Positions 1-54,244 of a DNA stretch of 54,244 bases are shown here, piece after piece. Below the pieces are notes generated by a model. That model saw nothing but the letters and a program-made list of their open reading frames with translations. It was not told the origin of the DNA and did not search any database. Positions within the stretch are counted from its first letter, which is position 1. Each line of letters starts with the position of its first letter. This DNA comes from a virus, in the IMG/VR virus record IMGVR_UViG_3300025646_000052, positions 1 through 54,244 of that record; one strand, given 5' to 3'. Made by a program: the position numbers and the translations under genes.

Positions 1-2
1 GC

Positions 3-680
3 TTTGAAGGTGAAGCAGAAGTTGACTTCCCAGCTTGGTGGCAAGCTAAACTCACAACAGCCATGAACAACATGGTTTCAGCTAAACATTATCTTGATTT
101 TGAAATCAAAGAACCAGAAATCGACGCCGCAGTAAACGCTATGACAGGTGAAGAACCTGAAATGGAACCAGAAATGGAACCACAAGTAATGACTGTTGAC
201 TTAGTAGGTGACGAAGACGAAATCGAAGAAGGTTTACCTAAAGGATATTGGTCTAAAAAAATCGAAGGTGGTGTAGACGAAGCTGTTACTTCTGATTTTG
301 AAGAAAGAATTGATCAGATAGTAAATCATTATTTTAAAGGAGATCAAGAAGTAAAAAAAGCAGCTATAGAATATGCAAGCATTAAAGGTGCTAGAGTAAT
401 GGGCGGATTGTCTTCTACAGCTTCTCTCTTTAAAGACTTCTATAACCAATATAGTGATGAAGTAGCCAATCAAGCTATGGAAGTAATTGATATGGCTAAC
501 GATGATGTATACTTCGAAGAAAAAGAAACAGCTGAATTAGACGAATCATTCGCTAAGCTTGTTAGTAAATTAGAAAAGCAAGGTAAATCAGAAAAAGCAG
601 CTAAAGCAATCGCTGGTGCAGTAGCAGCTTACAAAGCAAAAGGCGGCGGTAAAGGTCCAACAGCTAAACAGAAAAAATAA
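3..680 (+). CDS. Unassigned phage protein, 5' end outside the window
   Basis: The reading frame is open from base 3 to the stop at 680 and enters from upstream. The 20 codons before the first ATG (base 63) look like protein (FEGEAEVDFPAWWQAKLTTA), so the gene very probably begins before the window and the ATG at 63 is internal. The visible part is acidic near residues 35-75, with a short repeat EPEMEPEMEP, and has a Lys/Ala/Gly-rich basic C-terminus ending in KGGGKGPTAKQKK. No catalytic motif or membrane segment is visible. Its stop shares a base with the next start (TAATG), so the two are translationally coupled. I do not recognise the family; a virion or head-associated role is only a guess from the location. 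Confidence 0.7.
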   Translation, partial: FEGEAEVDFPAWWQAKLTTAMNNMVSAKHYLDFEIKEPEIDAAVNAMTGEEPEMEPEMEPQVMTVDLVGDEDEIEEGLPKGYWSKKIEGGVDEAVTSDFEERIDQIVNHYFKGDQEVKKAAIEYASIKGARVMGGLSSTASLFKDFYNQYSDEVANQAMEVIDMANDDVYFEEKETAELDESFAKLVSKLEKQGKSEKAAKAIAGAVAAYKAKGGGKGPTAKQKK

Positions 681-1195
681 TGACCAAAGCAGAACTAAGA
701 GATAAGATCAAACTTTTAGTTAAAACGGTTTATGGTGAAAAAAAGCTCGTAGACATCACCGCAGAAAAATACGACGAACTCACCAAATTCCCTGAACTAA
801 AAGACGTAATTGTAGACCTACTCGGTCCACAATTCGATGTATTCTTAGCTTCAATTGATTGGGTAGCTCCTAAACCAACTACATTCCGTATCAACCTTAA
901 AAACGGCGAAAACTTTTATTTAGTCTATAACGAAAGAAGTTGGGTAGCTGAGGTTGAAGGAAAAAAATACTATCTTCTTAATTTAAACGAAGAAGAAAAT
1001 GCTACTAATGCTATTTCTCGTATTTTAAGATACGGAGCTCCTAACATTATGGGCGAACAAGACGCTGCTGAATTTTCTACAGGCAGTGGAGGCGAATTCC
1101 CAGGTGGAGAAGGTGGTGGTAGTGCAGAAACTGCTGCTTCTGGAACTGAAACTACTGATGTAACCGTAGACACTGAAACTGAAACAGAAGCCTAA
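680..1195 (+). CDS. Unassigned 171-aa protein with acidic Gly/Thr/Glu-rich tail
   Basis: The start ATG overlaps the upstream stop (TAATG), and its own stop overlaps the next start in the same way. Residues 1-115 look like a compact alpha/beta domain containing FRINLKNGENFYLVYNERSW. Residues 128-171 are low-complexity and strongly acidic (GGEFPGGEGGGSAE, then TETETEA), like a disordered tail. No enzyme motif or signal peptide is seen. It is part of a three-gene coupled run from base 3 to 2316. Function unknown. Confidence 0.75.
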   Translation: MTKAELRDKIKLLVKTVYGEKKLVDITAEKYDELTKFPELKDVIVDLLGPQFDVFLASIDWVAPKPTTFRINLKNGENFYLVYNERSWVAEVEGKKYYLLNLNEEENATNAISRILRYGAPNIMGEQDAAEFSTGSGGEFPGGEGGGSAETAASGTETTDVTVDTETETEA

Positions 1196-2316
1196 TGGAC
1201 GTTTTTGATAAATTTTTCCGTAAGTTTGCTTACAAGTTCGATAAAGGATATCCTGACATGAAAAATGAACAGGATATTCTTTTACTTGAATCATTATTAA
1301 GTAAACTAATAGGTGAAAATATTTCAATTATATCTGAAGCTGAAGATGCTGAAGAAGCAATTGATATTATTAAAGCTAGATTAGAATTAAAAGATGAAGA
1401 TTTCCTTAAACAATCTTCTTCTACTTATAAAATTCTAGTCCCTCGTTCAGAAAGATATGATTATGTTACTAAATTAAATTCACTCGAAGGATTTGAATAT
1501 GACCCTAACATGTCAGGATCTTCTATTGGAGGAGTAAGATATAAAACAGCTAAATTCTTACTTAAACCTTCAGGTGCACAAGGTAGAGCATCAGCTGGAA
1601 CTGAAAATGAAGACATTATAGCAAATGAACTAAATAATCTTTTAGCAGATGGTCCTAAAAATGTAGTATTTGTAGCTCCTAATAAAAATTATGTAACTAG
1701 AAGCGTTAAAGAAGTTACTACAGTTGGATATGATGTAGCAGGAGGTAAAAAAGCTGATATTGTATTAAATGGAGATAAAGATTATCCTATCTCAATTAAA
1801 AAAGACAATGCTGCTTTCTGGGAAAGTTCAGATACTCGTTATAAAGATGTTGTAGCTAAACTTTCAAAGAAAATTAAAAATGGAGATTTTGCTCCTGAAT
1901 TAATATTTAAACCTTTTGTAGATAAATTAGGATACAAAAAGGAAGGTATTAATGTTATGTATAATGAAACTACTGATCAACCTGTAACTGGAGTTATTGT
2001 AACTGATCTTCCAGCAAAAGATGAACAATCTATTATATTTGGTTCTGATAATGCTGTAGTAGTTTATAGAACTTTTACACCAAATGATTTTAATTTAGAA
2101 GGTGATACTATTAGAATTGAAGTTTCTAAAATTATTGAAAATTTAGCAGATGTAGAAGAATTTAATTTAGAACCTGTTCTTAATATTAGACATGACTCAA
2201 CAAGAACTGCTACAGGTGGTTTAAGAGCAACTGTCCAACCCGAAGATAAATTATATAGGGATGGTGAATTAACAGGTAATAAAATTGAAATTCCGTACGA
2301 TAAAATAATGTCTTAA
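1195..2316 (+). CDS. Unassigned 373-aa protein with possible PD-(D/E)XK nuclease-like core
   Basis: Coupled to the upstream gene by TAATG. The N-terminus (1-75) is helical and charged. The central part holds a pattern that could be a PD-(D/E)XK nuclease core: Glu residues in a predicted helix (E137, E139, E145 in TENEDIIANEL), then D188 in KADIVL, then S200-I201-K202 in PISIKKD, giving D-x11-S-x-K on adjacent strands. The Ser where Glu/Asp/Gln is usual weakens the call. Early residues include IISEAEDAEE, which fits the L/I-x-E pattern used by T4-type prohead proteases. If real, it could be a packaged or DNA-processing nuclease. Fold assignment is inference only. Confidence 0.65.
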   Translation: MDVFDKFFRKFAYKFDKGYPDMKNEQDILLLESLLSKLIGENISIISEAEDAEEAIDIIKARLELKDEDFLKQSSSTYKILVPRSERYDYVTKLNSLEGFEYDPNMSGSSIGGVRYKTAKFLLKPSGAQGRASAGTENEDIIANELNNLLADGPKNVVFVAPNKNYVTRSVKEVTTVGYDVAGGKKADIVLNGDKDYPISIKKDNAAFWESSDTRYKDVVAKLSKKIKNGDFAPELIFKPFVDKLGYKKEGINVMYNETTDQPVTGVIVTDLPAKDEQSIIFGSDNAVVVYRTFTPNDFNLEGDTIRIEVSKIIENLADVEEFNLEPVLNIRHDSTRTATGGLRATVQPEDKLYRDGELTGNKIEIPYDKIMS

Positions 2317-2324
2317 TATTTATA
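2315..2324 (+). promoter_or_regulatory. AATATTTATA late-signal motif
   Basis: An exact copy of the AATATTTATA motif found before many genes here. It starts inside the stop codon of the upstream gene and ends 3 bases before the ATG at 2328, the closest spacing in the window. If it is a promoter, this transcript would be leaderless or would start inside the gene. Confidence 0.4.
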
Positions 2325-2327
2325 GAT

Positions 2328-3113
2328 ATGTGTAGCTGTGGATGTGGAACTTGTAGTGCTTCAAAGCCTGTAGTGTTAAACGAAAGTTTAGCGCCAAAAG
2401 AAATCCTTTCTGAAGGATTAAAATTTCACTTAGATAACGCACGACCTCTTACTGAGCATGTATATCGCGCTGGTTCTGAAAAGTATTTTAATTTATGGGC
2501 AGAAGCCCGCGCTTTATATAGCCGCAATATTATTGAAGTACAAGGTGCTGATTTAGAGGTATTAACAGAAACAGATCTTGGTCACTTTGCATTAGTTGAA
2601 GGTGTTCAAGTTCCTTTAGATTTTCCTATTGAACTTAACGAACTCGAAACTGAAGAATTTTTAGCTGCAGTTGAAGACGAATTTGATAAAGAGACGTTAG
2701 AATTAATGAAGCAAGTGATCGAAAAAAGATTAGGCTTCCTTAATAAAGCTCTTGATATATCTAATCCTAGAAATGTAGTTAAAGGATATTTAGGTCATTT
2801 ATCGGAAGATCAAATTAAATTTGTCCACGAAGAAGTAAAGAAAAAAATTGGTAAACCAATGCGTTCTGCCTCAGGTGGTAAAGCTTATAAAGTATACGTT
2901 CGTGATCCTAAAACCAAGAAAATTAAAACTGTACGTTTTGGTTCAGGTGGTTTAAGAGCAAAAATCAATAACCCAAAGGCAAGACAAGCATTCGCTAAAA
3001 GACACGATTGTGCTAATAAAAAGGATAAAACTAAAGCTTCATACTGGAGCTGTCGTTTACCAAGATACGCTAAATTGTTAGGCCTTAAGTCTAACTTTAG
3101 CGGTTTTTGGTGA
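2328..3113 (+). CDS. Unassigned 261-aa protein, Cys-rich N-terminus, basic C-terminal domain
   Basis: The extreme N-terminus has four closely spaced cysteines (MCSCGCGTCSASK; C2, C4, C6, C9), which could bind metal. Two L-x-E sites follow at once (VVLNES and EILSEG), like those cut by T4 gp21-type prohead proteases. Residues about 175-261 form a very basic domain rich in Lys and Arg, with KINNPKARQAF, RHDC and YWSCRLPRYAK, a type I associate with small conserved domains at the ends of phage structural proteins. Basic charge plus possible maturation sites would fit a head-internal, DNA-associated protein. The exact function is unknown. Confidence 0.7.
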   Translation: MCSCGCGTCSASKPVVLNESLAPKEILSEGLKFHLDNARPLTEHVYRAGSEKYFNLWAEARALYSRNIIEVQGADLEVLTETDLGHFALVEGVQVPLDFPIELNELETEEFLAAVEDEFDKETLELMKQVIEKRLGFLNKALDISNPRNVVKGYLGHLSEDQIKFVHEEVKKKIGKPMRSASGGKAYKVYVRDPKTKKIKTVRFGSGGLRAKINNPKARQAFAKRHDCANKKDKTKASYWSCRLPRYAKLLGLKSNFSGFW

Positions 3114-3370
3114 TGGATATATTTAACGAAATACTTTGGCCTCAATTTAAGGAGTTAAATCATATTCGTAAACTTCCACTTACAGAACAAGTTAATCAAT
3201 ATAATCAATATTTATATGAGTTAAATGAAGCTCGTATGAGTTGGATTATTTATCAAAATAAAGGCCCAAAGCGATTAACTCTTCAAAATGTAGGCTTCCT
3301 ACTCCAAGAAGATTTATTTAACTTACAACAAGAAGACGGAAACAATATTTTTATAACAGCATATGCCTAA
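3113..3370 (+). CDS. Unassigned 85-aa protein
   Basis: The frame is open from a TTG at 3107, but the ATG at 3113 overlaps the previous stop (TGATG) and is the better start. The protein begins MDIFNEILWPQFKELNHIRK. It is small, without Cys clusters or membrane segment, and looks mostly helical. It overlaps the next gene by 8 bases, so it belongs to the same translational unit. I do not recognise it. Confidence 0.65.
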   Translation: MDIFNEILWPQFKELNHIRKLPLTEQVNQYNQYLYELNEARMSWIIYQNKGPKRLTLQNVGFLLQEDLFNLQQEDGNNIFITAYA

Positions 3371-3872
3371 TTTACCAATATCAGGATTACCAGCATCTTC
3401 AACCCTTCAAGGGGATGAATTATTTGCTGATGTTCAAGGTGGTGTAACTAAATACACTACTTTAGATGATGTTACAAATTACGTAACTGGTTCAATTGAA
3501 ACTTATAATCAAAACAATACTAATAATTCTTACTTAGTACCAGTTAATTTAACAGTAGAACCTACAGTAGATCAATGGCTCACAGGTTCAGCTTATGCTA
3601 ATACATCTATGATTCGCATAGATTGGAGTGGAGCTACTGGTACTATGAATTTGTATTTACCTGATGCCACGGCGGCAGTAAACACATATCGTGCACTTAG
3701 GTTTATTACTGATAGTACTTTTTCAACCTCTACAAGAGCTGAATTAACCCCACTTGCAGGTCAAACTTTAGATGGTAGTGCTGGTTCTTATACTATAAAT
3801 AAAGAATATGAGGGTATTATGGTATGGTCTGATGGAGCTGAATGGTATAGAATTCAAACAAAAGCTGGATAA
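3363..3872 (+). CDS. Fibre or appendage-type structural protein, 169 aa
   Basis: The N-terminus (ISGLPASSTLQGDELFADVQ, then GGVTKYTT and a short helix) is the pattern I know from N-termini of phage tail fibre and appendage proteins: an Ile-x-x-Leu-Pro start, then GDEL, then a VTKYTT turn. The rest is beta-rich with few charges (WSGATGTMNLYLPDA; LTPLAGQTLDGSAGSYTIN), like a small receptor-binding or adaptor domain. It ends in a TAATG overlap with the small cupin gene. A virion appendage role is inferred from this resemblance. Confidence 0.6.
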   Translation: MPNLPISGLPASSTLQGDELFADVQGGVTKYTTLDDVTNYVTGSIETYNQNNTNNSYLVPVNLTVEPTVDQWLTGSAYANTSMIRIDWSGATGTMNLYLPDATAAVNTYRALRFITDSTFSTSTRAELTPLAGQTLDGSAGSYTINKEYEGIMVWSDGAEWYRIQTKAG

Positions 3873-4129
3873 TGCAACCCTATACTGATATTAAAGTAAA
3901 TAATAAGTACATCATTAGAGAATTTTCCCAAGACATTGACCCAATAGAGTTAATGTGGCACCGCGATGATGAAGATCGTACAATCGAAATTATAGGCGAA
4001 ACAAATTGGCAAATCCAACTTGATAATCAATTGCCAACTTCCATAAATAACATTATATTTATACCACGACATGAATGGCATCGTGTTATTAAAGGAACTG
4101 GTAATTTAACATTAAAAATATATAAATAA
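3872..4129 (+). CDS. Small cupin-like protein, 85 aa
   Basis: Short all-beta protein. WHRDDEDRTIEII in the first half and FIPRHEWHRVIKGTGNLTLKIYK at the end (shown here as key residues H29, RHEWH and the closing strand) resemble the two halves of a one-domain cupin, with His and Glu placed as possible metal ligands. Such mini-cupins are common in large phage genomes. It starts in a TAATG overlap with the upstream gene and ends in one with the downstream gene, so all three are translated together. Substrate unknown. Confidence 0.6.
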   Translation: MQPYTDIKVNNKYIIREFSQDIDPIELMWHRDDEDRTIEIIGETNWQIQLDNQLPTSINNIIFIPRHEWHRVIKGTGNLTLKIYK

Positions 4130-4881
4130 TGAGTTATCCCTCTACAGGAAATTATTACGGAACAACTCGATTTGTGTACTTTAACTTACACACTACAAGC
4201 TCCCAACGAAATGATGGAGCTGGTTCAGGCGGGGATAATAATGTTTTTGTAATATATGACAAAACAGCAAATACCATGCTTACAGGTAGTGGTGTAAGAT
4301 TAGGAATGTTCCAATATACATGTTCAGTAGGCACTACTTATTATCCTACCTCTGGAGATGTAAATTTTTACCCTAGAGCTATTGCAGGAGACCCTGCTGG
4401 TAACGTCACAGAATCCGTTTGGATGCCTATATTTGGTGAAGCAGAAAATAGTTTACCATCTAATGGAGATTGGTTAGTTATTACTACAGGTAGTGGTACT
4501 TCTACTACAAATGTTAAAGAAATCCAATTCTATTGGACTGGATCTTCTACATTATGGGATAATGATGGTATAGCTGGGGTTGCTGATCTTAAAGTTTTAA
4601 TGGCACAGAAAACTAATATCCCCCTTAATGCCGGTTGTTGGAGTTATAGTTCAGCCGCTCAAGCTGTTAGAGATGCTGTTACTGGCTCAGGAGCTATTAT
4701 CTTAAGATGGACAAATCTTACTGATAATGTCTTTGGTGGAGAATGGACTTTCCCTAGATATAACCAACCAGATGCTACAACAGGGGGACAGTATAGTATC
4801 CCAGGCGGAAGTACATTTGGAAAAGCTGGAATATACCAGTGTTATGTATCTACAGTATTCCCAGCAGGAGGAGGTGCCTAA
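4129..4881 (+). CDS. Putative adhesin or tail-appendage protein, 250 aa
   Basis: Beta-rich, Gly/Ser/Thr/aromatic-rich protein with few charged residues (STGNYYGTTRFVYFNLHTTS at the start and a Gly-rich end, FPAGGGA). No signal peptide or membrane segment. This composition and its place after a fibre-like protein suggest an exposed virion protein, but I recognise no family. It is the last gene before a strong terminator, closing the first transcription unit of the window. Confidence 0.55.
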   Translation: MSYPSTGNYYGTTRFVYFNLHTTSSQRNDGAGSGGDNNVFVIYDKTANTMLTGSGVRLGMFQYTCSVGTTYYPTSGDVNFYPRAIAGDPAGNVTESVWMPIFGEAENSLPSNGDWLVITTGSGTSTTNVKEIQFYWTGSSTLWDNDGIAGVADLKVLMAQKTNIPLNAGCWSYSSAAQAVRDAVTGSGAIILRWTNLTDNVFGGEWTFPRYNQPDATTGGQYSIPGGSTFGKAGIYQCYVSTVFPAGGGA

Positions 4882-4928
4882 CAACATTTAGACTGATTCA
4901 TAGCCAGTCGCTTAAAACAATTTTTTGA

Positions 4929-4968
4929 GAGCTGTGGCCTCACTCGTTGAGAGCCGCAGCTCTTTTTT
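4929..4968 (+). terminator. Rho-independent terminator
   Basis: GAGCTGTGGC (4929-4938) pairs with GCCGCAGCTC (4953-4962), ten pairs with one G-U wobble, around a 14-base loop, followed by six T. It ends the 1-4881 unit. The rest of the gap to 5000 holds only AT-rich leader for the FAD gene. Confidence 0.85.
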
Positions 4969-4999
4969 GTATATTTAATAGTTAAATAATAAAGGAAAA

Positions 5000-6376
5000 A
5001 TGGAAAAAATCGTAATTGTAGGAGCTGGAGTTGCAGGCGTAAATGCAGCTACAAAGCTAGTAGACAACGGTTACCCAGGCGAACTTATCACTATTATTGA
5101 TATGGGCAAAAGCCCATATAAGCGTAAACCTTCTGAAGTAATGGAAGGTTTTCTTGGTGCTGGAGGTTGGTCTGATGGCAAACTAACATATCATACAGCT
5201 ATTGGTGGTCAATTATCAAAATATTGTGGCGAAGACAAAGCAATGGAATTGATGGACCAAGTAATTACTAACTTCAAACGATTCCATCCTAAACCAGAGG
5301 AAGTACAATGTTCAAATCCTGAAGCAGAACCCGATTTTATCAAACCATATTTCGGTTTGCGATTGTTTCCTGTATGGCACGTTGGTACAGATTATCTACA
5401 CGAGATTGGTAAAAATTGGTACGATTATTTGGTGTCAAAAGGGGTTCAATTTGAATGGGAAGCTAAAGTAACAGCAATTGATTTCGAAAATAATACAGGT
5501 AAAGTAACAGTCCCACAATCAGACCTAACACATACATTTGAATATGACCGCCTAATATTTGCAGTTGGTAAATCAGGTATTGACTTTGGTAAGCAATTAG
5601 CTGACGACTATAATTTCCCTACTGAACCAAAACCAGTACAAATTGGTGTTCGATTTGAAGCACCACAAAAACACTTCCAGAAACTAATCGATATCAGTTA
5701 CGACTTTAAGTTGTATCGTAAATTCGATAATGGTGTTTCACTCCGTTCATTCTGCACCAATAATAATGCAGCATACGTTGCTGTAGAAGAAACTTACGGA
5801 GATCACAGTTATAATGGTCACGCTAAAAAAGATATGCGATTCCGTAACGATATGACCAACTTTGGTATCTTAATGGAAATCCCAGGCATTGAAGAACCAT
5901 TTAAATGGTCACGTGACTTGGTTAAAAAAGTTCAAAAAGATGCTACTGGTTTATTTTATAGCCCTTCACGTCGCCCTTCATTAACTTCTGAAGGTGGGAC
6001 TGTAAGTGCAGTTGCTATCAACGCTCAACAAATGGATAAAGTAAGAGAAGCATTCCAAGGTTATTATCAATATATTGATGATTTTATTGAGGATATGAAA
6101 AAAGTATTCCCAACACTTGCACATGACTGGGGTGTTTATATTCCTGAAGTTAAATACTTAGCACCGGAACCACTTGTAGACTATAAAAACCTAGCACTAG
6201 CCCAATTTGACAATGTTCACTTTGTAGGCGATGCTCTATCAGCTCGTGGTATTACAGTTTCAGGTGCTCAAGGTACATATGTTGCTGAAGATATTTTAGA
6301 ACGATTTTGCACTGTAGAAAATGGTTCGTACATTTGCGAATGGGATAATATACACGGAGACGTGATAAATTGGTAA
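5000..6376 (+). CDS. FAD-dependent oxidoreductase (COG2509-like)
   Basis: The N-terminus has a textbook dinucleotide-binding fold: VIVGAGVAGVNAA with G8-x-G10-x-x-G13. GGWSDGKLT near residue 60 and the C-terminal FVGDALSARGITVSGAQG resemble the FAD-contacting motifs of uncharacterised FAD-dependent dehydrogenases such as COG2509. Length 458 aa is normal for a single-subunit flavoprotein. No signal peptide or membrane segment, so it should act in the host cytoplasm. An A-rich leader with AAAGGAAAA precedes the ATG. It heads an accessory block (FAD enzyme, small protein, cupin, kinase). Substrate and electron partner cannot be told from sequence; it may be an auxiliary metabolic or modification gene. 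Confidence 0.8.
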   Translation: MEKIVIVGAGVAGVNAATKLVDNGYPGELITIIDMGKSPYKRKPSEVMEGFLGAGGWSDGKLTYHTAIGGQLSKYCGEDKAMELMDQVITNFKRFHPKPEEVQCSNPEAEPDFIKPYFGLRLFPVWHVGTDYLHEIGKNWYDYLVSKGVQFEWEAKVTAIDFENNTGKVTVPQSDLTHTFEYDRLIFAVGKSGIDFGKQLADDYNFPTEPKPVQIGVRFEAPQKHFQKLIDISYDFKLYRKFDNGVSLRSFCTNNNAAYVAVEETYGDHSYNGHAKKDMRFRNDMTNFGILMEIPGIEEPFKWSRDLVKKVQKDATGLFYSPSRRPSLTSEGGTVSAVAINAQQMDKVREAFQGYYQYIDDFIEDMKKVFPTLAHDWGVYIPEVKYLAPEPLVDYKNLALAQFDNVHFVGDALSARGITVSGAQGTYVAEDILERFCTVENGSYICEWDNIHGDVINW

Positions 6377-6378
6377 TT

Positions 6379-6651
6379 ATGGCAAAACAAACTATATACG
6401 AAACAAAACAAATGAAAAATGGTGGGGCATATCATCATTTTTTTAAAGAATCAGGATCTGCAAATTGGAAATATCACAATTGGGATGGCCCTGCAGTAGA
6501 ACCTATTGAAGACGAAGATTCAAAATATAAAAAAGAGTACTATCTTTATGGAATTAGAATGACTCAAGAAGAATGGAATGAAGCTCGTAAAGATAGAGAA
6601 GGGCTTCCTTGGTATAAAAATCCATCAATGCGTGGAACAACACGATTCTAA
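6379..6651 (+). CDS. Unassigned 90-aa protein with HNWDGPA motif
   Basis: The frame is open from a TTG at 6370, but the ATG at 6379, 3 bases after the upstream stop, is preferred (MAKQTIYETKQMKNGGAYHH). The pattern WKYHNWDGPAVEP followed by YYLYGIRMTQEEWNEA recalls small phage proteins in which a xWDGPA strand pair is followed by a YLxGxxxTxEEW helix. Function of such proteins is not known to me. It sits between the FAD enzyme and a cupin, within one operon. Confidence 0.65.
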   Translation: MAKQTIYETKQMKNGGAYHHFFKESGSANWKYHNWDGPAVEPIEDEDSKYKKEYYLYGIRMTQEEWNEARKDREGLPWYKNPSMRGTTRF

Positions 6652-6652
6652 T

Positions 6653-7039
6653 ATGAGAGAACACACTTTAGAAGCTCAACCTTATCAAGGTGAGCACCAT
6701 GAAAAAGCATGGGGACACGAACTATGGATTATTAATAATGAATTGTATTGTGGCAAACTTCTAGTATTTAAAGAAGGTAAACAATTCTCAATGCACTATC
6801 ATATATTAAAAGATGAAGCTTGGTATGTTTCTAAAGGTGAATTTACATATAAGTGGATTGATACTGAAACAGCAACTGAACATCACACACATATTAAAGA
6901 AGGGGACTGTATCCATTTAATCCCAGGACAACCTCACCAATTATTGGCTCTTACAGAAGGAGCTACTATATTTGAGGTGTCAACACAACATTTTGATTAC
7001 GATAGTTATAGAGTTAAACCAGGAGATTCACAAGCATGA
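6653..7039 (+). CDS. Cupin-domain protein, 128 aa
   Basis: The frame is open from 6578, but the ATG at 6653 directly after the upstream stop is the sensible start; earlier sequence would overlap the preceding gene by 74 bases. The protein has the cupin signature: FSMHYHILKDEAWYVSKGEF (H, H and E metal ligands), then a second motif with LIPGQPHQLLAL, as in the mannose-6-phosphate isomerase C-terminal cupin type. KAWGHELWI near the start is also typical of sugar-phosphate related cupins. It overlaps the next gene by ATGA. It may act on a nucleotide-sugar or sugar phosphate, but this is inference. Confidence 0.75.
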   Translation: MREHTLEAQPYQGEHHEKAWGHELWIINNELYCGKLLVFKEGKQFSMHYHILKDEAWYVSKGEFTYKWIDTETATEHHTHIKEGDCIHLIPGQPHQLLALTEGATIFEVSTQHFDYDSYRVKPGDSQA

Positions 7040-7566
7040 AAATAGGATTATGTGGCACAATGTCAGTAGGTAAAACTACACTTGTTAACGCTCTTAAAGA
7101 CCTCCCTGAATTTAAAGATTATATGTTTAGAACTGAACGCTCTAAATATTTAATGTCTCAAGGTATTCCATTGAATACTGATTCAACCTTAAAAGGACAA
7201 ACAGTATTTTTAGCTGAACGTGCTAGTGAGCTTATCCAAGAAAACATTATTACAGATCGTACTGTAATTGATGTTATGGCTTTTGCTCAAGCTTCTAAAT
7301 CAATGGATTATATTGATAAAGAAGCATTTACTGAATATGCTACACGTTTTATTAGCGAATATGATTATATTTTTTATATTTCTCCTGAAGGGGTAGAAAT
7401 GGAAGACAACGGTGTTCGTGAAACTGATCAAGATTACCGCCAACTGATCGATTTTACTATTAGAATGATTATTGATAAAAATAAACATCGTATTAAAAAG
7501 TATGGTATTCTTGAAGGACCTACAGAACAACGCATAGAACAATTGATATTTCAATTAGGGATATAA
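7036..7566 (+). CDS. P-loop nucleotide kinase-like ATPase (AAA_28 / NadR type)
   Basis: Walker A is clear at residues 7-15 (GTMSVGKTT). The following layout (RTERSKYL, then a second core strand ending ITDRTVIDVMAF with Asp and Arg, and DYIFYISPEG) matches the AAA_28 or NadR-kinase-like family of small phage P-loop kinases. Length 176 aa is typical. It overlaps the cupin gene by ATGA and ends its operon. It should bind ATP and phosphorylate a small metabolite such as a nucleotide or nucleoside; the substrate is not visible. Confidence 0.75.
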   Translation: MKIGLCGTMSVGKTTLVNALKDLPEFKDYMFRTERSKYLMSQGIPLNTDSTLKGQTVFLAERASELIQENIITDRTVIDVMAFAQASKSMDYIDKEAFTEYATRFISEYDYIFYISPEGVEMEDNGVRETDQDYRQLIDFTIRMIIDKNKHRIKKYGILEGPTEQRIEQLIFQLGI

Positions 7567-7574
7567 TATTTATA
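7565..7574 (+). promoter_or_regulatory. AATATTTATA late-signal motif
   Basis: AATATTTATA followed by ACAAAACC, 23 bases before the ATG at 7598 and overlapping the upstream stop. This ACAAAA extension is shared with the copies at 12401 and 31751. Confidence 0.5.
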
Positions 7575-7597
7575 ACAAAACCTATTATTTTTCTAAA

Positions 7598-8374
7598 ATG
7601 AAAAAATCTGAATTATACGATTCTATTCGTGAAATGATCGTTCAAGAACTTACCTCATACTCAGGACCAGAGGCTGTAACTTCTATGCAACAAGATCCAA
7701 ATTTCCAAAAATCTAAAGATAAAGAGTCTCTTATTAAAACTTTAAAATCAGGAGGCACTGTAAATTTAGAAGAAGAACAACTCGATGAAATGGCTAAAAT
7801 CGCTGGTGATTTAAAAGCTGCTATCGAAAAAGTAATCGAAAAAAATAAAGACGCTGAAAAGAAAGACGTTCGTAAAGCAATTAAAGCTGACGACGAAGTA
7901 GTAGCTGCTTTAGGTGACGAAGATTTATTTGATAATCAATTAAATAAATTTATCGATTTAGTAAGAGGTGAAAGAGAAGTAGGCCAACGTGGTCGTAAAG
8001 CCGATCCTGATAAACCACAAAAAGAAAAAGGTACACGTGGTCGTCCAAAATCAGCAACCCCAACCTCTCCAAAAGAAAAAGTAGCTAAGTTTGTAACTTC
8101 TAAATTAAACAAATCTTACACTACAGACGACGAAGAAGGACCATCAGATAAAGAACTTAAACAACTTGCTCGTTCAGGTGGTAAATTCGATAAATCAAAA
8201 TTAAGCCAACTCCGTCAACAAGAAAAAACCAAAATGATTAGAGCATTCTTGAAAGACATGCAATCTAAAGGTGTTGTTGACTCAGCAAACCGCGTATTAG
8301 ATAAAGACGCTTACGCTAAAGAATGGGCAGACGCTAAAGTAGATATTGAAGCAAAGGTAGCTGCTATAAACTAA
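7598..8374 (+). CDS. Unassigned 258-aa protein with AT-hook-like motif
   Basis: Highly charged protein. Residues about 126-150 contain two AT-hook-like clusters, QRGRKADP and TRGRPKSA, the second close to the canonical hook core (RGRP flanked by basic residues). The N-terminus (MKKSELYDSIREMIVQEL) is helical and the C-terminus looks like a helical domain. DNA binding is a reasonable inference. It lies two genes before the large terminase, the region where T4-like phages keep the small terminase, so a packaging-accessory role is possible but not shown. A late-signal motif precedes it and a coupled membrane-protein gene follows. Confidence 0.65.
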   Translation: MKKSELYDSIREMIVQELTSYSGPEAVTSMQQDPNFQKSKDKESLIKTLKSGGTVNLEEEQLDEMAKIAGDLKAAIEKVIEKNKDAEKKDVRKAIKADDEVVAALGDEDLFDNQLNKFIDLVRGEREVGQRGRKADPDKPQKEKGTRGRPKSATPTSPKEKVAKFVTSKLNKSYTTDDEEGPSDKELKQLARSGGKFDKSKLSQLRQQEKTKMIRAFLKDMQSKGVVDSANRVLDKDAYAKEWADAKVDIEAKVAAIN

Positions 8375-8375
8375 A

Positions 8376-8954
8376 ATGAAAAAATATTTTAAAAATATCC
8401 AATCACTGTTAATTGCAGTATTGGTAGTTGTGATTTTCCTAATGAGACAATGCTCAGGAGGCTCAATTGAACCTACTGAACGTGTTATTAGGGATACTAT
8501 CATTGAATATGTAACAATTGAAAAAGAATACCCAGTTTACGTACCTAAAGTTAAATACGTAACTAAAGTAGACATTGATACATTTTCTACACCAATCGAT
8601 ACATCAGCTATCTTAGCAGACTATTATGCTATTAGAACATATGAGGATACACAAGTATTAGACAGTCTAGACTTAACAATTACTGATACAGTATCCCAAA
8701 ACCAAATCTTAGGTAGAAAAATTGCTTACAATTTTACCTATCCTAGAAAGACAATTATCGAAAAACACTATATTAACCAAAGAGAACTATACTTCGGTTT
8801 AGGTTTGGCAGGTAATAAAGATCAAATTCAATACTTAGGTGGTGAAATGTTATATAAAAACAAGAAAAAGCAAGCACTCGGCTTGGGAATAGGAGTTGAC
8901 CAGACTTTGGCACCAGTTATTTCGGGCCGTATGTACTGGAAACTCGGAAAATGA
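8376..8954 (+). CDS. Membrane-anchored protein with N-terminal transmembrane helix, 192 aa
   Basis: Residues about 9-24 form a hydrophobic segment (SLLIAVLVVVIFLM) after a basic start (MKKYFKN), followed by RQCSGGS. The Cys after the helix is not in a convincing lipobox. The long beta-type region after it (PVYVPKVKYVTKVDIDTFST) and a Gly-rich C-terminal domain (YFGLGLAGNKDQ; LGLGIGVDQ) look periplasmic. I associate similar N-anchored proteins with Bacteroidota phages. A spanin or envelope role is possible but unproven. Its stop overlaps the terminase start by ATGA. Confidence 0.6.
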   Translation: MKKYFKNIQSLLIAVLVVVIFLMRQCSGGSIEPTERVIRDTIIEYVTIEKEYPVYVPKVKYVTKVDIDTFSTPIDTSAILADYYAIRTYEDTQVLDSLDLTITDTVSQNQILGRKIAYNFTYPRKTIIEKHYINQRELYFGLGLAGNKDQIQYLGGEMLYKNKKKQALGLGIGVDQTLAPVISGRMYWKLGK

Positions 8955-10522
8955 GCGAACCTAATTTAAGACATATAATTCAACAAGAGTACATAAAATG
9001 TGCCCAAGATCCGGTGCATTTTATGAACAAATATTGTTATATTCAACACCCACAACGAGGTCGTATTTTATTTAATCTTTATCCATTCCAAGGTAAAGTA
9101 CTTCATTTATGGAGAGACAATCCATATTCTGTAGTACTTAAATCCCGTCAGTTAGGTATCTCAACTTTAGCTGCAGGTTATTCTTTATGGTTAATGCTAT
9201 TCCATAAAGATAAAAACGTACTCTGTATTGCGACAAAGCAAGAAACAGCTAAAAACATGGTAACTAAAGTACGTTTCATGTATGATAATCTACCCAGTTG
9301 GCTTAAAATAGACACTATAGAAAATAACAGATTATCACTTCGATTAAGTAATGGATCTCAAATTAAAGCAGTAGCAGCAAGTAGTGATGCAGGTCGTTCA
9401 GAAGCAGTTTCTCTTCTACTAATTGACGAGGCAGCGTTTATTGAACAGATTGGTGAAATTTGGGCTTCAGCTCAACAAACCCTAGCAACTGGTGGTGGTG
9501 CTATTGTATTATCTACTCCTTATGGTACAGGTAACTGGTTTCATCAAACATGGATGAGAGCAGAATCAGCTGAAAATGATTTTTTACCAATTAAATTACC
9601 TTGGTATGTTCACCCTGAAAGAAATGAGGAATGGAGAAAACGACAAGATGAATTATTAGGTGATCCTAGATTAGCAGCACAAGAATGTGACTGTGACTTT
9701 AGTACTTCTGGAGATACTGTATTTTACTCTGAGTGGATTGAATTTATAGAAACTACCACTGTAAAAGAACCTATGGAACGTAGAGGTGCTGATAAAAATC
9801 TTTGGGTATGGGAACCAGCTGATTATAGTAGAGACTATATGGTGGTAGCTGACGTTGCTCGAGGTGATGGTAAAGACTTTTCAGCTGCTCATGTAATTGA
9901 CATTGCAACTAATACACAAGTTGCTGAATATAAAGGTCAATTACCACCTAAAGAATTTGGTTTATTTTTAATTGGTTTAGCTTCTGAGTATAATCAAGCA
10001 TTATTAGTAGTAGAAAACGCCTCAGTAGGGTGGGCTACTATAGAATTAATTATGGAAAATGGATATCGCAACTTTTATTCATCTCCTAAAAGTGACCAAG
10101 TTACAGCTGAATCATATTTTAGTAGATATGAATTTGGAAGTAATACAACTCCTGGATTTACTATGTCACTCCGTACAAGACCCCTTGTCATTAATAAAAT
10201 GAGAGAGTATATTGGTGATAGAAGTGTAAATATTCAATCTAAAAGATTGTTAGAGGAAATGAAAGTATTTGTTTGGAGAAACGGAAGACCAGAAGCCCAA
10301 CCAGGCTATAATGATGACTTGGTTATGTCATTTGGGATTGGTATGTTTCTACGAGATACATCACTTAAATTTCAACAACAAGGATTAGATATGACTAGAG
10401 CTGCTTTAAATAATATAAGTAAACCTAATTCCCCTAGTGGTGTATATAGTCGAATTGGAGCAGCTAATCCATACATGCAAGAAATTAAGGGTCAACAAGA
10501 AGACATTACATGGCTTTTGTAA
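8951..10522 (+). CDS. Terminase large subunit (T4 gp17-like)
   Basis: ATP-driven DNA-packaging motor and headful nuclease. The ATPase domain has a Walker A variant at residues 64-72 (KSRQLGIST) and Walker B LLLIDEAAF with D159 and E160. The C-terminal RNase H-like nuclease has VADVARGDGKD (D301) and a late acidic pair in GYNDDLVMSF (D455, D456); VVENASVGW lies between them. Length 523 aa is somewhat shorter than T4 gp17 (610). It overlaps the upstream membrane-protein gene by 4 bases and is followed by the portal gene, the usual packaging pair. It acts at the portal vertex of the prohead. Confidence 0.93.
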   Translation: MSEPNLRHIIQQEYIKCAQDPVHFMNKYCYIQHPQRGRILFNLYPFQGKVLHLWRDNPYSVVLKSRQLGISTLAAGYSLWLMLFHKDKNVLCIATKQETAKNMVTKVRFMYDNLPSWLKIDTIENNRLSLRLSNGSQIKAVAASSDAGRSEAVSLLLIDEAAFIEQIGEIWASAQQTLATGGGAIVLSTPYGTGNWFHQTWMRAESAENDFLPIKLPWYVHPERNEEWRKRQDELLGDPRLAAQECDCDFSTSGDTVFYSEWIEFIETTTVKEPMERRGADKNLWVWEPADYSRDYMVVADVARGDGKDFSAAHVIDIATNTQVAEYKGQLPPKEFGLFLIGLASEYNQALLVVENASVGWATIELIMENGYRNFYSSPKSDQVTAESYFSRYEFGSNTTPGFTMSLRTRPLVINKMREYIGDRSVNIQSKRLLEEMKVFVWRNGRPEAQPGYNDDLVMSFGIGMFLRDTSLKFQQQGLDMTRAALNNISKPNSPSGVYSRIGAANPYMQEIKGQQEDITWLL

Positions 10523-10530
10523 TATTTATA
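10521..10530 (+). promoter_or_regulatory. AATATTTATA late-signal motif
   Basis: Exact motif copy overlapping the terminase stop codon, 19 bases before the portal ATG at 10550. Confidence 0.45.
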
Positions 10531-10549
10531 AGATATAATTAGATAAAAA

Positions 10550-12394
10550 ATGGCTGATACTAGCATATTCTCAAGATTAAGAAGATTATTCTCTACAGAC
10601 GTAGTAATTCGTAATGTAGGAGGAAACCAGCTCAAGGTAATTGATACAGATAGAATCCAAACTACAGGAGAATATGCTACCAATTCTTTAATTGATAGAT
10701 TTGGTAAATTATACATTAACCCTTCTGCAACTTCTTTAGCAGCAGCACAGTTTAATATGAACTGGCAATACCTTAGAACAATGATCTATTCAGATTATGA
10801 TTCTATGGATGCTGATGCTATTATTGCTTCTGCACTTGACATTGTAGCTGATGAGTGTACTTTAAAAAATGATTTAGGAGAAGTACTTCAAATTAGAAGT
10901 AGTGATGAAAGTATCCAAAAGATTCTTTATAATCTATTTTACGATGTACTAAATATTGAATTTAATTTATGGTCGTGGACTCGCCAAATGTGTAAATATG
11001 GTGACTTTTTCTTAAAACTAGAAATAGCTGAAAAGTTTGGGGTATACAATGTAATCCCTTATTCAGCTTACCATATCCAAAGACGTGAAAATTTTGACCC
11101 TAAAAACCCTTCAAAAGTTCAATTCTTATATAACGCAGATGGTTATTACTCTAACCCTTCTGGTTATTATGCTACTCCAAACTCAAAACCTTTAGCTAAT
11201 GAAATAGTATTTGATAACTATGAAATGGCTCACTTCCGCCTTTTATCTGATACTAATTATCTTCCATATGGTCGTTCATATATTGAACCAGCTCGTCGCC
11301 TTTACAAACAATATGTGTTAATGGAAGACGCAATGTTAATTCACAGAATTGTTCGTGCCCCAGAAAAAAGAGTTTTCTATGTAAATGTTGGTAATATTCC
11401 ACCTCAAGAAGTAGAACAATTTATGCAGAAAACTATGACGCAAATGAAACGCGCTCCTTATATAGATGAACAAACTGGTGAATACAACCTCAAGTATAAT
11501 ATGATGAACATGCTTGAAGATTTCTACATCCCAGTTAGAGGTAATGACCAAGCAACCAAAATTGATACTACTCCTGGATTACAATATGATGGAATTCAAG
11601 ACGTTGAATACTTAAGAGAAAAATTATTTGCAGCTCTTAAGGTGCCTAAAGCCTTTATGGGTTACGATGAAAATTTACAAGGTAAAGCTACATTAGCAGC
11701 TGAAGATATTCGTTTCGGTCGTACAATTGACCGTATTCAACGTATTTTACTTTCAGAACTTTATAAAATTGCTTTAGTTCACTTATATGTTCAAGGATTT
11801 GAAGGTGAACAAATGACTAATTTTGAGCTTAAATTAACTACTCCTTCTATCATTTACGATCAGGAAAAGATCGCATTAATGAAAGAAAAAGTAGATTTAG
11901 CTGCTCAAATTATGGAAAATAAGTTGCTTCCTACTGATTGGATTTATGATAATATTTTCCATTTTAGTGAAAATGAATATGAAGAATATAGAGATCTTCT
12001 TGTTCAAGATCAAAAACGTAGATTCCGTATGACCCAAATTGAAACTGAAGGTAATGACCCAATCACTACAGGACGTTCATATGGTACCCCACATGATTTA
12101 GCTTCATTATATGGTAAAGGCAGAATGGAAACCGACCCAGGTAATGTACCTGATGGTTATAATGAAAAAGCTCCTTTAGGTCGCCCACAAGAAAAAGCAT
12201 CAAATATTAATACTCAAGATAATGCTTTTGGTCGTGATCGTTTAGGTAAAAAAGATATGAGAACTGACGATCAACCCGGATTAAAAGAAGATGCGTCTTC
12301 TAATTACAATAAAAATAAGTCTTTGTTAGAAAGTTTAGGTGAAAAATTTAATACTCATCCACTACTAGACGAATCTAACATTAGGGAACAGTAA
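10550..12394 (+). CDS. Portal vertex protein (T4 gp20-like)
   Basis: 614 aa, a little longer than T4 gp20 (524). Typical myovirus portal sequence is present: an N-terminal Arg-rich start, LPYGRSYIEPARR, a long central helix region with LIHRIVRAPEKRVFYVNVGN, and LKVPKAFMGYDENLQGKATL followed by FGRTIDRIQRI. It forms the dodecameric ring through which DNA enters and to which the neck attaches. It follows the terminase and precedes the prohead genes, as in T4. The last 100 residues are charged and low in hydrophobics, ending with L-x-E-like sites (SLLESLG and LLDESN) that the prohead protease might cut. Confidence 0.9.
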   Translation: MADTSIFSRLRRLFSTDVVIRNVGGNQLKVIDTDRIQTTGEYATNSLIDRFGKLYINPSATSLAAAQFNMNWQYLRTMIYSDYDSMDADAIIASALDIVADECTLKNDLGEVLQIRSSDESIQKILYNLFYDVLNIEFNLWSWTRQMCKYGDFFLKLEIAEKFGVYNVIPYSAYHIQRRENFDPKNPSKVQFLYNADGYYSNPSGYYATPNSKPLANEIVFDNYEMAHFRLLSDTNYLPYGRSYIEPARRLYKQYVLMEDAMLIHRIVRAPEKRVFYVNVGNIPPQEVEQFMQKTMTQMKRAPYIDEQTGEYNLKYNMMNMLEDFYIPVRGNDQATKIDTTPGLQYDGIQDVEYLREKLFAALKVPKAFMGYDENLQGKATLAAEDIRFGRTIDRIQRILLSELYKIALVHLYVQGFEGEQMTNFELKLTTPSIIYDQEKIALMKEKVDLAAQIMENKLLPTDWIYDNIFHFSENEYEEYRDLLVQDQKRRFRMTQIETEGNDPITTGRSYGTPHDLASLYGKGRMETDPGNVPDGYNEKAPLGRPQEKASNINTQDNAFGRDRLGKKDMRTDDQPGLKEDASSNYNKNKSLLESLGEKFNTHPLLDESNIREQ

Positions 12395-12400
12395 TCTTGA

Positions 12401-12410
12401 TATATTTATA
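12401..12410 (+). promoter_or_regulatory. TATATTTATA late-signal motif
   Basis: One-base variant of the motif, followed by ACAAAACC as at 7565, 16 bases before the ATG at 12427. Confidence 0.45.
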
Positions 12411-12426
12411 ACAAAACCTACTGGGA

Positions 12427-13293
12427 ATGAATATCAAACATTCAAAATATAAAAATACGGGCATTATCTTTGAACTTTTAGTTCGTAGAGTAACTTCAGA
12501 TACTCTAAGTGGTGATGCATCTCCCGCATTAAATATTATTAAAAAGTTTTTTGTTAAAAGCGAATTAAGTAAAGAATATAAATTATACGAAACTCTTACT
12601 AAAAAAACTTCTTTATCTGAACAACATTCTAATTTTTTAATTACTAGTTTATTAGATGCTTCTAAAAGATTAAATAAAAGTATTTTAAGAAGAGAAAAAT
12701 ATAACTTAATTAATGAAATTAAAAAACATTATAATTTAGAAGAATTTTTTAAAACTAAATTACCACATTATAAAACATTCGCTGCTTTTTATACTTTAAC
12801 AGAATTAGAAACCAATCTTAATATTATCAACCCTGATCAAATTGTATCTAATAAAGTAACTTTACTAGAACATTTAACATCTAAACCAGTTGATAAAAAA
12901 GATGTTGAAAATTCATTACTTAAAGAATTTGAATCTTATGATAAAGATGTAAGAATGCTTACTTATAAAATTTTACTTGAAAAATTTAATGGCAAGTATT
13001 CTAATTTATATGATTCTCAAAAAGAAATTTTAAGACAATATATCAACTCAGTAGATTCTACTCCTGTATTAAAAGAATTTTATAATTCTAAAGTAGGAGA
13101 AGTTAAAATTGCTTTAACTGAGTTAAATAAACAGGTTACTGACAGAGCTGTCCAAATCAAAATTAACGAAGTTACTAGCTTAATTACTGAGCTAGGTAAA
13201 ACTGATAAAGTATCAAGTGAAGATATTGTTAATATTCTTCAATATTTTGAACTTTATGAAGAATTGAAAGCAGCAAATGAAGCCGGTAAATGA
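12427..13293 (+). CDS. Unassigned 288-aa helical protein in the prohead cluster
   Basis: Lys/Glu/Leu-rich protein that appears almost entirely helical (NIIKKFFVKSELSKEYKLYE; LDASKRLNKSILRREKYN). No enzyme motif. It lies between portal and protease genes, where T4 has small prohead core genes (67, 68), so a head-morphogenesis or core role is plausible. It overlaps the next gene by 17 bases. Not recognised by sequence. Confidence 0.65.
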   Translation: MNIKHSKYKNTGIIFELLVRRVTSDTLSGDASPALNIIKKFFVKSELSKEYKLYETLTKKTSLSEQHSNFLITSLLDASKRLNKSILRREKYNLINEIKKHYNLEEFFKTKLPHYKTFAAFYTLTELETNLNIINPDQIVSNKVTLLEHLTSKPVDKKDVENSLLKEFESYDKDVRMLTYKILLEKFNGKYSNLYDSQKEILRQYINSVDSTPVLKEFYNSKVGEVKIALTELNKQVTDRAVQIKINEVTSLITELGKTDKVSSEDIVNILQYFELYEELKAANEAGK

Positions 13294-13816
13294 ATTTAAA
13301 GTAGGAGACGTAACAGTTAAAGGTGGTATTAAAACCACAGTAACTGATGTTGACCCACAAACTGGAGCAGTAGAATGGGATATTGAATACGCTGCTGATT
13401 ATCTTAAATTATACCAACAAGTTCAACAGTTATTTAAAACTGTAGATAAAGCAGCTAGACACTCTAATGCTGAGCCTTTTATTAAAGATTGGGGGCAAGA
13501 TGTCCGCAATTTAAGAAATTCACTTAGAACTTACTTACGTAATAATAAATCTGAAGAGTATAATCGTGTTAAAAACGTACACGAAATGTCCTTATCAGGA
13601 GAAGCTGGTGGGTATTTATCCAAAAATGCTTTTGAAAAAGATCAAGAATTAAAAGAATCTAACCCAGGTTCTACTTTAGGCCCAGGTCCAAAAGCAAATG
13701 AAGATGGTGTTAAAGATAATGCTTATGTTAAACAATTTAAATATAAACTTGTTAATAAAAAAGCGTTAAATAAACAAGCCAAAGGTATTGAAGTTAAACA
13801 TTTATGGGGTAAGTAA
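13277..13816 (+). CDS. Unassigned 179-aa protein in the prohead cluster
   Basis: Starts inside the end of the upstream gene (17-base overlap) with MKPVNEFKVGDVTVKGGIK. An N-terminal beta segment is followed by a helical part (YLKLYQQVQQLFKTVDKAA; DWGQDVRNLRNSLRTYL) and a Lys-rich tail. No known motif. Position suggests a prohead or head-assembly role. Confidence 0.65.
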   Translation: MKPVNEFKVGDVTVKGGIKTTVTDVDPQTGAVEWDIEYAADYLKLYQQVQQLFKTVDKAARHSNAEPFIKDWGQDVRNLRNSLRTYLRNNKSEEYNRVKNVHEMSLSGEAGGYLSKNAFEKDQELKESNPGSTLGPGPKANEDGVKDNAYVKQFKYKLVNKKALNKQAKGIEVKHLWGK

Positions 13817-13818
13817 AT

Positions 13819-14073
13819 ATGTATAAGTATCGATATAAATTAAAAGTAAACGAAGCCGACCCAGGTCGCGCTCAATTCCAAGAAAGACGTATGCAAGCTT
13901 TTAAGGAAATTGAAGCTCGTATAAATAATTTATATCCTTTGTTAGATAATGCCGCTGATGAAACAGCAAATTACTACAAAGAAAACCCTCAGTCGTATGC
14001 TGTTGTATACGGAACTGATTTAATTTTAGACTTAATAAAAGATATTGAAACAATATTAAAAGGAGACGAATGA
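13819..14073 (+). CDS. Unassigned 84-aa protein in the prohead cluster
   Basis: Small helical protein (QERRMQAFKEIEARINNLYP) starting 3 bases after the previous stop and overlapping the next gene by ATGA. The tight coupling on both sides supports it being a real gene. Function unknown. Confidence 0.6.
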   Translation: MYKYRYKLKVNEADPGRAQFQERRMQAFKEIEARINNLYPLLDNAADETANYYKENPQSYAVVYGTDLILDLIKDIETILKGDE

Positions 14074-15140
14074 AAACTTTACAAGAACAATATAACTTAA
14101 TCCAAGAAGGAAAAGGGCACGTAGATGTGTTCATGAAATCTGCTCGTAGATTATTCCCTGAATATGTTACTAATTTTGCTACATATAATGAAGCTAGTAC
14201 TATTCTTAAACAAAAAGGTATCCTTAGTGAGGGAATTGGTGGTATTGTTACCTCTAAATCAGCTAATCCTTTTATTAATTGGTCTCAATTCTTAAACGAA
14301 GAAGCTAAAGCAGAAGAAAAAAATCCTACTAAAGAAGTTACTGATATGGAAACTCGTGACTTCGATTATAAGGATAAGAAAAACATTGATAACGTATATG
14401 GTCAAGAGTTTTTAGAAGGCTACTATGCTGAAATGAAAGACCCTAAAAACGAAAAGAAAACTGTAGACGAATTAAAAGCTATCGTAGCTAAAAACTTAGC
14501 TAAAGATGCTACATATTATACTACTAACCAAGCCTTTGGAATTAAAGGCATTGGTTATACTCAAGATCACCCTGGTTTAGGCTCTACCAAAGAAGTAAAG
14601 GGCAAATATGCATCATCAGGTATGGAACCTGTGAAAATCAAAGAAGACATGATTAAATTAACAGACTTACTTAACGAAGGTATTGGCGGTTATGTTGATA
14701 TTCGCCCTGCTGGAATGGCTCCTAATGTTCAATTAAATGAAAAAGAAGACCAAGAAGAAAAGTACGTAGGCGACGATGAAAAGTACGAATACGAAAAAGG
14801 TAAAAAAGCCGGCGAAAAAGAAGAAAAAGAAAAAATCAAAAAAGAAGGTTTAGAGCATCGTCTTAAAGAAATCGAAAGTGCTGGTAATGTAGCTGCTTTA
14901 GAAGCTAAAATAAATGCTATCGACGAAGAAATCGTTGCCCGTGAAGGTAAATTATCTATGGTCCAAGAAAACGATGCCATTGCTGAATTTATCAACCCAG
15001 CTCGTATTAAAGAAATTCAACGTGAAATTAAAGCTTTAGAAGGTGCTAAAACTAAATACGGTAAAATGTATGAAAAAATGTGCGGTAAAGCTTATGTTAA
15101 AAAAGAAGTTGTAGACGAAACTGACGAGTCAGCATATTAA
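14070..15140 (+). CDS. Putative prohead core or head-internal protein, 356 aa
   Basis: Strongly charged protein, rich in Lys and Glu, with a long helical or coiled-coil stretch near residues 230-345 (EKEEKEKIKKEGLEHRLKEI; KEIQREIKALEGAKTKYGKM). Two very similar sites, ILSEGIGG near residue 51 and LLNEGIGG near 204, match the L/I-x-E cleavage pattern of gp21-type proteases and suggest processing in the head. It lies directly before the protease gene. Core or scaffold-like function is inferred from composition and place. Confidence 0.65.
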   Translation: MKTLQEQYNLIQEGKGHVDVFMKSARRLFPEYVTNFATYNEASTILKQKGILSEGIGGIVTSKSANPFINWSQFLNEEAKAEEKNPTKEVTDMETRDFDYKDKKNIDNVYGQEFLEGYYAEMKDPKNEKKTVDELKAIVAKNLAKDATYYTTNQAFGIKGIGYTQDHPGLGSTKEVKGKYASSGMEPVKIKEDMIKLTDLLNEGIGGYVDIRPAGMAPNVQLNEKEDQEEKYVGDDEKYEYEKGKKAGEKEEKEKIKKEGLEHRLKEIESAGNVAALEAKINAIDEEIVAREGKLSMVQENDAIAEFINPARIKEIQREIKALEGAKTKYGKMYEKMCGKAYVKKEVVDETDESAY

Positions 15141-15141
15141 A

Positions 15142-15744
15142 ATGAAACAAGTACTTATTGAAACTCAACTCTTTAAAGCTAACCCTGTATCTTTAACAGA
15201 GGGTAAGCTTTCTGAGCGTGGTAATCCTATAGTAGAAGGTATTTTAGCAACTGCCGAAGTTAAAAACGGTAACGGTCGCTATTATGCTAAAGATTTATGG
15301 GAAAGAGAAATCGATAAGTACATGGAATCGGTTAAACAAAAAAGAGCATTAGGCGAATTAGACCACCCAGAATCATCTATTATTAACCTTAAAAATGTAT
15401 CTCATAACATCACTGATATGTGGTGGGATGGAGATCATGTATGTGGTAAAATTGAAATCTTACCTACACCAAGTGGTAATATTTTAAAAGCACTTATTGA
15501 CAATGGTATTCAAGTAGGTGTTTCATCACGTGGTATGGGTTCATTAAAGCAAATGGGTGAAGTATTAGAAGTTCAAGACGACTTCGAATTATTATGTTGG
15601 GACTTTGTTTCAACACCATCCAACCCAGGTTCATATATGCACGTAATTAAGGAAGGTAAAGAGCACTTAGTTAATTCCTATTTTAAAGTAAATTCAATTG
15701 TTACTGAAATTTTATGTTCAAACGGCAGTTGTCCAATTATTTAA
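15142..15744 (+). CDS. Prohead core protease (T4 gp21-like)
   Basis: 200 aa, near the 212 aa of T4 gp21. GELDHPE places a candidate catalytic His at residue 75, and GVSSRGMGS places a candidate Ser at 128 or 129; these are the typical marks of this herpesvirus-assemblin-like serine protease family. VKNGNGRYYAKDLWERE near the start is also typical. It cleaves scaffold, capsid and core proteins after prohead assembly. It contains its own L-x-E sites near the N-terminus (SLTEGKLSE), suggesting self-processing. It lies between core and scaffold genes, as in T4. Confidence 0.88.
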   Translation: MKQVLIETQLFKANPVSLTEGKLSERGNPIVEGILATAEVKNGNGRYYAKDLWEREIDKYMESVKQKRALGELDHPESSIINLKNVSHNITDMWWDGDHVCGKIEILPTPSGNILKALIDNGIQVGVSSRGMGSLKQMGEVLEVQDDFELLCWDFVSTPSNPGSYMHVIKEGKEHLVNSYFKVNSIVTEILCSNGSCPII

Positions 15745-15747
15745 ACT

Positions 15748-16569
15748 ATGAAATTTGATTTAATTAAATACTTATCTAATAATCCTCTTCTTCAAGAAGC
15801 TGAAGCAGAAGATTTAGCTACTTCTTTTAAAAAAGATGTTCCTTCATTTAGAGATGATTTAGCTAAATATATGGCGGACCCAAAAGTTAAAGCTATTCTT
15901 AAAGGTGGATTAGCAGATGGAGACCCAGATGATGATAAATTACCATACAGTACTACTACGGTTGCCGTTAAAAAACTTATCCCCACCCAAAAAGAAATTG
16001 GATTTGATCAAAGTATCCAAAATTTATTAGACGATAAGTATGGTAGTTTAGATAGCATTTTAGCTGGAAATGCTAATGTAGGAGGTCCTATTGTAATTTA
16101 CGCTGGTAAATATGTTATTGATGGTCACCATAGATGGAGTCAAGTATATGCAGGAAACCCTAAAGCTAATATGCAAGCTTTAGATATTAAGCCTAAACAA
16201 GGTTTCCAACCTCAAGATGTATTAAAAGCTGTTCATGGAGCTGTAGCTGCTGAATTAGATAAAGTTCCTGCTTCTAACCCTAAAGGAATTAACATTATGA
16301 CTGGTGTTAACTATGAAGGAGTATTAGGTAAAGTTCAAAAATATTTAACAGAACCTGCAGCAGCTGTATGGGCTAAATATGGATTTGACTCCCCAGAAAA
16401 AGTTGCAAAACAACTATATCAAAATTTAGAGCAAATAGTTAAAAATGGTCACATAGCAATGGCACCAGGTCGTATTGATATGCCTCAAACCGATGGCGAG
16501 GGTAGTAAGTCTCAAGACAAAATGAATGCTTTAGCTAAAGGTCAAATTAACATTACAGAACCATTTTAA
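15748..16569 (+). CDS. ParB/sulfiredoxin-fold domain protein, 273 aa
   Basis: The centre has IVIYAGKYVIDGHHRWSQVY with D125-G126-H127-H128-R129, the signature of the ParB N-terminal/sulfiredoxin fold, in which this loop binds nucleotide or phosphate. The N-terminus has an L-x-E-like site (LLQEAEAED). The C-terminal part is helical without an obvious HTH. In chromosomal ParB this fold is a CTPase; in phages related proteins act as nucleases, ATPases or kinases. It is the last gene before a strong terminator and lies between protease and scaffold genes, an unusual place. Activity not predictable. Confidence 0.7.
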   Translation: MKFDLIKYLSNNPLLQEAEAEDLATSFKKDVPSFRDDLAKYMADPKVKAILKGGLADGDPDDDKLPYSTTTVAVKKLIPTQKEIGFDQSIQNLLDDKYGSLDSILAGNANVGGPIVIYAGKYVIDGHHRWSQVYAGNPKANMQALDIKPKQGFQPQDVLKAVHGAVAAELDKVPASNPKGINIMTGVNYEGVLGKVQKYLTEPAAAVWAKYGFDSPEKVAKQLYQNLEQIVKNGHIAMAPGRIDMPQTDGEGSKSQDKMNALAKGQINITEPF

Positions 16570-16599
16570 ACAATATTTAAGAAGCCTGCTACCTTAGGC

Positions 16600-16626
16600 A
16601 AGGTCCCCGAAAGGGGGCCTTTTTTA
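16600..16626 (+). terminator. Rho-independent terminator
   Basis: AAGGTCCCC (16600-16608) pairs with GGGGGCCTT (16613-16621) around a GAAA tetraloop, one G-U pair, then a T run. It separates the packaging and protease operon from scaffold and capsid genes. Confidence 0.88.
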
Positions 16627-16637
16627 TTTTTATAAAA

Positions 16638-16724
16638 TCTATACATATGTATAGACATAATATACTATTTACATATAGTATTAATTTTAAATTTATCTAT
16701 ATTACGATTCTTAAATAATCGTAA
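16638..16724 (+). promoter_or_regulatory. Three consecutive inverted repeats in the scaffold/capsid leader
   Basis: The gap between terminator and scaffold gene holds a perfect 18-bp palindrome TCTATACATATGTATAGA (16638-16655), then ATACTAT-6-ATAGTAT (16662-16681), then TTACGATT-7-AATCGTAA (16702-16724). None has a T run. They could be operator sites or mRNA leader hairpins for the highly expressed scaffold and capsid genes. Confidence 0.5.
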
Positions 16725-16749
16725 CCCCCAAACAAAAATTTTGAGGAAA

Positions 16750-17901
16750 ATGACAAACAGAGAAATGCTTGCTGAAGCAATCGCTGATGCAAAAGCTGTT
16801 AAAGAAACTGCTATTGCAAATGCAAAGGCTGCTTTAGAAGAAGCTTTTACTCCTTACCTTAAAGAAAAATTTTCTGCTAAATTGCAAGAAATGGACGAAG
16901 AAGAGGAAGTAAAAGAAATGAAGCACAGCAAAGATGAAGTTAAAGAAGAAACTTCTGAGCCTCATGGTAATATTGGAGAGAAAACTCCTGAAGGTGAGCC
17001 TTTAGGTTTTCTTGAAGAAGAAGACATGGACGAAGAAATGGATTTAGACGAAATCTTAGCTGAACTCGATGGAATGGATGAGGCCGAAGAAGAGGAAGAA
17101 GTTGAAGTTGACGCTGAAGAAGAAGGCGAAGGCGAAGAAATGGAAGACGAAGATATCGACCTTGAAGAGATGTCAGAAGACGATCTCAAATCATTCATCG
17201 AAGACGTAATCCGCGATATGGTTGGTTCTGGTGAGTTAGAAGCTGGTGAAGAATTCGAAATGGAAGACGACATGGAAATGGACGGCGAAATGGAAGATGA
17301 AGAATCAGTTGAAGACGAAGTAGAAGTAGACGAAATCATGGAAGGAGAAGAAGAGATTGAAGAAGGTTTAGGTGACAAGTTAAACAAAGTAATCCAAAGA
17401 ATGAAAGACAACGCCGCTGCTGGCCGTCCTTTAATCGACGATGAAATGTTTAAGTTTGTAGATAAGGCCGATTTATTACCTCCTGGATTAGTATCTAAAG
17501 GTATGGAAAAATCAGGCGCTGGTAGAACTTCATCAATTGGTGAAACAGAAGAAAGGGACGAAATGAAGAAAGAAATCGACGAACTAAAAGCCGATCTTCA
17601 AGAAGTTAACCTTCTTAACGCTAAACTTCTTTATGTAAATAAGATTTTTGGGTCTAAGAACTTATCTGAGTCTCAAAAAGTAAAAGTATTGGAAGCTTTT
17701 GATAAAGCTAAATCAACAACTGAAGCAAAACTTGTATTTGAAACTATCAATGAAAACACAAGCTCTACAACTCGTGTAAACGAATCAGTAAGAGGAATGG
17801 CTTCTAAAGTTATTGGTACTACAGCTCCAACAAAACAACCAATTCTCGAAGTAAACGAGCAATTTGCAAGATGGCAAGTTCTCGCTGGTATTAAAAAATA
17901 A
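16750..17901 (+). CDS. Prohead core scaffolding protein (T4 gp22-like)
   Basis: 383 aa. The frame is open from a TTG at 16741, but the ATG at 16750, preceded by GAGGAAA, is preferred. Residues about 55-220 are extremely acidic (Glu/Asp/Met runs such as MDEEMDLDEILAEL and EEEVEVDAEEEGEGEEMEDE). The C-terminal third is helical (KKEIDELKADLQEVNLLNAK). This composition and the position directly before the capsid gene match scaffolds of T4-like phages, longer than T4 gp22 (269 aa). It should form the temporary core that templates the capsid and is then degraded by the protease. Confidence 0.82.
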   Translation: MTNREMLAEAIADAKAVKETAIANAKAALEEAFTPYLKEKFSAKLQEMDEEEEVKEMKHSKDEVKEETSEPHGNIGEKTPEGEPLGFLEEEDMDEEMDLDEILAELDGMDEAEEEEEVEVDAEEEGEGEEMEDEDIDLEEMSEDDLKSFIEDVIRDMVGSGELEAGEEFEMEDDMEMDGEMEDEESVEDEVEVDEIMEGEEEIEEGLGDKLNKVIQRMKDNAAAGRPLIDDEMFKFVDKADLLPPGLVSKGMEKSGAGRTSSIGETEERDEMKKEIDELKADLQEVNLLNAKLLYVNKIFGSKNLSESQKVKVLEAFDKAKSTTEAKLVFETINENTSSTTRVNESVRGMASKVIGTTAPTKQPILEVNEQFARWQVLAGIKK

Positions 17902-17930
17902 AAATTAATTTAAAACAACTCTAAAACACT

Positions 17931-19571
17931 ATGTCACAAGTACAACAACTTTTAGAATCTGCTGCTGACGGATGGAAGAACATGCAGTCAGATGCTGCTA
18001 GATTGGCTTCAAAGTGGGAGAAGACAGGTTTATTAGAAGGTCTTAACGAAGGCTCTAAGAACAACATGTCTATCATCCTCGAGAACCAAGCTAAGCAATT
18101 AGTGGTTGAGCAATCACAAACTGGTCAAGGTGGTTCCTTTACTGTAGGAACTGGCGAGCAGTGGGCTGGTATCGCTTTACCATTAGTACGTAAGGTATTC
18201 GGTCAAATCGCTGCTAAAGAATTCGTTTCTGTACAGCCAATGAACTTACCTTCAGGCCTCGTATTCTATTTAGATTTCCAGTATGGTAACACTAAGAACC
18301 CATTTAGCGCTGGCCAATCTATGTATGGTACTACAGGTTCAACTTACCCATTCTCTACTCCAGCTGCTGAAGGTGGTTTATATGGTGCTGGTAGATTTAC
18401 TTTCTCTACTAACCAAACCTCTTCAACTGTATCAGCTACTGTAGCTTCAGCTTCTTTAGCTGACGTTAGATATGATTCATCTCTTTCAGCTTCTGTAGCT
18501 GCAGGTGAAGTTAAGAAATTTACTGTAGCCGCTTCTGGTTTACCTACATTTGATCCAGATGCAGTTCGTGGTTTCTTATTAATCTCAGGTGGTGCCGCTA
18601 CTGTAGCTACAGCTTTACCAGCTTTCACTACATACAATGGTACTAACATTAGCTTCTTTGTTACTGCTTCTACAGCTTTAACTAACGGTACAGCTACTTC
18701 AGCTAACTCAGTTGTATACTACAACAAGATTACTGCTGATAACAACCGTGGTGATTTCGAATCTTCAAGCTCATTTGCATATCCAAACACATTAAGCACT
18801 GGTAACATCGTTATCCCAGAAATTAATATCGGTATGCGTTCACAAGCCATCACTGCTAAGACTAAAAAGTTAAAGGCTGTATGGACTCCTGAATTCGCTC
18901 AAGACCTTAATGCTTATCAAGCTCTTGATGCCGAAGCTGAAGTAACTAACATCATGAGCGAGTACATTTCTTTAGAAATCGACCTCGAAATCCTTGATAT
19001 GTTAATTGAAGATGCTGCTGCTGGTACTGAGTACTGGTCAGTTATCTCTAACAGAACTATCACTGGTACTGAAACTGCTGTTTCTCAATTCGGTGATGCT
19101 GGATACTACAACACACAAGGCCAGTGGTTCCAGACTTTAGGTACTAAAATCAATAAGTTAAGCAACAAGATCCACCAGTTAACTCTTCGTGGTGGTGCTA
19201 ACTTTATGGTAGTATCTCCAACTGTTGCTACTATCATCGAATCTATCCCAGGCTTCGCTGCTGATAACTCAGACGCTGAAAAAATGGAATATGCATTTGG
19301 TGTACAGAAATCTGGTAATTTAAACAGCCGTTATAAGGTTTACAAGAACCCTTATATGACTGAAAACACTATCTTATTAGGTTTCCGTGGTACTCAATTC
19401 TTAGAGGCTGGTGCTGTATTTGCCCCATACATTCCTTTAATCATGACTCCTCTTGTGTACGATCCTGAGACATTTACTCCACGTAAAGGCCTCTTAACTC
19501 GCTACGCTAAGAAGATGTTACGTCCTGAATTCTACGGTAAGATCTACGTTAACGGTTTAACTAGCCTTTAA
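17931..19571 (+). CDS. Major capsid protein (T4 gp23-like)
   Basis: 546 aa versus 521 for T4 gp23. QWAGIALPLVRKVFGQIAA, EFVSVQPMNLPSGLVFYLDF and KKMLRPEFYGKIYVNGLTSL are typical gp23 sequence. The N-terminus carries candidate protease sites (LLE at 34-36, LNE at 38-40), fitting removal of a short propeptide by the gp21-like protease. A Ser/Thr/Ala-rich stretch near residues 160-270 looks like a surface insertion domain. It uses more C-ending codons than its neighbours (for example AAC, TAC and TTC), consistent with high expression. A strong terminator follows. Confidence 0.95.
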   Translation: MSQVQQLLESAADGWKNMQSDAARLASKWEKTGLLEGLNEGSKNNMSIILENQAKQLVVEQSQTGQGGSFTVGTGEQWAGIALPLVRKVFGQIAAKEFVSVQPMNLPSGLVFYLDFQYGNTKNPFSAGQSMYGTTGSTYPFSTPAAEGGLYGAGRFTFSTNQTSSTVSATVASASLADVRYDSSLSASVAAGEVKKFTVAASGLPTFDPDAVRGFLLISGGAATVATALPAFTTYNGTNISFFVTASTALTNGTATSANSVVYYNKITADNNRGDFESSSSFAYPNTLSTGNIVIPEINIGMRSQAITAKTKKLKAVWTPEFAQDLNAYQALDAEAEVTNIMSEYISLEIDLEILDMLIEDAAAGTEYWSVISNRTITGTETAVSQFGDAGYYNTQGQWFQTLGTKINKLSNKIHQLTLRGGANFMVVSPTVATIIESIPGFAADNSDAEKMEYAFGVQKSGNLNSRYKVYKNPYMTENTILLGFRGTQFLEAGAVFAPYIPLIMTPLVYDPETFTPRKGLLTRYAKKMLRPEFYGKIYVNGLTSL

Positions 19572-19599
19572 TAGTAGTTTAATCTAGAATTAAAATAGG

Positions 19600-19628
19600 G
19601 AGCCCCGCGAAAGCGGGGCTCTTTTTTT
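19600..19628 (+). terminator. Rho-independent terminator after the capsid gene
   Basis: GAGCCCCGC (19600-19608), GAAA loop, GCGGGGCTC (19613-19621), then seven T. A perfect 9-bp GC-rich stem, the strongest terminator in the window. Confidence 0.95.
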
Positions 19629-19661
19629 ATATGTATAATTAACAACAAACGTTCTTAATTT

Positions 19662-20393
19662 ATGACATCAAACCATCACAACGATGAGGTTTTCGTCGAG
19701 AAACGAAGACCCAAAGGTCCTATTAAATTTAAAATCCAATTAAATGAAGAACAAAAAGAAGCAAAAGCAAAAATATTAAACAATACAGTTACATTATTAG
19801 CTGGTTCAGCTGGTTCAGGTAAGACATTATTAGCATGTCAAATCGCATTAGAAAAATTATTTACGAAAGAATGCGATAAAATTATTATTACACGTCCTAC
19901 GGTGAGTAAGGAAGAAATCGGGTTCCTCCCCGGTGATCTCCGCGAAAAAATGGACCCATGGGTCCAGCCTATATACCAAAATATGTACACTCTGTACGAT
20001 AAAACAAAAATTGAAAAACTTATATCAGATGGACAGATCGAAATTGTTCCAGTATCTTTTATGCGTGGTAGAACTTTTCTCGATAGTGTGGTTATTGTGG
20101 ACGAAGCTCAAAACGTAACCCACGAACAAATGGAAATGATTGTTACTAGAATTGGTTTACGTAGTAAAATGATTATATGTGGAGACGATCACCAAGTAGA
20201 CTTAAAGCGTAAAGCTGATTCTGGATTTAGATTTTTATACTCAGCTGCACGTAAAGTAAAAAATATGTGTGCTATATCACTTAAAACTAATCATAGAGAT
20301 TCTATTGTAGAAGATTTAATTAATTTATACGAGGAAGCAGCCGAGCAAGGTATAGTATTAGGCACATCAGGTTCTAGTGGAAAAAATAAATAA
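19662..20393 (+). CDS. phoH: PhoH-like P-loop ATPase
   Basis: 243 aa. Walker A LLAGSAGSGKTLLA and Walker B VVIVDEAQN are clear, with TRPTVSKEEIGFLPGDLREK and ICGDDHQVDLKRKADSGF typical of PhoH. PhoH proteins are very common in marine and freshwater phages; they belong to a helicase-like ATPase family, and the role in infection is unsettled. It lies alone between the capsid terminator and the neck genes. Cytoplasmic, no membrane segment. Confidence 0.92.
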   Translation: MTSNHHNDEVFVEKRRPKGPIKFKIQLNEEQKEAKAKILNNTVTLLAGSAGSGKTLLACQIALEKLFTKECDKIIITRPTVSKEEIGFLPGDLREKMDPWVQPIYQNMYTLYDKTKIEKLISDGQIEIVPVSFMRGRTFLDSVVIVDEAQNVTHEQMEMIVTRIGLRSKMIICGDDHQVDLKRKADSGFRFLYSAARKVKNMCAISLKTNHRDSIVEDLINLYEEAAEQGIVLGTSGSSGKNK

Positions 20394-20406
20394 ATATATT
20401 TCTTTT

Positions 20407-20416
20407 AATATTTATA
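20407..20416 (+). promoter_or_regulatory. AATATTTATA late-signal motif
   Basis: Exact motif followed by ACAAAAAG, 10 bases before the ATG at 20427. Confidence 0.45.
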
Positions 20417-20426
20417 ACAAAAAGCA

Positions 20427-21605
20427 ATGGCAAACATCCCAATATATAATGGTGAACAAACTTGGGCTTCAGGTATAACTCCTTTTGGGTTTTACGATTC
20501 TGATTCTGAATTCCAAGCAGATGCTTTAAAAGTAACTAAATTTTGTGCTATTCGTTTAGGATATCCTATTGAAAACGTAGAACTACAGTCTGGCTCTTTC
20601 TTTACAGCGTTTGAAGAAGCTGTAACTGTATATGGCAATGAATTATATGCATATAAACAAAGAGAGGATTATTTATCTATTGAAGGAGCTGGAAAATCTT
20701 ATGGAGGAACTGATACAGATTTATCATCTTCATTAATTACCCCTAACATGGGTAATGTTATTCGCTTATCAGAACAATATGGTGAAGAAGCTGGAGTAGG
20801 AGGAAATACTAATTGGTATAGTGGATCTGTTGTTTTAACAGCTGGTGTTCAAGATTATGATTTAAATGAATGGGCTATAAACTCAGGTAGCCTTTCAGGA
20901 AGTGAACTTGAAGTAAAACGTGTTTATTTTAATGGTATTCCTGCTTCTGCTAATTATTATTATGGTGCTCCTGGATTTGGTTTAGGAGTAGGATTTGGTG
21001 GATTTTTAGGAGCATATGGTTTTACTGCTTACAACACAGCGTACTCTACTTTAGTAATGCCTGTAGCTTATGATATAGCAGCTATTCAAGAATTAGAAAT
21101 GTCTAACACAGTTAGAATGTCTAGCTATAGCTTTGAATTAATAAATAATAGACTTAGAATTTTCCCAATCCCAGGATCTGAGGATAATGGTGCTAATCTT
21201 TGGTTTCAATATTTAAATAAGACTGAAAGATTAAATAATTCATTCACTACAGGAAGTAATATTATTACTAATATCTCTCAGGTGCCTTACAGAAATATTT
21301 CTTATTCTCAAGTTAACTCTGTAGGTAGAATGTGGATTTTTGAATATACTTTAGCCTTATCTAAAGAAATGTTAGGTTTAGTTAGAAACAAATATTCAAC
21401 TATCCCTATCCCTGGAGCTGAAGTAACATTAAATGGTGGAGAATTAACAAGTCAAGCTGCTGCTGAAAAAAATGCTTTAGTTGAAAGATTAAGAATATAT
21501 TTTGACGAAACTTCTCGTAGATCTTTACTTGAAAGAAAATCAAATGAATCTACCTTTGCCCAAGAAGAGTTAAATAAAGTTCCAATGACAATATTTGTAG
21601 GATAA
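20427..21605 (+). CDS. Neck / head-completion protein (gp13-like)
   Basis: 392 aa, longer than T4 gp13 (309). The C-terminal part (LGLVRNKYSTIPIPGAEVTL, then GGELTSQAAAEKNALVERL and FAQEELNKVPM) is the part I associate with neck proteins of T4-like environmental phages. An unusual Gly/Tyr/Phe-rich loop (NYYYGAPGFGLGVGFGGFLG) sits near residues 175-200. It is followed at once by gp14-like and gp15-like genes, the T4 order. It should complete the filled head and form the tail-docking collar. Confidence 0.7.
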   Translation: MANIPIYNGEQTWASGITPFGFYDSDSEFQADALKVTKFCAIRLGYPIENVELQSGSFFTAFEEAVTVYGNELYAYKQREDYLSIEGAGKSYGGTDTDLSSSLITPNMGNVIRLSEQYGEEAGVGGNTNWYSGSVVLTAGVQDYDLNEWAINSGSLSGSELEVKRVYFNGIPASANYYYGAPGFGLGVGFGGFLGAYGFTAYNTAYSTLVMPVAYDIAAIQELEMSNTVRMSSYSFELINNRLRIFPIPGSEDNGANLWFQYLNKTERLNNSFTTGSNIITNISQVPYRNISYSQVNSVGRMWIFEYTLALSKEMLGLVRNKYSTIPIPGAEVTLNGGELTSQAAAEKNALVERLRIYFDETSRRSLLERKSNESTFAQEELNKVPMTIFVG

Positions 21606-21606
21606 A

Positions 21607-22152
21607 ATGGCATTATACGGTGAAGCACGTGATATAAGTCTATTTAGACATGTAAATAGAGAATTGATGCACAACATCATTTCTCAACAATGTGTTTTGT
21701 ACAAATATGATATTGAAGAAACTAAAGTAAATATTTACGGTGAATCTTCTACTGACAAATACTATCATCCCCCAATTTTATTATACTGCTTAATAGACAT
21801 CCCAGACCAATTATATAGTGTTAATGACATTAATATAGATTATACTTGGAACCCAACATTTAGATTTTTAAGAGACGATTTATTATCTGTATCTGCTGAA
21901 AATCCTAATGGAGCTAATGTAGTTCCTGAAGTAGGTGATATTATTATGTTCCAAGAAGCTTATTATGAAGTAGACACTATAGACCAAAGCAACTTCTTCG
22001 TAGGTAAAGATCCAGATTACCCATTTACTGATGATAATGGTAATAATCCTTTAGAAACTGATTTAGATAGATTTGGATATAATGTTGGAATTATTTGTTC
22101 TACTCACTATGTACCTGCTGATAAAGTTGGTATAACTAAAGAAAGAATGTAA
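21607..22152 (+). CDS. Neck protein (T4 gp14-like)
   Basis: 181 aa, shorter than T4 gp14 (256). EARDISLFRHVNRELMHNII at the start and the central GDIIMFQEAYYEVDTIDQSN followed by FFVGKDPDYPF match the gp14 pattern. It starts 2 bases after the gp13-like stop and its own stop overlaps the next start (TAATG). It acts with the gp13-like protein at the head-tail joint. Confidence 0.78.
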   Translation: MALYGEARDISLFRHVNRELMHNIISQQCVLYKYDIEETKVNIYGESSTDKYYHPPILLYCLIDIPDQLYSVNDINIDYTWNPTFRFLRDDLLSVSAENPNGANVVPEVGDIIMFQEAYYEVDTIDQSNFFVGKDPDYPFTDDNGNNPLETDLDRFGYNVGIICSTHYVPADKVGITKERM

Positions 22153-23099
22153 TGGCTACTACTGGAAGAAAACCTATACCAAAAACCCAAAAAGAAATAT
22201 CTATTGGGAAACATACTGCAATTGATAAAGAACAAGGTAACCCTAATTTTTCAGGTCGTTCTAATAGAGGTACTCAAAAATCAGCACAAGGAGAAACTAC
22301 TAAACCTTTAACTATTGGCATTCAAGATATTGATGAAGCAGTATTTTATTATTTTCAAAACATTATTCGTCCTTCTGTAGTACAAAACGGAAATAAAATT
22401 GAAGTTCCTGTATTATATGGTGCTCCTGAAAAATGGAAAGCTATTCAAAAGGATGGATATTATCGAGATAAAAATGGAGCTATTATGCTTCCTGTTATTG
22501 TAATTAAAAGAGATACTATTGAAAAAAATAGAACTATAGCTAATAAATTAGACGCTAATAACCCTAATAATTTTGCAGTTGTAAGTACAACTTGGAATAA
22601 AGATAATTATTATTCTAAATTTAATGTATTAAACAATAGAATCCCTACTAAAACTTATTTTACTACTGTAGTCCCAGATTATGTAACTTTAGACTATAGT
22701 TGTTTAATTCAAACCTATTATATAGATCAACTTAATAAAATAGTTGAGGCTATAAATTATGCTTCTGATGCATATTGGGGAGACCCACAACGTTTTCAAT
22801 TTAGAGCAATGATTGATTCTTTTGCTACTCCTACCGAACTTGTTCAGGATAATAATAGAGTAGTTAGAGCTAATTTTAATATAAGACTTAATGGGTATTT
22901 AATTCCTGATGTAATCCAAAAAAATGGAGTAAATTTTCCACAGTTTTCTGAGCGTTCTAAAATTTTATTTTCAATGGAAACTGTAAGTGATCCTGGTATA
23001 TTCATTGGAAACCAAAATTCAGATGGTAGAATAGAAACTCCAACACCTCAAGAATTAGAAGCACAAAAAAGAGTTAATAAAAGTACTTTAGTACCTTAA
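22152..23099 (+). CDS. Tail terminator / sheath stabiliser (T4 gp15-like)
   Basis: 315 aa (T4 gp15: 272). IEVPVLYGAPEKWKAIQKDG, LPVIVIKRDTI and RANFNIRLNGYLIPD follow the gp15 layout of a beta core with an VPV/T-YAxxEKW segment and a late strand NIRLNGYLIP. The N-terminal 55 residues are basic and disordered-looking. It is coupled to gp14 by TAATG, completing the 13-14-15 neck set. It should cap the tail tube and sheath at the head end. No terminator follows; a motif copy at 23117 precedes the fibre gene. Confidence 0.72.
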   Translation: MATTGRKPIPKTQKEISIGKHTAIDKEQGNPNFSGRSNRGTQKSAQGETTKPLTIGIQDIDEAVFYYFQNIIRPSVVQNGNKIEVPVLYGAPEKWKAIQKDGYYRDKNGAIMLPVIVIKRDTIEKNRTIANKLDANNPNNFAVVSTTWNKDNYYSKFNVLNNRIPTKTYFTTVVPDYVTLDYSCLIQTYYIDQLNKIVEAINYASDAYWGDPQRFQFRAMIDSFATPTELVQDNNRVVRANFNIRLNGYLIPDVIQKNGVNFPQFSERSKILFSMETVSDPGIFIGNQNSDGRIETPTPQELEAQKRVNKSTLVP

Positions 23100-23116
23100 T
23101 TTTTATTGTTTAAATC

Positions 23117-23126
23117 TATATTTATT
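23117..23126 (+). promoter_or_regulatory. TATATTTATT late-signal motif
   Basis: Variant of the motif, 18 bases before the ATG of the giant fibre gene at 23145. Confidence 0.4.
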
Positions 23127-23144
23127 AGATATACCTGAGATCAA

Positions 23145-26100
23145 ATGGCAAATATAAGATATCTAGACCAAGTAACAGTTGGCCCTTCCGTAACTTCTAT
23201 TAGTGGTGAATCCACTACTTCTGGCACATCTGGAACCGCAGGTTCTTCAGGCACAACTGGCTCATCTGGAACATCAGGATATTCAGGTTCTGCAGGTACT
23301 TCAGGTATTACTGGATCTTCAGGTCAATCAGGTTCTACTTCAGGAACATCAGGCTCTGGTGGTTCTTCAGGTACTTCAGGTGCCGTAGGTTCTTCAGGCG
23401 AATCTAGTACATCCGGCTCTTCAGGCGAATCAGGCACTTCAGGCACTTCAGGCTCTTCAGGCGAATCAGGTACTTCAGGCTCTTCAGGCGAATTTGGAAC
23501 ATCAGGTTCATCAGGAAGTTCAGGTTCATCAGGTAGTTTAGGTTCTTCAGGTAGTTCAGGTTCATCAGGTTCAAGTGGTTCTTCAGGTTCATCAGGTTCA
23601 AGCGGAACATCAGGTTTAAGCGGTTTTTCAGGTAGTTCAGGTTCATCAGGTAGTTCAGGTTCTTCAGGTAGTTCAGGTTCAAGTGGTTCATCAGGAAGTT
23701 CAGGTTCATCAGGTAGTTCAGGTTCATCAGGTAGTTCAGGTTCATCAGGTTCAAGTGGAGCTGATGGCTCTTCAGGTGAATCTGGTACTTCAGGTTCATC
23801 AGGAGTTGCTGGCTCATCCGGTACTTCAGGTTCATCAGGTTCAAATGGTTCATCTGGCACTTCAGGCGAATCTGGCACTTCAGGTTTAAGTGGATCTACA
23901 GGTTCAAACGGTACCTCAGGTAACACTGGTACCTCAGGTCAATCCGCTCAATCTTCAACATCAGGCTCTTCCGGCTCTTCAGGTACTACTGGCTCAACAG
24001 GAGCTGCAGGTACATCAGGCGAAGCTGCAACTTCAGGTTCAGCAGGTTCATCTGGTACAAATGGTACAAGTGGAAATTTAGGCTCATCAGGAGCCTCAGC
24101 TCAATCAGGCACTTCAGGCTCATCAGGTACAGTAGGTTCAACCGGAGCTGCGGGTACATCAGGTTTATCTGGTTCATCTGGTTCATCTGGTTCAACAGGA
24201 GAATCAGGTACTAGTGGAATTTCAGGTACTTCAGGCGAATCTAATTCTTCAGGAACTAATGGTTCTTCAGGCAATAGTGGTACATCTGGTGAATCCGGTA
24301 CATCAGGTTCAGCTGGCTCTTCAGGTACTATAGGCTCAAGTGGTACAGGTGCAGGCTCAGGTTCATCAGGTACTTCAGGTTCTTCAGGTGAATCTGCAAC
24401 TTCAGGTTCATCAGGCTCTTCAGGTTTAGCTGGCACATCAGGAGCTTTAGGTTCAAGCGGAGAATCAGCCCAATCAGGTACCTCAGGCTCTACAGGTTCA
24501 AACGGTACTTCAGGTAACACAGGAACATCTGGTCAATCAGCTCAATCTTCAACATCAGGCTCTTCAGGTTCTTCAGGTACTACTGGTTCAACTGGAGCTT
24601 CAGGTACATCAGGTGAATCTGGCACTTCAGGTTTATCAGGCTCTACAGGTTCAAACGGTACTTCAGGTAACACAGGTACTTCAGGTCAATCTGCTCAATC
24701 TTCAACATCAGGTTCTTCAGGTTCTTCAGGTACTACTGGCTCATCTGGTGAGTCTGGCACATCAGGTGAATCTGGCACTTCAGGTTTATCAGGTTCAACT
24801 GGTTCAAATGGTACCTCAGGTAACACAGGAACATCTGGTCAATCAGCTCAATCTTCAACTTCAGGTTCATCTGGTTCTTCAGGCACAACTGGCTCATCTG
24901 GTGAGTCTGGCACATCAGGTGAATCTGGATCTTCTGGTACTTCAGGTTCAACAGGTGAATCTGGTACCTCAGGTAATAATGCTACTTCAGGTTTATCAGG
25001 TTCATCAGGTACAGTAGGTTCAACAGGAGAATCAGGTACTTCAGGTGAATCAGGTACATCAGGTTCAGCTGGATCTTCAGGTACTATAGGTTCAAGTGGT
25101 ACAGGAGCTGGTGCTGGTACTTCAGGTGAATCTGGTTCATCAGGTGAATCTGCAACTTCAGGCTCAGCAGGCTCTTCAGGCTCAGCTGGTACATCAGGAG
25201 ATTTAGGATCATCAGGAGCATCAGCTCAATCAGGAACTTCAGGCTCTACAGGCTCAAATGGTACCTCAGGTAACACAGGAACATCTGGTCAATCAGCTCA
25301 ATCTTCAACTTCAGGTTCTTCTGGTACTTCAGGTACTACAGGTTCAACTGGCATAGCAAGTACTTCAGGTGAAGCTGGATCTTCAGGTTCATCAGGTTCT
25401 TCTGGTACCCAAGGTTCTACAGGAGCCGCAGGTACTTCAGGCGAATCTACTACATCTGGTACTTCAGGCTCTTCAGGTACAGTAGGTTCAACCGGAGCTG
25501 CTGGTACTTCAGGAGAAGCAGCCACATCTGGTACTTCAGGTTCTTCAGGTACTATAGGTTCAAGTGGTACAGGAGCTGGTGCTGGTACTTCAGGTGAATC
25601 TGGTTCATCAGGTGAATCTGCAACTTCAGGCTCTTCAGGTTCATCTGGTACAAACGGTACCTCAGGTAATATAGGATCATCAGGAGCATCAGCTCAATCA
25701 GGAACTTCAGGTTCTACTGGTTCAAACGGTACTTCAGGTAATACAGGCACTTCAGGCCAATCTGCCCAATCAGGCACATCAGGTAGCTCAGGCTCATCTG
25801 GAACTACAGGTTCAACAGGAGCTGCAGGTACTTCAGGCGAAGCTGCTACATCAGGCTCATCAGGCTCTTCTGGTACTCAAGGCTCAACAGGAGCCGCAGG
25901 TACTTCAGGCGAATCTACTACATCAGGCACTTCAGGTTCTTCGGGCACAGTAGGTTCAACTGGAGCTGCTGGTACTTCAGGAGAAGCAGCTACATCAGGC
26001 TCTTCAGGATCTTCAGGTACTATAGGTTCAAGTGGTACAGGTGCAGGCTCAGGTACATCAGGTATTTCAGGTTCTTCAGGTGAATCTGCAACTTCAGGTT

Positions 26101-29100
26101 CATCAGGTTCCACTGGTACAAATGGTACAAGTGGAAATGTAGGTTCATCAGGAGCTTCAGCTCAATCAGGTACTTCAGGCTCTACAGGCTCAAATGGTAC
26201 CTCAGGCAATACAGGCACCTCAGGTCAATCTGCTCAATCTTCAACATCAGGCTCTTCAGGTTCTTCAGGTACTACAGGTTCAACTGGTGCTGCGGGCACA
26301 TCAGGAGATAGTGCTACTTCAGGTTCTAGTGGTTCATCAGGTACTCAAGGTTCAACCGGAGCTGCTGGTACTTCAGGTGAAGCCTCTACATCTGGTACTT
26401 CAGGTTCATCAGGTACTCAAGGTTCAACCGGAGCTGCTGGTACTTCAGGAGAAGCAGCTACATCAGGCTCTTCAGGATCTTCTGGTACTCAAGGCTCAAC
26501 AGGAGCCGCAGGTACTTCAGGTGATAGTTTAACTTCTGGTACTTCAGGCTCTTCCGGTACAGTAGGCTCAACAGGAGCTGCAGGCACTTCCGGTGACAGC
26601 TCTACTTCAGGTTCATCAGGTACTACAGGTTCAACTGGTACTAGTGGTGTAGGTTCAGGTTCAGGATCTTCAGGCGAATCAGGAACAAGTGGTTCTTCTG
26701 GTTTAGCAGGAACTTCAGGTTCTACAGGCTCAAATGGTACTTCAGGTAATAATGGTACTTCAGGATTATCTAATACTTCAGGTTCGTCTGGTTCTACAGG
26801 TTCAAACGGTACTTCAGGTAATAACGGTACATCAGGTGCATCAGCTACTAGCGGATCTTCAGGTTCCACTGGTACAAATGGTACAAGTGGAAATGTAGGT
26901 TCATCAGGAGCTTCAGCTCAATCAGGTACCTCAGGCTCTACAGGTTCAAATGGTACTTCAGGTAACACGGGTACTTCAGGTCAATCTGCTCAATCATCAA
27001 CTTCAGGTTCATCAGGTACGTCTGGTACCACTGGTTCAACTGGAGCCGCAGGTACTTCAGGCGAATCTACTACATCTGGATCTTCAGGCTCTTCAGGTAC
27101 TCAAGGTTCTACAGGAGCTGCAGGCACATCAGGCGCTTCAGCTACTAGTGGATCCTCAGGTTCAACTGGTACAAATGGTACTTCAGGAAACGTTGGTACT
27201 TCAGGAGCATCTGCACTTTCAGGTTCATCAGGTTCAACTGGTTCGAATGGTACCTCAGGTAATACGGGTACTTCTGGTCAATCTGCTCAATCTTCAACAT
27301 CAGGCTCTTCAGGTTCATCTGGTACTACAGGCTCAACTGGAGCTGCAGGTACATCAGGCGCATCAGCTACTAGCGGATCTTCAGGTTCTACTGGTACAAA
27401 TGGTACTACAGGTAACGCCGGAACTGCAGGTCAATCAGGCTTAAGCAAATCTTCAGGAACAAGTGGTTCATCTGGTACTACAGGTTCAACCGGAGCAGCT
27501 GGTAGTAGTAATTTAAGTGCCACGTCAGGTACTTCAGGCTCATCAGGTACTCAAGGTTCAACAGGAAACGCCGGTACTTCAGGCGAAGCTGCTACATCAG
27601 GTTCATCAGGTTCAACTGGTACAAATGGTACTTCAGGAAACGCTGGTACTTCAGGATTATCAGCACTTTCAGGTTCATCAGGTTCAACAGGTACAAACGG
27701 TACTACTGGTAATGCAGGTACTGCAGGTCAATCAGGTTTAAGTAAATCTTCAGGTACCTCAGGTTCATCTGGTACTACAGGTTCTGCTGGTGCTGCTGGT
27801 CAATCTAATTTAAGTGCAACTTCAGGTACTTCAGGCTCATCAGGTACTCAAGGTTCAACAGGAAACGCCGGTACTTCAGGCGAAGCTGCTACATCAGGTT
27901 CAAGTGGTTCCACAGGTTCAAACGGTACCTCAGGCAATAATGGCACATCAGGTGCATCAGCTACTAGCGGATCTTCAGGTTCAACAGGTACAAACGGTAC
28001 TACTGGTAATGCAGGTACTGCTGGACAATCAGGTTTAAGTAAATCTTCAGGAACAAGTGGTTCATCTGGTACTACTGGTTCAGCTGGAGCAGCTGGCGGT
28101 AGTAATTTAAGTGCTACATCAGGTACTTCAGGTTCATCAGGTACTCAAGGCTCAACAGGAGCAGCTGGTACTTCAGGTGCGGCTACTACATCAGGTTCAA
28201 GTGGTTCTACTGGTTCAAACGGTACTTCAGGTAATAATAGCACATCAGGCGCATCAGCTACTAGCGGATCTTCAGGTTCTACTGGTACAAATGGTACTAC
28301 AGGTAACGCCGGAACTGCAGGTCAATCAGGCTTAAGCAAATCTTCAGGCACCTCAGGTTCATCTGGTACTACTGGTTCAATAGGAGCGGCAGGTCAATCT
28401 AACTTAAGTGCTTCTTCAGGCACTTCAGGCTCATCAGGCACAACTGGTTCAGCAGGTAATGCTGGTGGTAGCAATTTAAGTGCTACATCAGGTACTTCAG
28501 GTTCATCTGGTACTACAGGTTCTGCTGGTGCTGCTGGTCAATCTAATTTAAGTGCAACTTCAGGTACAAGTGGCTCAACAGGTACAAATGGTACTTCAGG
28601 CAATGCTGGTAACTCAGGTAACTCAGGCACTTCAGGCACTTCAGGCACTACAGGTTCAAATGGTAACTCAGGTAATGCTGGTAACTCTGGTAATTCTGGT
28701 ACTTCAGGTACCTCAGGAACTAATGGTTCAAATGGTAACGCCGGTAATTCAGGTAATTCTGCTACATCAGGTACAAGCGGTTCTACTGGTACTAATGGCT
28801 CAAATGGTAATAATGGAGGTTCAGGTTTAAGCAGGACATCAGGTTCATCAGGCTCATCAGGTACAAATGGTACTTCAGGTAATAATGGTACTGCAGGTGC
28901 TAGTGCTAATTCAGGCACAAGTGGATCAACCGGTACAAACGGTACTACTGGTAACGCAGGCACAGCTGGACAATCAGGCTTAAGTAAATCTTCCGGTACT
29001 TCAGGTTCATCTGGTACTACTGGTTCAGCAGGAGCTGCTGGTGGTAGTAATTTAAGTGCTACTTCAGGCACTTCAGGTTCATCTGGTACTACAGGCTCAA

Positions 29101-31688
29101 ACGGTAATAATGGTGGTTCAGGAATAAGCCGGACATCAGGTTCATCAGGTTCAACTGGTACAAATGGTACTTCAGGTAATAATGGTACTGCAGGTTCAAG
29201 TAGAACTTCAGGAAGTTCTGGTACAACTGGTTCCAATGGTACTTCAGGTAACAATGGTAACGCCGGCAATTCAGGTAATTCAGCTACTTCAGGCACTTCA
29301 GGCACTTCAGGTTCAAATGGTAATGCTGGAGCAGCAGGATCTTCTAACGTAAGTGCCACTTCAGGAACTTCTGGTACAAATGGTTCAAACGGTGCTGCTG
29401 GTAATGCTGGTTCATCTAACGTAAGTAATACATCAGGTACTTCAGGATCGAATGGCACATCAGGTAACTCAGGCAATGCAGGTAATTCAGGATTAAGCCG
29501 GACTTCTGGTACAAGTGGTTCAACAGGTACAAACGGTACTTCAGGAGCTAATGGAAACTCTGGTAATAGTGGTAACTCAGGTACTTCAGGTACAAATGGT
29601 TCAAGTGGTAACAATGGTAATGCTGGTAACTCAGGCAACTCAGGTACTTCAGGTACTTCAGGTACAAATGGTTCTAGTGGTAATGCCGGAGCAGCTGGCT
29701 CATCTAACATAAGTGCTACTTCAGGAACTTCAGGTACAAATGGTTCAACCGGAGCTGCCGGTAATGCTGGTTCATCCAACGTAAGTGCTACTTCAGGAAC
29801 CTCAGGCTCAAATGGTACTTCAGGTAACTCAGGAAACGCTGGTAACTCAGGATTAAGCCGTACTTCAGGAACCTCAGGTTCAACTGGTACTAATGGTACC
29901 TCAGGTAACAACGGTAACGCAGGCAATTCAGGTAACTCAGGTACTTCAGGTACAAATGGTTCAAGTGGTAACAATGGTAATGCTGGTAACTCAGGTAACT
30001 CAGGTACTTCAGGTACAAATGGTTCAAGTGGTAACTCAGGTAACTCAGGTAATTCTGGTAATTCAGGTACATCTGGTACTAATGGTTCAAACGGAGCTAA
30101 TGGTAACGCAGGCAATTCAGGTTTAAGCAGAACCTCAGGTACCACAGGTTCAAATGGTACCTCAGGTAACAATGGAGTCAATGGTAACTCAGGCAACTCA
30201 GGCAACTCAGGAACTTCTGGTACTAATGGTTCAACTGGTAACTCAGGCAACTCAGGCAACTCTGGTAATTCAGGTACATCTGGTACAAACGGTACTTCAG
30301 GTAATAATGGAGCTAGTGGCAACTCAGGCAACTCAGGCGTATCAGGAACAAATGGCACAACTGGTTCAAACGGTACCTCAGGTAATAATGGAGCTAACGG
30401 AAACTCAGGTAATTCAGGAGTTTCAGGTACAAATGGTACTAATGGTTCAAACGGTGCTAATGGTAATAACGGTAACTCAGGATTAAGCCGGACTTCAGGT
30501 ACTTCAGGTTCATCTGGTACAAATGGTAATAGTGGTAACACTGGAGCTTCTGGCATAAGCCGTACTTCAGGTACTAATGGCTCAAACGGTACCTCAGGTA
30601 ACAATGGTAACTCAGGCAACTCAGGTAACTCAGGTACTTCAGGCACAACAGGTTCATCAGGCAACTCAGGTAACTCAGGTAACTCAGGTAACTCAGGTAA
30701 CTCTGGAACTAATGGTACTTCTGGAACCTCAGGTGCTTCTTCAGGTTCTTCAGGTACTAGCCGGACTTCAGGTACAAGTGGTACAAATGGTACTTCAGGT
30801 GCTTCAGCTACTACTTCAGGTACTAGTGGTAACTCAACAGGCAAAACTTCAGGAACTTCAGGTACAAATGGTACCTCTGGTAACAATGGTAATGCAGGTA
30901 ACTCAGGTAACTCAGCAGTTTCAGGAAATTCAGGCACATCTGGTAGTAATGGTACTAATGGCAACAACGGTAACTCAGGCAACTCTGGTAATTCAGGTAC
31001 ATCTGGTACAACTGGTTCAAGTGGTACTTCAGGTGCTAATGGTAACGCAGGTGGTTCAGGCAGTTCACGCTCATCAGGTACTTCAGGTACAAATGGTACA
31101 AGTGGTATCTCAGGTAATGTAGGTACAGCAGGTACTTATGTATCAATTACAGCCGGTTCTGGTCTATCAGGTGGTGGTTCATTGATTACTGACCGGACTA
31201 TATCACTCCAAGATGACTTAAGAGGTGAAGCTTGGTATATTGGTAGAGATACTAATGATTATATCCACGTTAACACTACTCAAATTGAATTCTACTTAGA
31301 TGGTAACTTAGATGCCTTAATTCAAAATGATGGTGATTTCCACGCTGACGGTGACGTAATTGCTTACTCTACTACAACTTCAGATAGAAGATTAAAAGAC
31401 AATATCACAACTATTGAAAACGCTTTAGATAAAGTTACTAAACTTAGAGGTGTTGAATATGATTGGAATGCGGGTGGTAGAAAAGGACAACATGACTTAG
31501 GTGTAATAGCCCAAGAAGTTGAAGAAATTATCCCTCACATTGTAAGAGAAAAAGAACTTAAAGTAGGAGAGTATAAAAACAACCCTCAAATAGTTAAAAC
31601 TGTTGATTATGAAAAATTAACTGCAGTATTAATAGAAGCAGTTAAAGAACTTAAAACACAGCTTGATGAATTAAAAAATAGTAAATAA
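23145..31688 (+). CDS. Giant collagen-like (Gly-X-Y) fibre protein with C-terminal S74 chaperone domain
   Basis: 2847 aa, the largest gene here. Residues 1-20 form a short head (MANIRYLDQVTVGPSVTSIS). Residues 21-2662 are Gly-X-Y triplets made mostly of GSS, GTS, GES, GNS, GTN and GAA, with no proline. Gly is often replaced in register (GQS-AQS-STS; GLS-RTS). A connector (GTAGTYVSI, GGGSL, TDRT) leads to a small beta domain and, from about residue 2740, a Peptidase_S74 intramolecular chaperone: S2746 and K2751 in SDRRLKDNI, then LGVIAQEVEEIIP and a final helix. S74 domains trimerise fibres and cut themselves off. Predicted role: trimeric tail or head fibre. Ser/Thr content and downstream glycosyltransferases suggest O-glycosylation. 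Confidence 0.88.
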   Translation: MANIRYLDQVTVGPSVTSISGESTTSGTSGTAGSSGTTGSSGTSGYSGSAGTSGITGSSGQSGSTSGTSGSGGSSGTSGAVGSSGESSTSGSSGESGTSGTSGSSGESGTSGSSGEFGTSGSSGSSGSSGSLGSSGSSGSSGSSGSSGSSGSSGTSGLSGFSGSSGSSGSSGSSGSSGSSGSSGSSGSSGSSGSSGSSGSSGSSGADGSSGESGTSGSSGVAGSSGTSGSSGSNGSSGTSGESGTSGLSGSTGSNGTSGNTGTSGQSAQSSTSGSSGSSGTTGSTGAAGTSGEAATSGSAGSSGTNGTSGNLGSSGASAQSGTSGSSGTVGSTGAAGTSGLSGSSGSSGSTGESGTSGISGTSGESNSSGTNGSSGNSGTSGESGTSGSAGSSGTIGSSGTGAGSGSSGTSGSSGESATSGSSGSSGLAGTSGALGSSGESAQSGTSGSTGSNGTSGNTGTSGQSAQSSTSGSSGSSGTTGSTGASGTSGESGTSGLSGSTGSNGTSGNTGTSGQSAQSSTSGSSGSSGTTGSSGESGTSGESGTSGLSGSTGSNGTSGNTGTSGQSAQSSTSGSSGSSGTTGSSGESGTSGESGSSGTSGSTGESGTSGNNATSGLSGSSGTVGSTGESGTSGESGTSGSAGSSGTIGSSGTGAGAGTSGESGSSGESATSGSAGSSGSAGTSGDLGSSGASAQSGTSGSTGSNGTSGNTGTSGQSAQSSTSGSSGTSGTTGSTGIASTSGEAGSSGSSGSSGTQGSTGAAGTSGESTTSGTSGSSGTVGSTGAAGTSGEAATSGTSGSSGTIGSSGTGAGAGTSGESGSSGESATSGSSGSSGTNGTSGNIGSSGASAQSGTSGSTGSNGTSGNTGTSGQSAQSGTSGSSGSSGTTGSTGAAGTSGEAATSGSSGSSGTQGSTGAAGTSGESTTSGTSGSSGTVGSTGAAGTSGEAATSGSSGSSGTIGSSGTGAGSGTSGISGSSGESATSGSSGSTGTNGTSGNVGSSGASAQSGTSGSTGSNGTSGNTGTSGQSAQSSTSGSSGSSGTTGSTGAAGTSGDSATSGSSGSSGTQGSTGAAGTSGEASTSGTSGSSGTQGSTGAAGTSGEAATSGSSGSSGTQGSTGAAGTSGDSLTSGTSGSSGTVGSTGAAGTSGDSSTSGSSGTTGSTGTSGVGSGSGSSGESGTSGSSGLAGTSGSTGSNGTSGNNGTSGLSNTSGSSGSTGSNGTSGNNGTSGASATSGSSGSTGTNGTSGNVGSSGASAQSGTSGSTGSNGTSGNTGTSGQSAQSSTSGSSGTSGTTGSTGAAGTSGESTTSGSSGSSGTQGSTGAAGTSGASATSGSSGSTGTNGTSGNVGTSGASALSGSSGSTGSNGTSGNTGTSGQSAQSSTSGSSGSSGTTGSTGAAGTSGASATSGSSGSTGTNGTTGNAGTAGQSGLSKSSGTSGSSGTTGSTGAAGSSNLSATSGTSGSSGTQGSTGNAGTSGEAATSGSSGSTGTNGTSGNAGTSGLSALSGSSGSTGTNGTTGNAGTAGQSGLSKSSGTSGSSGTTGSAGAAGQSNLSATSGTSGSSGTQGSTGNAGTSGEAATSGSSGSTGSNGTSGNNGTSGASATSGSSGSTGTNGTTGNAGTAGQSGLSKSSGTSGSSGTTGSAGAAGGSNLSATSGTSGSSGTQGSTGAAGTSGAATTSGSSGSTGSNGTSGNNSTSGASATSGSSGSTGTNGTTGNAGTAGQSGLSKSSGTSGSSGTTGSIGAAGQSNLSASSGTSGSSGTTGSAGNAGGSNLSATSGTSGSSGTTGSAGAAGQSNLSATSGTSGSTGTNGTSGNAGNSGNSGTSGTSGTTGSNGNSGNAGNSGNSGTSGTSGTNGSNGNAGNSGNSATSGTSGSTGTNGSNGNNGGSGLSRTSGSSGSSGTNGTSGNNGTAGASANSGTSGSTGTNGTTGNAGTAGQSGLSKSSGTSGSSGTTGSAGAAGGSNLSATSGTSGSSGTTGSNGNNGGSGISRTSGSSGSTGTNGTSGNNGTAGSSRTSGSSGTTGSNGTSGNNGNAGNSGNSATSGTSGTSGSNGNAGAAGSSNVSATSGTSGTNGSNGAAGNAGSSNVSNTSGTSGSNGTSGNSGNAGNSGLSRTSGTSGSTGTNGTSGANGNSGNSGNSGTSGTNGSSGNNGNAGNSGNSGTSGTSGTNGSSGNAGAAGSSNISATSGTSGTNGSTGAAGNAGSSNVSATSGTSGSNGTSGNSGNAGNSGLSRTSGTSGSTGTNGTSGNNGNAGNSGNSGTSGTNGSSGNNGNAGNSGNSGTSGTNGSSGNSGNSGNSGNSGTSGTNGSNGANGNAGNSGLSRTSGTTGSNGTSGNNGVNGNSGNSGNSGTSGTNGSTGNSGNSGNSGNSGTSGTNGTSGNNGASGNSGNSGVSGTNGTTGSNGTSGNNGANGNSGNSGVSGTNGTNGSNGANGNNGNSGLSRTSGTSGSSGTNGNSGNTGASGISRTSGTNGSNGTSGNNGNSGNSGNSGTSGTTGSSGNSGNSGNSGNSGNSGTNGTSGTSGASSGSSGTSRTSGTSGTNGTSGASATTSGTSGNSTGKTSGTSGTNGTSGNNGNAGNSGNSAVSGNSGTSGSNGTNGNNGNSGNSGNSGTSGTTGSSGTSGANGNAGGSGSSRSSGTSGTNGTSGISGNVGTAGTYVSITAGSGLSGGGSLITDRTISLQDDLRGEAWYIGRDTNDYIHVNTTQIEFYLDGNLDALIQNDGDFHADGDVIAYSTTTSDRRLKDNITTIENALDKVTKLRGVEYDWNAGGRKGQHDLGVIAQEVEEIIPHIVREKELKVGEYKNNPQIVKTVDYEKLTAVLIEAVKELKTQLDELKNSK
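23205..31130 (+). repeat. Gly-X-Y coding repeat of fibre 1 (about 880 triplets)
   Basis: A 9-base unit (GGN plus two small-residue codons, mostly TCA, TCT, ACT, ACA, AAT or AAC) repeated over 7.9 kb. Larger cassettes recur, for example the one with GNTGTSGQSAQS, about nine times. I count five one-residue insertions: one at 23331-23342 (GSTS) and four near 30732-30851. These account for the length of 2642 residues. The rest keeps period 3. Confidence 0.9.
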
Positions 31689-31711
31689 ATTAAAATTCAT
31701 CTTATATAGTT

Positions 31712-31733
31712 AAAGGGGTGTATGCCCCTTTTT
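31712..31733 (+). terminator. Rho-independent terminator after fibre 1
   Basis: AAAGGGG (31712-31718), loop TGTATG, CCCCTTT (31725-31731) followed by T. It separates the two fibre genes. Confidence 0.8.
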
Positions 31734-31750
31734 CTATTCATAGACCCTAA

Positions 31751-31760
31751 AATATTTATT
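31751..31760 (+). promoter_or_regulatory. AATATTTATT late-signal motif
   Basis: One-base variant followed by ACAAAACACGGG, 26 bases before the ATG of fibre 2 at 31787 and just after the terminator. This placement is what a promoter would show. Confidence 0.5.
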
Positions 31761-31786
31761 ACAAAACACGGGAATTCCTCTATATA

Positions 31787-34700
31787 ATGGGTGAAAATAA
31801 AAGATATACTGTCCAGAAAAAACAAGACTCAGGTCAAGATAATAAGGTTATAAATGACCTATTTTTACTATCAGTTCCCACTGGTTCTGTTGAAGACTAT
31901 GCTTTAGTAATTAATCCTAATTCAAAGCAAGTTAGATACGTTATAGGAGGAGTAAGTGGTGGTGGAGGTGGAAGCAGTAGTGGTAGCTCAGGAGGTTCCA
32001 CATCAGGTAGTGCAGGCACCTCAGGCTCATCTGGTAGATCATCAGGTACTTCAGGTTCATCTGGCTCTACAGGTAAAACAGGTAGTTCTGGTATAACAGG
32101 TACTTCAGGTAGTTCAGGAGCATCAAGTGGCTCTTCAGGTTCTTCTGGTTCATCGGGTTCAACAGGTTCATCGGGTTCTTCAGGCTCAACAGGTTCATCA
32201 GGCAACTCAGGTAACTCCGGTTTAAGCCGCTCTGCAGGCTCATCTGGTTCTTCGGGTTCATCAGGTACTTCTGGTGTAGGTGGCTTATCAGGCACTTCAG
32301 GCTCATCTGGCTCTTCAGGCTCAGCCGGTTCTACTGGTTCTTCTGGTAACTCAGGTAACTCCGGTTTAAGTCGTTCATCAGGTAGTTCAGGCTCCTCAGG
32401 CTCATCAGGTACTTCTGGTGTAGGTGGCTTATCAAGCACTTCAGGCTCATCTGGTTCTTCAGGTTCCTCAGGTTCTTCAGGTAATACAGGTACATCAGGT
32501 TTAAGTCGCTCTTCTGGTTCATCAGGTTCAAGTGGTTCTTCAGGTACTTCAGGTGTAGGAGGATTATCTAGTACCTCAGGCTCATCTGGTTCTTCAGGTT
32601 CCTCAGGTTCTTCAGGTAATACAGGTACATCAGGTTTAAGTCGCTCTTCTGGTTCATCAGGTTCAAGTGGTTCTTCAGGTACTTCAGGTGTAGGTGGGCT
32701 ATCAAGCACTTCAGGCTCCTCAGGCTCATCTGGTTCAGCAGGTTCTTCAGGTAATACAGGTACATCAGGTTTAAGCCGCTCTTCTGGTTCATCAGGTTCA
32801 AGTGGATCATCAGGTACTTCTGGTGTAGGTGGGCTATCAAGCACTTCAGGCTCCTCAGGCTCATCTGGTTCAGCAGGTTCTTCAGGTAATACAGGTACAT
32901 CAGGTTTAAGCCGCTCTTCTGGTTCATCAGGTTCAAGTGGATCATCAGGTACTTCTGGTGTAAATGGTTTATCAAGTACTTCAGGCTCATCAGGCTCAGC
33001 AGGTTCAACAGGCTCATCAGGTAACTCAGGTAACTCAGGTTTAAGCCGCTCTTCTGGTTCATCAGGTTCAAGTGGATCATCAGGTACTTCTGGTGTAGGT
33101 GGTTTATCTGGTACTTCTGGCTCATCAGGTTCGTCTGGTTCAGCAGGTTCTACTGGTTCTTCTGGTAACTCAGGTAACTCAGGTTTAAGCCGTTCAGCAG
33201 GTAGTTCAGGCTCCTCAGGCTCATCAGGTACTTCTGGTGTAGGTGGGCTATCAGGTACCTCAGGCTCATCAGGCTCAGCAGGTTCAACAGGCTCATCAGG
33301 TAACTCAGGTAACTCAGGTTTAAGTCGTTCAGCAGGTTCATCTGGTTCTTCGGGCTCATCAGGTACTTCTGGTGTAGGTGGTTTATCTGGTACTTCTGGC
33401 TTATCAGGTTCGTCTGGTTCAGCAGGTTCTACTGGTTCTTCTGGTAACTCAGGTAACTCAGGTTTAAGCCGTTCATCAGGAACATCTGGTTCTTCAGGTT
33501 CTTCAGGTACTTCAGGCGTAGGAGGATTATCAGGTACTACAGGCTCAAATGGTTCAAGTGGTAATTCAGGTGAGTCTGGTAATTCGGGTACAACTGGTTC
33601 AAATGGATCTAGTGGCAATGCTGGTAACTCAGGTAAAGCAGGTTCTTCAGGTTCATCAGGTAGTTCAGGTTCTTCAGGTACTTCAGGTGTTGGTGGACTA
33701 TCAAGCACTTCAGGCTCTTCAGGTTCTTCAGGATCATCTGGTTCATCAGGTAATACTGGTACTTCTGGTATAAGTCGCTCTTCAGGCTCATCAGGTTCTT
33801 CGGGTTCATCAGGTAATACAGGTACATCAGGTTTAAGCCAGAGCTCAGGTTCTTCAGGTAGTTCAGGTTCATCAGGTAATACAGGTAACTCCGGTTTAAG
33901 TCGTTCAGCAGGTTCATCTGGTTCTTCGGGCTCATCAGGTACTTCTGGTGTAGGTGGTTTATCTGGTACTTCTGGCTCATCAGGTTCGTCTGGTTCAGCA
34001 GGTTCTACTGGCTCCTCTGGTAACTCAGGTAAAGCAGGTTTAAGCCGTTCATCAGGAACATCTGGTTCTTCAGGTTCAGCAGGTAATACAGGTACATCAG
34101 GTTTAAGCCAGAGCTCAGGTTCTTCAGGTAGTTCAGGTTCATCAGGTAATACAGGTACATCAGGTTTAAGCCAGAGCTCAGGTTCTTCAGGTAGTTCAGG
34201 TTCATCAGGTACTTCAGGCGTAGGAGGATTATCAGGTACTACTGGCTCAAATGGATCTAGTGGCAACTCAGGCAACTCAGGCAATTCAGGTACTACTGGC
34301 TCAAATGGATCTAGTGGTAACTCAGGTAACTCAGGTAAGTCTGGATCATCAGGTTCATCTGGTACAAGTGGATCAAGTGGTACTTCAGGTGTAAGTGGTC
34401 TTTCAGCGGTTTCAGGTACTACAGGTTCTTCTGGCTCAGCAGGTGCTACAGGTAACTCAGGAAAATCAGGTCAATCTGGTACAACAGGTTCTAATGGTTC
34501 AAGTGGTAATTCCGGTAACTCAGGTAACTCAGGTAATTCAGGTACTACTGGTTCAAATGGTTCAAGCGGTAACTCAGGTAACTCAGGTAACTCAGGTACA
34601 ACAGGTTCCAATGGCTCAAGTGGCAACTCAGGTAACTCAGGTAATTCAGGTACTACTGGTTCAAACGGCTCAAATGGTAATTCTGGTAATTCCGGCAACT

Positions 34701-35746
34701 CAGGCAAGTCTGGATCATCAGGTTCATCAGGAACTTCAGGTTCATCAGGAACATCAGGTGTAAGTGGCCTTTCAGCTGTTTCAGGTACTACAGGTTCTTC
34801 TGGCTCAGCAGGTGCTACAGGTAACTCAGGAAAATCTGGTAATTCAGGCACAACAGGTTCAAACGGCTCAAATGGTAATGCCGGTAACTCAGGTAACTCA
34901 GGCAACTCAGGTACTACAGGCTCTAATGGTTCAAGCGGTAACAATGGTAACTCAGGTAACTCAGGCAACTCAGGTACTACAGGCTCTAATGGTTCAAGCG
35001 GTAACAATGGTAACTCAGGTAAATCAGGCAATTCAGGAACTACAGGTTCAAATGGATCTAGTGGTAACGCTGGTAATTCTGGCCCTAGTGGTTCTTCAGG
35101 TAGTTCAGGTACAGCAGGTAAAGCTGGATCATCAGGTAGTTCTGGCACTTCAGGTGTATCTGGTATTTCAGGTAATATAGGTACAGCAGGTACTTACGTA
35201 TCTATAGTAGCAGGTACGGGTTTAAATGGAGGAGGATCATTAAGTACTGATAGAACTGTAAACGTAAACTGGGCAGGTTCTACTGTAGGTGGTATTACAA
35301 CTTATGGTAAATCTGGAGATCCTACGGTTTATTCTAATTTTTATTATGATACTACTAATGGTAATGTTGTATTAACTGGTAGCACTTTCTTAGCAGTTAA
35401 TTACACAGCAGCCCCACTTCACCATGTAACAGTTTCAGGTTCAATATCTATTACAGGATCTAACGTACCCGCAGCTTCTTTAAGATTCCAAGATACAGGA
35501 GGAACTTCTCGTAATGCTTTATATGTTAATAGTACAAACTATTTAGAAGTAGGTAACCAATTTTATACAGGTTTAAAGTTAATTCATAGTGGATCTTATG
35601 GTAGTGCTTATACTCCTGGTGGTAGAAATGGAGTTAGTGATATTATTGGAGCAACAGCTGATGATAATGTATTAGGTACCCCAGATAGCTGGTTAGCCGT
35701 TAGAGTAGGAGCAACAGACTATGTAATTCCAATGTATACAGCATGA
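31787..35746 (+). CDS. Second collagen-like (Gly-X-Y) fibre protein, 1319 aa
   Basis: A 73-residue head (MGENKRYTVQKKQDSG, then LFLLSVPTGSVEDYALVINP and a Gly-rich hinge) differs from fibre 1. Residues 74-1134 are Gly-X-Y triplets (GSS, GTS, GNS, GLS-RSS), without proline; two one-residue insertions (GRSS and GASS) occur early and the rest is in register. The connector SGNIGTAGTYVSI, GGGSL, TDRT is shared with fibre 1. The last 185 residues are a beta-rich tip (VLTGSTFLAVNYTAAP; NALYVNSTNYLEVGNQFYTG) without the S74 signature. Predicted trimeric fibre with a different tip. Its stop overlaps a 50-aa gene by ATGA. Confidence 0.85.
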   Translation: MGENKRYTVQKKQDSGQDNKVINDLFLLSVPTGSVEDYALVINPNSKQVRYVIGGVSGGGGGSSSGSSGGSTSGSAGTSGSSGRSSGTSGSSGSTGKTGSSGITGTSGSSGASSGSSGSSGSSGSTGSSGSSGSTGSSGNSGNSGLSRSAGSSGSSGSSGTSGVGGLSGTSGSSGSSGSAGSTGSSGNSGNSGLSRSSGSSGSSGSSGTSGVGGLSSTSGSSGSSGSSGSSGNTGTSGLSRSSGSSGSSGSSGTSGVGGLSSTSGSSGSSGSSGSSGNTGTSGLSRSSGSSGSSGSSGTSGVGGLSSTSGSSGSSGSAGSSGNTGTSGLSRSSGSSGSSGSSGTSGVGGLSSTSGSSGSSGSAGSSGNTGTSGLSRSSGSSGSSGSSGTSGVNGLSSTSGSSGSAGSTGSSGNSGNSGLSRSSGSSGSSGSSGTSGVGGLSGTSGSSGSSGSAGSTGSSGNSGNSGLSRSAGSSGSSGSSGTSGVGGLSGTSGSSGSAGSTGSSGNSGNSGLSRSAGSSGSSGSSGTSGVGGLSGTSGLSGSSGSAGSTGSSGNSGNSGLSRSSGTSGSSGSSGTSGVGGLSGTTGSNGSSGNSGESGNSGTTGSNGSSGNAGNSGKAGSSGSSGSSGSSGTSGVGGLSSTSGSSGSSGSSGSSGNTGTSGISRSSGSSGSSGSSGNTGTSGLSQSSGSSGSSGSSGNTGNSGLSRSAGSSGSSGSSGTSGVGGLSGTSGSSGSSGSAGSTGSSGNSGKAGLSRSSGTSGSSGSAGNTGTSGLSQSSGSSGSSGSSGNTGTSGLSQSSGSSGSSGSSGTSGVGGLSGTTGSNGSSGNSGNSGNSGTTGSNGSSGNSGNSGKSGSSGSSGTSGSSGTSGVSGLSAVSGTTGSSGSAGATGNSGKSGQSGTTGSNGSSGNSGNSGNSGNSGTTGSNGSSGNSGNSGNSGTTGSNGSSGNSGNSGNSGTTGSNGSNGNSGNSGNSGKSGSSGSSGTSGSSGTSGVSGLSAVSGTTGSSGSAGATGNSGKSGNSGTTGSNGSNGNAGNSGNSGNSGTTGSNGSSGNNGNSGNSGNSGTTGSNGSSGNNGNSGKSGNSGTTGSNGSSGNAGNSGPSGSSGSSGTAGKAGSSGSSGTSGVSGISGNIGTAGTYVSIVAGTGLNGGGSLSTDRTVNVNWAGSTVGGITTYGKSGDPTVYSNFYYDTTNGNVVLTGSTFLAVNYTAAPLHHVTVSGSISITGSNVPAASLRFQDTGGTSRNALYVNSTNYLEVGNQFYTGLKLIHSGSYGSAYTPGGRNGVSDIIGATADDNVLGTPDSWLAVRVGATDYVIPMYTA
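32006..35188 (+). repeat. Gly-X-Y coding repeat of fibre 2
   Basis: 3183 bases coding 1061 residues of Gly-X-Y. Early triplets are GSS/GTS/GLS-RSS; from about 34260 Asn-containing triplets (GNS, GSN, GNN) dominate. Confidence 0.88.
32219..33604 (+). repeat. Tandem 135/144-bp repeats inside fibre 2
   Basis: The marker GGTTTAAG (Gly-Leu-Ser, then Arg) recurs at 32219, 32363, 32498, 32633, 32768, 32903, 33038, 33182, 33317 and 33461. Spacings are 144, 135, 135, 135, 135, 135, 144, 135 and 144, so units are exactly 15 or 16 triplets. Several neighbouring copies are nearly identical in DNA. Confidence 0.85.
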
Positions 35747-35895
35747 TACCTTTAACCCCTGAATTAGAAAATAAAATAAAAGCTAGTGGAGGTAATATTC
35801 ATTATGTTACTTTAGAAGAATTTCAACAAATATTATCTAAGGGAACACTTTTATCTAAAGAAGAAGGATTAAAACAACTTGGCAAATCAAAATAA
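35743..35895 (+). CDS. Small 50-aa protein between fibre 2 and glycosyltransferases
   Basis: Starts by ATGA overlap with the fibre 2 stop and ends TAA at 35895; it fills most of the gap to the next gene. It encodes MIPLTPELENKIKASGGNIH followed by YVTLEEFQQILSKG and a Lys-rich end. One acidic/basic amphipathic helix is likely. No Cys or membrane segment. Codon use matches neighbours and the coupling supports translation. It could be a fibre accessory or chaperone, but this is only a guess. Confidence 0.6.
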   Translation: MIPLTPELENKIKASGGNIHYVTLEEFQQILSKGTLLSKEEGLKQLGKSK

Positions 35896-35929
35896 AGTTA
35901 TTAAATTAGTTATAAACTAAAACAAGTCT

Positions 35930-38632
35930 ATGAAGAAATTATTGTATATAGCTCCCCATTTATCTACTGGGGGCCTTCCTCAATATCTATGTAAAAAAAT
36001 TGAGCTATTAAAAGATACATATGAAATTTATTTAGTTGAATGGGTAGATTGTACTGGGGGAGTTTTAGTAGTTACAAGAAATAAAATTGTAGATTTAATA
36101 GATTCTAGTAGATTTTTTACTTTAGGAGATAATAAAATGGAACTTATTGATATAATCAATCAAGTTCAACCTGATATTGTTCATTTAGAAGAAATTCCTG
36201 AATTTTTTATGGACAGATCTGTAGCAGAACAAATATACTCTACTAAACGTAAATATAGAATTGTAGAAACATCCCATGATTCATCTTATAATACCCAAGA
36301 AAAATCATTCTTCCCAGACAAATTTATGTTTGTATCTGAGTGGCAAATTCAACAATATAAAGATATAGACATTCCTAAAACTGTAGTATACTACCCAATT
36401 GAATACGTTGAACGTCCTAATAGAGAAGAAGCATTAAAAGAATTAGGATTAGATCCAAACAAAAAACATGTTTTACACGTTGGGTTATACACTCCTAGAA
36501 AAAATCAAAAAGAATTTTTTGAATATGCTCAACAATTTCCTGATGTTGAATTCCATAGTTTAGGTAATAGAGCTGATAATTTTAAATGGTACTGGGAAGA
36601 TTTAGCTAATAATCAACCTTCAAACTTAACTTGGTGGAACGAACGCACTGATGTAGATAAATTCTATCAAGCAATGGATTTGTTTTTGTTTACTTCTCGC
36701 GGAACAAATAATGATAAAGAAACAATGCCACTAGTAATTCGTGAAGCAGTTTCATATCAAATCCCAATTTTAATATATAACCTCCCAGTATACTTAAATT
36801 ATTGGGATAATTTTGAAGGAGTAAATTATTTAGAATTTGATAATTTTGAAAAAAATTGTGAGTTAATAGCTGGAAAACTAGGAGTTCAAATTTATAATCC
36901 TGAAAATGAGGCTATTATTATTTCTACTTATCCTATTACTGATAGCATTGTTAATACAACTAAAGAATGTATTGTAAAAGCTAAACAAACTGGAAGAAAA
37001 ATTATCCTTGTATCCCATGCTCCTATCCCAGAAGAATTACAATCATTAGTAGATTATTGTATTTACGATAAAAATAATATTTTAACTAAACATACATTCT
37101 TTAACAAATCATTCTATTACTCCCCAGATTTTGATGTATACGTTAATTTAAATGGTGAAAATAATGACATATATCATGGTCCTACAGTTTATACTAATTA
37201 CTACAATGGATGTATTTTAGCAAAAAAGTTAGGTATTAAAAAAGTATTCTTTTTAAATTTTGACTATATTTTAAATCATAAAACATATTTAGATGAAATT
37301 TCATCTATTTTAGATACACAAGATGCTTTTTATGAATTTAGACAAGAACAAGAAGGCCCATGTTTAACTACATTCTTTGCTGCAGCTAAACCTGAATTTT
37401 ATACTAAAAATTTCCCTTTAATAACAGATTCTAAACAGTATGATGATTTACAGCATAAATGGGGATCAGAGACTAATAGTTTAGAAAACTTAATGTATAA
37501 TGGAGTTAAAAATCTCCCCAAAGTTCATTATGAAAATACTGAAATTTTTAGAGAAAAGTTAAATAGAGATATTACTCATAAAGATTTTTCAAGAGTAGAA
37601 TATTTTACAGCACTCCCAGTAGAAGAACACCCAGAGATATTTTGTCCTTATATCCAAGTATTAAATAGTAAAGATAGTAGACTTTTCAAACTCTCAGTAT
37701 TTAAAAATTCAAATTTAGTTAATACCCAAGATTTAGAAATTATAGACAAAACTTTTTATTATTTACCCATAAATTGTGAATCATTTAATAAAAATGATTT
37801 GTATGAAATTAAATTAGAAATTTTTGATTTAAATACTAATAAATTTATAGAAAGTAAACAAATAAACATTGATTATAATTACTATAATGATATCTTACCT
37901 CAAAATGGGTTTATAAAAATTAAAAATTTAGTAACCTCTAAAAAAATCAAATTAATGCACTTAGTTACTGAGCCGGAAACCAATCCAAAAGAAATACGCT
38001 CAGTAAACAATATTAAAGATTTTTGTGAAAAAACAGGTATTAAATATGAACAACGTATAAATAAAATATGGACTGAATTACCTCCTAAAGATACTTGTAA
38101 TCGCCCAGATGACGTTCAAGATAAACCTGGTTACTATAAACTTGCTCCTGGCCACTATGGTTGTTATATTGCCCATACTACAGCTATAAATGATGAAGAT
38201 AATTATAACTATGATTATATTTTAATATTTGAAGGAGATGTAATTGTTGACTCAGACTATCAAGAGTTATATGATTCATTAATTCGTTTTAGTAGATTAT
38301 CAAAAGAAACTAACCAAGATATTATTGGATTTGGAAATCCATGGCAAAACCGTAATTTAAATGGACCTAAAATTGAAGATGTTTATACAAACGTTACACC
38401 ATTTATTCCAGCCCAATCATATTTAATTAATAATGATAAACTATCTTATATTCAAGATAAAATTAGTACAACACCATGGGATGCTTTTGATATGTGGGTA
38501 TGTAATGTAGCTGAATTAAAAGTAGGAACAGCAGAAAAAATCTATACTAAACACCTCCCAGGATTTAGTATTATTGAACAAACCGATAAATCAACAGACG
38601 AAAATAGTCCATTAATATTTGCTAAAGAATGA
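35930..38632 (+). CDS. Multidomain glycosyltransferase (GT-B plus GT-A-like plus GT25-like), 900 aa
   Basis: Three modules. Residues 1-310: GT4-type GT-B fold with MKKLLYIAPHLSTGGLPQYL, HVGLYTPRKNQKEFFEYA and a late REAVSYQIPILIYNLP. Residues about 320-560: a second domain beginning IIISTYPITDSIVNTTKECI and SHAPIPEEL, then DYCIYDKNNI, like GT-A-type capsule transferases. A beta linker follows. Residues about 670-900: GT25-like, with HYGCYIAHT, LIFEGDVIVD (acidic metal-binding motif) and PAQSYLINN. It probably builds a glycan stepwise from nucleotide sugars. No membrane segment. It overlaps the next gene by ATGA. The likely acceptor is a fibre or a glycan on it, by context. Confidence 0.8.
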   Translation: MKKLLYIAPHLSTGGLPQYLCKKIELLKDTYEIYLVEWVDCTGGVLVVTRNKIVDLIDSSRFFTLGDNKMELIDIINQVQPDIVHLEEIPEFFMDRSVAEQIYSTKRKYRIVETSHDSSYNTQEKSFFPDKFMFVSEWQIQQYKDIDIPKTVVYYPIEYVERPNREEALKELGLDPNKKHVLHVGLYTPRKNQKEFFEYAQQFPDVEFHSLGNRADNFKWYWEDLANNQPSNLTWWNERTDVDKFYQAMDLFLFTSRGTNNDKETMPLVIREAVSYQIPILIYNLPVYLNYWDNFEGVNYLEFDNFEKNCELIAGKLGVQIYNPENEAIIISTYPITDSIVNTTKECIVKAKQTGRKIILVSHAPIPEELQSLVDYCIYDKNNILTKHTFFNKSFYYSPDFDVYVNLNGENNDIYHGPTVYTNYYNGCILAKKLGIKKVFFLNFDYILNHKTYLDEISSILDTQDAFYEFRQEQEGPCLTTFFAAAKPEFYTKNFPLITDSKQYDDLQHKWGSETNSLENLMYNGVKNLPKVHYENTEIFREKLNRDITHKDFSRVEYFTALPVEEHPEIFCPYIQVLNSKDSRLFKLSVFKNSNLVNTQDLEIIDKTFYYLPINCESFNKNDLYEIKLEIFDLNTNKFIESKQINIDYNYYNDILPQNGFIKIKNLVTSKKIKLMHLVTEPETNPKEIRSVNNIKDFCEKTGIKYEQRINKIWTELPPKDTCNRPDDVQDKPGYYKLAPGHYGCYIAHTTAINDEDNYNYDYILIFEGDVIVDSDYQELYDSLIRFSRLSKETNQDIIGFGNPWQNRNLNGPKIEDVYTNVTPFIPAQSYLINNDKLSYIQDKISTTPWDAFDMWVCNVAELKVGTAEKIYTKHLPGFSIIEQTDKSTDENSPLIFAKE

Positions 38633-39579
38633 GAGTAGCCCATATCGACCCCGCTTGCGGATTAACTATTCCTCCTAAAGGTTGGGGTGCTATAGAAAAA
38701 ATTATTTGGGAATTTAAGTGTAATCTTGAAAAACAAGAACATGTAGCTGATGTTAAATTTGCTACTTGGGTTGAACCTTATCAATATGATATAGTTCATT
38801 GCCATGTTGCTAATTTAGCTTTAATGTTAGCTGAACGAAATATTCCTTACATATTTCAATTACATGATCACCACGTATTTCATTATGGCAAAGACTCAAA
38901 TGTATATAAAGAAAATTTAAAAGCTATTGAAGGATCTTTAGTATCATTAGTACCTGCTAAATTTTTAGTAGATTGGTTTGATAATCATCCTAAAGTAAGA
39001 TACTTTGCTCACGGGGTTAATAATCAAGAATTTTACCCTATTGAAAAAGAAATACCAACTGAACCTAAACTTTTAATGGTTGCTAATAATGGTTTAGGAG
39101 GTCAAGCTGGATTTGATAGAAAAGGTTTTGCTTATGGTATAGGATTAGCTATGCTAAATGATTTAGAAATTACAATAGCGGGCCCATACAATAATCAAAA
39201 TTTTTTTAATAATCACATTTGGGCTTTAAATTATCCTAAATTAAGTATTATTTTTGATTTACCTAACACTGAATTATTAGATTTATATCATAAACATGAT
39301 ATTTTTATCCATCCAACAATGTTAGAAGCAGGTCATCCTAATTTAACTATGATTGAAGCCGCAGCTGCTGGTTTACCTATTATTGCTGATTGGGAGCATG
39401 AAACTGATTTTCATGGTGCTTGGAGAGCTCCTCGAGATGTATTTAAAATGGATCAAGGATTAAAAGATATATTATTAAATTTTGATTCTTATAGAGAAAA
39501 ATGTGCAAATACTGCTAAAGAATTAGATTGGTATAATCGTACTACTGAATTAGTAAAAATATATAATGAGTTTGTATGA
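38629..39579 (+). CDS. GT4-family glycosyltransferase, 316 aa
   Basis: Compact GT-B enzyme. The N-terminal domain has MRVAHIDPACGLTIPPKGWG (donor/acceptor loop with GWG), DIVHCHVANLALMLAERNIP and FQLHDHHVF. The C-terminal domain has FIHPTMLEAGHPNLTMIEAA followed by AAGLPIIAD, the usual GT4 nucleotide-sugar binding region with spaced Glu residues. Short for GT4 but with both halves. ATGA overlaps on both sides couple it to the multidomain transferase and to the O-heptosyltransferase-like gene, so the three likely act in one pathway. Confidence 0.85.
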   Translation: MRVAHIDPACGLTIPPKGWGAIEKIIWEFKCNLEKQEHVADVKFATWVEPYQYDIVHCHVANLALMLAERNIPYIFQLHDHHVFHYGKDSNVYKENLKAIEGSLVSLVPAKFLVDWFDNHPKVRYFAHGVNNQEFYPIEKEIPTEPKLLMVANNGLGGQAGFDRKGFAYGIGLAMLNDLEITIAGPYNNQNFFNNHIWALNYPKLSIIFDLPNTELLDLYHKHDIFIHPTMLEAGHPNLTMIEAAAAGLPIIADWEHETDFHGAWRAPRDVFKMDQGLKDILLNFDSYREKCANTAKELDWYNRTTELVKIYNEFV

Positions 39580-40775
39580 AAGAAGTTTTAATTGACGAAT
39601 ATAATAGTACTAAAATTTTAAAAATTCCATTTAAAAAGTTACAAAATAAATTTTCTTGTAATTTTGTAGATGGGGCTTTTATAGAAGTTACTGGTCCTGA
39701 AGAAAAACAATATAAAGTTGTATTTACTGACCAAGACACCCAAACTATATTACACGATACTACTATTAGTACTAACATGTGGACTCGTACTAACATTAAA
39801 TATTTTATTAATTGGTTAGTTCAAGTATATGATGCCTCAAATAATGAATTAGTTTTTGAACATAAGTATAATCCTGAAGGTAAAAGAGTTTACATCCATA
39901 TGGATTCAAGTGCTATTGGTGATACATTAGCTTGGTTTCCCTATGTTGATGAATTTAGAAAAAAATGGAATTGCCATGTTATAACTTCTACATTCCATAA
40001 TGATTGGTTTATCGATGAATACCCAGAACTAGAATTTATAACTCCTGGAGTTGAAGTATTTGATTTGTATGCTATGTATGGTGTAGGTTGGCATTATGAA
40101 AGTGATGCGGTTGTTAATTATAGTAAGGTACCCCGTGATTTTAAAGCTTTAAATTTACAACAAACTTCAACTGATATTCTAGGATTAGAGTATACTGAAA
40201 TAAAACCCAAAATAAAACTCCCACAAGAACCTTCTCCATTAAAAGAAAAGTATGTAGTAATAGCCCCCCACGCTTCGGCTCATGCTAAGTATTGGAATTA
40301 TCCTAGAGGATGGCAAACTGTTATTGATTATCTAAATAAACAAGGCTACAAAGTAGTAATGATTACTCAAGAACCTTGGGGAGATAAATGGCATGATTCT
40401 AAATTAGGAGGAACTTTAAAAGGAATTATAAATAAAACTGGAGATTTTTCATTAGAAGAAAGAATAAATCAAATTAAACATGCTGATGCATTTATTGGTG
40501 TTGGTAGTGGTTTAAGTTGGTTAGCTTGGGCTACTGGAACCCCAGTTATACTAATCTCAGGATTTAGCGAACCACATACAGAATTTACTTGTGAAAGAGT
40601 ATTTCCTAAAAGATCTAATGTATGTACTGGATGTTTTAACCGTGAATGGTTAAATCCTGGAGATTGGGAATGGTGTCCTGACCATAAAGGAACTTTACGT
40701 CAATTCGAATGCACAAAAAATATTACTCCTAATATGGTAATAAGTGCTTTACAAAAAACCCTTAATATTTATTAA
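39576..40775 (+). CDS. Autotransporter-type O-heptosyltransferase (TibC/BAHT-like, GT9)
   Basis: 399 aa. An N-terminal beta domain (FVDGAFIEVTGPEEKQYKVV) is followed by a GT9 heptosyltransferase core: SSAIGDTLAWFPYVDEFRKK, then PHASAHAKYWNYPRGWQTVI and IGVGSGLSWLAWATGTPVIL. Near the end are four Cys (C350, C353, C367, C379) spaced C-x2-C-x13-C-x11-C, around CTGCFNREW and CPDHKGTLRQFEC. This matches the metal-binding finger of the TibC/BAHT enzymes, which O-glycosylate Ser in bacterial autotransporter repeats. Finding such an enzyme just after two Ser/Thr-rich repeat fibres strongly suggests they are its acceptors. The sugar could be heptose or another hexose-like donor. Confidence 0.85.
   Translation: MKEVLIDEYNSTKILKIPFKKLQNKFSCNFVDGAFIEVTGPEEKQYKVVFTDQDTQTILHDTTISTNMWTRTNIKYFINWLVQVYDASNNELVFEHKYNPEGKRVYIHMDSSAIGDTLAWFPYVDEFRKKWNCHVITSTFHNDWFIDEYPELEFITPGVEVFDLYAMYGVGWHYESDAVVNYSKVPRDFKALNLQQTSTDILGLEYTEIKPKIKLPQEPSPLKEKYVVIAPHASAHAKYWNYPRGWQTVIDYLNKQGYKVVMITQEPWGDKWHDSKLGGTLKGIINKTGDFSLEERINQIKHADAFIGVGSGLSWLAWATGTPVILISGFSEPHTEFTCERVFPKRSNVCTGCFNREWLNPGDWEWCPDHKGTLRQFECTKNITPNMVISALQKTLNIY
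40764..40773 (+). promoter_or_regulatory. AATATTTATT late-signal motif
   Basis: Encodes the last residues (Asn-Ile-Tyr) of the upstream gene and lies 13 bases before the ATG at 40787. Being coding, it may be fortuitous. Confidence 0.3.
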
Positions 40776-40786
40776 CATAAAACACT

Positions 40787-41035
40787 ATGGAAAAGATTTT
40801 TTTAACCACTGATGAGTTACAACAATTAAAGGAAATTCAAGAAATTGGTACTAACATAATAGCCCAGTTTGGGGAGTTTGAGTATAGAATCCAATTATTG
40901 CAAATTCAAAAAGCTAGTTTAGTAGAAGAATTAAACAACTTAAAAACAAGAGAAACTGAAATTGGAAGTACTCTTGAAGCTAAATACGGGCAAGGTTCTA
41001 TTGATATCGAAACAGGTGAGTTTATTAAAGATTGA
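40787..41035 (+). CDS. Small coiled-coil protein, 82 aa
   Basis: Mostly one long charged helix with heptad-like spacing (LQIQKASLVEELNNLKTRET), then a conserved-looking end KYGQGSIDIETGEFIKD. Small proteins with this end are familiar from marine phage genomes, but I know no function. It stands between the glycosylation genes and the sheath, starting 11 bases after the previous stop. Confidence 0.65.
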   Translation: MEKIFLTTDELQQLKEIQEIGTNIIAQFGEFEYRIQLLQIQKASLVEELNNLKTRETEIGSTLEAKYGQGSIDIETGEFIKD

Positions 41036-41052
41036 CTTTAACAAAAAAATAT

Positions 41053-41062
41053 AATATTTATC
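41053..41062 (+). promoter_or_regulatory. AATATTTATC late-signal motif
   Basis: One-base variant followed by ACAAAATT, 22 bases before the sheath ATG at 41085. Confidence 0.45.
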
Positions 41063-41084
41063 ACAAAATTAACCCAATAGAACA

Positions 41085-43205
41085 ATGGCAGAAACATTAA
41101 TCTCCCCAGGAGTATTAGCTAGAGAAAACGACCAGTCTCAAGTTAGTAGCTTACCTATACAGGCGGGTGCCGCTATCATAGGCCCTACAGTAAAAGGACC
41201 AGTTGAAATCCCAACACTTGTTAGCTCTTACAATGACTACACAAATAGATTTGGTACAACTTTCATTAGTGGTGGTGAACAATACACTTACTTTACTTCA
41301 ATAGCTGCTTACAATTATTTTAATAATGGAGGTACTTCATTATTAGTATCTAGAGTAGTAGCTGGAGGTGGTTCAACTTATACACCTGCTACTTCAAGTG
41401 ATATTACAAATAACCAAAGTGTAACAGCTGGTAAATTTGCTACTGCTAGCTTTGCTTTAGCAGCTGCATTTAGTGATGGAGACGAAGTTCGCGTAACTGG
41501 TAGTTTTGGTCTCTACCGCTTTGTTGCTTCAGCGACCCCAGTTCCTGCAGATGATACTGATGGTTTACTTTATTTCTTCTCTACAGGTTCATCTGTTGGT
41601 CAATCACTTGCTAACTTAACAGCTTCAATGGGCCAAGCTACTGCTCTTGGTGGTACACTTACTTTTGTTTCAGAATCAGGTGTAGGTTTAGCAATTTCAT
41701 CTTCAGCATCTGGTTCTACTTATAACGGAGTAATTTTCTCAACTGGATCAGCTTCAAGCTTCGCAGATCAAGCTACTTTAGGTGGTGGTGTAAACGGTGA
41801 TAGTGCCGTAGCTCTTGTTCTTGAAACCCTTAGTGAGGGTACTATCATGAATAGCACTAGCTCTTTAGACTCAAACGGTGCTTTAGCAAGCGGTTCATCA
41901 GATAACATTAGATGGCAAATTGTTACTAGTAATACTTCATCTGGTACTTTTGATTTAGTAATTAGAAGAGGTGATGATAATGCTAATGAAACTAATGTAT
42001 TAGAAACTTGGACTAACTTATCACTTGACCCAACAGTACCTAACTTCGTATCTAAAGTAATTGGTAACTATAAATTAGCTTTAAGTGCTGATAATTCTCA
42101 AATTGAAATCTCTGGATCATATCCTAATGCTTCTAGATTTGTAAGAGTAAAATCAGTAAACGCTACCACTCCAAATTACTTTGATAACTCAGGAGCTCCT
42201 AAATCAGCGTACACAGCTTCTCTTCCAGTTGTAGCTAGTGGCTCATTTGGAAACGCTATTGGTAATATGGAAGCTAATGCTGGAAACAAATATTACAATA
42301 ATATTATCAGTGGAGTAACTAACTCTCAAGGCTTAACAGGTTCAGACTATGCTGCTATGATTACTCTTCTTGCAAACCAAGATGCATACCAGTACAATAT
42401 GATCGCAGCCCCAGGTTTATTTGACACAGCTAATGTAACTAGTGCTGGAATGGTATCTCAAGTTACTTCATTAATTTCTAACGCACAAAATAGAGGTGAT
42501 CATATTTTAATATTAGATCAAAACCTTTATGGATCTACTGTTGCAAATGCTACAACAGCTGCTGCTACTAGAAATACTTCATACGCTGCTACTTACTGGC
42601 CTTGGTTACAAACCAATGACCCAGATACAGGTGAAAACGTTTGGGTTCCAGCTTCAGCAATGATTCCTGGAGTATATGCTCAAAACGATTCAGTTTCTTA
42701 TGCTTGGTTTGCCCCAGCAGGTATTAACAGAGGTGGTTTAAGTAACGTAACTAGAGCTGAAAAGACATTAACTCAAGCTAACAGAGACACATTATACACA
42801 GGAAAAGTTAACCCAATTGCTACATTCCCAGGAACTGGTGTTGTAGTATACGGACAGAAAACACTTCAAACTAGAGCTACAGCTCTCGACCGTGTAAACG
42901 TTCGTAGATTGTTAATTGAACTTAAATCATTTATTTCTCAAGTAGCTAATAATTTAGTATTTGAACAAAACACAATTGCTACTAGAAATAGATTCTTAGC
43001 TCAAGTAAATCCTTACTTAGAACAAGTTCAACAACAACAAGGCTTGTATGCGTTCAGAGTAATCATGGATGATACTAACAACACAGCTGATGTAATTGAT
43101 AGAAACCAGTTAATTGGCCAGATCTTCATCCAACCAACTAAGACAGCTGAATTTATTTACCTCGACTTCAACATCTTACCAACTGGTGCTACTTTCCCAG
43201 CATAA
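41085..43205 (+). CDS. Contractile tail sheath protein (T4 gp18-like)
   Basis: 706 aa (T4 gp18: 659). Opening SPGVLARENDQS, AAIIGPTVKGPVEIPTLVSS and YFNNGGTSLLVSRVV are typical of phage sheaths; the C-terminal part with NVRRLLIELKSFISQVANNL and FEQNTIATRNRFLAQVNPYL is the conserved sheath core that binds the tube. A variable Ser/Ala/Thr-rich region (about residues 90-290) is an outer domain. It forms the contractile layer that drives the tube into the cell. The tube gene follows. Confidence 0.94.
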   Translation: MAETLISPGVLARENDQSQVSSLPIQAGAAIIGPTVKGPVEIPTLVSSYNDYTNRFGTTFISGGEQYTYFTSIAAYNYFNNGGTSLLVSRVVAGGGSTYTPATSSDITNNQSVTAGKFATASFALAAAFSDGDEVRVTGSFGLYRFVASATPVPADDTDGLLYFFSTGSSVGQSLANLTASMGQATALGGTLTFVSESGVGLAISSSASGSTYNGVIFSTGSASSFADQATLGGGVNGDSAVALVLETLSEGTIMNSTSSLDSNGALASGSSDNIRWQIVTSNTSSGTFDLVIRRGDDNANETNVLETWTNLSLDPTVPNFVSKVIGNYKLALSADNSQIEISGSYPNASRFVRVKSVNATTPNYFDNSGAPKSAYTASLPVVASGSFGNAIGNMEANAGNKYYNNIISGVTNSQGLTGSDYAAMITLLANQDAYQYNMIAAPGLFDTANVTSAGMVSQVTSLISNAQNRGDHILILDQNLYGSTVANATTAAATRNTSYAATYWPWLQTNDPDTGENVWVPASAMIPGVYAQNDSVSYAWFAPAGINRGGLSNVTRAEKTLTQANRDTLYTGKVNPIATFPGTGVVVYGQKTLQTRATALDRVNVRRLLIELKSFISQVANNLVFEQNTIATRNRFLAQVNPYLEQVQQQQGLYAFRVIMDDTNNTADVIDRNQLIGQIFIQPTKTAEFIYLDFNILPTGATFPA

Positions 43206-43219
43206 AAGTTTAAAGTTTG

Positions 43220-43229
43220 AATATTTATA
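43220..43229 (+). promoter_or_regulatory. AATATTTATA late-signal motif
   Basis: Exact motif copy, 25 bases before the tube ATG at 43255. Confidence 0.45.
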
Positions 43230-43254
43230 ATAGAACAATTAATATAAACGCAAA

Positions 43255-43743
43255 ATGGCAGTATTAGACTCTAACGAAATTTTCTTCACGGCGTTTGAAC
43301 CAAAAGTACAGAATAGATTTATTATGTACGTTGGTGGAATTCCTTCATACACAATTAAAGGTATCTCATCTGTAGGTTTTTCGCAAGAAGAAATTATGTT
43401 AAACCATATTAACGTTTACCGCAAAATTAAAGGTAAATTAAAGTGGAATGATTTAACAATGACTTTATTTGATCCAATTACTCCTTCAGGCGCACAAGCC
43501 GTAATGGAGTGGGTTCGTTTACACCACGAATCAGTAACTGGTAGAGATGGTTATAGTGATTTCTATAAGAAAGACGTTACTATCGATGTATTAGGTCCTG
43601 TAGGTGATATCGTTTCTGAATGGATTATTAAAGGTGCATTTATTAAAGCCGCTGAATTTGGTGAATATAACTGGGATAATGATACTGCTGCCCAAAATAT
43701 CACTGTAACCCTCGGTATGGATTATTGTGTACTAAACTTCTAA
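43255..43743 (+). CDS. Tail tube protein (T4 gp19-like)
   Basis: 162 aa, almost exactly the T4 gp19 length (163). FEPKVQNRFIMYVGGIPSYT, the loop IKGKLKWNDLTMTLFDPITP and WDNDTAAQNITVTLGMDYC are the standard tube signature. It forms the inner tube for DNA passage. It follows the sheath gene and precedes a strong terminator, so sheath and tube form one unit. Confidence 0.92.
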   Translation: MAVLDSNEIFFTAFEPKVQNRFIMYVGGIPSYTIKGISSVGFSQEEIMLNHINVYRKIKGKLKWNDLTMTLFDPITPSGAQAVMEWVRLHHESVTGRDGYSDFYKKDVTIDVLGPVGDIVSEWIIKGAFIKAAEFGEYNWDNDTAAQNITVTLGMDYCVLNF

Positions 43744-43768
43744 TAAAAGTTTACATAAAATTAAATTT

Positions 43769-43797
43769 GAGCTTGGCTTTGCCAAGCTCTTTTTTTA
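43769..43797 (+). terminator. Rho-independent terminator after the tube gene
   Basis: GAGCTTGGC (43769-43777), loop TTT, GCCAAGCTC (43781-43789), then T run. Perfect 9-bp stem. Confidence 0.93.
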
Positions 43798-43807
43798 TAT
43801 TGTATTT

Positions 43808-43829
43808 ACTATAAGAGAAGTTCTTTGAC
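43808..43829 (+). repeat. Left arm of inverted repeat flanking a small membrane-protein gene
   Basis: 22 bases, ACTATAAGAGAAG then TTCTTTGAC. Nearly the reverse complement of 44166-44187; the two arms differ only by two one-base indels. Confidence 0.7.
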
Positions 43830-43849
43830 ACTTAATACTAAACAAAACT

Positions 43850-44155
43850 ATGGAAACACTATCTTTTACTATAGGTGTGCTTGCTGTGATTGATCTTTTG
43901 ATCGTTGCAGGTACGTTTTTGGTCTTAAAGACATTAAACATTACCCGCAAACAAGCGGAATCTACTCAACGAGAGCTAGAAGCTAACGTTAGAGAACTAC
44001 ATTATGAGGTAGAACGCTACCGAAATGATTTATATAATGAAATTAAAAATGTCGAGAACAATGTTGTTCGACATACCGACTCTCGAGTCGATAAACTAGA
44101 ATCTAAAGTGTATAAAGATTTCGATCTTTATCGCACACAAGGTCGTCAATATTAA
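43850..44155 (+). CDS. Small membrane protein with coiled coil, 101 aa
   Basis: One N-terminal transmembrane helix (FTIGVLAVIDLLIVAGTFLV, about residues 6-25) followed by a highly charged coiled-coil region (ITRKQAESTQRELEANVREL; YNEIKNVENNVV). Likely anchored in the inner membrane with the helix in the cytoplasm or periplasm. It is flanked by nearly matching 22-base inverted repeats (43808-43829 and 44166-44187) and stands alone after the tube terminator, unlike its tightly packed neighbours. An insertion or a separately regulated gene is possible. Function unknown. Confidence 0.7.
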   Translation: METLSFTIGVLAVIDLLIVAGTFLVLKTLNITRKQAESTQRELEANVRELHYEVERYRNDLYNEIKNVENNVVRHTDSRVDKLESKVYKDFDLYRTQGRQY

Positions 44156-44165
44156 TAAATAATTC

Positions 44166-44187
44166 GTCAAAGACTTCTCTTTATAGT
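44166..44187 (+). repeat. Right arm of inverted repeat flanking the membrane-protein gene
   Basis: 22 bases, GTCAAAGACTTC then TCTTTATAGT, the near reverse complement of 43808-43829. Its last bases overlap a late-signal motif copy at 44185. Confidence 0.7.
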
Positions 44188-44194
44188 ATTTATA
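44185..44194 (+). promoter_or_regulatory. AGTATTTATA late-signal motif
   Basis: One-base variant, 32 bases before the ATG at 44227, overlapping the right inverted-repeat arm. Confidence 0.4.
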
Positions 44195-44226
44195 TATGAT
44201 ACACAGTTGCAACTAATTAAAAATCT

Positions 44227-44979
44227 ATGGAAAACGAAACACCAAAATTTAAATTCCCTACTGAAACAGTAGAACTCCCATCAAAAGGTTGGTTATACCC
44301 TGAAGGGCACCCATTATCAAGCGGTACAGTTGAAATGAAGTACATGACCGCAAAAGAAGAAGACATTTTAACTAACCAAAGTTATATTAAGCAAGGTATA
44401 GCTGTTGATAAACTTTTACAATCTGTAATTGTTACTAAATGTAACTTAGATGATTTAGTTACAGGTGATAAAAATTCCTTATTAGTAGCTGCTCGAGTTT
44501 TAGGCTATGGTAAAGACTATTCATTTACATACAATGAAGAAGAAATCACTGTAGATCTATCAGCCCTCCCAGCTAAAGAATTAAATACAACCTTAGTTAC
44601 TAAAGGTGTAAATGAATTCCCATTTACTCTTCCCCATTCAGGAACTAAGATTACTTTTAAAATTCTTACAGGTCACGATGATACTGCTATGACTAATGAA
44701 ATTAAAGGTATGAAACGAGTTCAAAAGAACTTCTCAGCAGATTCTTCATTAAGACTTAAATATATGATCACTTCTGTTGAAGGTGATTCTGAAAAACAAA
44801 CTATTCGTGATTTTGTAGATAATTATCTTTTAGCACGTGATTCTACAGCTTTAAGATCATACTACAAAGAAGTTGCTCCAGATACTAAAATGACTTTTAT
44901 TTATGAAGGAGAAAACGGCGAAGAGGAGGTCGCTATTCCTTTAGAAGTTCAATTTCTTTGGCCTGACGCCCGAGCATAG
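44227..44979 (+). CDS. Baseplate / tail assembly chaperone (T4 gp26/gp51-like)
   Basis: 250 aa. The opening (VELPSKGWLYPEGHPLSSGT, EMKYMTAKEEDILTNQ) and VDKLLQSVIV match the T4 baseplate protein family that includes gp26 and gp51. The protein ends in EVQFLWPDARA. It lies one coding step before the tape measure gene, the usual position of tail assembly chaperones. The next frame continues at once with protein-like sequence, so a longer frameshifted product is likely (see the finding at 44945). Confidence 0.72.
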   Translation: MENETPKFKFPTETVELPSKGWLYPEGHPLSSGTVEMKYMTAKEEDILTNQSYIKQGIAVDKLLQSVIVTKCNLDDLVTGDKNSLLVAARVLGYGKDYSFTYNEEEITVDLSALPAKELNTTLVTKGVNEFPFTLPHSGTKITFKILTGHDDTAMTNEIKGMKRVQKNFSADSSLRLKYMITSVEGDSEKQTIRDFVDNYLLARDSTALRSYYKEVAPDTKMTFIYEGENGEEEVAIPLEVQFLWPDARA

Positions 44980-44986
44980 ACTTTTA

Positions 44987-45256
44987 GTGTTTCAACAGAT
45001 ACACGATATAGTGTATAATGGTCAAGGAGGTTATTCATGGGGAGAAGTATACGATTTTCCAATTTGGTTAAGAAGAGCTACAATTAATTTCTTAAATAAA
45101 TCTATAGATGCTAGAAATAAAGCTGATGAAAAAGCTTATAATAATTCTACTTCTAAAACTGGAAAAACTTCTACTACTACTAATTTAGATTGGGGTAATC
45201 CTGATAAAAGTAAGATTAAACCTCCATCTTATGTTACAAAGGCATCAAAAAAATGA
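44987..45256 (+). CDS. Possible frameshift extension of the tail assembly chaperone
   Basis: The first possible start is GTG at 44987 (VFQQIHDIVYNGQGGYSWGE), without clear ribosome-binding site. The same frame is open back to 44945 and encodes KFNFFGLTPEHRLLVFQQIH, which looks like real protein and overlaps the last 35 bases of the upstream gene in the +1 frame. The layout resembles G and G-T type chaperones before a tape measure gene. QIHDIVYNGQGGYSW and DFPIWLRRATINF resemble the C-terminal part of gp51-like proteins. It ends inside a terminator stem. Confidence 0.6.
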   Translation: MFQQIHDIVYNGQGGYSWGEVYDFPIWLRRATINFLNKSIDARNKADEKAYNNSTSKTGKTSTTTNLDWGNPDKSKIKPPSYVTKASKK

Positions 45257-45264
45257 TGCCTTTT
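45241..45264 (+). terminator. Rho-independent terminator overlapping the stop codon
   Basis: GGCATC (45241-45246), loop of A residues, GATGCC (45255-45260), then four T. The stop TGA is within the right side, so translation may influence folding. Medium strength. Confidence 0.6.
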
Positions 45265-45274
45265 AATATTTATA
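45265..45274 (+). promoter_or_regulatory. AATATTTATA late-signal motif
   Basis: Exact motif directly after the terminator, 19 bases before the tape measure ATG at 45294. Terminator followed at once by this motif supports a promoter role. Confidence 0.5.
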
Positions 45275-45293
45275 CGAGTACAATATTCTAATT

Positions 45294-47924
45294 ATGGCTA
45301 AAGGCGACGAAAAACTAGAACAATTAAAAGCTGATCTTATAGCAGAACAAAATGAAGCATTAGGAGATCAGCTAAGCATATCTTCTCAGTTAGCCACTCA
45401 AATGTCTTTAATGTATAAGTACATGAAAGATAAAACAGAATTAGATAAGCAAGCAGTTGATCTTTCAAAACAAAATGCTAAAATAGCAAGAGATTTAAAA
45501 CTAGATATTGATGATCAGGCTTCTACTCAAAAACAGTTAGTAAAAATAGCTGAACAACGAAATAAAATAGAAAGAGTAAAGAAAGGCTTATTAAAAGACG
45601 CTTCTAATGATTTAAAAAACGAAGTTGCTTTATTTAAATCTAGAGAAAAAGACTTAACTAAACAACTAGAATTAGGAAAAATTACTGAAGAACAATATTC
45701 TGAACGACTTCGTGGTTTAGAATCTCAATTATCTATAGAAGCTAAACAAATCATCAATTTAGATAGACAAGCTGCCCAATTAGGAAAAATAGGAGAAATA
45801 CTTGCAGATCAAGAACGAAGGCAAAAAAACATAAATAACGCTATGGGCATACTAGGCAAAAGTGCTGAAGGTGCTAGCAAATTCCTCAATAAAATAGGAC
45901 TCTCAGGTGTAGCTAAAGTTTTCCAAGGTGCCGCTGACAGTGCTCGTGATGCTGCTAAGAAAGTTACCGATATGGGTGATAAAGGGGCAGGTGCTATGGG
46001 TAAATTAAAAGTAGCAGTAGCTGCCGTAGGTGGCGCTCTTAAAGCTCTAGCAGCAGGTGGTATTATAGGAATTTTAACTACGCTTTACCAACAGTTTGTA
46101 AAGTATGGAGAAATGGGTCTTGAATCTATTAAAAGAACTAGTGAACAAGCTACTCAATTATCTCGAAATTTAGGTGTAAGTGCTGCAAAAGGTCAAGAAT
46201 TAGCAGCTTCTGCTCGTTCTGTTGGTATGGCTATGGGAATGACAGGAGATATGGCCGTAAACTCAGCTAAAGAAATCTACAGTTCTATTAATGGTGCTGA
46301 AAAACTATCTAAAGAAACCCAAAAAACATTTATGCAGTTAAATGTATTTGCTGGAATGTCAGCAGATAATTTAGCTACTTTTTATAAATTCGCAAAACAA
46401 AGTGGTCAAGAAGCAGGTACAATGGTTAAAAATATGGTTGACACTGCTACCCAATCAATAAAAAACCTTAAACTTAACGTAAGCCAGAAAAAACTGTTAA
46501 GTGAGGTTGCACAAGTATCTAGAGCTACTCAAGTTGCTTTTAAAGGTCAAGGGACTGAATTAGTTAAAGTGGTAGCTCAAGCTACTAAATTAGGTCTTTC
46601 TTTATCTAAAGTTGAAAAAACTATGGATAGCCTTTTAAATTTTGAAGACTCTATTTCAGCTGAAATGGAAGCTCAACTTTTAACAGGAATGAATCTTGAT
46701 TTAAGTAAAGCTAGAGCATTAGCTTTAGATGATGATCGTGCAGGAGTAATGGAGGAAATTACTAAACAAGGCATTACTCAAGAAAAATTTGCAAGTTTAG
46801 ATCGTATTAGCAAAGAAGCTATAGCTAAAACTTTAGGCATGTCCTCTGAAGAAATGGCAGACATGTTAGCAGGAGCAAAAGAAAACGTTTCTGAGAACCA
46901 GCAAATGATAGATCTCCAAAGCCAAGGATTAGCAGCAATGACTTCAATGGTCTCAGTTCAAGAACAACTTCTTAAAATGGAACAAGACCGACAAGATGCA
47001 TTAGCGGGAACAGGTGACCAGTTTCTTGGCTTTAAAAAAACTCTTCAGGATATCCAAATGAAAATACTTCCTTATATCAATATCATTTTCGAAGAAATTG
47101 GAAAATTGTTAAATGAAAGTTTAGGAGAAGTAAATGAAATGACTGGTACCTTTGAATTAACAGATGAAAAAGCGGCAGAATTTAGAGAAACTGTACGAGA
47201 AGTACTTGATGTCTTTAGAACTATTAAAGATATTGTAGGATGGATTTATGATAAATTTGGTGCTTGGGGTGTAATATTAGCTCCTATGGTAGGAAAGCAA
47301 TTACCTGGTATGGTTGGAAGTATAGGTAAGTATCTTTTTACTCAAAGACAAGTTTTAGATGATGCTGGTAAATTAGTAGGTAAACAATCTAGATTTAAAG
47401 ATCTTGTAGATGGTTCTGGAAAATTAATGAAACAAGTAGGTGGCTATATTGGTGATGGTATAAAAGCTATGGGTAAATTTATAGGTAAGATAGCTGCAGC
47501 TGCTTACAAATTTTTAGCTCAAGCTGTTTCTTCAATTTGGAGCGCTTTTATGATGTTAGGTCCTATAGCAGGTCCAATAGCAGCAGGTGCTGCTACTGCT
47601 GCTATAGGTGCACTCGCTTACAGATACCTTGCTAAAGGTGACGACATTGTATCTCCTGGCTATGGAAAACGTACTCTATACGGCCCTGAAGGCGCTATCG
47701 CATTAAACGATAAAGACACAGTAATTGCAGGTACTAAATTATTTGGAGACGACGTTATAAGTGCTCCTAAAGGTACAGTAAGTATGGACAATAGTGCTAT
47801 GGCTAATGAACTCGCAGCTATTAAAACATTATTAAGTGATTTAACTAGTCGACCATCTGTAGTAGAAATGGATGGACGTAAAGTTGGAGAAACTATGAGA
47901 TTAGGATCATTTGCTACTCAATAA
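45294..47924 (+). CDS. Tape measure protein
   Basis: 876 aa, mostly helical. An N-terminal coiled coil (residues about 1-190; QLKADLIAEQNEALGDQLSI, LSKQNAKIARDLKLDIDD) is followed by hydrophobic Ala/Gly-rich segments near 240-265 and 760-780 (GPIAGPIAAGAATAAIGALA). The C-terminal KGDDIVSPGYGKRTLYGPEG and ALNDKDTVIAGT is typical of myovirus tape measures. It sets tail length and takes the T4 gp29 role. Located after the assembly chaperones and before baseplate genes, as expected. Confidence 0.85.
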   Translation: MAKGDEKLEQLKADLIAEQNEALGDQLSISSQLATQMSLMYKYMKDKTELDKQAVDLSKQNAKIARDLKLDIDDQASTQKQLVKIAEQRNKIERVKKGLLKDASNDLKNEVALFKSREKDLTKQLELGKITEEQYSERLRGLESQLSIEAKQIINLDRQAAQLGKIGEILADQERRQKNINNAMGILGKSAEGASKFLNKIGLSGVAKVFQGAADSARDAAKKVTDMGDKGAGAMGKLKVAVAAVGGALKALAAGGIIGILTTLYQQFVKYGEMGLESIKRTSEQATQLSRNLGVSAAKGQELAASARSVGMAMGMTGDMAVNSAKEIYSSINGAEKLSKETQKTFMQLNVFAGMSADNLATFYKFAKQSGQEAGTMVKNMVDTATQSIKNLKLNVSQKKLLSEVAQVSRATQVAFKGQGTELVKVVAQATKLGLSLSKVEKTMDSLLNFEDSISAEMEAQLLTGMNLDLSKARALALDDDRAGVMEEITKQGITQEKFASLDRISKEAIAKTLGMSSEEMADMLAGAKENVSENQQMIDLQSQGLAAMTSMVSVQEQLLKMEQDRQDALAGTGDQFLGFKKTLQDIQMKILPYINIIFEEIGKLLNESLGEVNEMTGTFELTDEKAAEFRETVREVLDVFRTIKDIVGWIYDKFGAWGVILAPMVGKQLPGMVGSIGKYLFTQRQVLDDAGKLVGKQSRFKDLVDGSGKLMKQVGGYIGDGIKAMGKFIGKIAAAAYKFLAQAVSSIWSAFMMLGPIAGPIAAGAATAAIGALAYRYLAKGDDIVSPGYGKRTLYGPEGAIALNDKDTVIAGTKLFGDDVISAPKGTVSMDNSAMANELAAIKTLLSDLTSRPSVVEMDGRKVGETMRLGSFATQ

Positions 47925-47930
47925 AAAAAT

Positions 47931-47940
47931 AATATTTATA
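47931..47940 (+). promoter_or_regulatory. AATATTTATA late-signal motif
   Basis: Exact motif followed by ACATATAA, 32 bases before the ATG at 47973. Confidence 0.45.
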
Positions 47941-47972
47941 ACATATAATATTAACCCTTAAATTAAATTATT

Positions 47973-48140
47973 ATGTCACATCATGATATTGACTTAGGAA
48001 GTAGATACTACCGTGGTGGTTCAAGACTAGATCCACGTGGTGGTAATGGTCAAAACACCGGAGGAGGAAACGATCCTAAAAACAAATATGGTAATAAAAA
48101 TCCATACGGAACAGGAGGAGATCGTCCACCAAAACCATAA
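47973..48140 (+). CDS. Small Gly/Asn/Pro-rich protein, 55 aa
   Basis: ATG TCA CAT start, TAA at 48140, between tape measure and baseplate genes. The sequence is hydrophilic and repetitive in feel (MSHHDIDLGSRYYRGGSRLD, then NTGGGNDPKN and GTGGDRPPKP). It has its own late-signal motif and fills the gap completely, with 10 bases to the next ATG. No membrane helix or enzyme motif. Probably disordered; function unknown. Confidence 0.55.
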   Translation: MSHHDIDLGSRYYRGGSRLDPRGGNGQNTGGGNDPKNKYGNKNPYGTGGDRPPKP

Positions 48141-48150
48141 TCCAAATTAA

Positions 48151-49899
48151 ATGCCTTTAATAGACTTAAAATCTGACCTTAGAGATCTAAAATACAGTAA
48201 AGATCTACCAGGTGGGGGAACTAGTAATCAACCCTATATTACTACCGATATCCCAGCCTATACTGATCCTTATGGTACACCACCTGGGGCATCGGGGTTA
48301 GATTTTATTCTTAGAGGTGGTGGAAAATATGATACCTATGTAAGTGATCAATATAGTAGAGTAAAAGATCTACTAGAAGATACATCTTTACTTGGGGGAA
48401 ATATTGGGGAAAATTGGAAAAGTAAACAAGTAGCTTTATCAAGACAGTCAACTTGGCGTTTCCTATTCAGCCTCCCAATATCTCAAATATATGACAAAAA
48501 ACAAACTTTAGATCAACTTAGTGGAGGAGTAACTATTCCTGGGTTAAATATTCCTGGGTTTAATATAAATGTCCCTGAATTTAGAGGTGGTATTTTTAGT
48601 TATGGTGGTAACATTGGATTTGGAGGAGCTCAATTACCATCAGTTAATTTTCCTCACCTCTACAAACAAGGAGGAATTTCTATGCCTTCATTAGGATGGG
48701 CTAATCCTTTAAATTATACCAATGCTTATAAAGCAGCAGACCGAATTAAGATGAATCGAATGATTAATCTTTATAAAACTAAAGTCTCTACTTATGTAAA
48801 TGGTAAGGATCAAGCATATCAAATAGCTAATAGTGCTATATTGGGGGTTGCCCCTGAAATTGTTCCTGGTTCTGATTTGTTATTACAAACTTATTATGGA
48901 GGTACCGATAATTATGGAGGTCAAGTTTCTATTATTCCTCGCCACGTATTTTCAACTAATAAAAAACGTAGTTTTGGAGATGGTGTATTAACATACGATC
49001 AAAATATTTTAGGTAAAGTAACTTATGAAAGTGATGCTGGAAAATTAGGCAAAATCTATGGACCTAATAGTATAGCTCAATTAATTGACTTTAGACGAGT
49101 TATTAATACACAACTTAACTTAACCCCAGAAGAAGAAAAGTTACTTCCAAGTACTGATTATAATACTTTTAATAGAATATCTACCTATAATACAGGTGAT
49201 CCTGGACAAAGAGGACTAATTAGAAATAATCCAAATAAAGGAGTTCGAGGAGCAGATGGTAAACCTACATTGGTTACTACTGACCATATTGCTATGAAAC
49301 CCTTACTTACCAATACCGACGATATTCTTAATGATGATATGATCAAATTTAAAATCTCAGCAGTAGACCCTGACCAACCTTCAAATAGAATATGGTTTAA
49401 TTTTAGAGCATTTTTAGGTAAAGTCTCAGACGGATTCCGTGCTAAATATCAATCTTATAATTATATTGGTCGAGCTGAAAGTTTTTATAAGTACCAATCG
49501 TTTGATAGAAGTATGGGAGTTGAGTTTACTGTAGCAGTTCAATCACGACAAGAACAATATACTCAATACCAAAAATTAAATTATTTAGCATCTTTAACAG
49601 CTCCTAATTATAAAGATGGTTTTATGAGAGGAAATATTACTTATTTAACTATAGGAGACTGGTTTAATGATGTACCCGGAGTATTAACCTCAGTAAAATT
49701 AAGCATCCCAGATCAAGCTTCATGGGAAATTGCTAGAAATGATGATGGAACTGTTGATGATACAATAGCTCAATTACCTTTTGTAGTTGAAGTTAGTCTT
49801 GATTTTGAACCAATCCACAACTTTGTACCACAAAGAGGTTCTAAGTTTATTGGGTATGATATAAACACTAACCAAAACGAATTAGTTACAATAGAATAA
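48151..49899 (+). CDS. Putative baseplate / tube-cap structural protein (gp48/gp54-like end)
   Basis: 582 aa. The N-terminal half is Gly/Pro-rich (PGLNIPGFNINVPEFRGGIF) without known motif. The C-terminal part (FYKYQSFDRSMGVEFTVAVQ; LNYLASLTAPNYKDGFMRGN; TIGDWFNDVPGVLTSVKLSI; FEPIHNFVPQRGSKFIGY) has the beta pattern of tail-tube-like proteins that cap the tube at the baseplate (gp48/gp54 in T4). It follows the tape measure and precedes the gp53-like gene, as expected for this role. Medium confidence. Confidence 0.6.
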   Translation: MPLIDLKSDLRDLKYSKDLPGGGTSNQPYITTDIPAYTDPYGTPPGASGLDFILRGGGKYDTYVSDQYSRVKDLLEDTSLLGGNIGENWKSKQVALSRQSTWRFLFSLPISQIYDKKQTLDQLSGGVTIPGLNIPGFNINVPEFRGGIFSYGGNIGFGGAQLPSVNFPHLYKQGGISMPSLGWANPLNYTNAYKAADRIKMNRMINLYKTKVSTYVNGKDQAYQIANSAILGVAPEIVPGSDLLLQTYYGGTDNYGGQVSIIPRHVFSTNKKRSFGDGVLTYDQNILGKVTYESDAGKLGKIYGPNSIAQLIDFRRVINTQLNLTPEEEKLLPSTDYNTFNRISTYNTGDPGQRGLIRNNPNKGVRGADGKPTLVTTDHIAMKPLLTNTDDILNDDMIKFKISAVDPDQPSNRIWFNFRAFLGKVSDGFRAKYQSYNYIGRAESFYKYQSFDRSMGVEFTVAVQSRQEQYTQYQKLNYLASLTAPNYKDGFMRGNITYLTIGDWFNDVPGVLTSVKLSIPDQASWEIARNDDGTVDDTIAQLPFVVEVSLDFEPIHNFVPQRGSKFIGYDINTNQNELVTIE

Positions 49900-49900
49900 A

Positions 49901-50242
49901 ATGTATAATAGATATTATAGTCAATATGAAGGAGCGATTGATATAGCTCTAAATGGTAAATTAGTTCCTCCGGTAGTAAAATACCCGGAAGTTCCTTTAT
50001 CATCAAATGATCTTTATGTTTATACTACTATAGGTGATACTTTTATTACTTTAGCAAACCAATTTTATCAAGATCCTACTTTATGGTGGATTATATCTAT
50101 TGCGAATACTGGGACAACCGGTACTGATCTAACAACAGACCTCCCCCAAGACAGCATATACATCCCAGTTGGTACACAATTACGAATCCCTTCAAACCCT
50201 ACAAATATTGTAAATCTATTTAAACTTATAAACCTCTATTAA
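49901..50242 (+). CDS. Baseplate wedge protein with LysM domain (T4 gp53-like)
   Basis: 113 aa. YTTIGDTFITLANQFYQDPT, LWWIISIANTG and IPVGTQLRIPSNP form one LysM fold (beta-alpha-alpha-beta) as found in gp53 of T4-like phages and in other baseplate proteins. Shorter than T4 gp53 (196). It begins 2 bases after the previous stop and precedes the next gene by 2 bases, so the three baseplate genes are one unit. Role: wedge joint in the baseplate, rather than peptidoglycan digestion. Confidence 0.78.
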   Translation: MYNRYYSQYEGAIDIALNGKLVPPVVKYPEVPLSSNDLYVYTTIGDTFITLANQFYQDPTLWWIISIANTGTTGTDLTTDLPQDSIYIPVGTQLRIPSNPTNIVNLFKLINLY

Positions 50243-50244
50243 TT

Positions 50245-53200
50245 ATGGGTAATATAATAGGAATTGATTTACAACCTTGGGCTAAAGATCAAGTTAATTT
50301 AAGACAAAGACTTTATGGAAAGTCTCCTTTTGGTTTAGATAGTAATGGTCTTAACCAAGGACAAATTCAACAATATTTAAATGGCAAAACATCCTGGCTA
50401 AGAGCCGCATCCTCAGCTTACATATCTCGAGAAAAAAGTGTAGAACTAACAGGCACTGATATCTATAATGGAAGAGAATTAGCTAAACAATATGTTTTAT
50501 TTAATGGTACTACTGGTATATCTAGGGATATTGGTTCAAATGAGCAAGAGTTAGATAGTTTTACTCCTACTTTTAGAGCAGGTGTAGCTAACGATATATC
50601 TTCAATTAATAATTTTGCTTATGGGTTAGGTGGAATAGAACAAGGATTAGTTCCTATGCCTGGTCTTACTTCTTTAAGTATACAAACATATAACCGTGGT
50701 TCTTTAAGAAAAGCCAGTTTAAAATTAGTATGTCATAATAGAAATCAATTCCAGATAATTGATTCTTTATACATGCGCCCCGGATTTACAATCTTAATTG
50801 AATGGGGACATACAACATACTTTACAGGCACTGTAGATAATCCTATTTATGTACCTTCCCCTAATTTTAACACAGATGTATTCTTTAATTTCTTTAAAAA
50901 TAATAGTTTACCTCAAAAAGATGTTACCCAAGAACTATTATTACAAAATATAAGACTAGAAAGAAGAAACACAGGAGGTAATTACGATGGGTTTTATGGT
51001 CATATAACTAATTTTAAATGGGACTATAAAGAAAACGGCACTTACGAAATTGATATAACAGCAGTTTCAGTAGGAGATGTTATTGAATCTTTAAACATAA
51101 ACCGAGTTAAAACTAAAGACAATTATACTGTACCCTTAGAAATAAGATCTCCTATAGTAAAATCAAGTACAGCAACTACTACAACTAACCCTAACTTAAT
51201 AACTCTTACAGGCAATAAAGCTGGCCAAGGTGATTTCAGTGTAGAAGTAGATGTAACTTCAGCTTCAACTAAAAACTATAAAGAGTATTGGACTCAATAT
51301 TTAGGTCTTGACCAAAGTGTTATTACTGCTTTTTTGGCAAATATTAATGCCGGTAAGACTTCTTGGGATCCTTCAAGTGCAAATGGTCTTAGTTATAATC
51401 AAGCCCAACAATTACTTGGAGCAGAATCAATCTACCAGACAGTGCCAGATGGGAAGGGTGGCTTTACGACACAAGTAAACCCAAACTATGGAGGTACTCC
51501 CCCCTCAGGAACATATTCTTCGGCTGTATTTTACACCAACCAAGATGCAGTAAGCACATATCGAAATTTATATAATAAATTAGCATCAAACAAAGGAAAC
51601 TTTACTAAACTCCCGGAGCCTAAGGATACAATTAAAGCTGAAGAAATTAACGATAAAATTTCAGTATTAGCAGATGAAAACCGTTCTAAATTTAACGGGT
51701 TTTTATATAAAATATATGATTATGCTACAACTAACTTAAAAACCAAATCTAAAAAAGTAAATAGTAATACTATAGATAAAAATTTAGTTACCTGTTTTGC
51801 TGGTCCTATCCCCCCTGAATCAGGTGAGTTATTTGCTAATGACCCATTTGATGTAGTAGCTGTTCAAACTTTTGTAGTATTAGACACAATAGGAGGAGCT
51901 TCTGGGCAAGTCGTGGGTCATGCTGTTAAAGCAAGTAAAAATTACCCTTTTGTATATATAAAATTAGGGAGAATTTTTGAGTATATTGAACGTAATTTAT
52001 TAATCTACAATACTGATGAAAATGACACTTCTAATGGAGAATCTATAGTAAATATAGATGTAGATACACTTAATAATTTTTGTTTTACTTTTCCATTCCA
52101 ATACTCTATAAACCCATATGTGTGTGTTATCCCATTTTCAGTAGCTAATGTTGATTATGTCCCTAGTACAGATAAAAATGAAGGAAACGTTACAGTAAAT
52201 TCTATTGATTTTAATTCTTTTACTCCATATTGGGAAGAAGTATTAGGAGATGATTTTCGTAAAAATCCTAGTGATTATGTTGGTAGTTTAATGGATATTC
52301 ATGTAAATATACATTTTATAACAGACCTAATTAAAAAACTTACCACAGACAATTCATTACCTTTGTTGAAATTTTTAGAAAGTATGATGAGTGGCATACA
52401 AGAAGCATTGGGTAGTGTAAACAAATTTACTGTAACTTATGACCATGATGAAAATACTGTTAGAATTACAGATGATATCCCATTAGACCCTGTAATCACA
52501 GGTATAACAAAAGAAACTTTAACTACTTTTAATGTATTAGGATTCCAAGAGAGTACCCAAGAAGGCGCATTTGTAACAGATGTAAAATTATCTACTACTA
52601 TTACTAACCAATTAGCCTCAATGATTGCAATCTCAGCCCAAACTAAAAAAGCATCTGATGTTGTTAATTCAACAGGTTTAATGAAATTTAACGAAGGTAT
52701 ACAAGATGCTATTTACCCTCAAAAAGTAAGTGTAGTAGCAGCTGAACAAAAAACATTAAGTCCTGAACAAATTATGTATAAAACCTATTATAATTTAGTT
52801 AAATTAAGAGGTAGTGTAGTAGATTCATTTTATAAAACAGCAACTGCATGTTCTACTGAATTAGTAGATTCTCAACAAACTTTAGCTTCAAGTTTTTTTA
52901 GATATAAAGCTAGTGATTATGGAGCTAAAGGAACAGTTGTTACACAGACGTTTTTTCCATTTAGTTTAGGTTTAGATATGGATGGGTTTTCTGGAGCTAG
53001 AATTTATGAAAGGTTTACTATTAATAATCAAATATTACCACCTTCATATCCTAAAATTAGTTTTGTAATTAAGGGACTTAATCATAAAGTTGATGGAAAT
53101 GGTTGGTCTACTGATATAGATAGTTTAGCTTATGAAGCATTAGAAGATACAATTACTACTACAAATCAAGAAGCAAACCTCATAGATTATAACAACCAAA

Positions 53201-53259
53201 CTGAAAATGTGTTACGTAGTCCTAACCAAACCCTCCCCGGGGGAACATTTTATTCATAA
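50245..53259 (+). CDS. Large baseplate-associated structural protein, 1004 aa
   Basis: No enzyme motif. The N-terminal third contains PMPGLTSLSIQTYNRGSLRK, ASLKLVCHNRNQFQIIDSLY and MRPGFTILIEWGHTTYF, a conserved-looking beta block; the C-terminus has TQTFFPFSLGLDMDGFSGAR and KISFVIKGLNHKVDGNGWST, strongly beta. The pattern resembles baseplate hub or wedge proteins that combine several tube-like domains. It lies after the LysM gene. I cannot assign a T4 counterpart (gp27 or gp6 would be the obvious tests). Confidence 0.6.
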   Translation: MGNIIGIDLQPWAKDQVNLRQRLYGKSPFGLDSNGLNQGQIQQYLNGKTSWLRAASSAYISREKSVELTGTDIYNGRELAKQYVLFNGTTGISRDIGSNEQELDSFTPTFRAGVANDISSINNFAYGLGGIEQGLVPMPGLTSLSIQTYNRGSLRKASLKLVCHNRNQFQIIDSLYMRPGFTILIEWGHTTYFTGTVDNPIYVPSPNFNTDVFFNFFKNNSLPQKDVTQELLLQNIRLERRNTGGNYDGFYGHITNFKWDYKENGTYEIDITAVSVGDVIESLNINRVKTKDNYTVPLEIRSPIVKSSTATTTTNPNLITLTGNKAGQGDFSVEVDVTSASTKNYKEYWTQYLGLDQSVITAFLANINAGKTSWDPSSANGLSYNQAQQLLGAESIYQTVPDGKGGFTTQVNPNYGGTPPSGTYSSAVFYTNQDAVSTYRNLYNKLASNKGNFTKLPEPKDTIKAEEINDKISVLADENRSKFNGFLYKIYDYATTNLKTKSKKVNSNTIDKNLVTCFAGPIPPESGELFANDPFDVVAVQTFVVLDTIGGASGQVVGHAVKASKNYPFVYIKLGRIFEYIERNLLIYNTDENDTSNGESIVNIDVDTLNNFCFTFPFQYSINPYVCVIPFSVANVDYVPSTDKNEGNVTVNSIDFNSFTPYWEEVLGDDFRKNPSDYVGSLMDIHVNIHFITDLIKKLTTDNSLPLLKFLESMMSGIQEALGSVNKFTVTYDHDENTVRITDDIPLDPVITGITKETLTTFNVLGFQESTQEGAFVTDVKLSTTITNQLASMIAISAQTKKASDVVNSTGLMKFNEGIQDAIYPQKVSVVAAEQKTLSPEQIMYKTYYNLVKLRGSVVDSFYKTATACSTELVDSQQTLASSFFRYKASDYGAKGTVVTQTFFPFSLGLDMDGFSGARIYERFTINNQILPPSYPKISFVIKGLNHKVDGNGWSTDIDSLAYEALEDTITTTNQEANLIDYNNQTENVLRSPNQTLPGGTFYS

Positions 53260-53279
53260 TCTTATAGGAAAATAAAATT

Positions 53280-53888
53280 ATGTATTACCCTAAGTCACAA
53301 ATTAAAACTAATTTATATGCTAATCCTGGCGAATTCATTACTCGCCAGGATAACACAGCATATACTGGTTATTATTGGGCTACTTCTAAGGGAACATTTT
53401 ATACTGGCAAAACCCCAAATGACACTCCTACCCTTGAATTAATCAAATCCACCCCAGTAGACACTCCTAATCTACCACTTAAAACCCCCGTAGAAATAGT
53501 ATCAGGATCTACTTCAGTAGATAATTATTTAAATTTAAGAGGTATAAATCTTAACCAATTACCTAAAGTTTATTCTCCAAGTTATAGCCTAAATACCCCT
53601 ACTTCAAACGATTACGATTTAGGATATTACACAAGATTTTTTTGTAAAAAATCAAATCAAAACATATATTTAGAAATTAACCAAGATACTTATAACGATT
53701 TATTTAATTCTTCTCCTAATATAGATTTTGAAAATTATAATGCTTTTAAATTAATTTGGATTCTTACTGGAGAAGATCGCCTTAAAGTATCAAATATAAA
53801 TAGACGCCAAGTATTACTCTTAGAACAACAACTTTTACTTGACGGTTTTTCTAACTACTTTACAAACTACTCCCAATTCTATCAGTAA
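53280..53888 (+). CDS. Unassigned 202-aa protein in the baseplate cluster
   Basis: N-terminal part resembles virion beta domains (NPGEFITRQDNTAYTGYYWA). The C-terminal part is helical (NRRQVLLLEQQLLLDGFSNY). No motif known to me. A perfect 10-bp hairpin (53323-53351) lies in its coding sequence. It starts 20 bases after the upstream stop. Probably a virion or baseplate protein. Confidence 0.6.
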   Translation: MYYPKSQIKTNLYANPGEFITRQDNTAYTGYYWATSKGTFYTGKTPNDTPTLELIKSTPVDTPNLPLKTPVEIVSGSTSVDNYLNLRGINLNQLPKVYSPSYSLNTPTSNDYDLGYYTRFFCKKSNQNIYLEINQDTYNDLFNSSPNIDFENYNAFKLIWILTGEDRLKVSNINRRQVLLLEQQLLLDGFSNYFTNYSQFYQ

Positions 53889-53898
53889 AAAAATAAAC

Positions 53899-54244
53899 AT
53901 GGTTTTTGAAAATTTTGTTATCCCTGAAACTAATAAAGATTTATTAGAAGGTTTTTATAAAGAAATAGTCGAAGAATTCGAATACGACAGATTTGGCATT
54001 AAAGTCGAACCCGAAGACATAGTAGTTGATTGTGGCGCTAACATAGGAATATTTAGTAGATATGCCGCTGATATCATGGGCGCATCTAAAGTATATAGTT
54101 TTGAACTACTCCCCAGCTGGTTTAAATACCTTGATATTAATACATTTAACCACCCAAAAATTACAACTTGTTTAGGTAATGTAAGCCCTGAAGATTGGAG
54201 CCTTCAAAAAATTATAGAGACCTATAAACTCTATTATATTGATT
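53899..54244 (+). CDS. FkbM-like methyltransferase, 3' end outside the window
   Basis: ATG at 53899, 10 bases after the previous stop; the frame is open to the window end (115 codons). The first visible motif, IVVDCGANIGIFSRYAADIM, is a clear SAM-binding motif I of class I methyltransferases, and VYSFELLPS with the acidic residue after the second strand supports it. The pattern fits the FkbM family, which often O-methylates sugars. It might modify glycans or the fibres, but most of the gene is not visible. Confidence 0.72.
   Translation, partial: MVFENFVIPETNKDLLEGFYKEIVEEFEYDRFGIKVEPEDIVVDCGANIGIFSRYAADIMGASKVYSFELLPSWFKYLDINTFNHPKITTCLGNVSPEDWSLQKIIETYKLYYID

Follow-up and report, generated by a model that had tools for sequence, protein, structure and literature searches.

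The described systems closest to this locus are phages that exchange guanine in their DNA and, for the separate proteins, a family of flavoproteins and one of nucleoside kinases. In Campylobacter Firehammerviruses all dG is reportedly replaced, either after replication or through a pre-made nucleotide. Crippen et al. 2019 reportedly found that Fletcherviruses and Firehammerviruses both replace dG fully, the former with deoxyinosine and the latter with an amido-7-deazaguanine, of which no phosphorylated form is said to have been seen. Flavobacterium phage immuto carries a 7-deazaguanine cluster composed of QueE, FolE, DpdA, a formyltransferase, the 'thymidylate kinase' gp203 and QueF. As for the COG2509 flavoproteins, we know of no function for them. 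The genus Fletchervirus is reported to replace guanine, and two kinds of substitution occur in Campylobacter phages (PMC8713573). CP220 and CC_R7 are placed in one genus (PMC12398825). A literature search that included few subscription papers returned none tying an FAD enzyme, or a DpdA-adjacent kinase, to 7-deazaguanine in phage DNA.

The window, that is, the whole 54-kb stretch of virus DNA analysed, is linear and possibly a fragment. Among named phages, its terminase is closest to that of immuto (59%), with Microcystis phage Mel-JY01 (52%) in second place. Four close-packed genes lie 5' of the terminase gene, coding for an FAD enzyme, a 91-aa protein, a cupin and a P-loop kinase:

4949..4964, + strand: terminator-like hairpin followed by Ts, immediately 5' of the block (pattern scan, consensus match only)
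5000..6376, + strand: COG2509/VP0956-like FAD enzyme, 458 aa (frame, Pfam, conservation, fold)
6379..6651, + strand: conserved 91-aa protein with a single 'WDGPA...YYLYGI' motif (start taken as the ATG at 6379; the program-called frame opens at TTG 6370)
6653..7039 (probably), + strand: cupin, 128 aa, optional, sugar-cupin-like (Pfam, relatives)
7036..7566, + strand: P-loop nucleoside/nucleotide kinase-like protein of the AAA_28 family with a NadR / deoxynucleoside kinase fold, 176 aa (Pfam, model)
8951..10522, + strand: terminase large subunit, the fixed downstream neighbour of the block (phrog_2, 1.3e-48)
from 10550: portal (annotation search)

Two further genes (7598 and 8376) separate the kinase from the terminase. 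The listed start of the cupin at 6578 overlaps the 91-aa gene, and its conserved part begins with the ATG at 6653, which yields 128 aa. Judging from the head-to-tail packing, with an overlap of 4 bases between cupin and kinase, and from the upstream hairpin, the genes of the block are probably co-transcribed; positions 4000-9200 contain 6 terminator-like sites, compared with 2.4 (sd 1.6) in shuffled sequences. The first-pass annotation had described an accessory block of three genes in the structural region. The block runs into the terminase and portal module (8951 and 10550). The annotation overlooked the 91-aa gene (6379-6651), so that the block comprises four genes.

A pattern scan of viral contigs showed that at least 578 of them encode a relative of the FAD enzyme. 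In a first set of 80 viral loci picked by the FAD protein, 77 had the kinase, 73 the 91-aa gene, 66 the terminase and 31 the cupin. Of the three loci without the kinase, two (L010 and L047) break off short of where it would lie, and the third (L059) has 2.5 kb of downstream sequence and no kinase. As selection by the FAD protein is biased, loci were picked anew by terminase alone, excluding those with less than 3 kb upstream. Among the 32 loci retained, 31 have the FAD enzyme, 31 the kinase, 30 the 91-aa gene and 9 the cupin; with at least 5 kb upstream, the figures are 21/21, 21/21, 20/21 and 7/21, respectively. One terminase-selected locus (L154) has neither FAD enzyme nor kinase within 3.5 kb. 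The order FAD enzyme, 91-aa gene, kinase holds in 82/82 loci, and in two deeper relatives (L238 and L239, terminase 55%) the block persists, interrupted by insertions. The label 'accessory' must thus be given up for the FAD enzyme and the kinase, which are core genes. The refuting condition named earlier, independent occurrence without a common context, does not apply to these two, whose order and setting are the same in nearly all relatives, and does apply to the cupin, so that FAD enzyme, cupin and kinase are not inherited as one unit (9/32 for the cupin, 31/32 for each of the others). By gene content, the block is a conserved FAD-kinase pair with a small gene and an optional cupin, and the lineage is a large family of uncultured phages in which the pair is fixed beside the DNA-packaging genes.

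Mean pairwise identities over 50 loci, a selection-biased set, are 77.0 for the FAD enzyme, 72.2 for the terminase, 69.8 for the portal and 64.2 for the kinase, and over 14 terminase-selected loci they are 74.3, 80.5, 74.9 and 66.2, respectively. The idea that the FAD enzyme is more conserved than the terminase was dropped, since the ranking reverses in the second set; we claim only comparable conservation. The FAD gene thus counts among the core genes, with a conservation on a par with that of terminase and portal.

The FAD enzyme was already recognised in the first-pass annotation as complete and FAD-dependent, which the 458-aa frame with the motifs GAGVAG, GGWSDGKLT and FVGDALSARG and a Pyr_redox_2 match above the Pfam cut-off (1.5e-8) bear out. 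The N-terminal GxGxxG (GAGVAG) and the C-terminal GD motif (FVGDALSARG) are both present, their G positions are invariant in the alignment of relatives, and in an alignment of 103 sequences, from 102 loci and the source record, 225 of the 458 residues are common to 97% or more. The structure-based comparison proposed at that stage gave a consistent answer for the predicted model (mean pLDDT 77.8): 3nlc (VP0956 of Vibrio parahaemolyticus, COG2509) came first both in Foldseek (2.7e-15) and by VIA (Z 23.0, 386 aligned residues, rmsd 4.6; next row Z 19.1), with weak agreement from a sequence profile (8.6e-4). Among viral models, the closest carries the annotation COG2509 (43% identity), and the next is that of Campylobacter phage F348. 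The FAD enzyme is therefore a predicted phage branch of the COG2509/VP0956 flavoproteins. The scan of cellular genomes with the FAD enzyme returned five loci, one of them a short match (Dictyobacter); the four strong ones are three MAG contigs with the gene order of this lineage and a contig described below (L179). Human faecal matches deposited as 'Bacteriophage sp.' were rejected as phages on the basis of four contigs. Two of these (L169 and L083) carry chromosome-type genes, namely DNA polymerase III subunit-, RecR- and SsrA-binding-protein-like frames and transporters, and no phage genes were recognised on reading the other two (L167 and L168); the faecal matches were accordingly treated as bacterial relatives.

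The kinase frame and the cupin frame are likewise real, as first annotated, with matches to AAA_28 (1.9e-11, 44.9 bits for a Pfam cut-off of 27) and Cupin_2 (3.8e-8), respectively. The P-loop of the kinase reads GTMSVGKT, with G7, G12 and K13 invariant in the alignment. The fold neighbours of its model (mean pLDDT 89.9) are the deoxyadenosine kinase of M. mycoides, thymidylate kinases and NadR, and we regard it as a predicted NadR/deoxynucleoside-kinase-type AAA_28 protein. The same kinase family occurs beside a methyltransferase and near the terminase in Streptomyces phages (89 records), which lie outside the main QueC-bearing groups. For the FAD enzyme and the kinase, the predicted folds alone give no function.

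The most telling neighbourhood is that of L179, a contig of 6.5 kb from a MAG labelled Bacilli, with the order QueC, FAD enzyme, kinase, DpdA-like protein and MazG. Its FAD enzyme and kinase are 54% and 49% identical to those of the source record, and its QueC matches PF06508 (9e-71). Among 385 genomes of the same order, only its own genome matched. Further operons of this type were sought with the L179 FAD enzyme, kinase and DpdA-like protein, which yielded one, two and no relatives, respectively; all three relatives carry the block before the terminase.

Outside the lineage, we examined eight DpdA-like loci, i.e. L179 and 7 of the 31 named matching records (Campylobacter 2/15, Cellulophaga 1/5, Bacillus 1/5, Flavobacterium 1/4, Chryseobacterium 1/1, Weizmannia 1/1). 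All eight have a small P-loop kinase close to the DpdA-like gene: at seven the two genes directly adjoin, and at the eighth two genes lie between them. In four of the eight, it belongs to the AAA_28 family of the studied kinase. In immuto, the kinase relative, located between the formyltransferase and QueF, has two genes between it and the deposited DpdA. In Campylobacter phage CP220, gp056 is DpdA-like and gp057 belongs to the studied kinase family. CC_R7 has the order QueC, DpdA-like gene, kinase, DNA polymerase. In phiST (Cellulophaga), MA9V-3 (Chryseobacterium), BSTP12 (Bacillus) and Youna2 (Weizmannia), a P-loop kinase-like gene touches the DpdA-like gene, and these kinases belong to two other subfamilies. 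A DNA polymerase gene adjoins the DpdA-like/kinase pair in CC_R7, BSTP12 and Youna2. The DpdA-like proteins compared between CP220 and CC_R7 are only 27% identical. The name DpdA itself rests on the depositor's annotation for immuto, and the family has no sequence match in Pfam, NCBIfam or PDB; its motif order (DNS, Q-G, HLLG, DTS) may be similar to that of tRNA-guanine transglycosylase. In Hutinet et al. 2019, the Campylobacter phages are listed among those without DpdA (PMC6884629), so that calling gp056 'DpdA-like' goes beyond what that study says.

Several of these genes also occur in the lineage itself. Among nine relatives of at least 100 kb, eight have QueC (one truncated at the contig end), seven QueD and seven a DpdA-like gene, and FolE was found in 6 of 16 records of a separate list of relatives. 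QueC, QueD and the DpdA-like gene are all present in the relative G021, which has an FAD enzyme with 84% identity to that of the source record; none of FolE, QueC, QueD and the DpdA-like gene was found in G004 (130 kb, possibly a fragment). No Que or DpdA-like gene is present in the 54-kb source record, which is expected, as this record is a structural segment. QueF was undetected in all 16 relatives and in Mel-JY01 and NCTC12673; it was detected in immuto, which has no FAD enzyme. The FAD enzyme without QueF on one side and QueF without the FAD enzyme on the other look like an exchange, one that rests on a single named phage. All nine long records carry the AAA_28 kinase exactly once, a few kb from the FAD gene. 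In none of eight DpdA-like neighbourhoods of the lineage is there a P-loop frame within four genes, and in seven records the kinase and the DpdA-like gene are 53-95 kb apart. As the kinase sits at DpdA-like genes elsewhere and far off, beside the FAD gene, in this lineage, it may be a displaced DpdA partner. The simplest reading is that kinase and DpdA were parted, and the kinase stayed beside the FAD enzyme at the end of the genome that bears the terminase.

Our best-supported reading, to which we tentatively assign a probability of about 45%, is a role of the pair in 7-deazaguanine or other guanine replacement. It draws mostly on neighbourhoods, together with the pairing, the family assignments, co-occurrence and the undetected QueF. 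With relatives of both proteins found among guanine-swapping genes, the pair may belong to an unrecognised DNA base replacement step. The FAD enzyme and the kinase would be members of the 7-deazaguanine DNA modification pathway, and the other pathway genes (FolE, QueD, QueE, QueC, a DpdA-like base-exchange enzyme and MazG) would be located elsewhere in the phage genome. The kinase would most likely phosphorylate a deoxynucleoside or nucleotide of guanine type that arises or is set free in the base exchange. As for the FAD enzyme, it would most likely take the place of QueF and tailor the 7-deazaguanine group by a flavin-dependent oxidation or reduction; alternatively, it might remove competing dG. 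The substrates, the chemistry and the order of the steps, as well as the Que and DpdA-like genes in the genome of the source phage, are what we infer. Two further observations favour guanine replacement. Mel-JY01 lacks FAD enzyme, kinase, DpdA-like gene and QueE alike, and we count in its favour that the Fletcherviruses, the sole named phages with this FAD family, belong to a genus reported to replace guanine (PMC8713573). On the other side, the operon of QueC, FAD enzyme, kinase and DpdA-like gene is one 6.5-kb MAG contig, and 53-95 kb separate the 7-deazaguanine genes from a block that sits with structural genes. The FAD enzyme and the kinase are separable in Fletcherviruses and CP220, the kinase has another setting in Streptomyces phages, and FolE, QueC, QueD and the DpdA-like gene went undetected in G004. 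Finally, Que and DpdA-like genes are absent from the source record, and the name DpdA is the depositor's.

The best-surviving alternative, which we nevertheless hold to be rather unlikely, is general nucleotide metabolism, in which a conventional kinase of (deoxy)nucleosides or nucleotides and an unrelated metabolic FAD enzyme would share a slot before the terminase that tolerates enzymes. The near-universal pairing and order of the two genes, the L179 operon and the recurrence of the kinase at DpdA-like genes are difficult to reconcile with it, even though deoxyadenosine kinase, thymidylate kinase and NadR are the fold neighbours of the kinase, CP220 has a second kinase copy beside dUTPase, and Streptomyces phages carry the kinase without obvious Que context.

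An unlikely option is that the FAD enzyme serves in the virion or in late assembly, acting in capsid, tail or packaging by oxidative maturation or cross-linking. This would explain its fixed place in the structural module in 31/32 loci and its high identity relative to terminase and portal (77.0 vs 72.2 and 69.8 in the selection-biased set of 50 loci, but 74.3 vs 80.5 and 74.9 in the set of 14). However, the L179 enzyme is surrounded by QueC, kinase and DpdA-like genes on a 6.5-kb contig where no structural gene was recognised, the FAD gene of NCTC12673 is near dUTPase, clamp loader and topoisomerase genes, and both immuto and Mel-JY01 manage without the enzyme.

It is also tempting to speculate on a nucleotide-pool route to guanine-free DNA, parallel to the Z-genome (2-aminoadenine) system, which we consider quite improbable. 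The short DpdA-like proteins would swap the base of free deoxyguanosine or of the corresponding nucleotide, the neighbouring small kinase would ready the resulting 7-deaza compound for the phage DNA polymerase by phosphorylation, and MazG- or HD-type enzymes would remove dGTP. The COG2509 flavoenzyme would make a further, undescribed base in this lineage or convert dG nucleotides by a flavin-dependent reaction, and the latter would fit the Fletcherviruses too. The reported lack of a phosphorylated amido-7-deazaguanine in Firehammerviruses argues against such a route.

The least probable proposal, a pathway through which the downstream glycosyltransferases (38629-40775) would receive a sugar from FAD enzyme, cupin and kinase, can appeal to these genes and to the cupin, which resembles the sugar cupins WbuC (1.4e-5) and D-lyxose isomerase (4.5e-6) and, in both relatives tested (L100 and L004), forms a fusion with an FkbM methyltransferase, but the cupin occurs in 9/32 terminase-selected loci as opposed to 31/32 for FAD enzyme and kinase, whose relatives elsewhere adjoin base-modification or replication genes, not glycan genes. 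The glycan link raised in the first-pass annotation was therefore dropped for the FAD enzyme and the kinase, and the cupin alone hints at sugars. Of its broader suggestion of enzymes acting on a cofactor, nucleotide or sugar donor, the nucleotide part, extended to DNA bases, is what the comparisons favour, and the sugar donor falls away for these two proteins.

A phage branch of COG2509 with terminase-like conservation and a link to guanine replacement would provide a handle on a family without a known function. The recurring DpdA-like/kinase pair makes a question testable, namely whether the DNA is modified after replication or an altered nucleotide is built beforehand.

How do these proteins and their settings compare with the known systems? 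The kinase shares the fold of NadR and deoxynucleoside kinase (6gyf and 2jat, TMq 0.75 and 0.72), from which it differs by an identity of only about 18%. Unlike the trifunctional NadR, the 176-aa protein consists of a kinase domain only, without the NMN adenylyltransferase domain. The FAD enzyme aligns with 3nlc over the full-length fold, including the GAGxxSDGKL motif (GAGGWSDGKL, vs GAGTFSDGKL in 3nlc) and the SFC motif. It is shorter and lineage-specific, and the full SFCMCPGG of 3nlc, which we do not treat as defining, is absent from it in the alignment: it reads SFCTNNNA, with the first Cys kept and the second lost. Bacterial relatives deviate from this motif too (FCMNP, FCQNP), so that only the first Cys is common.

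Among the Fletcherviruses, gp8 of NCTC12673, a 'NAD(FAD)-utilizing dehydrogenase', belongs to the same family by profile (8.8e-27), and the F348 protein matches the fold of the FAD enzyme (TMq 0.78). The Fletchervirus enzyme is, however, only about 24% identical to the studied one, the NCTC12673 gene has its neighbours among replication-type genes (dUTPase, clamp loader, topoisomerase), and no matches to the studied kinase family, the DpdA-like family or QueE were found in these phages. The Firehammervirus CP220 has no FAD enzyme and carries an HD plus P-loop protein upstream of gp056-gp057, a DpdA-like gene and, directly after it, a kinase of the studied family. With the FAD enzyme lacking a DpdA-like companion in the former and the DpdA-like/kinase pair lacking the FAD enzyme in the latter, FAD enzyme and kinase appear separable. 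Immuto differs from the lineage in having QueF and a formyltransferase, in keeping its kinase within the cluster and in having no FAD enzyme, but it shares Que and DpdA-like genes with the lineage, and its gp203 belongs to the studied kinase family (6.4e-22).

In some relatives, the cupin and an FkbM-type methyltransferase form a single fused frame, as found with Pfam in the loci tested, L100 and L004; long frames are present at the cupin in the relatives' loci L079, L098 and L101 as well.

L100 7685-8752, cupin-FkbM fusion (Pfam)
L004 4055-5161, cupin-FkbM fusion (Pfam)

This fusion suggests that sugar chemistry is the likely company of the cupin, rather than the FAD-kinase pair. As for the 91-residue protein (window 6379-6651), it has a single 'WDGPA...YYLYGI' motif, and its gene stays next to that of the kinase, with a median gap of 18 bases in loci without a detected cupin. 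Elsewhere in the window, a pair of genes for glycosyltransferases (38629-40775), one of GT group 1 and the other GT9-like, immediately precedes the tail sheath gene, and a single frame of 2847 aa (23145-31688), with long antisense frames, lies within the structural region.

Genes adjoining DpdA-like genes include a small thioredoxin gene in two relatives (Pfam, tested in L171) and, in Campylobacter phage CP220, gp055, immediately upstream of DpdA-like gp056.

L171 3799-4050, small thioredoxin gene (Pfam)
L249 4927-5178, small thioredoxin gene
L240 (CP220) 2543-4452, HD + P-loop gene gp055 and DpdA-like gp056

Judging from its domains, gp055 could serve in dGTP removal, as in Z-genome phages. 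The window's kinase family also occurs in Streptomyces phages, with an adjoining methyltransferase gene and a terminase two genes further on.

L234 (Karimac) 7998-8621, kinase-family gene

The kinase family is found near a terminase both in these phages and in the window.
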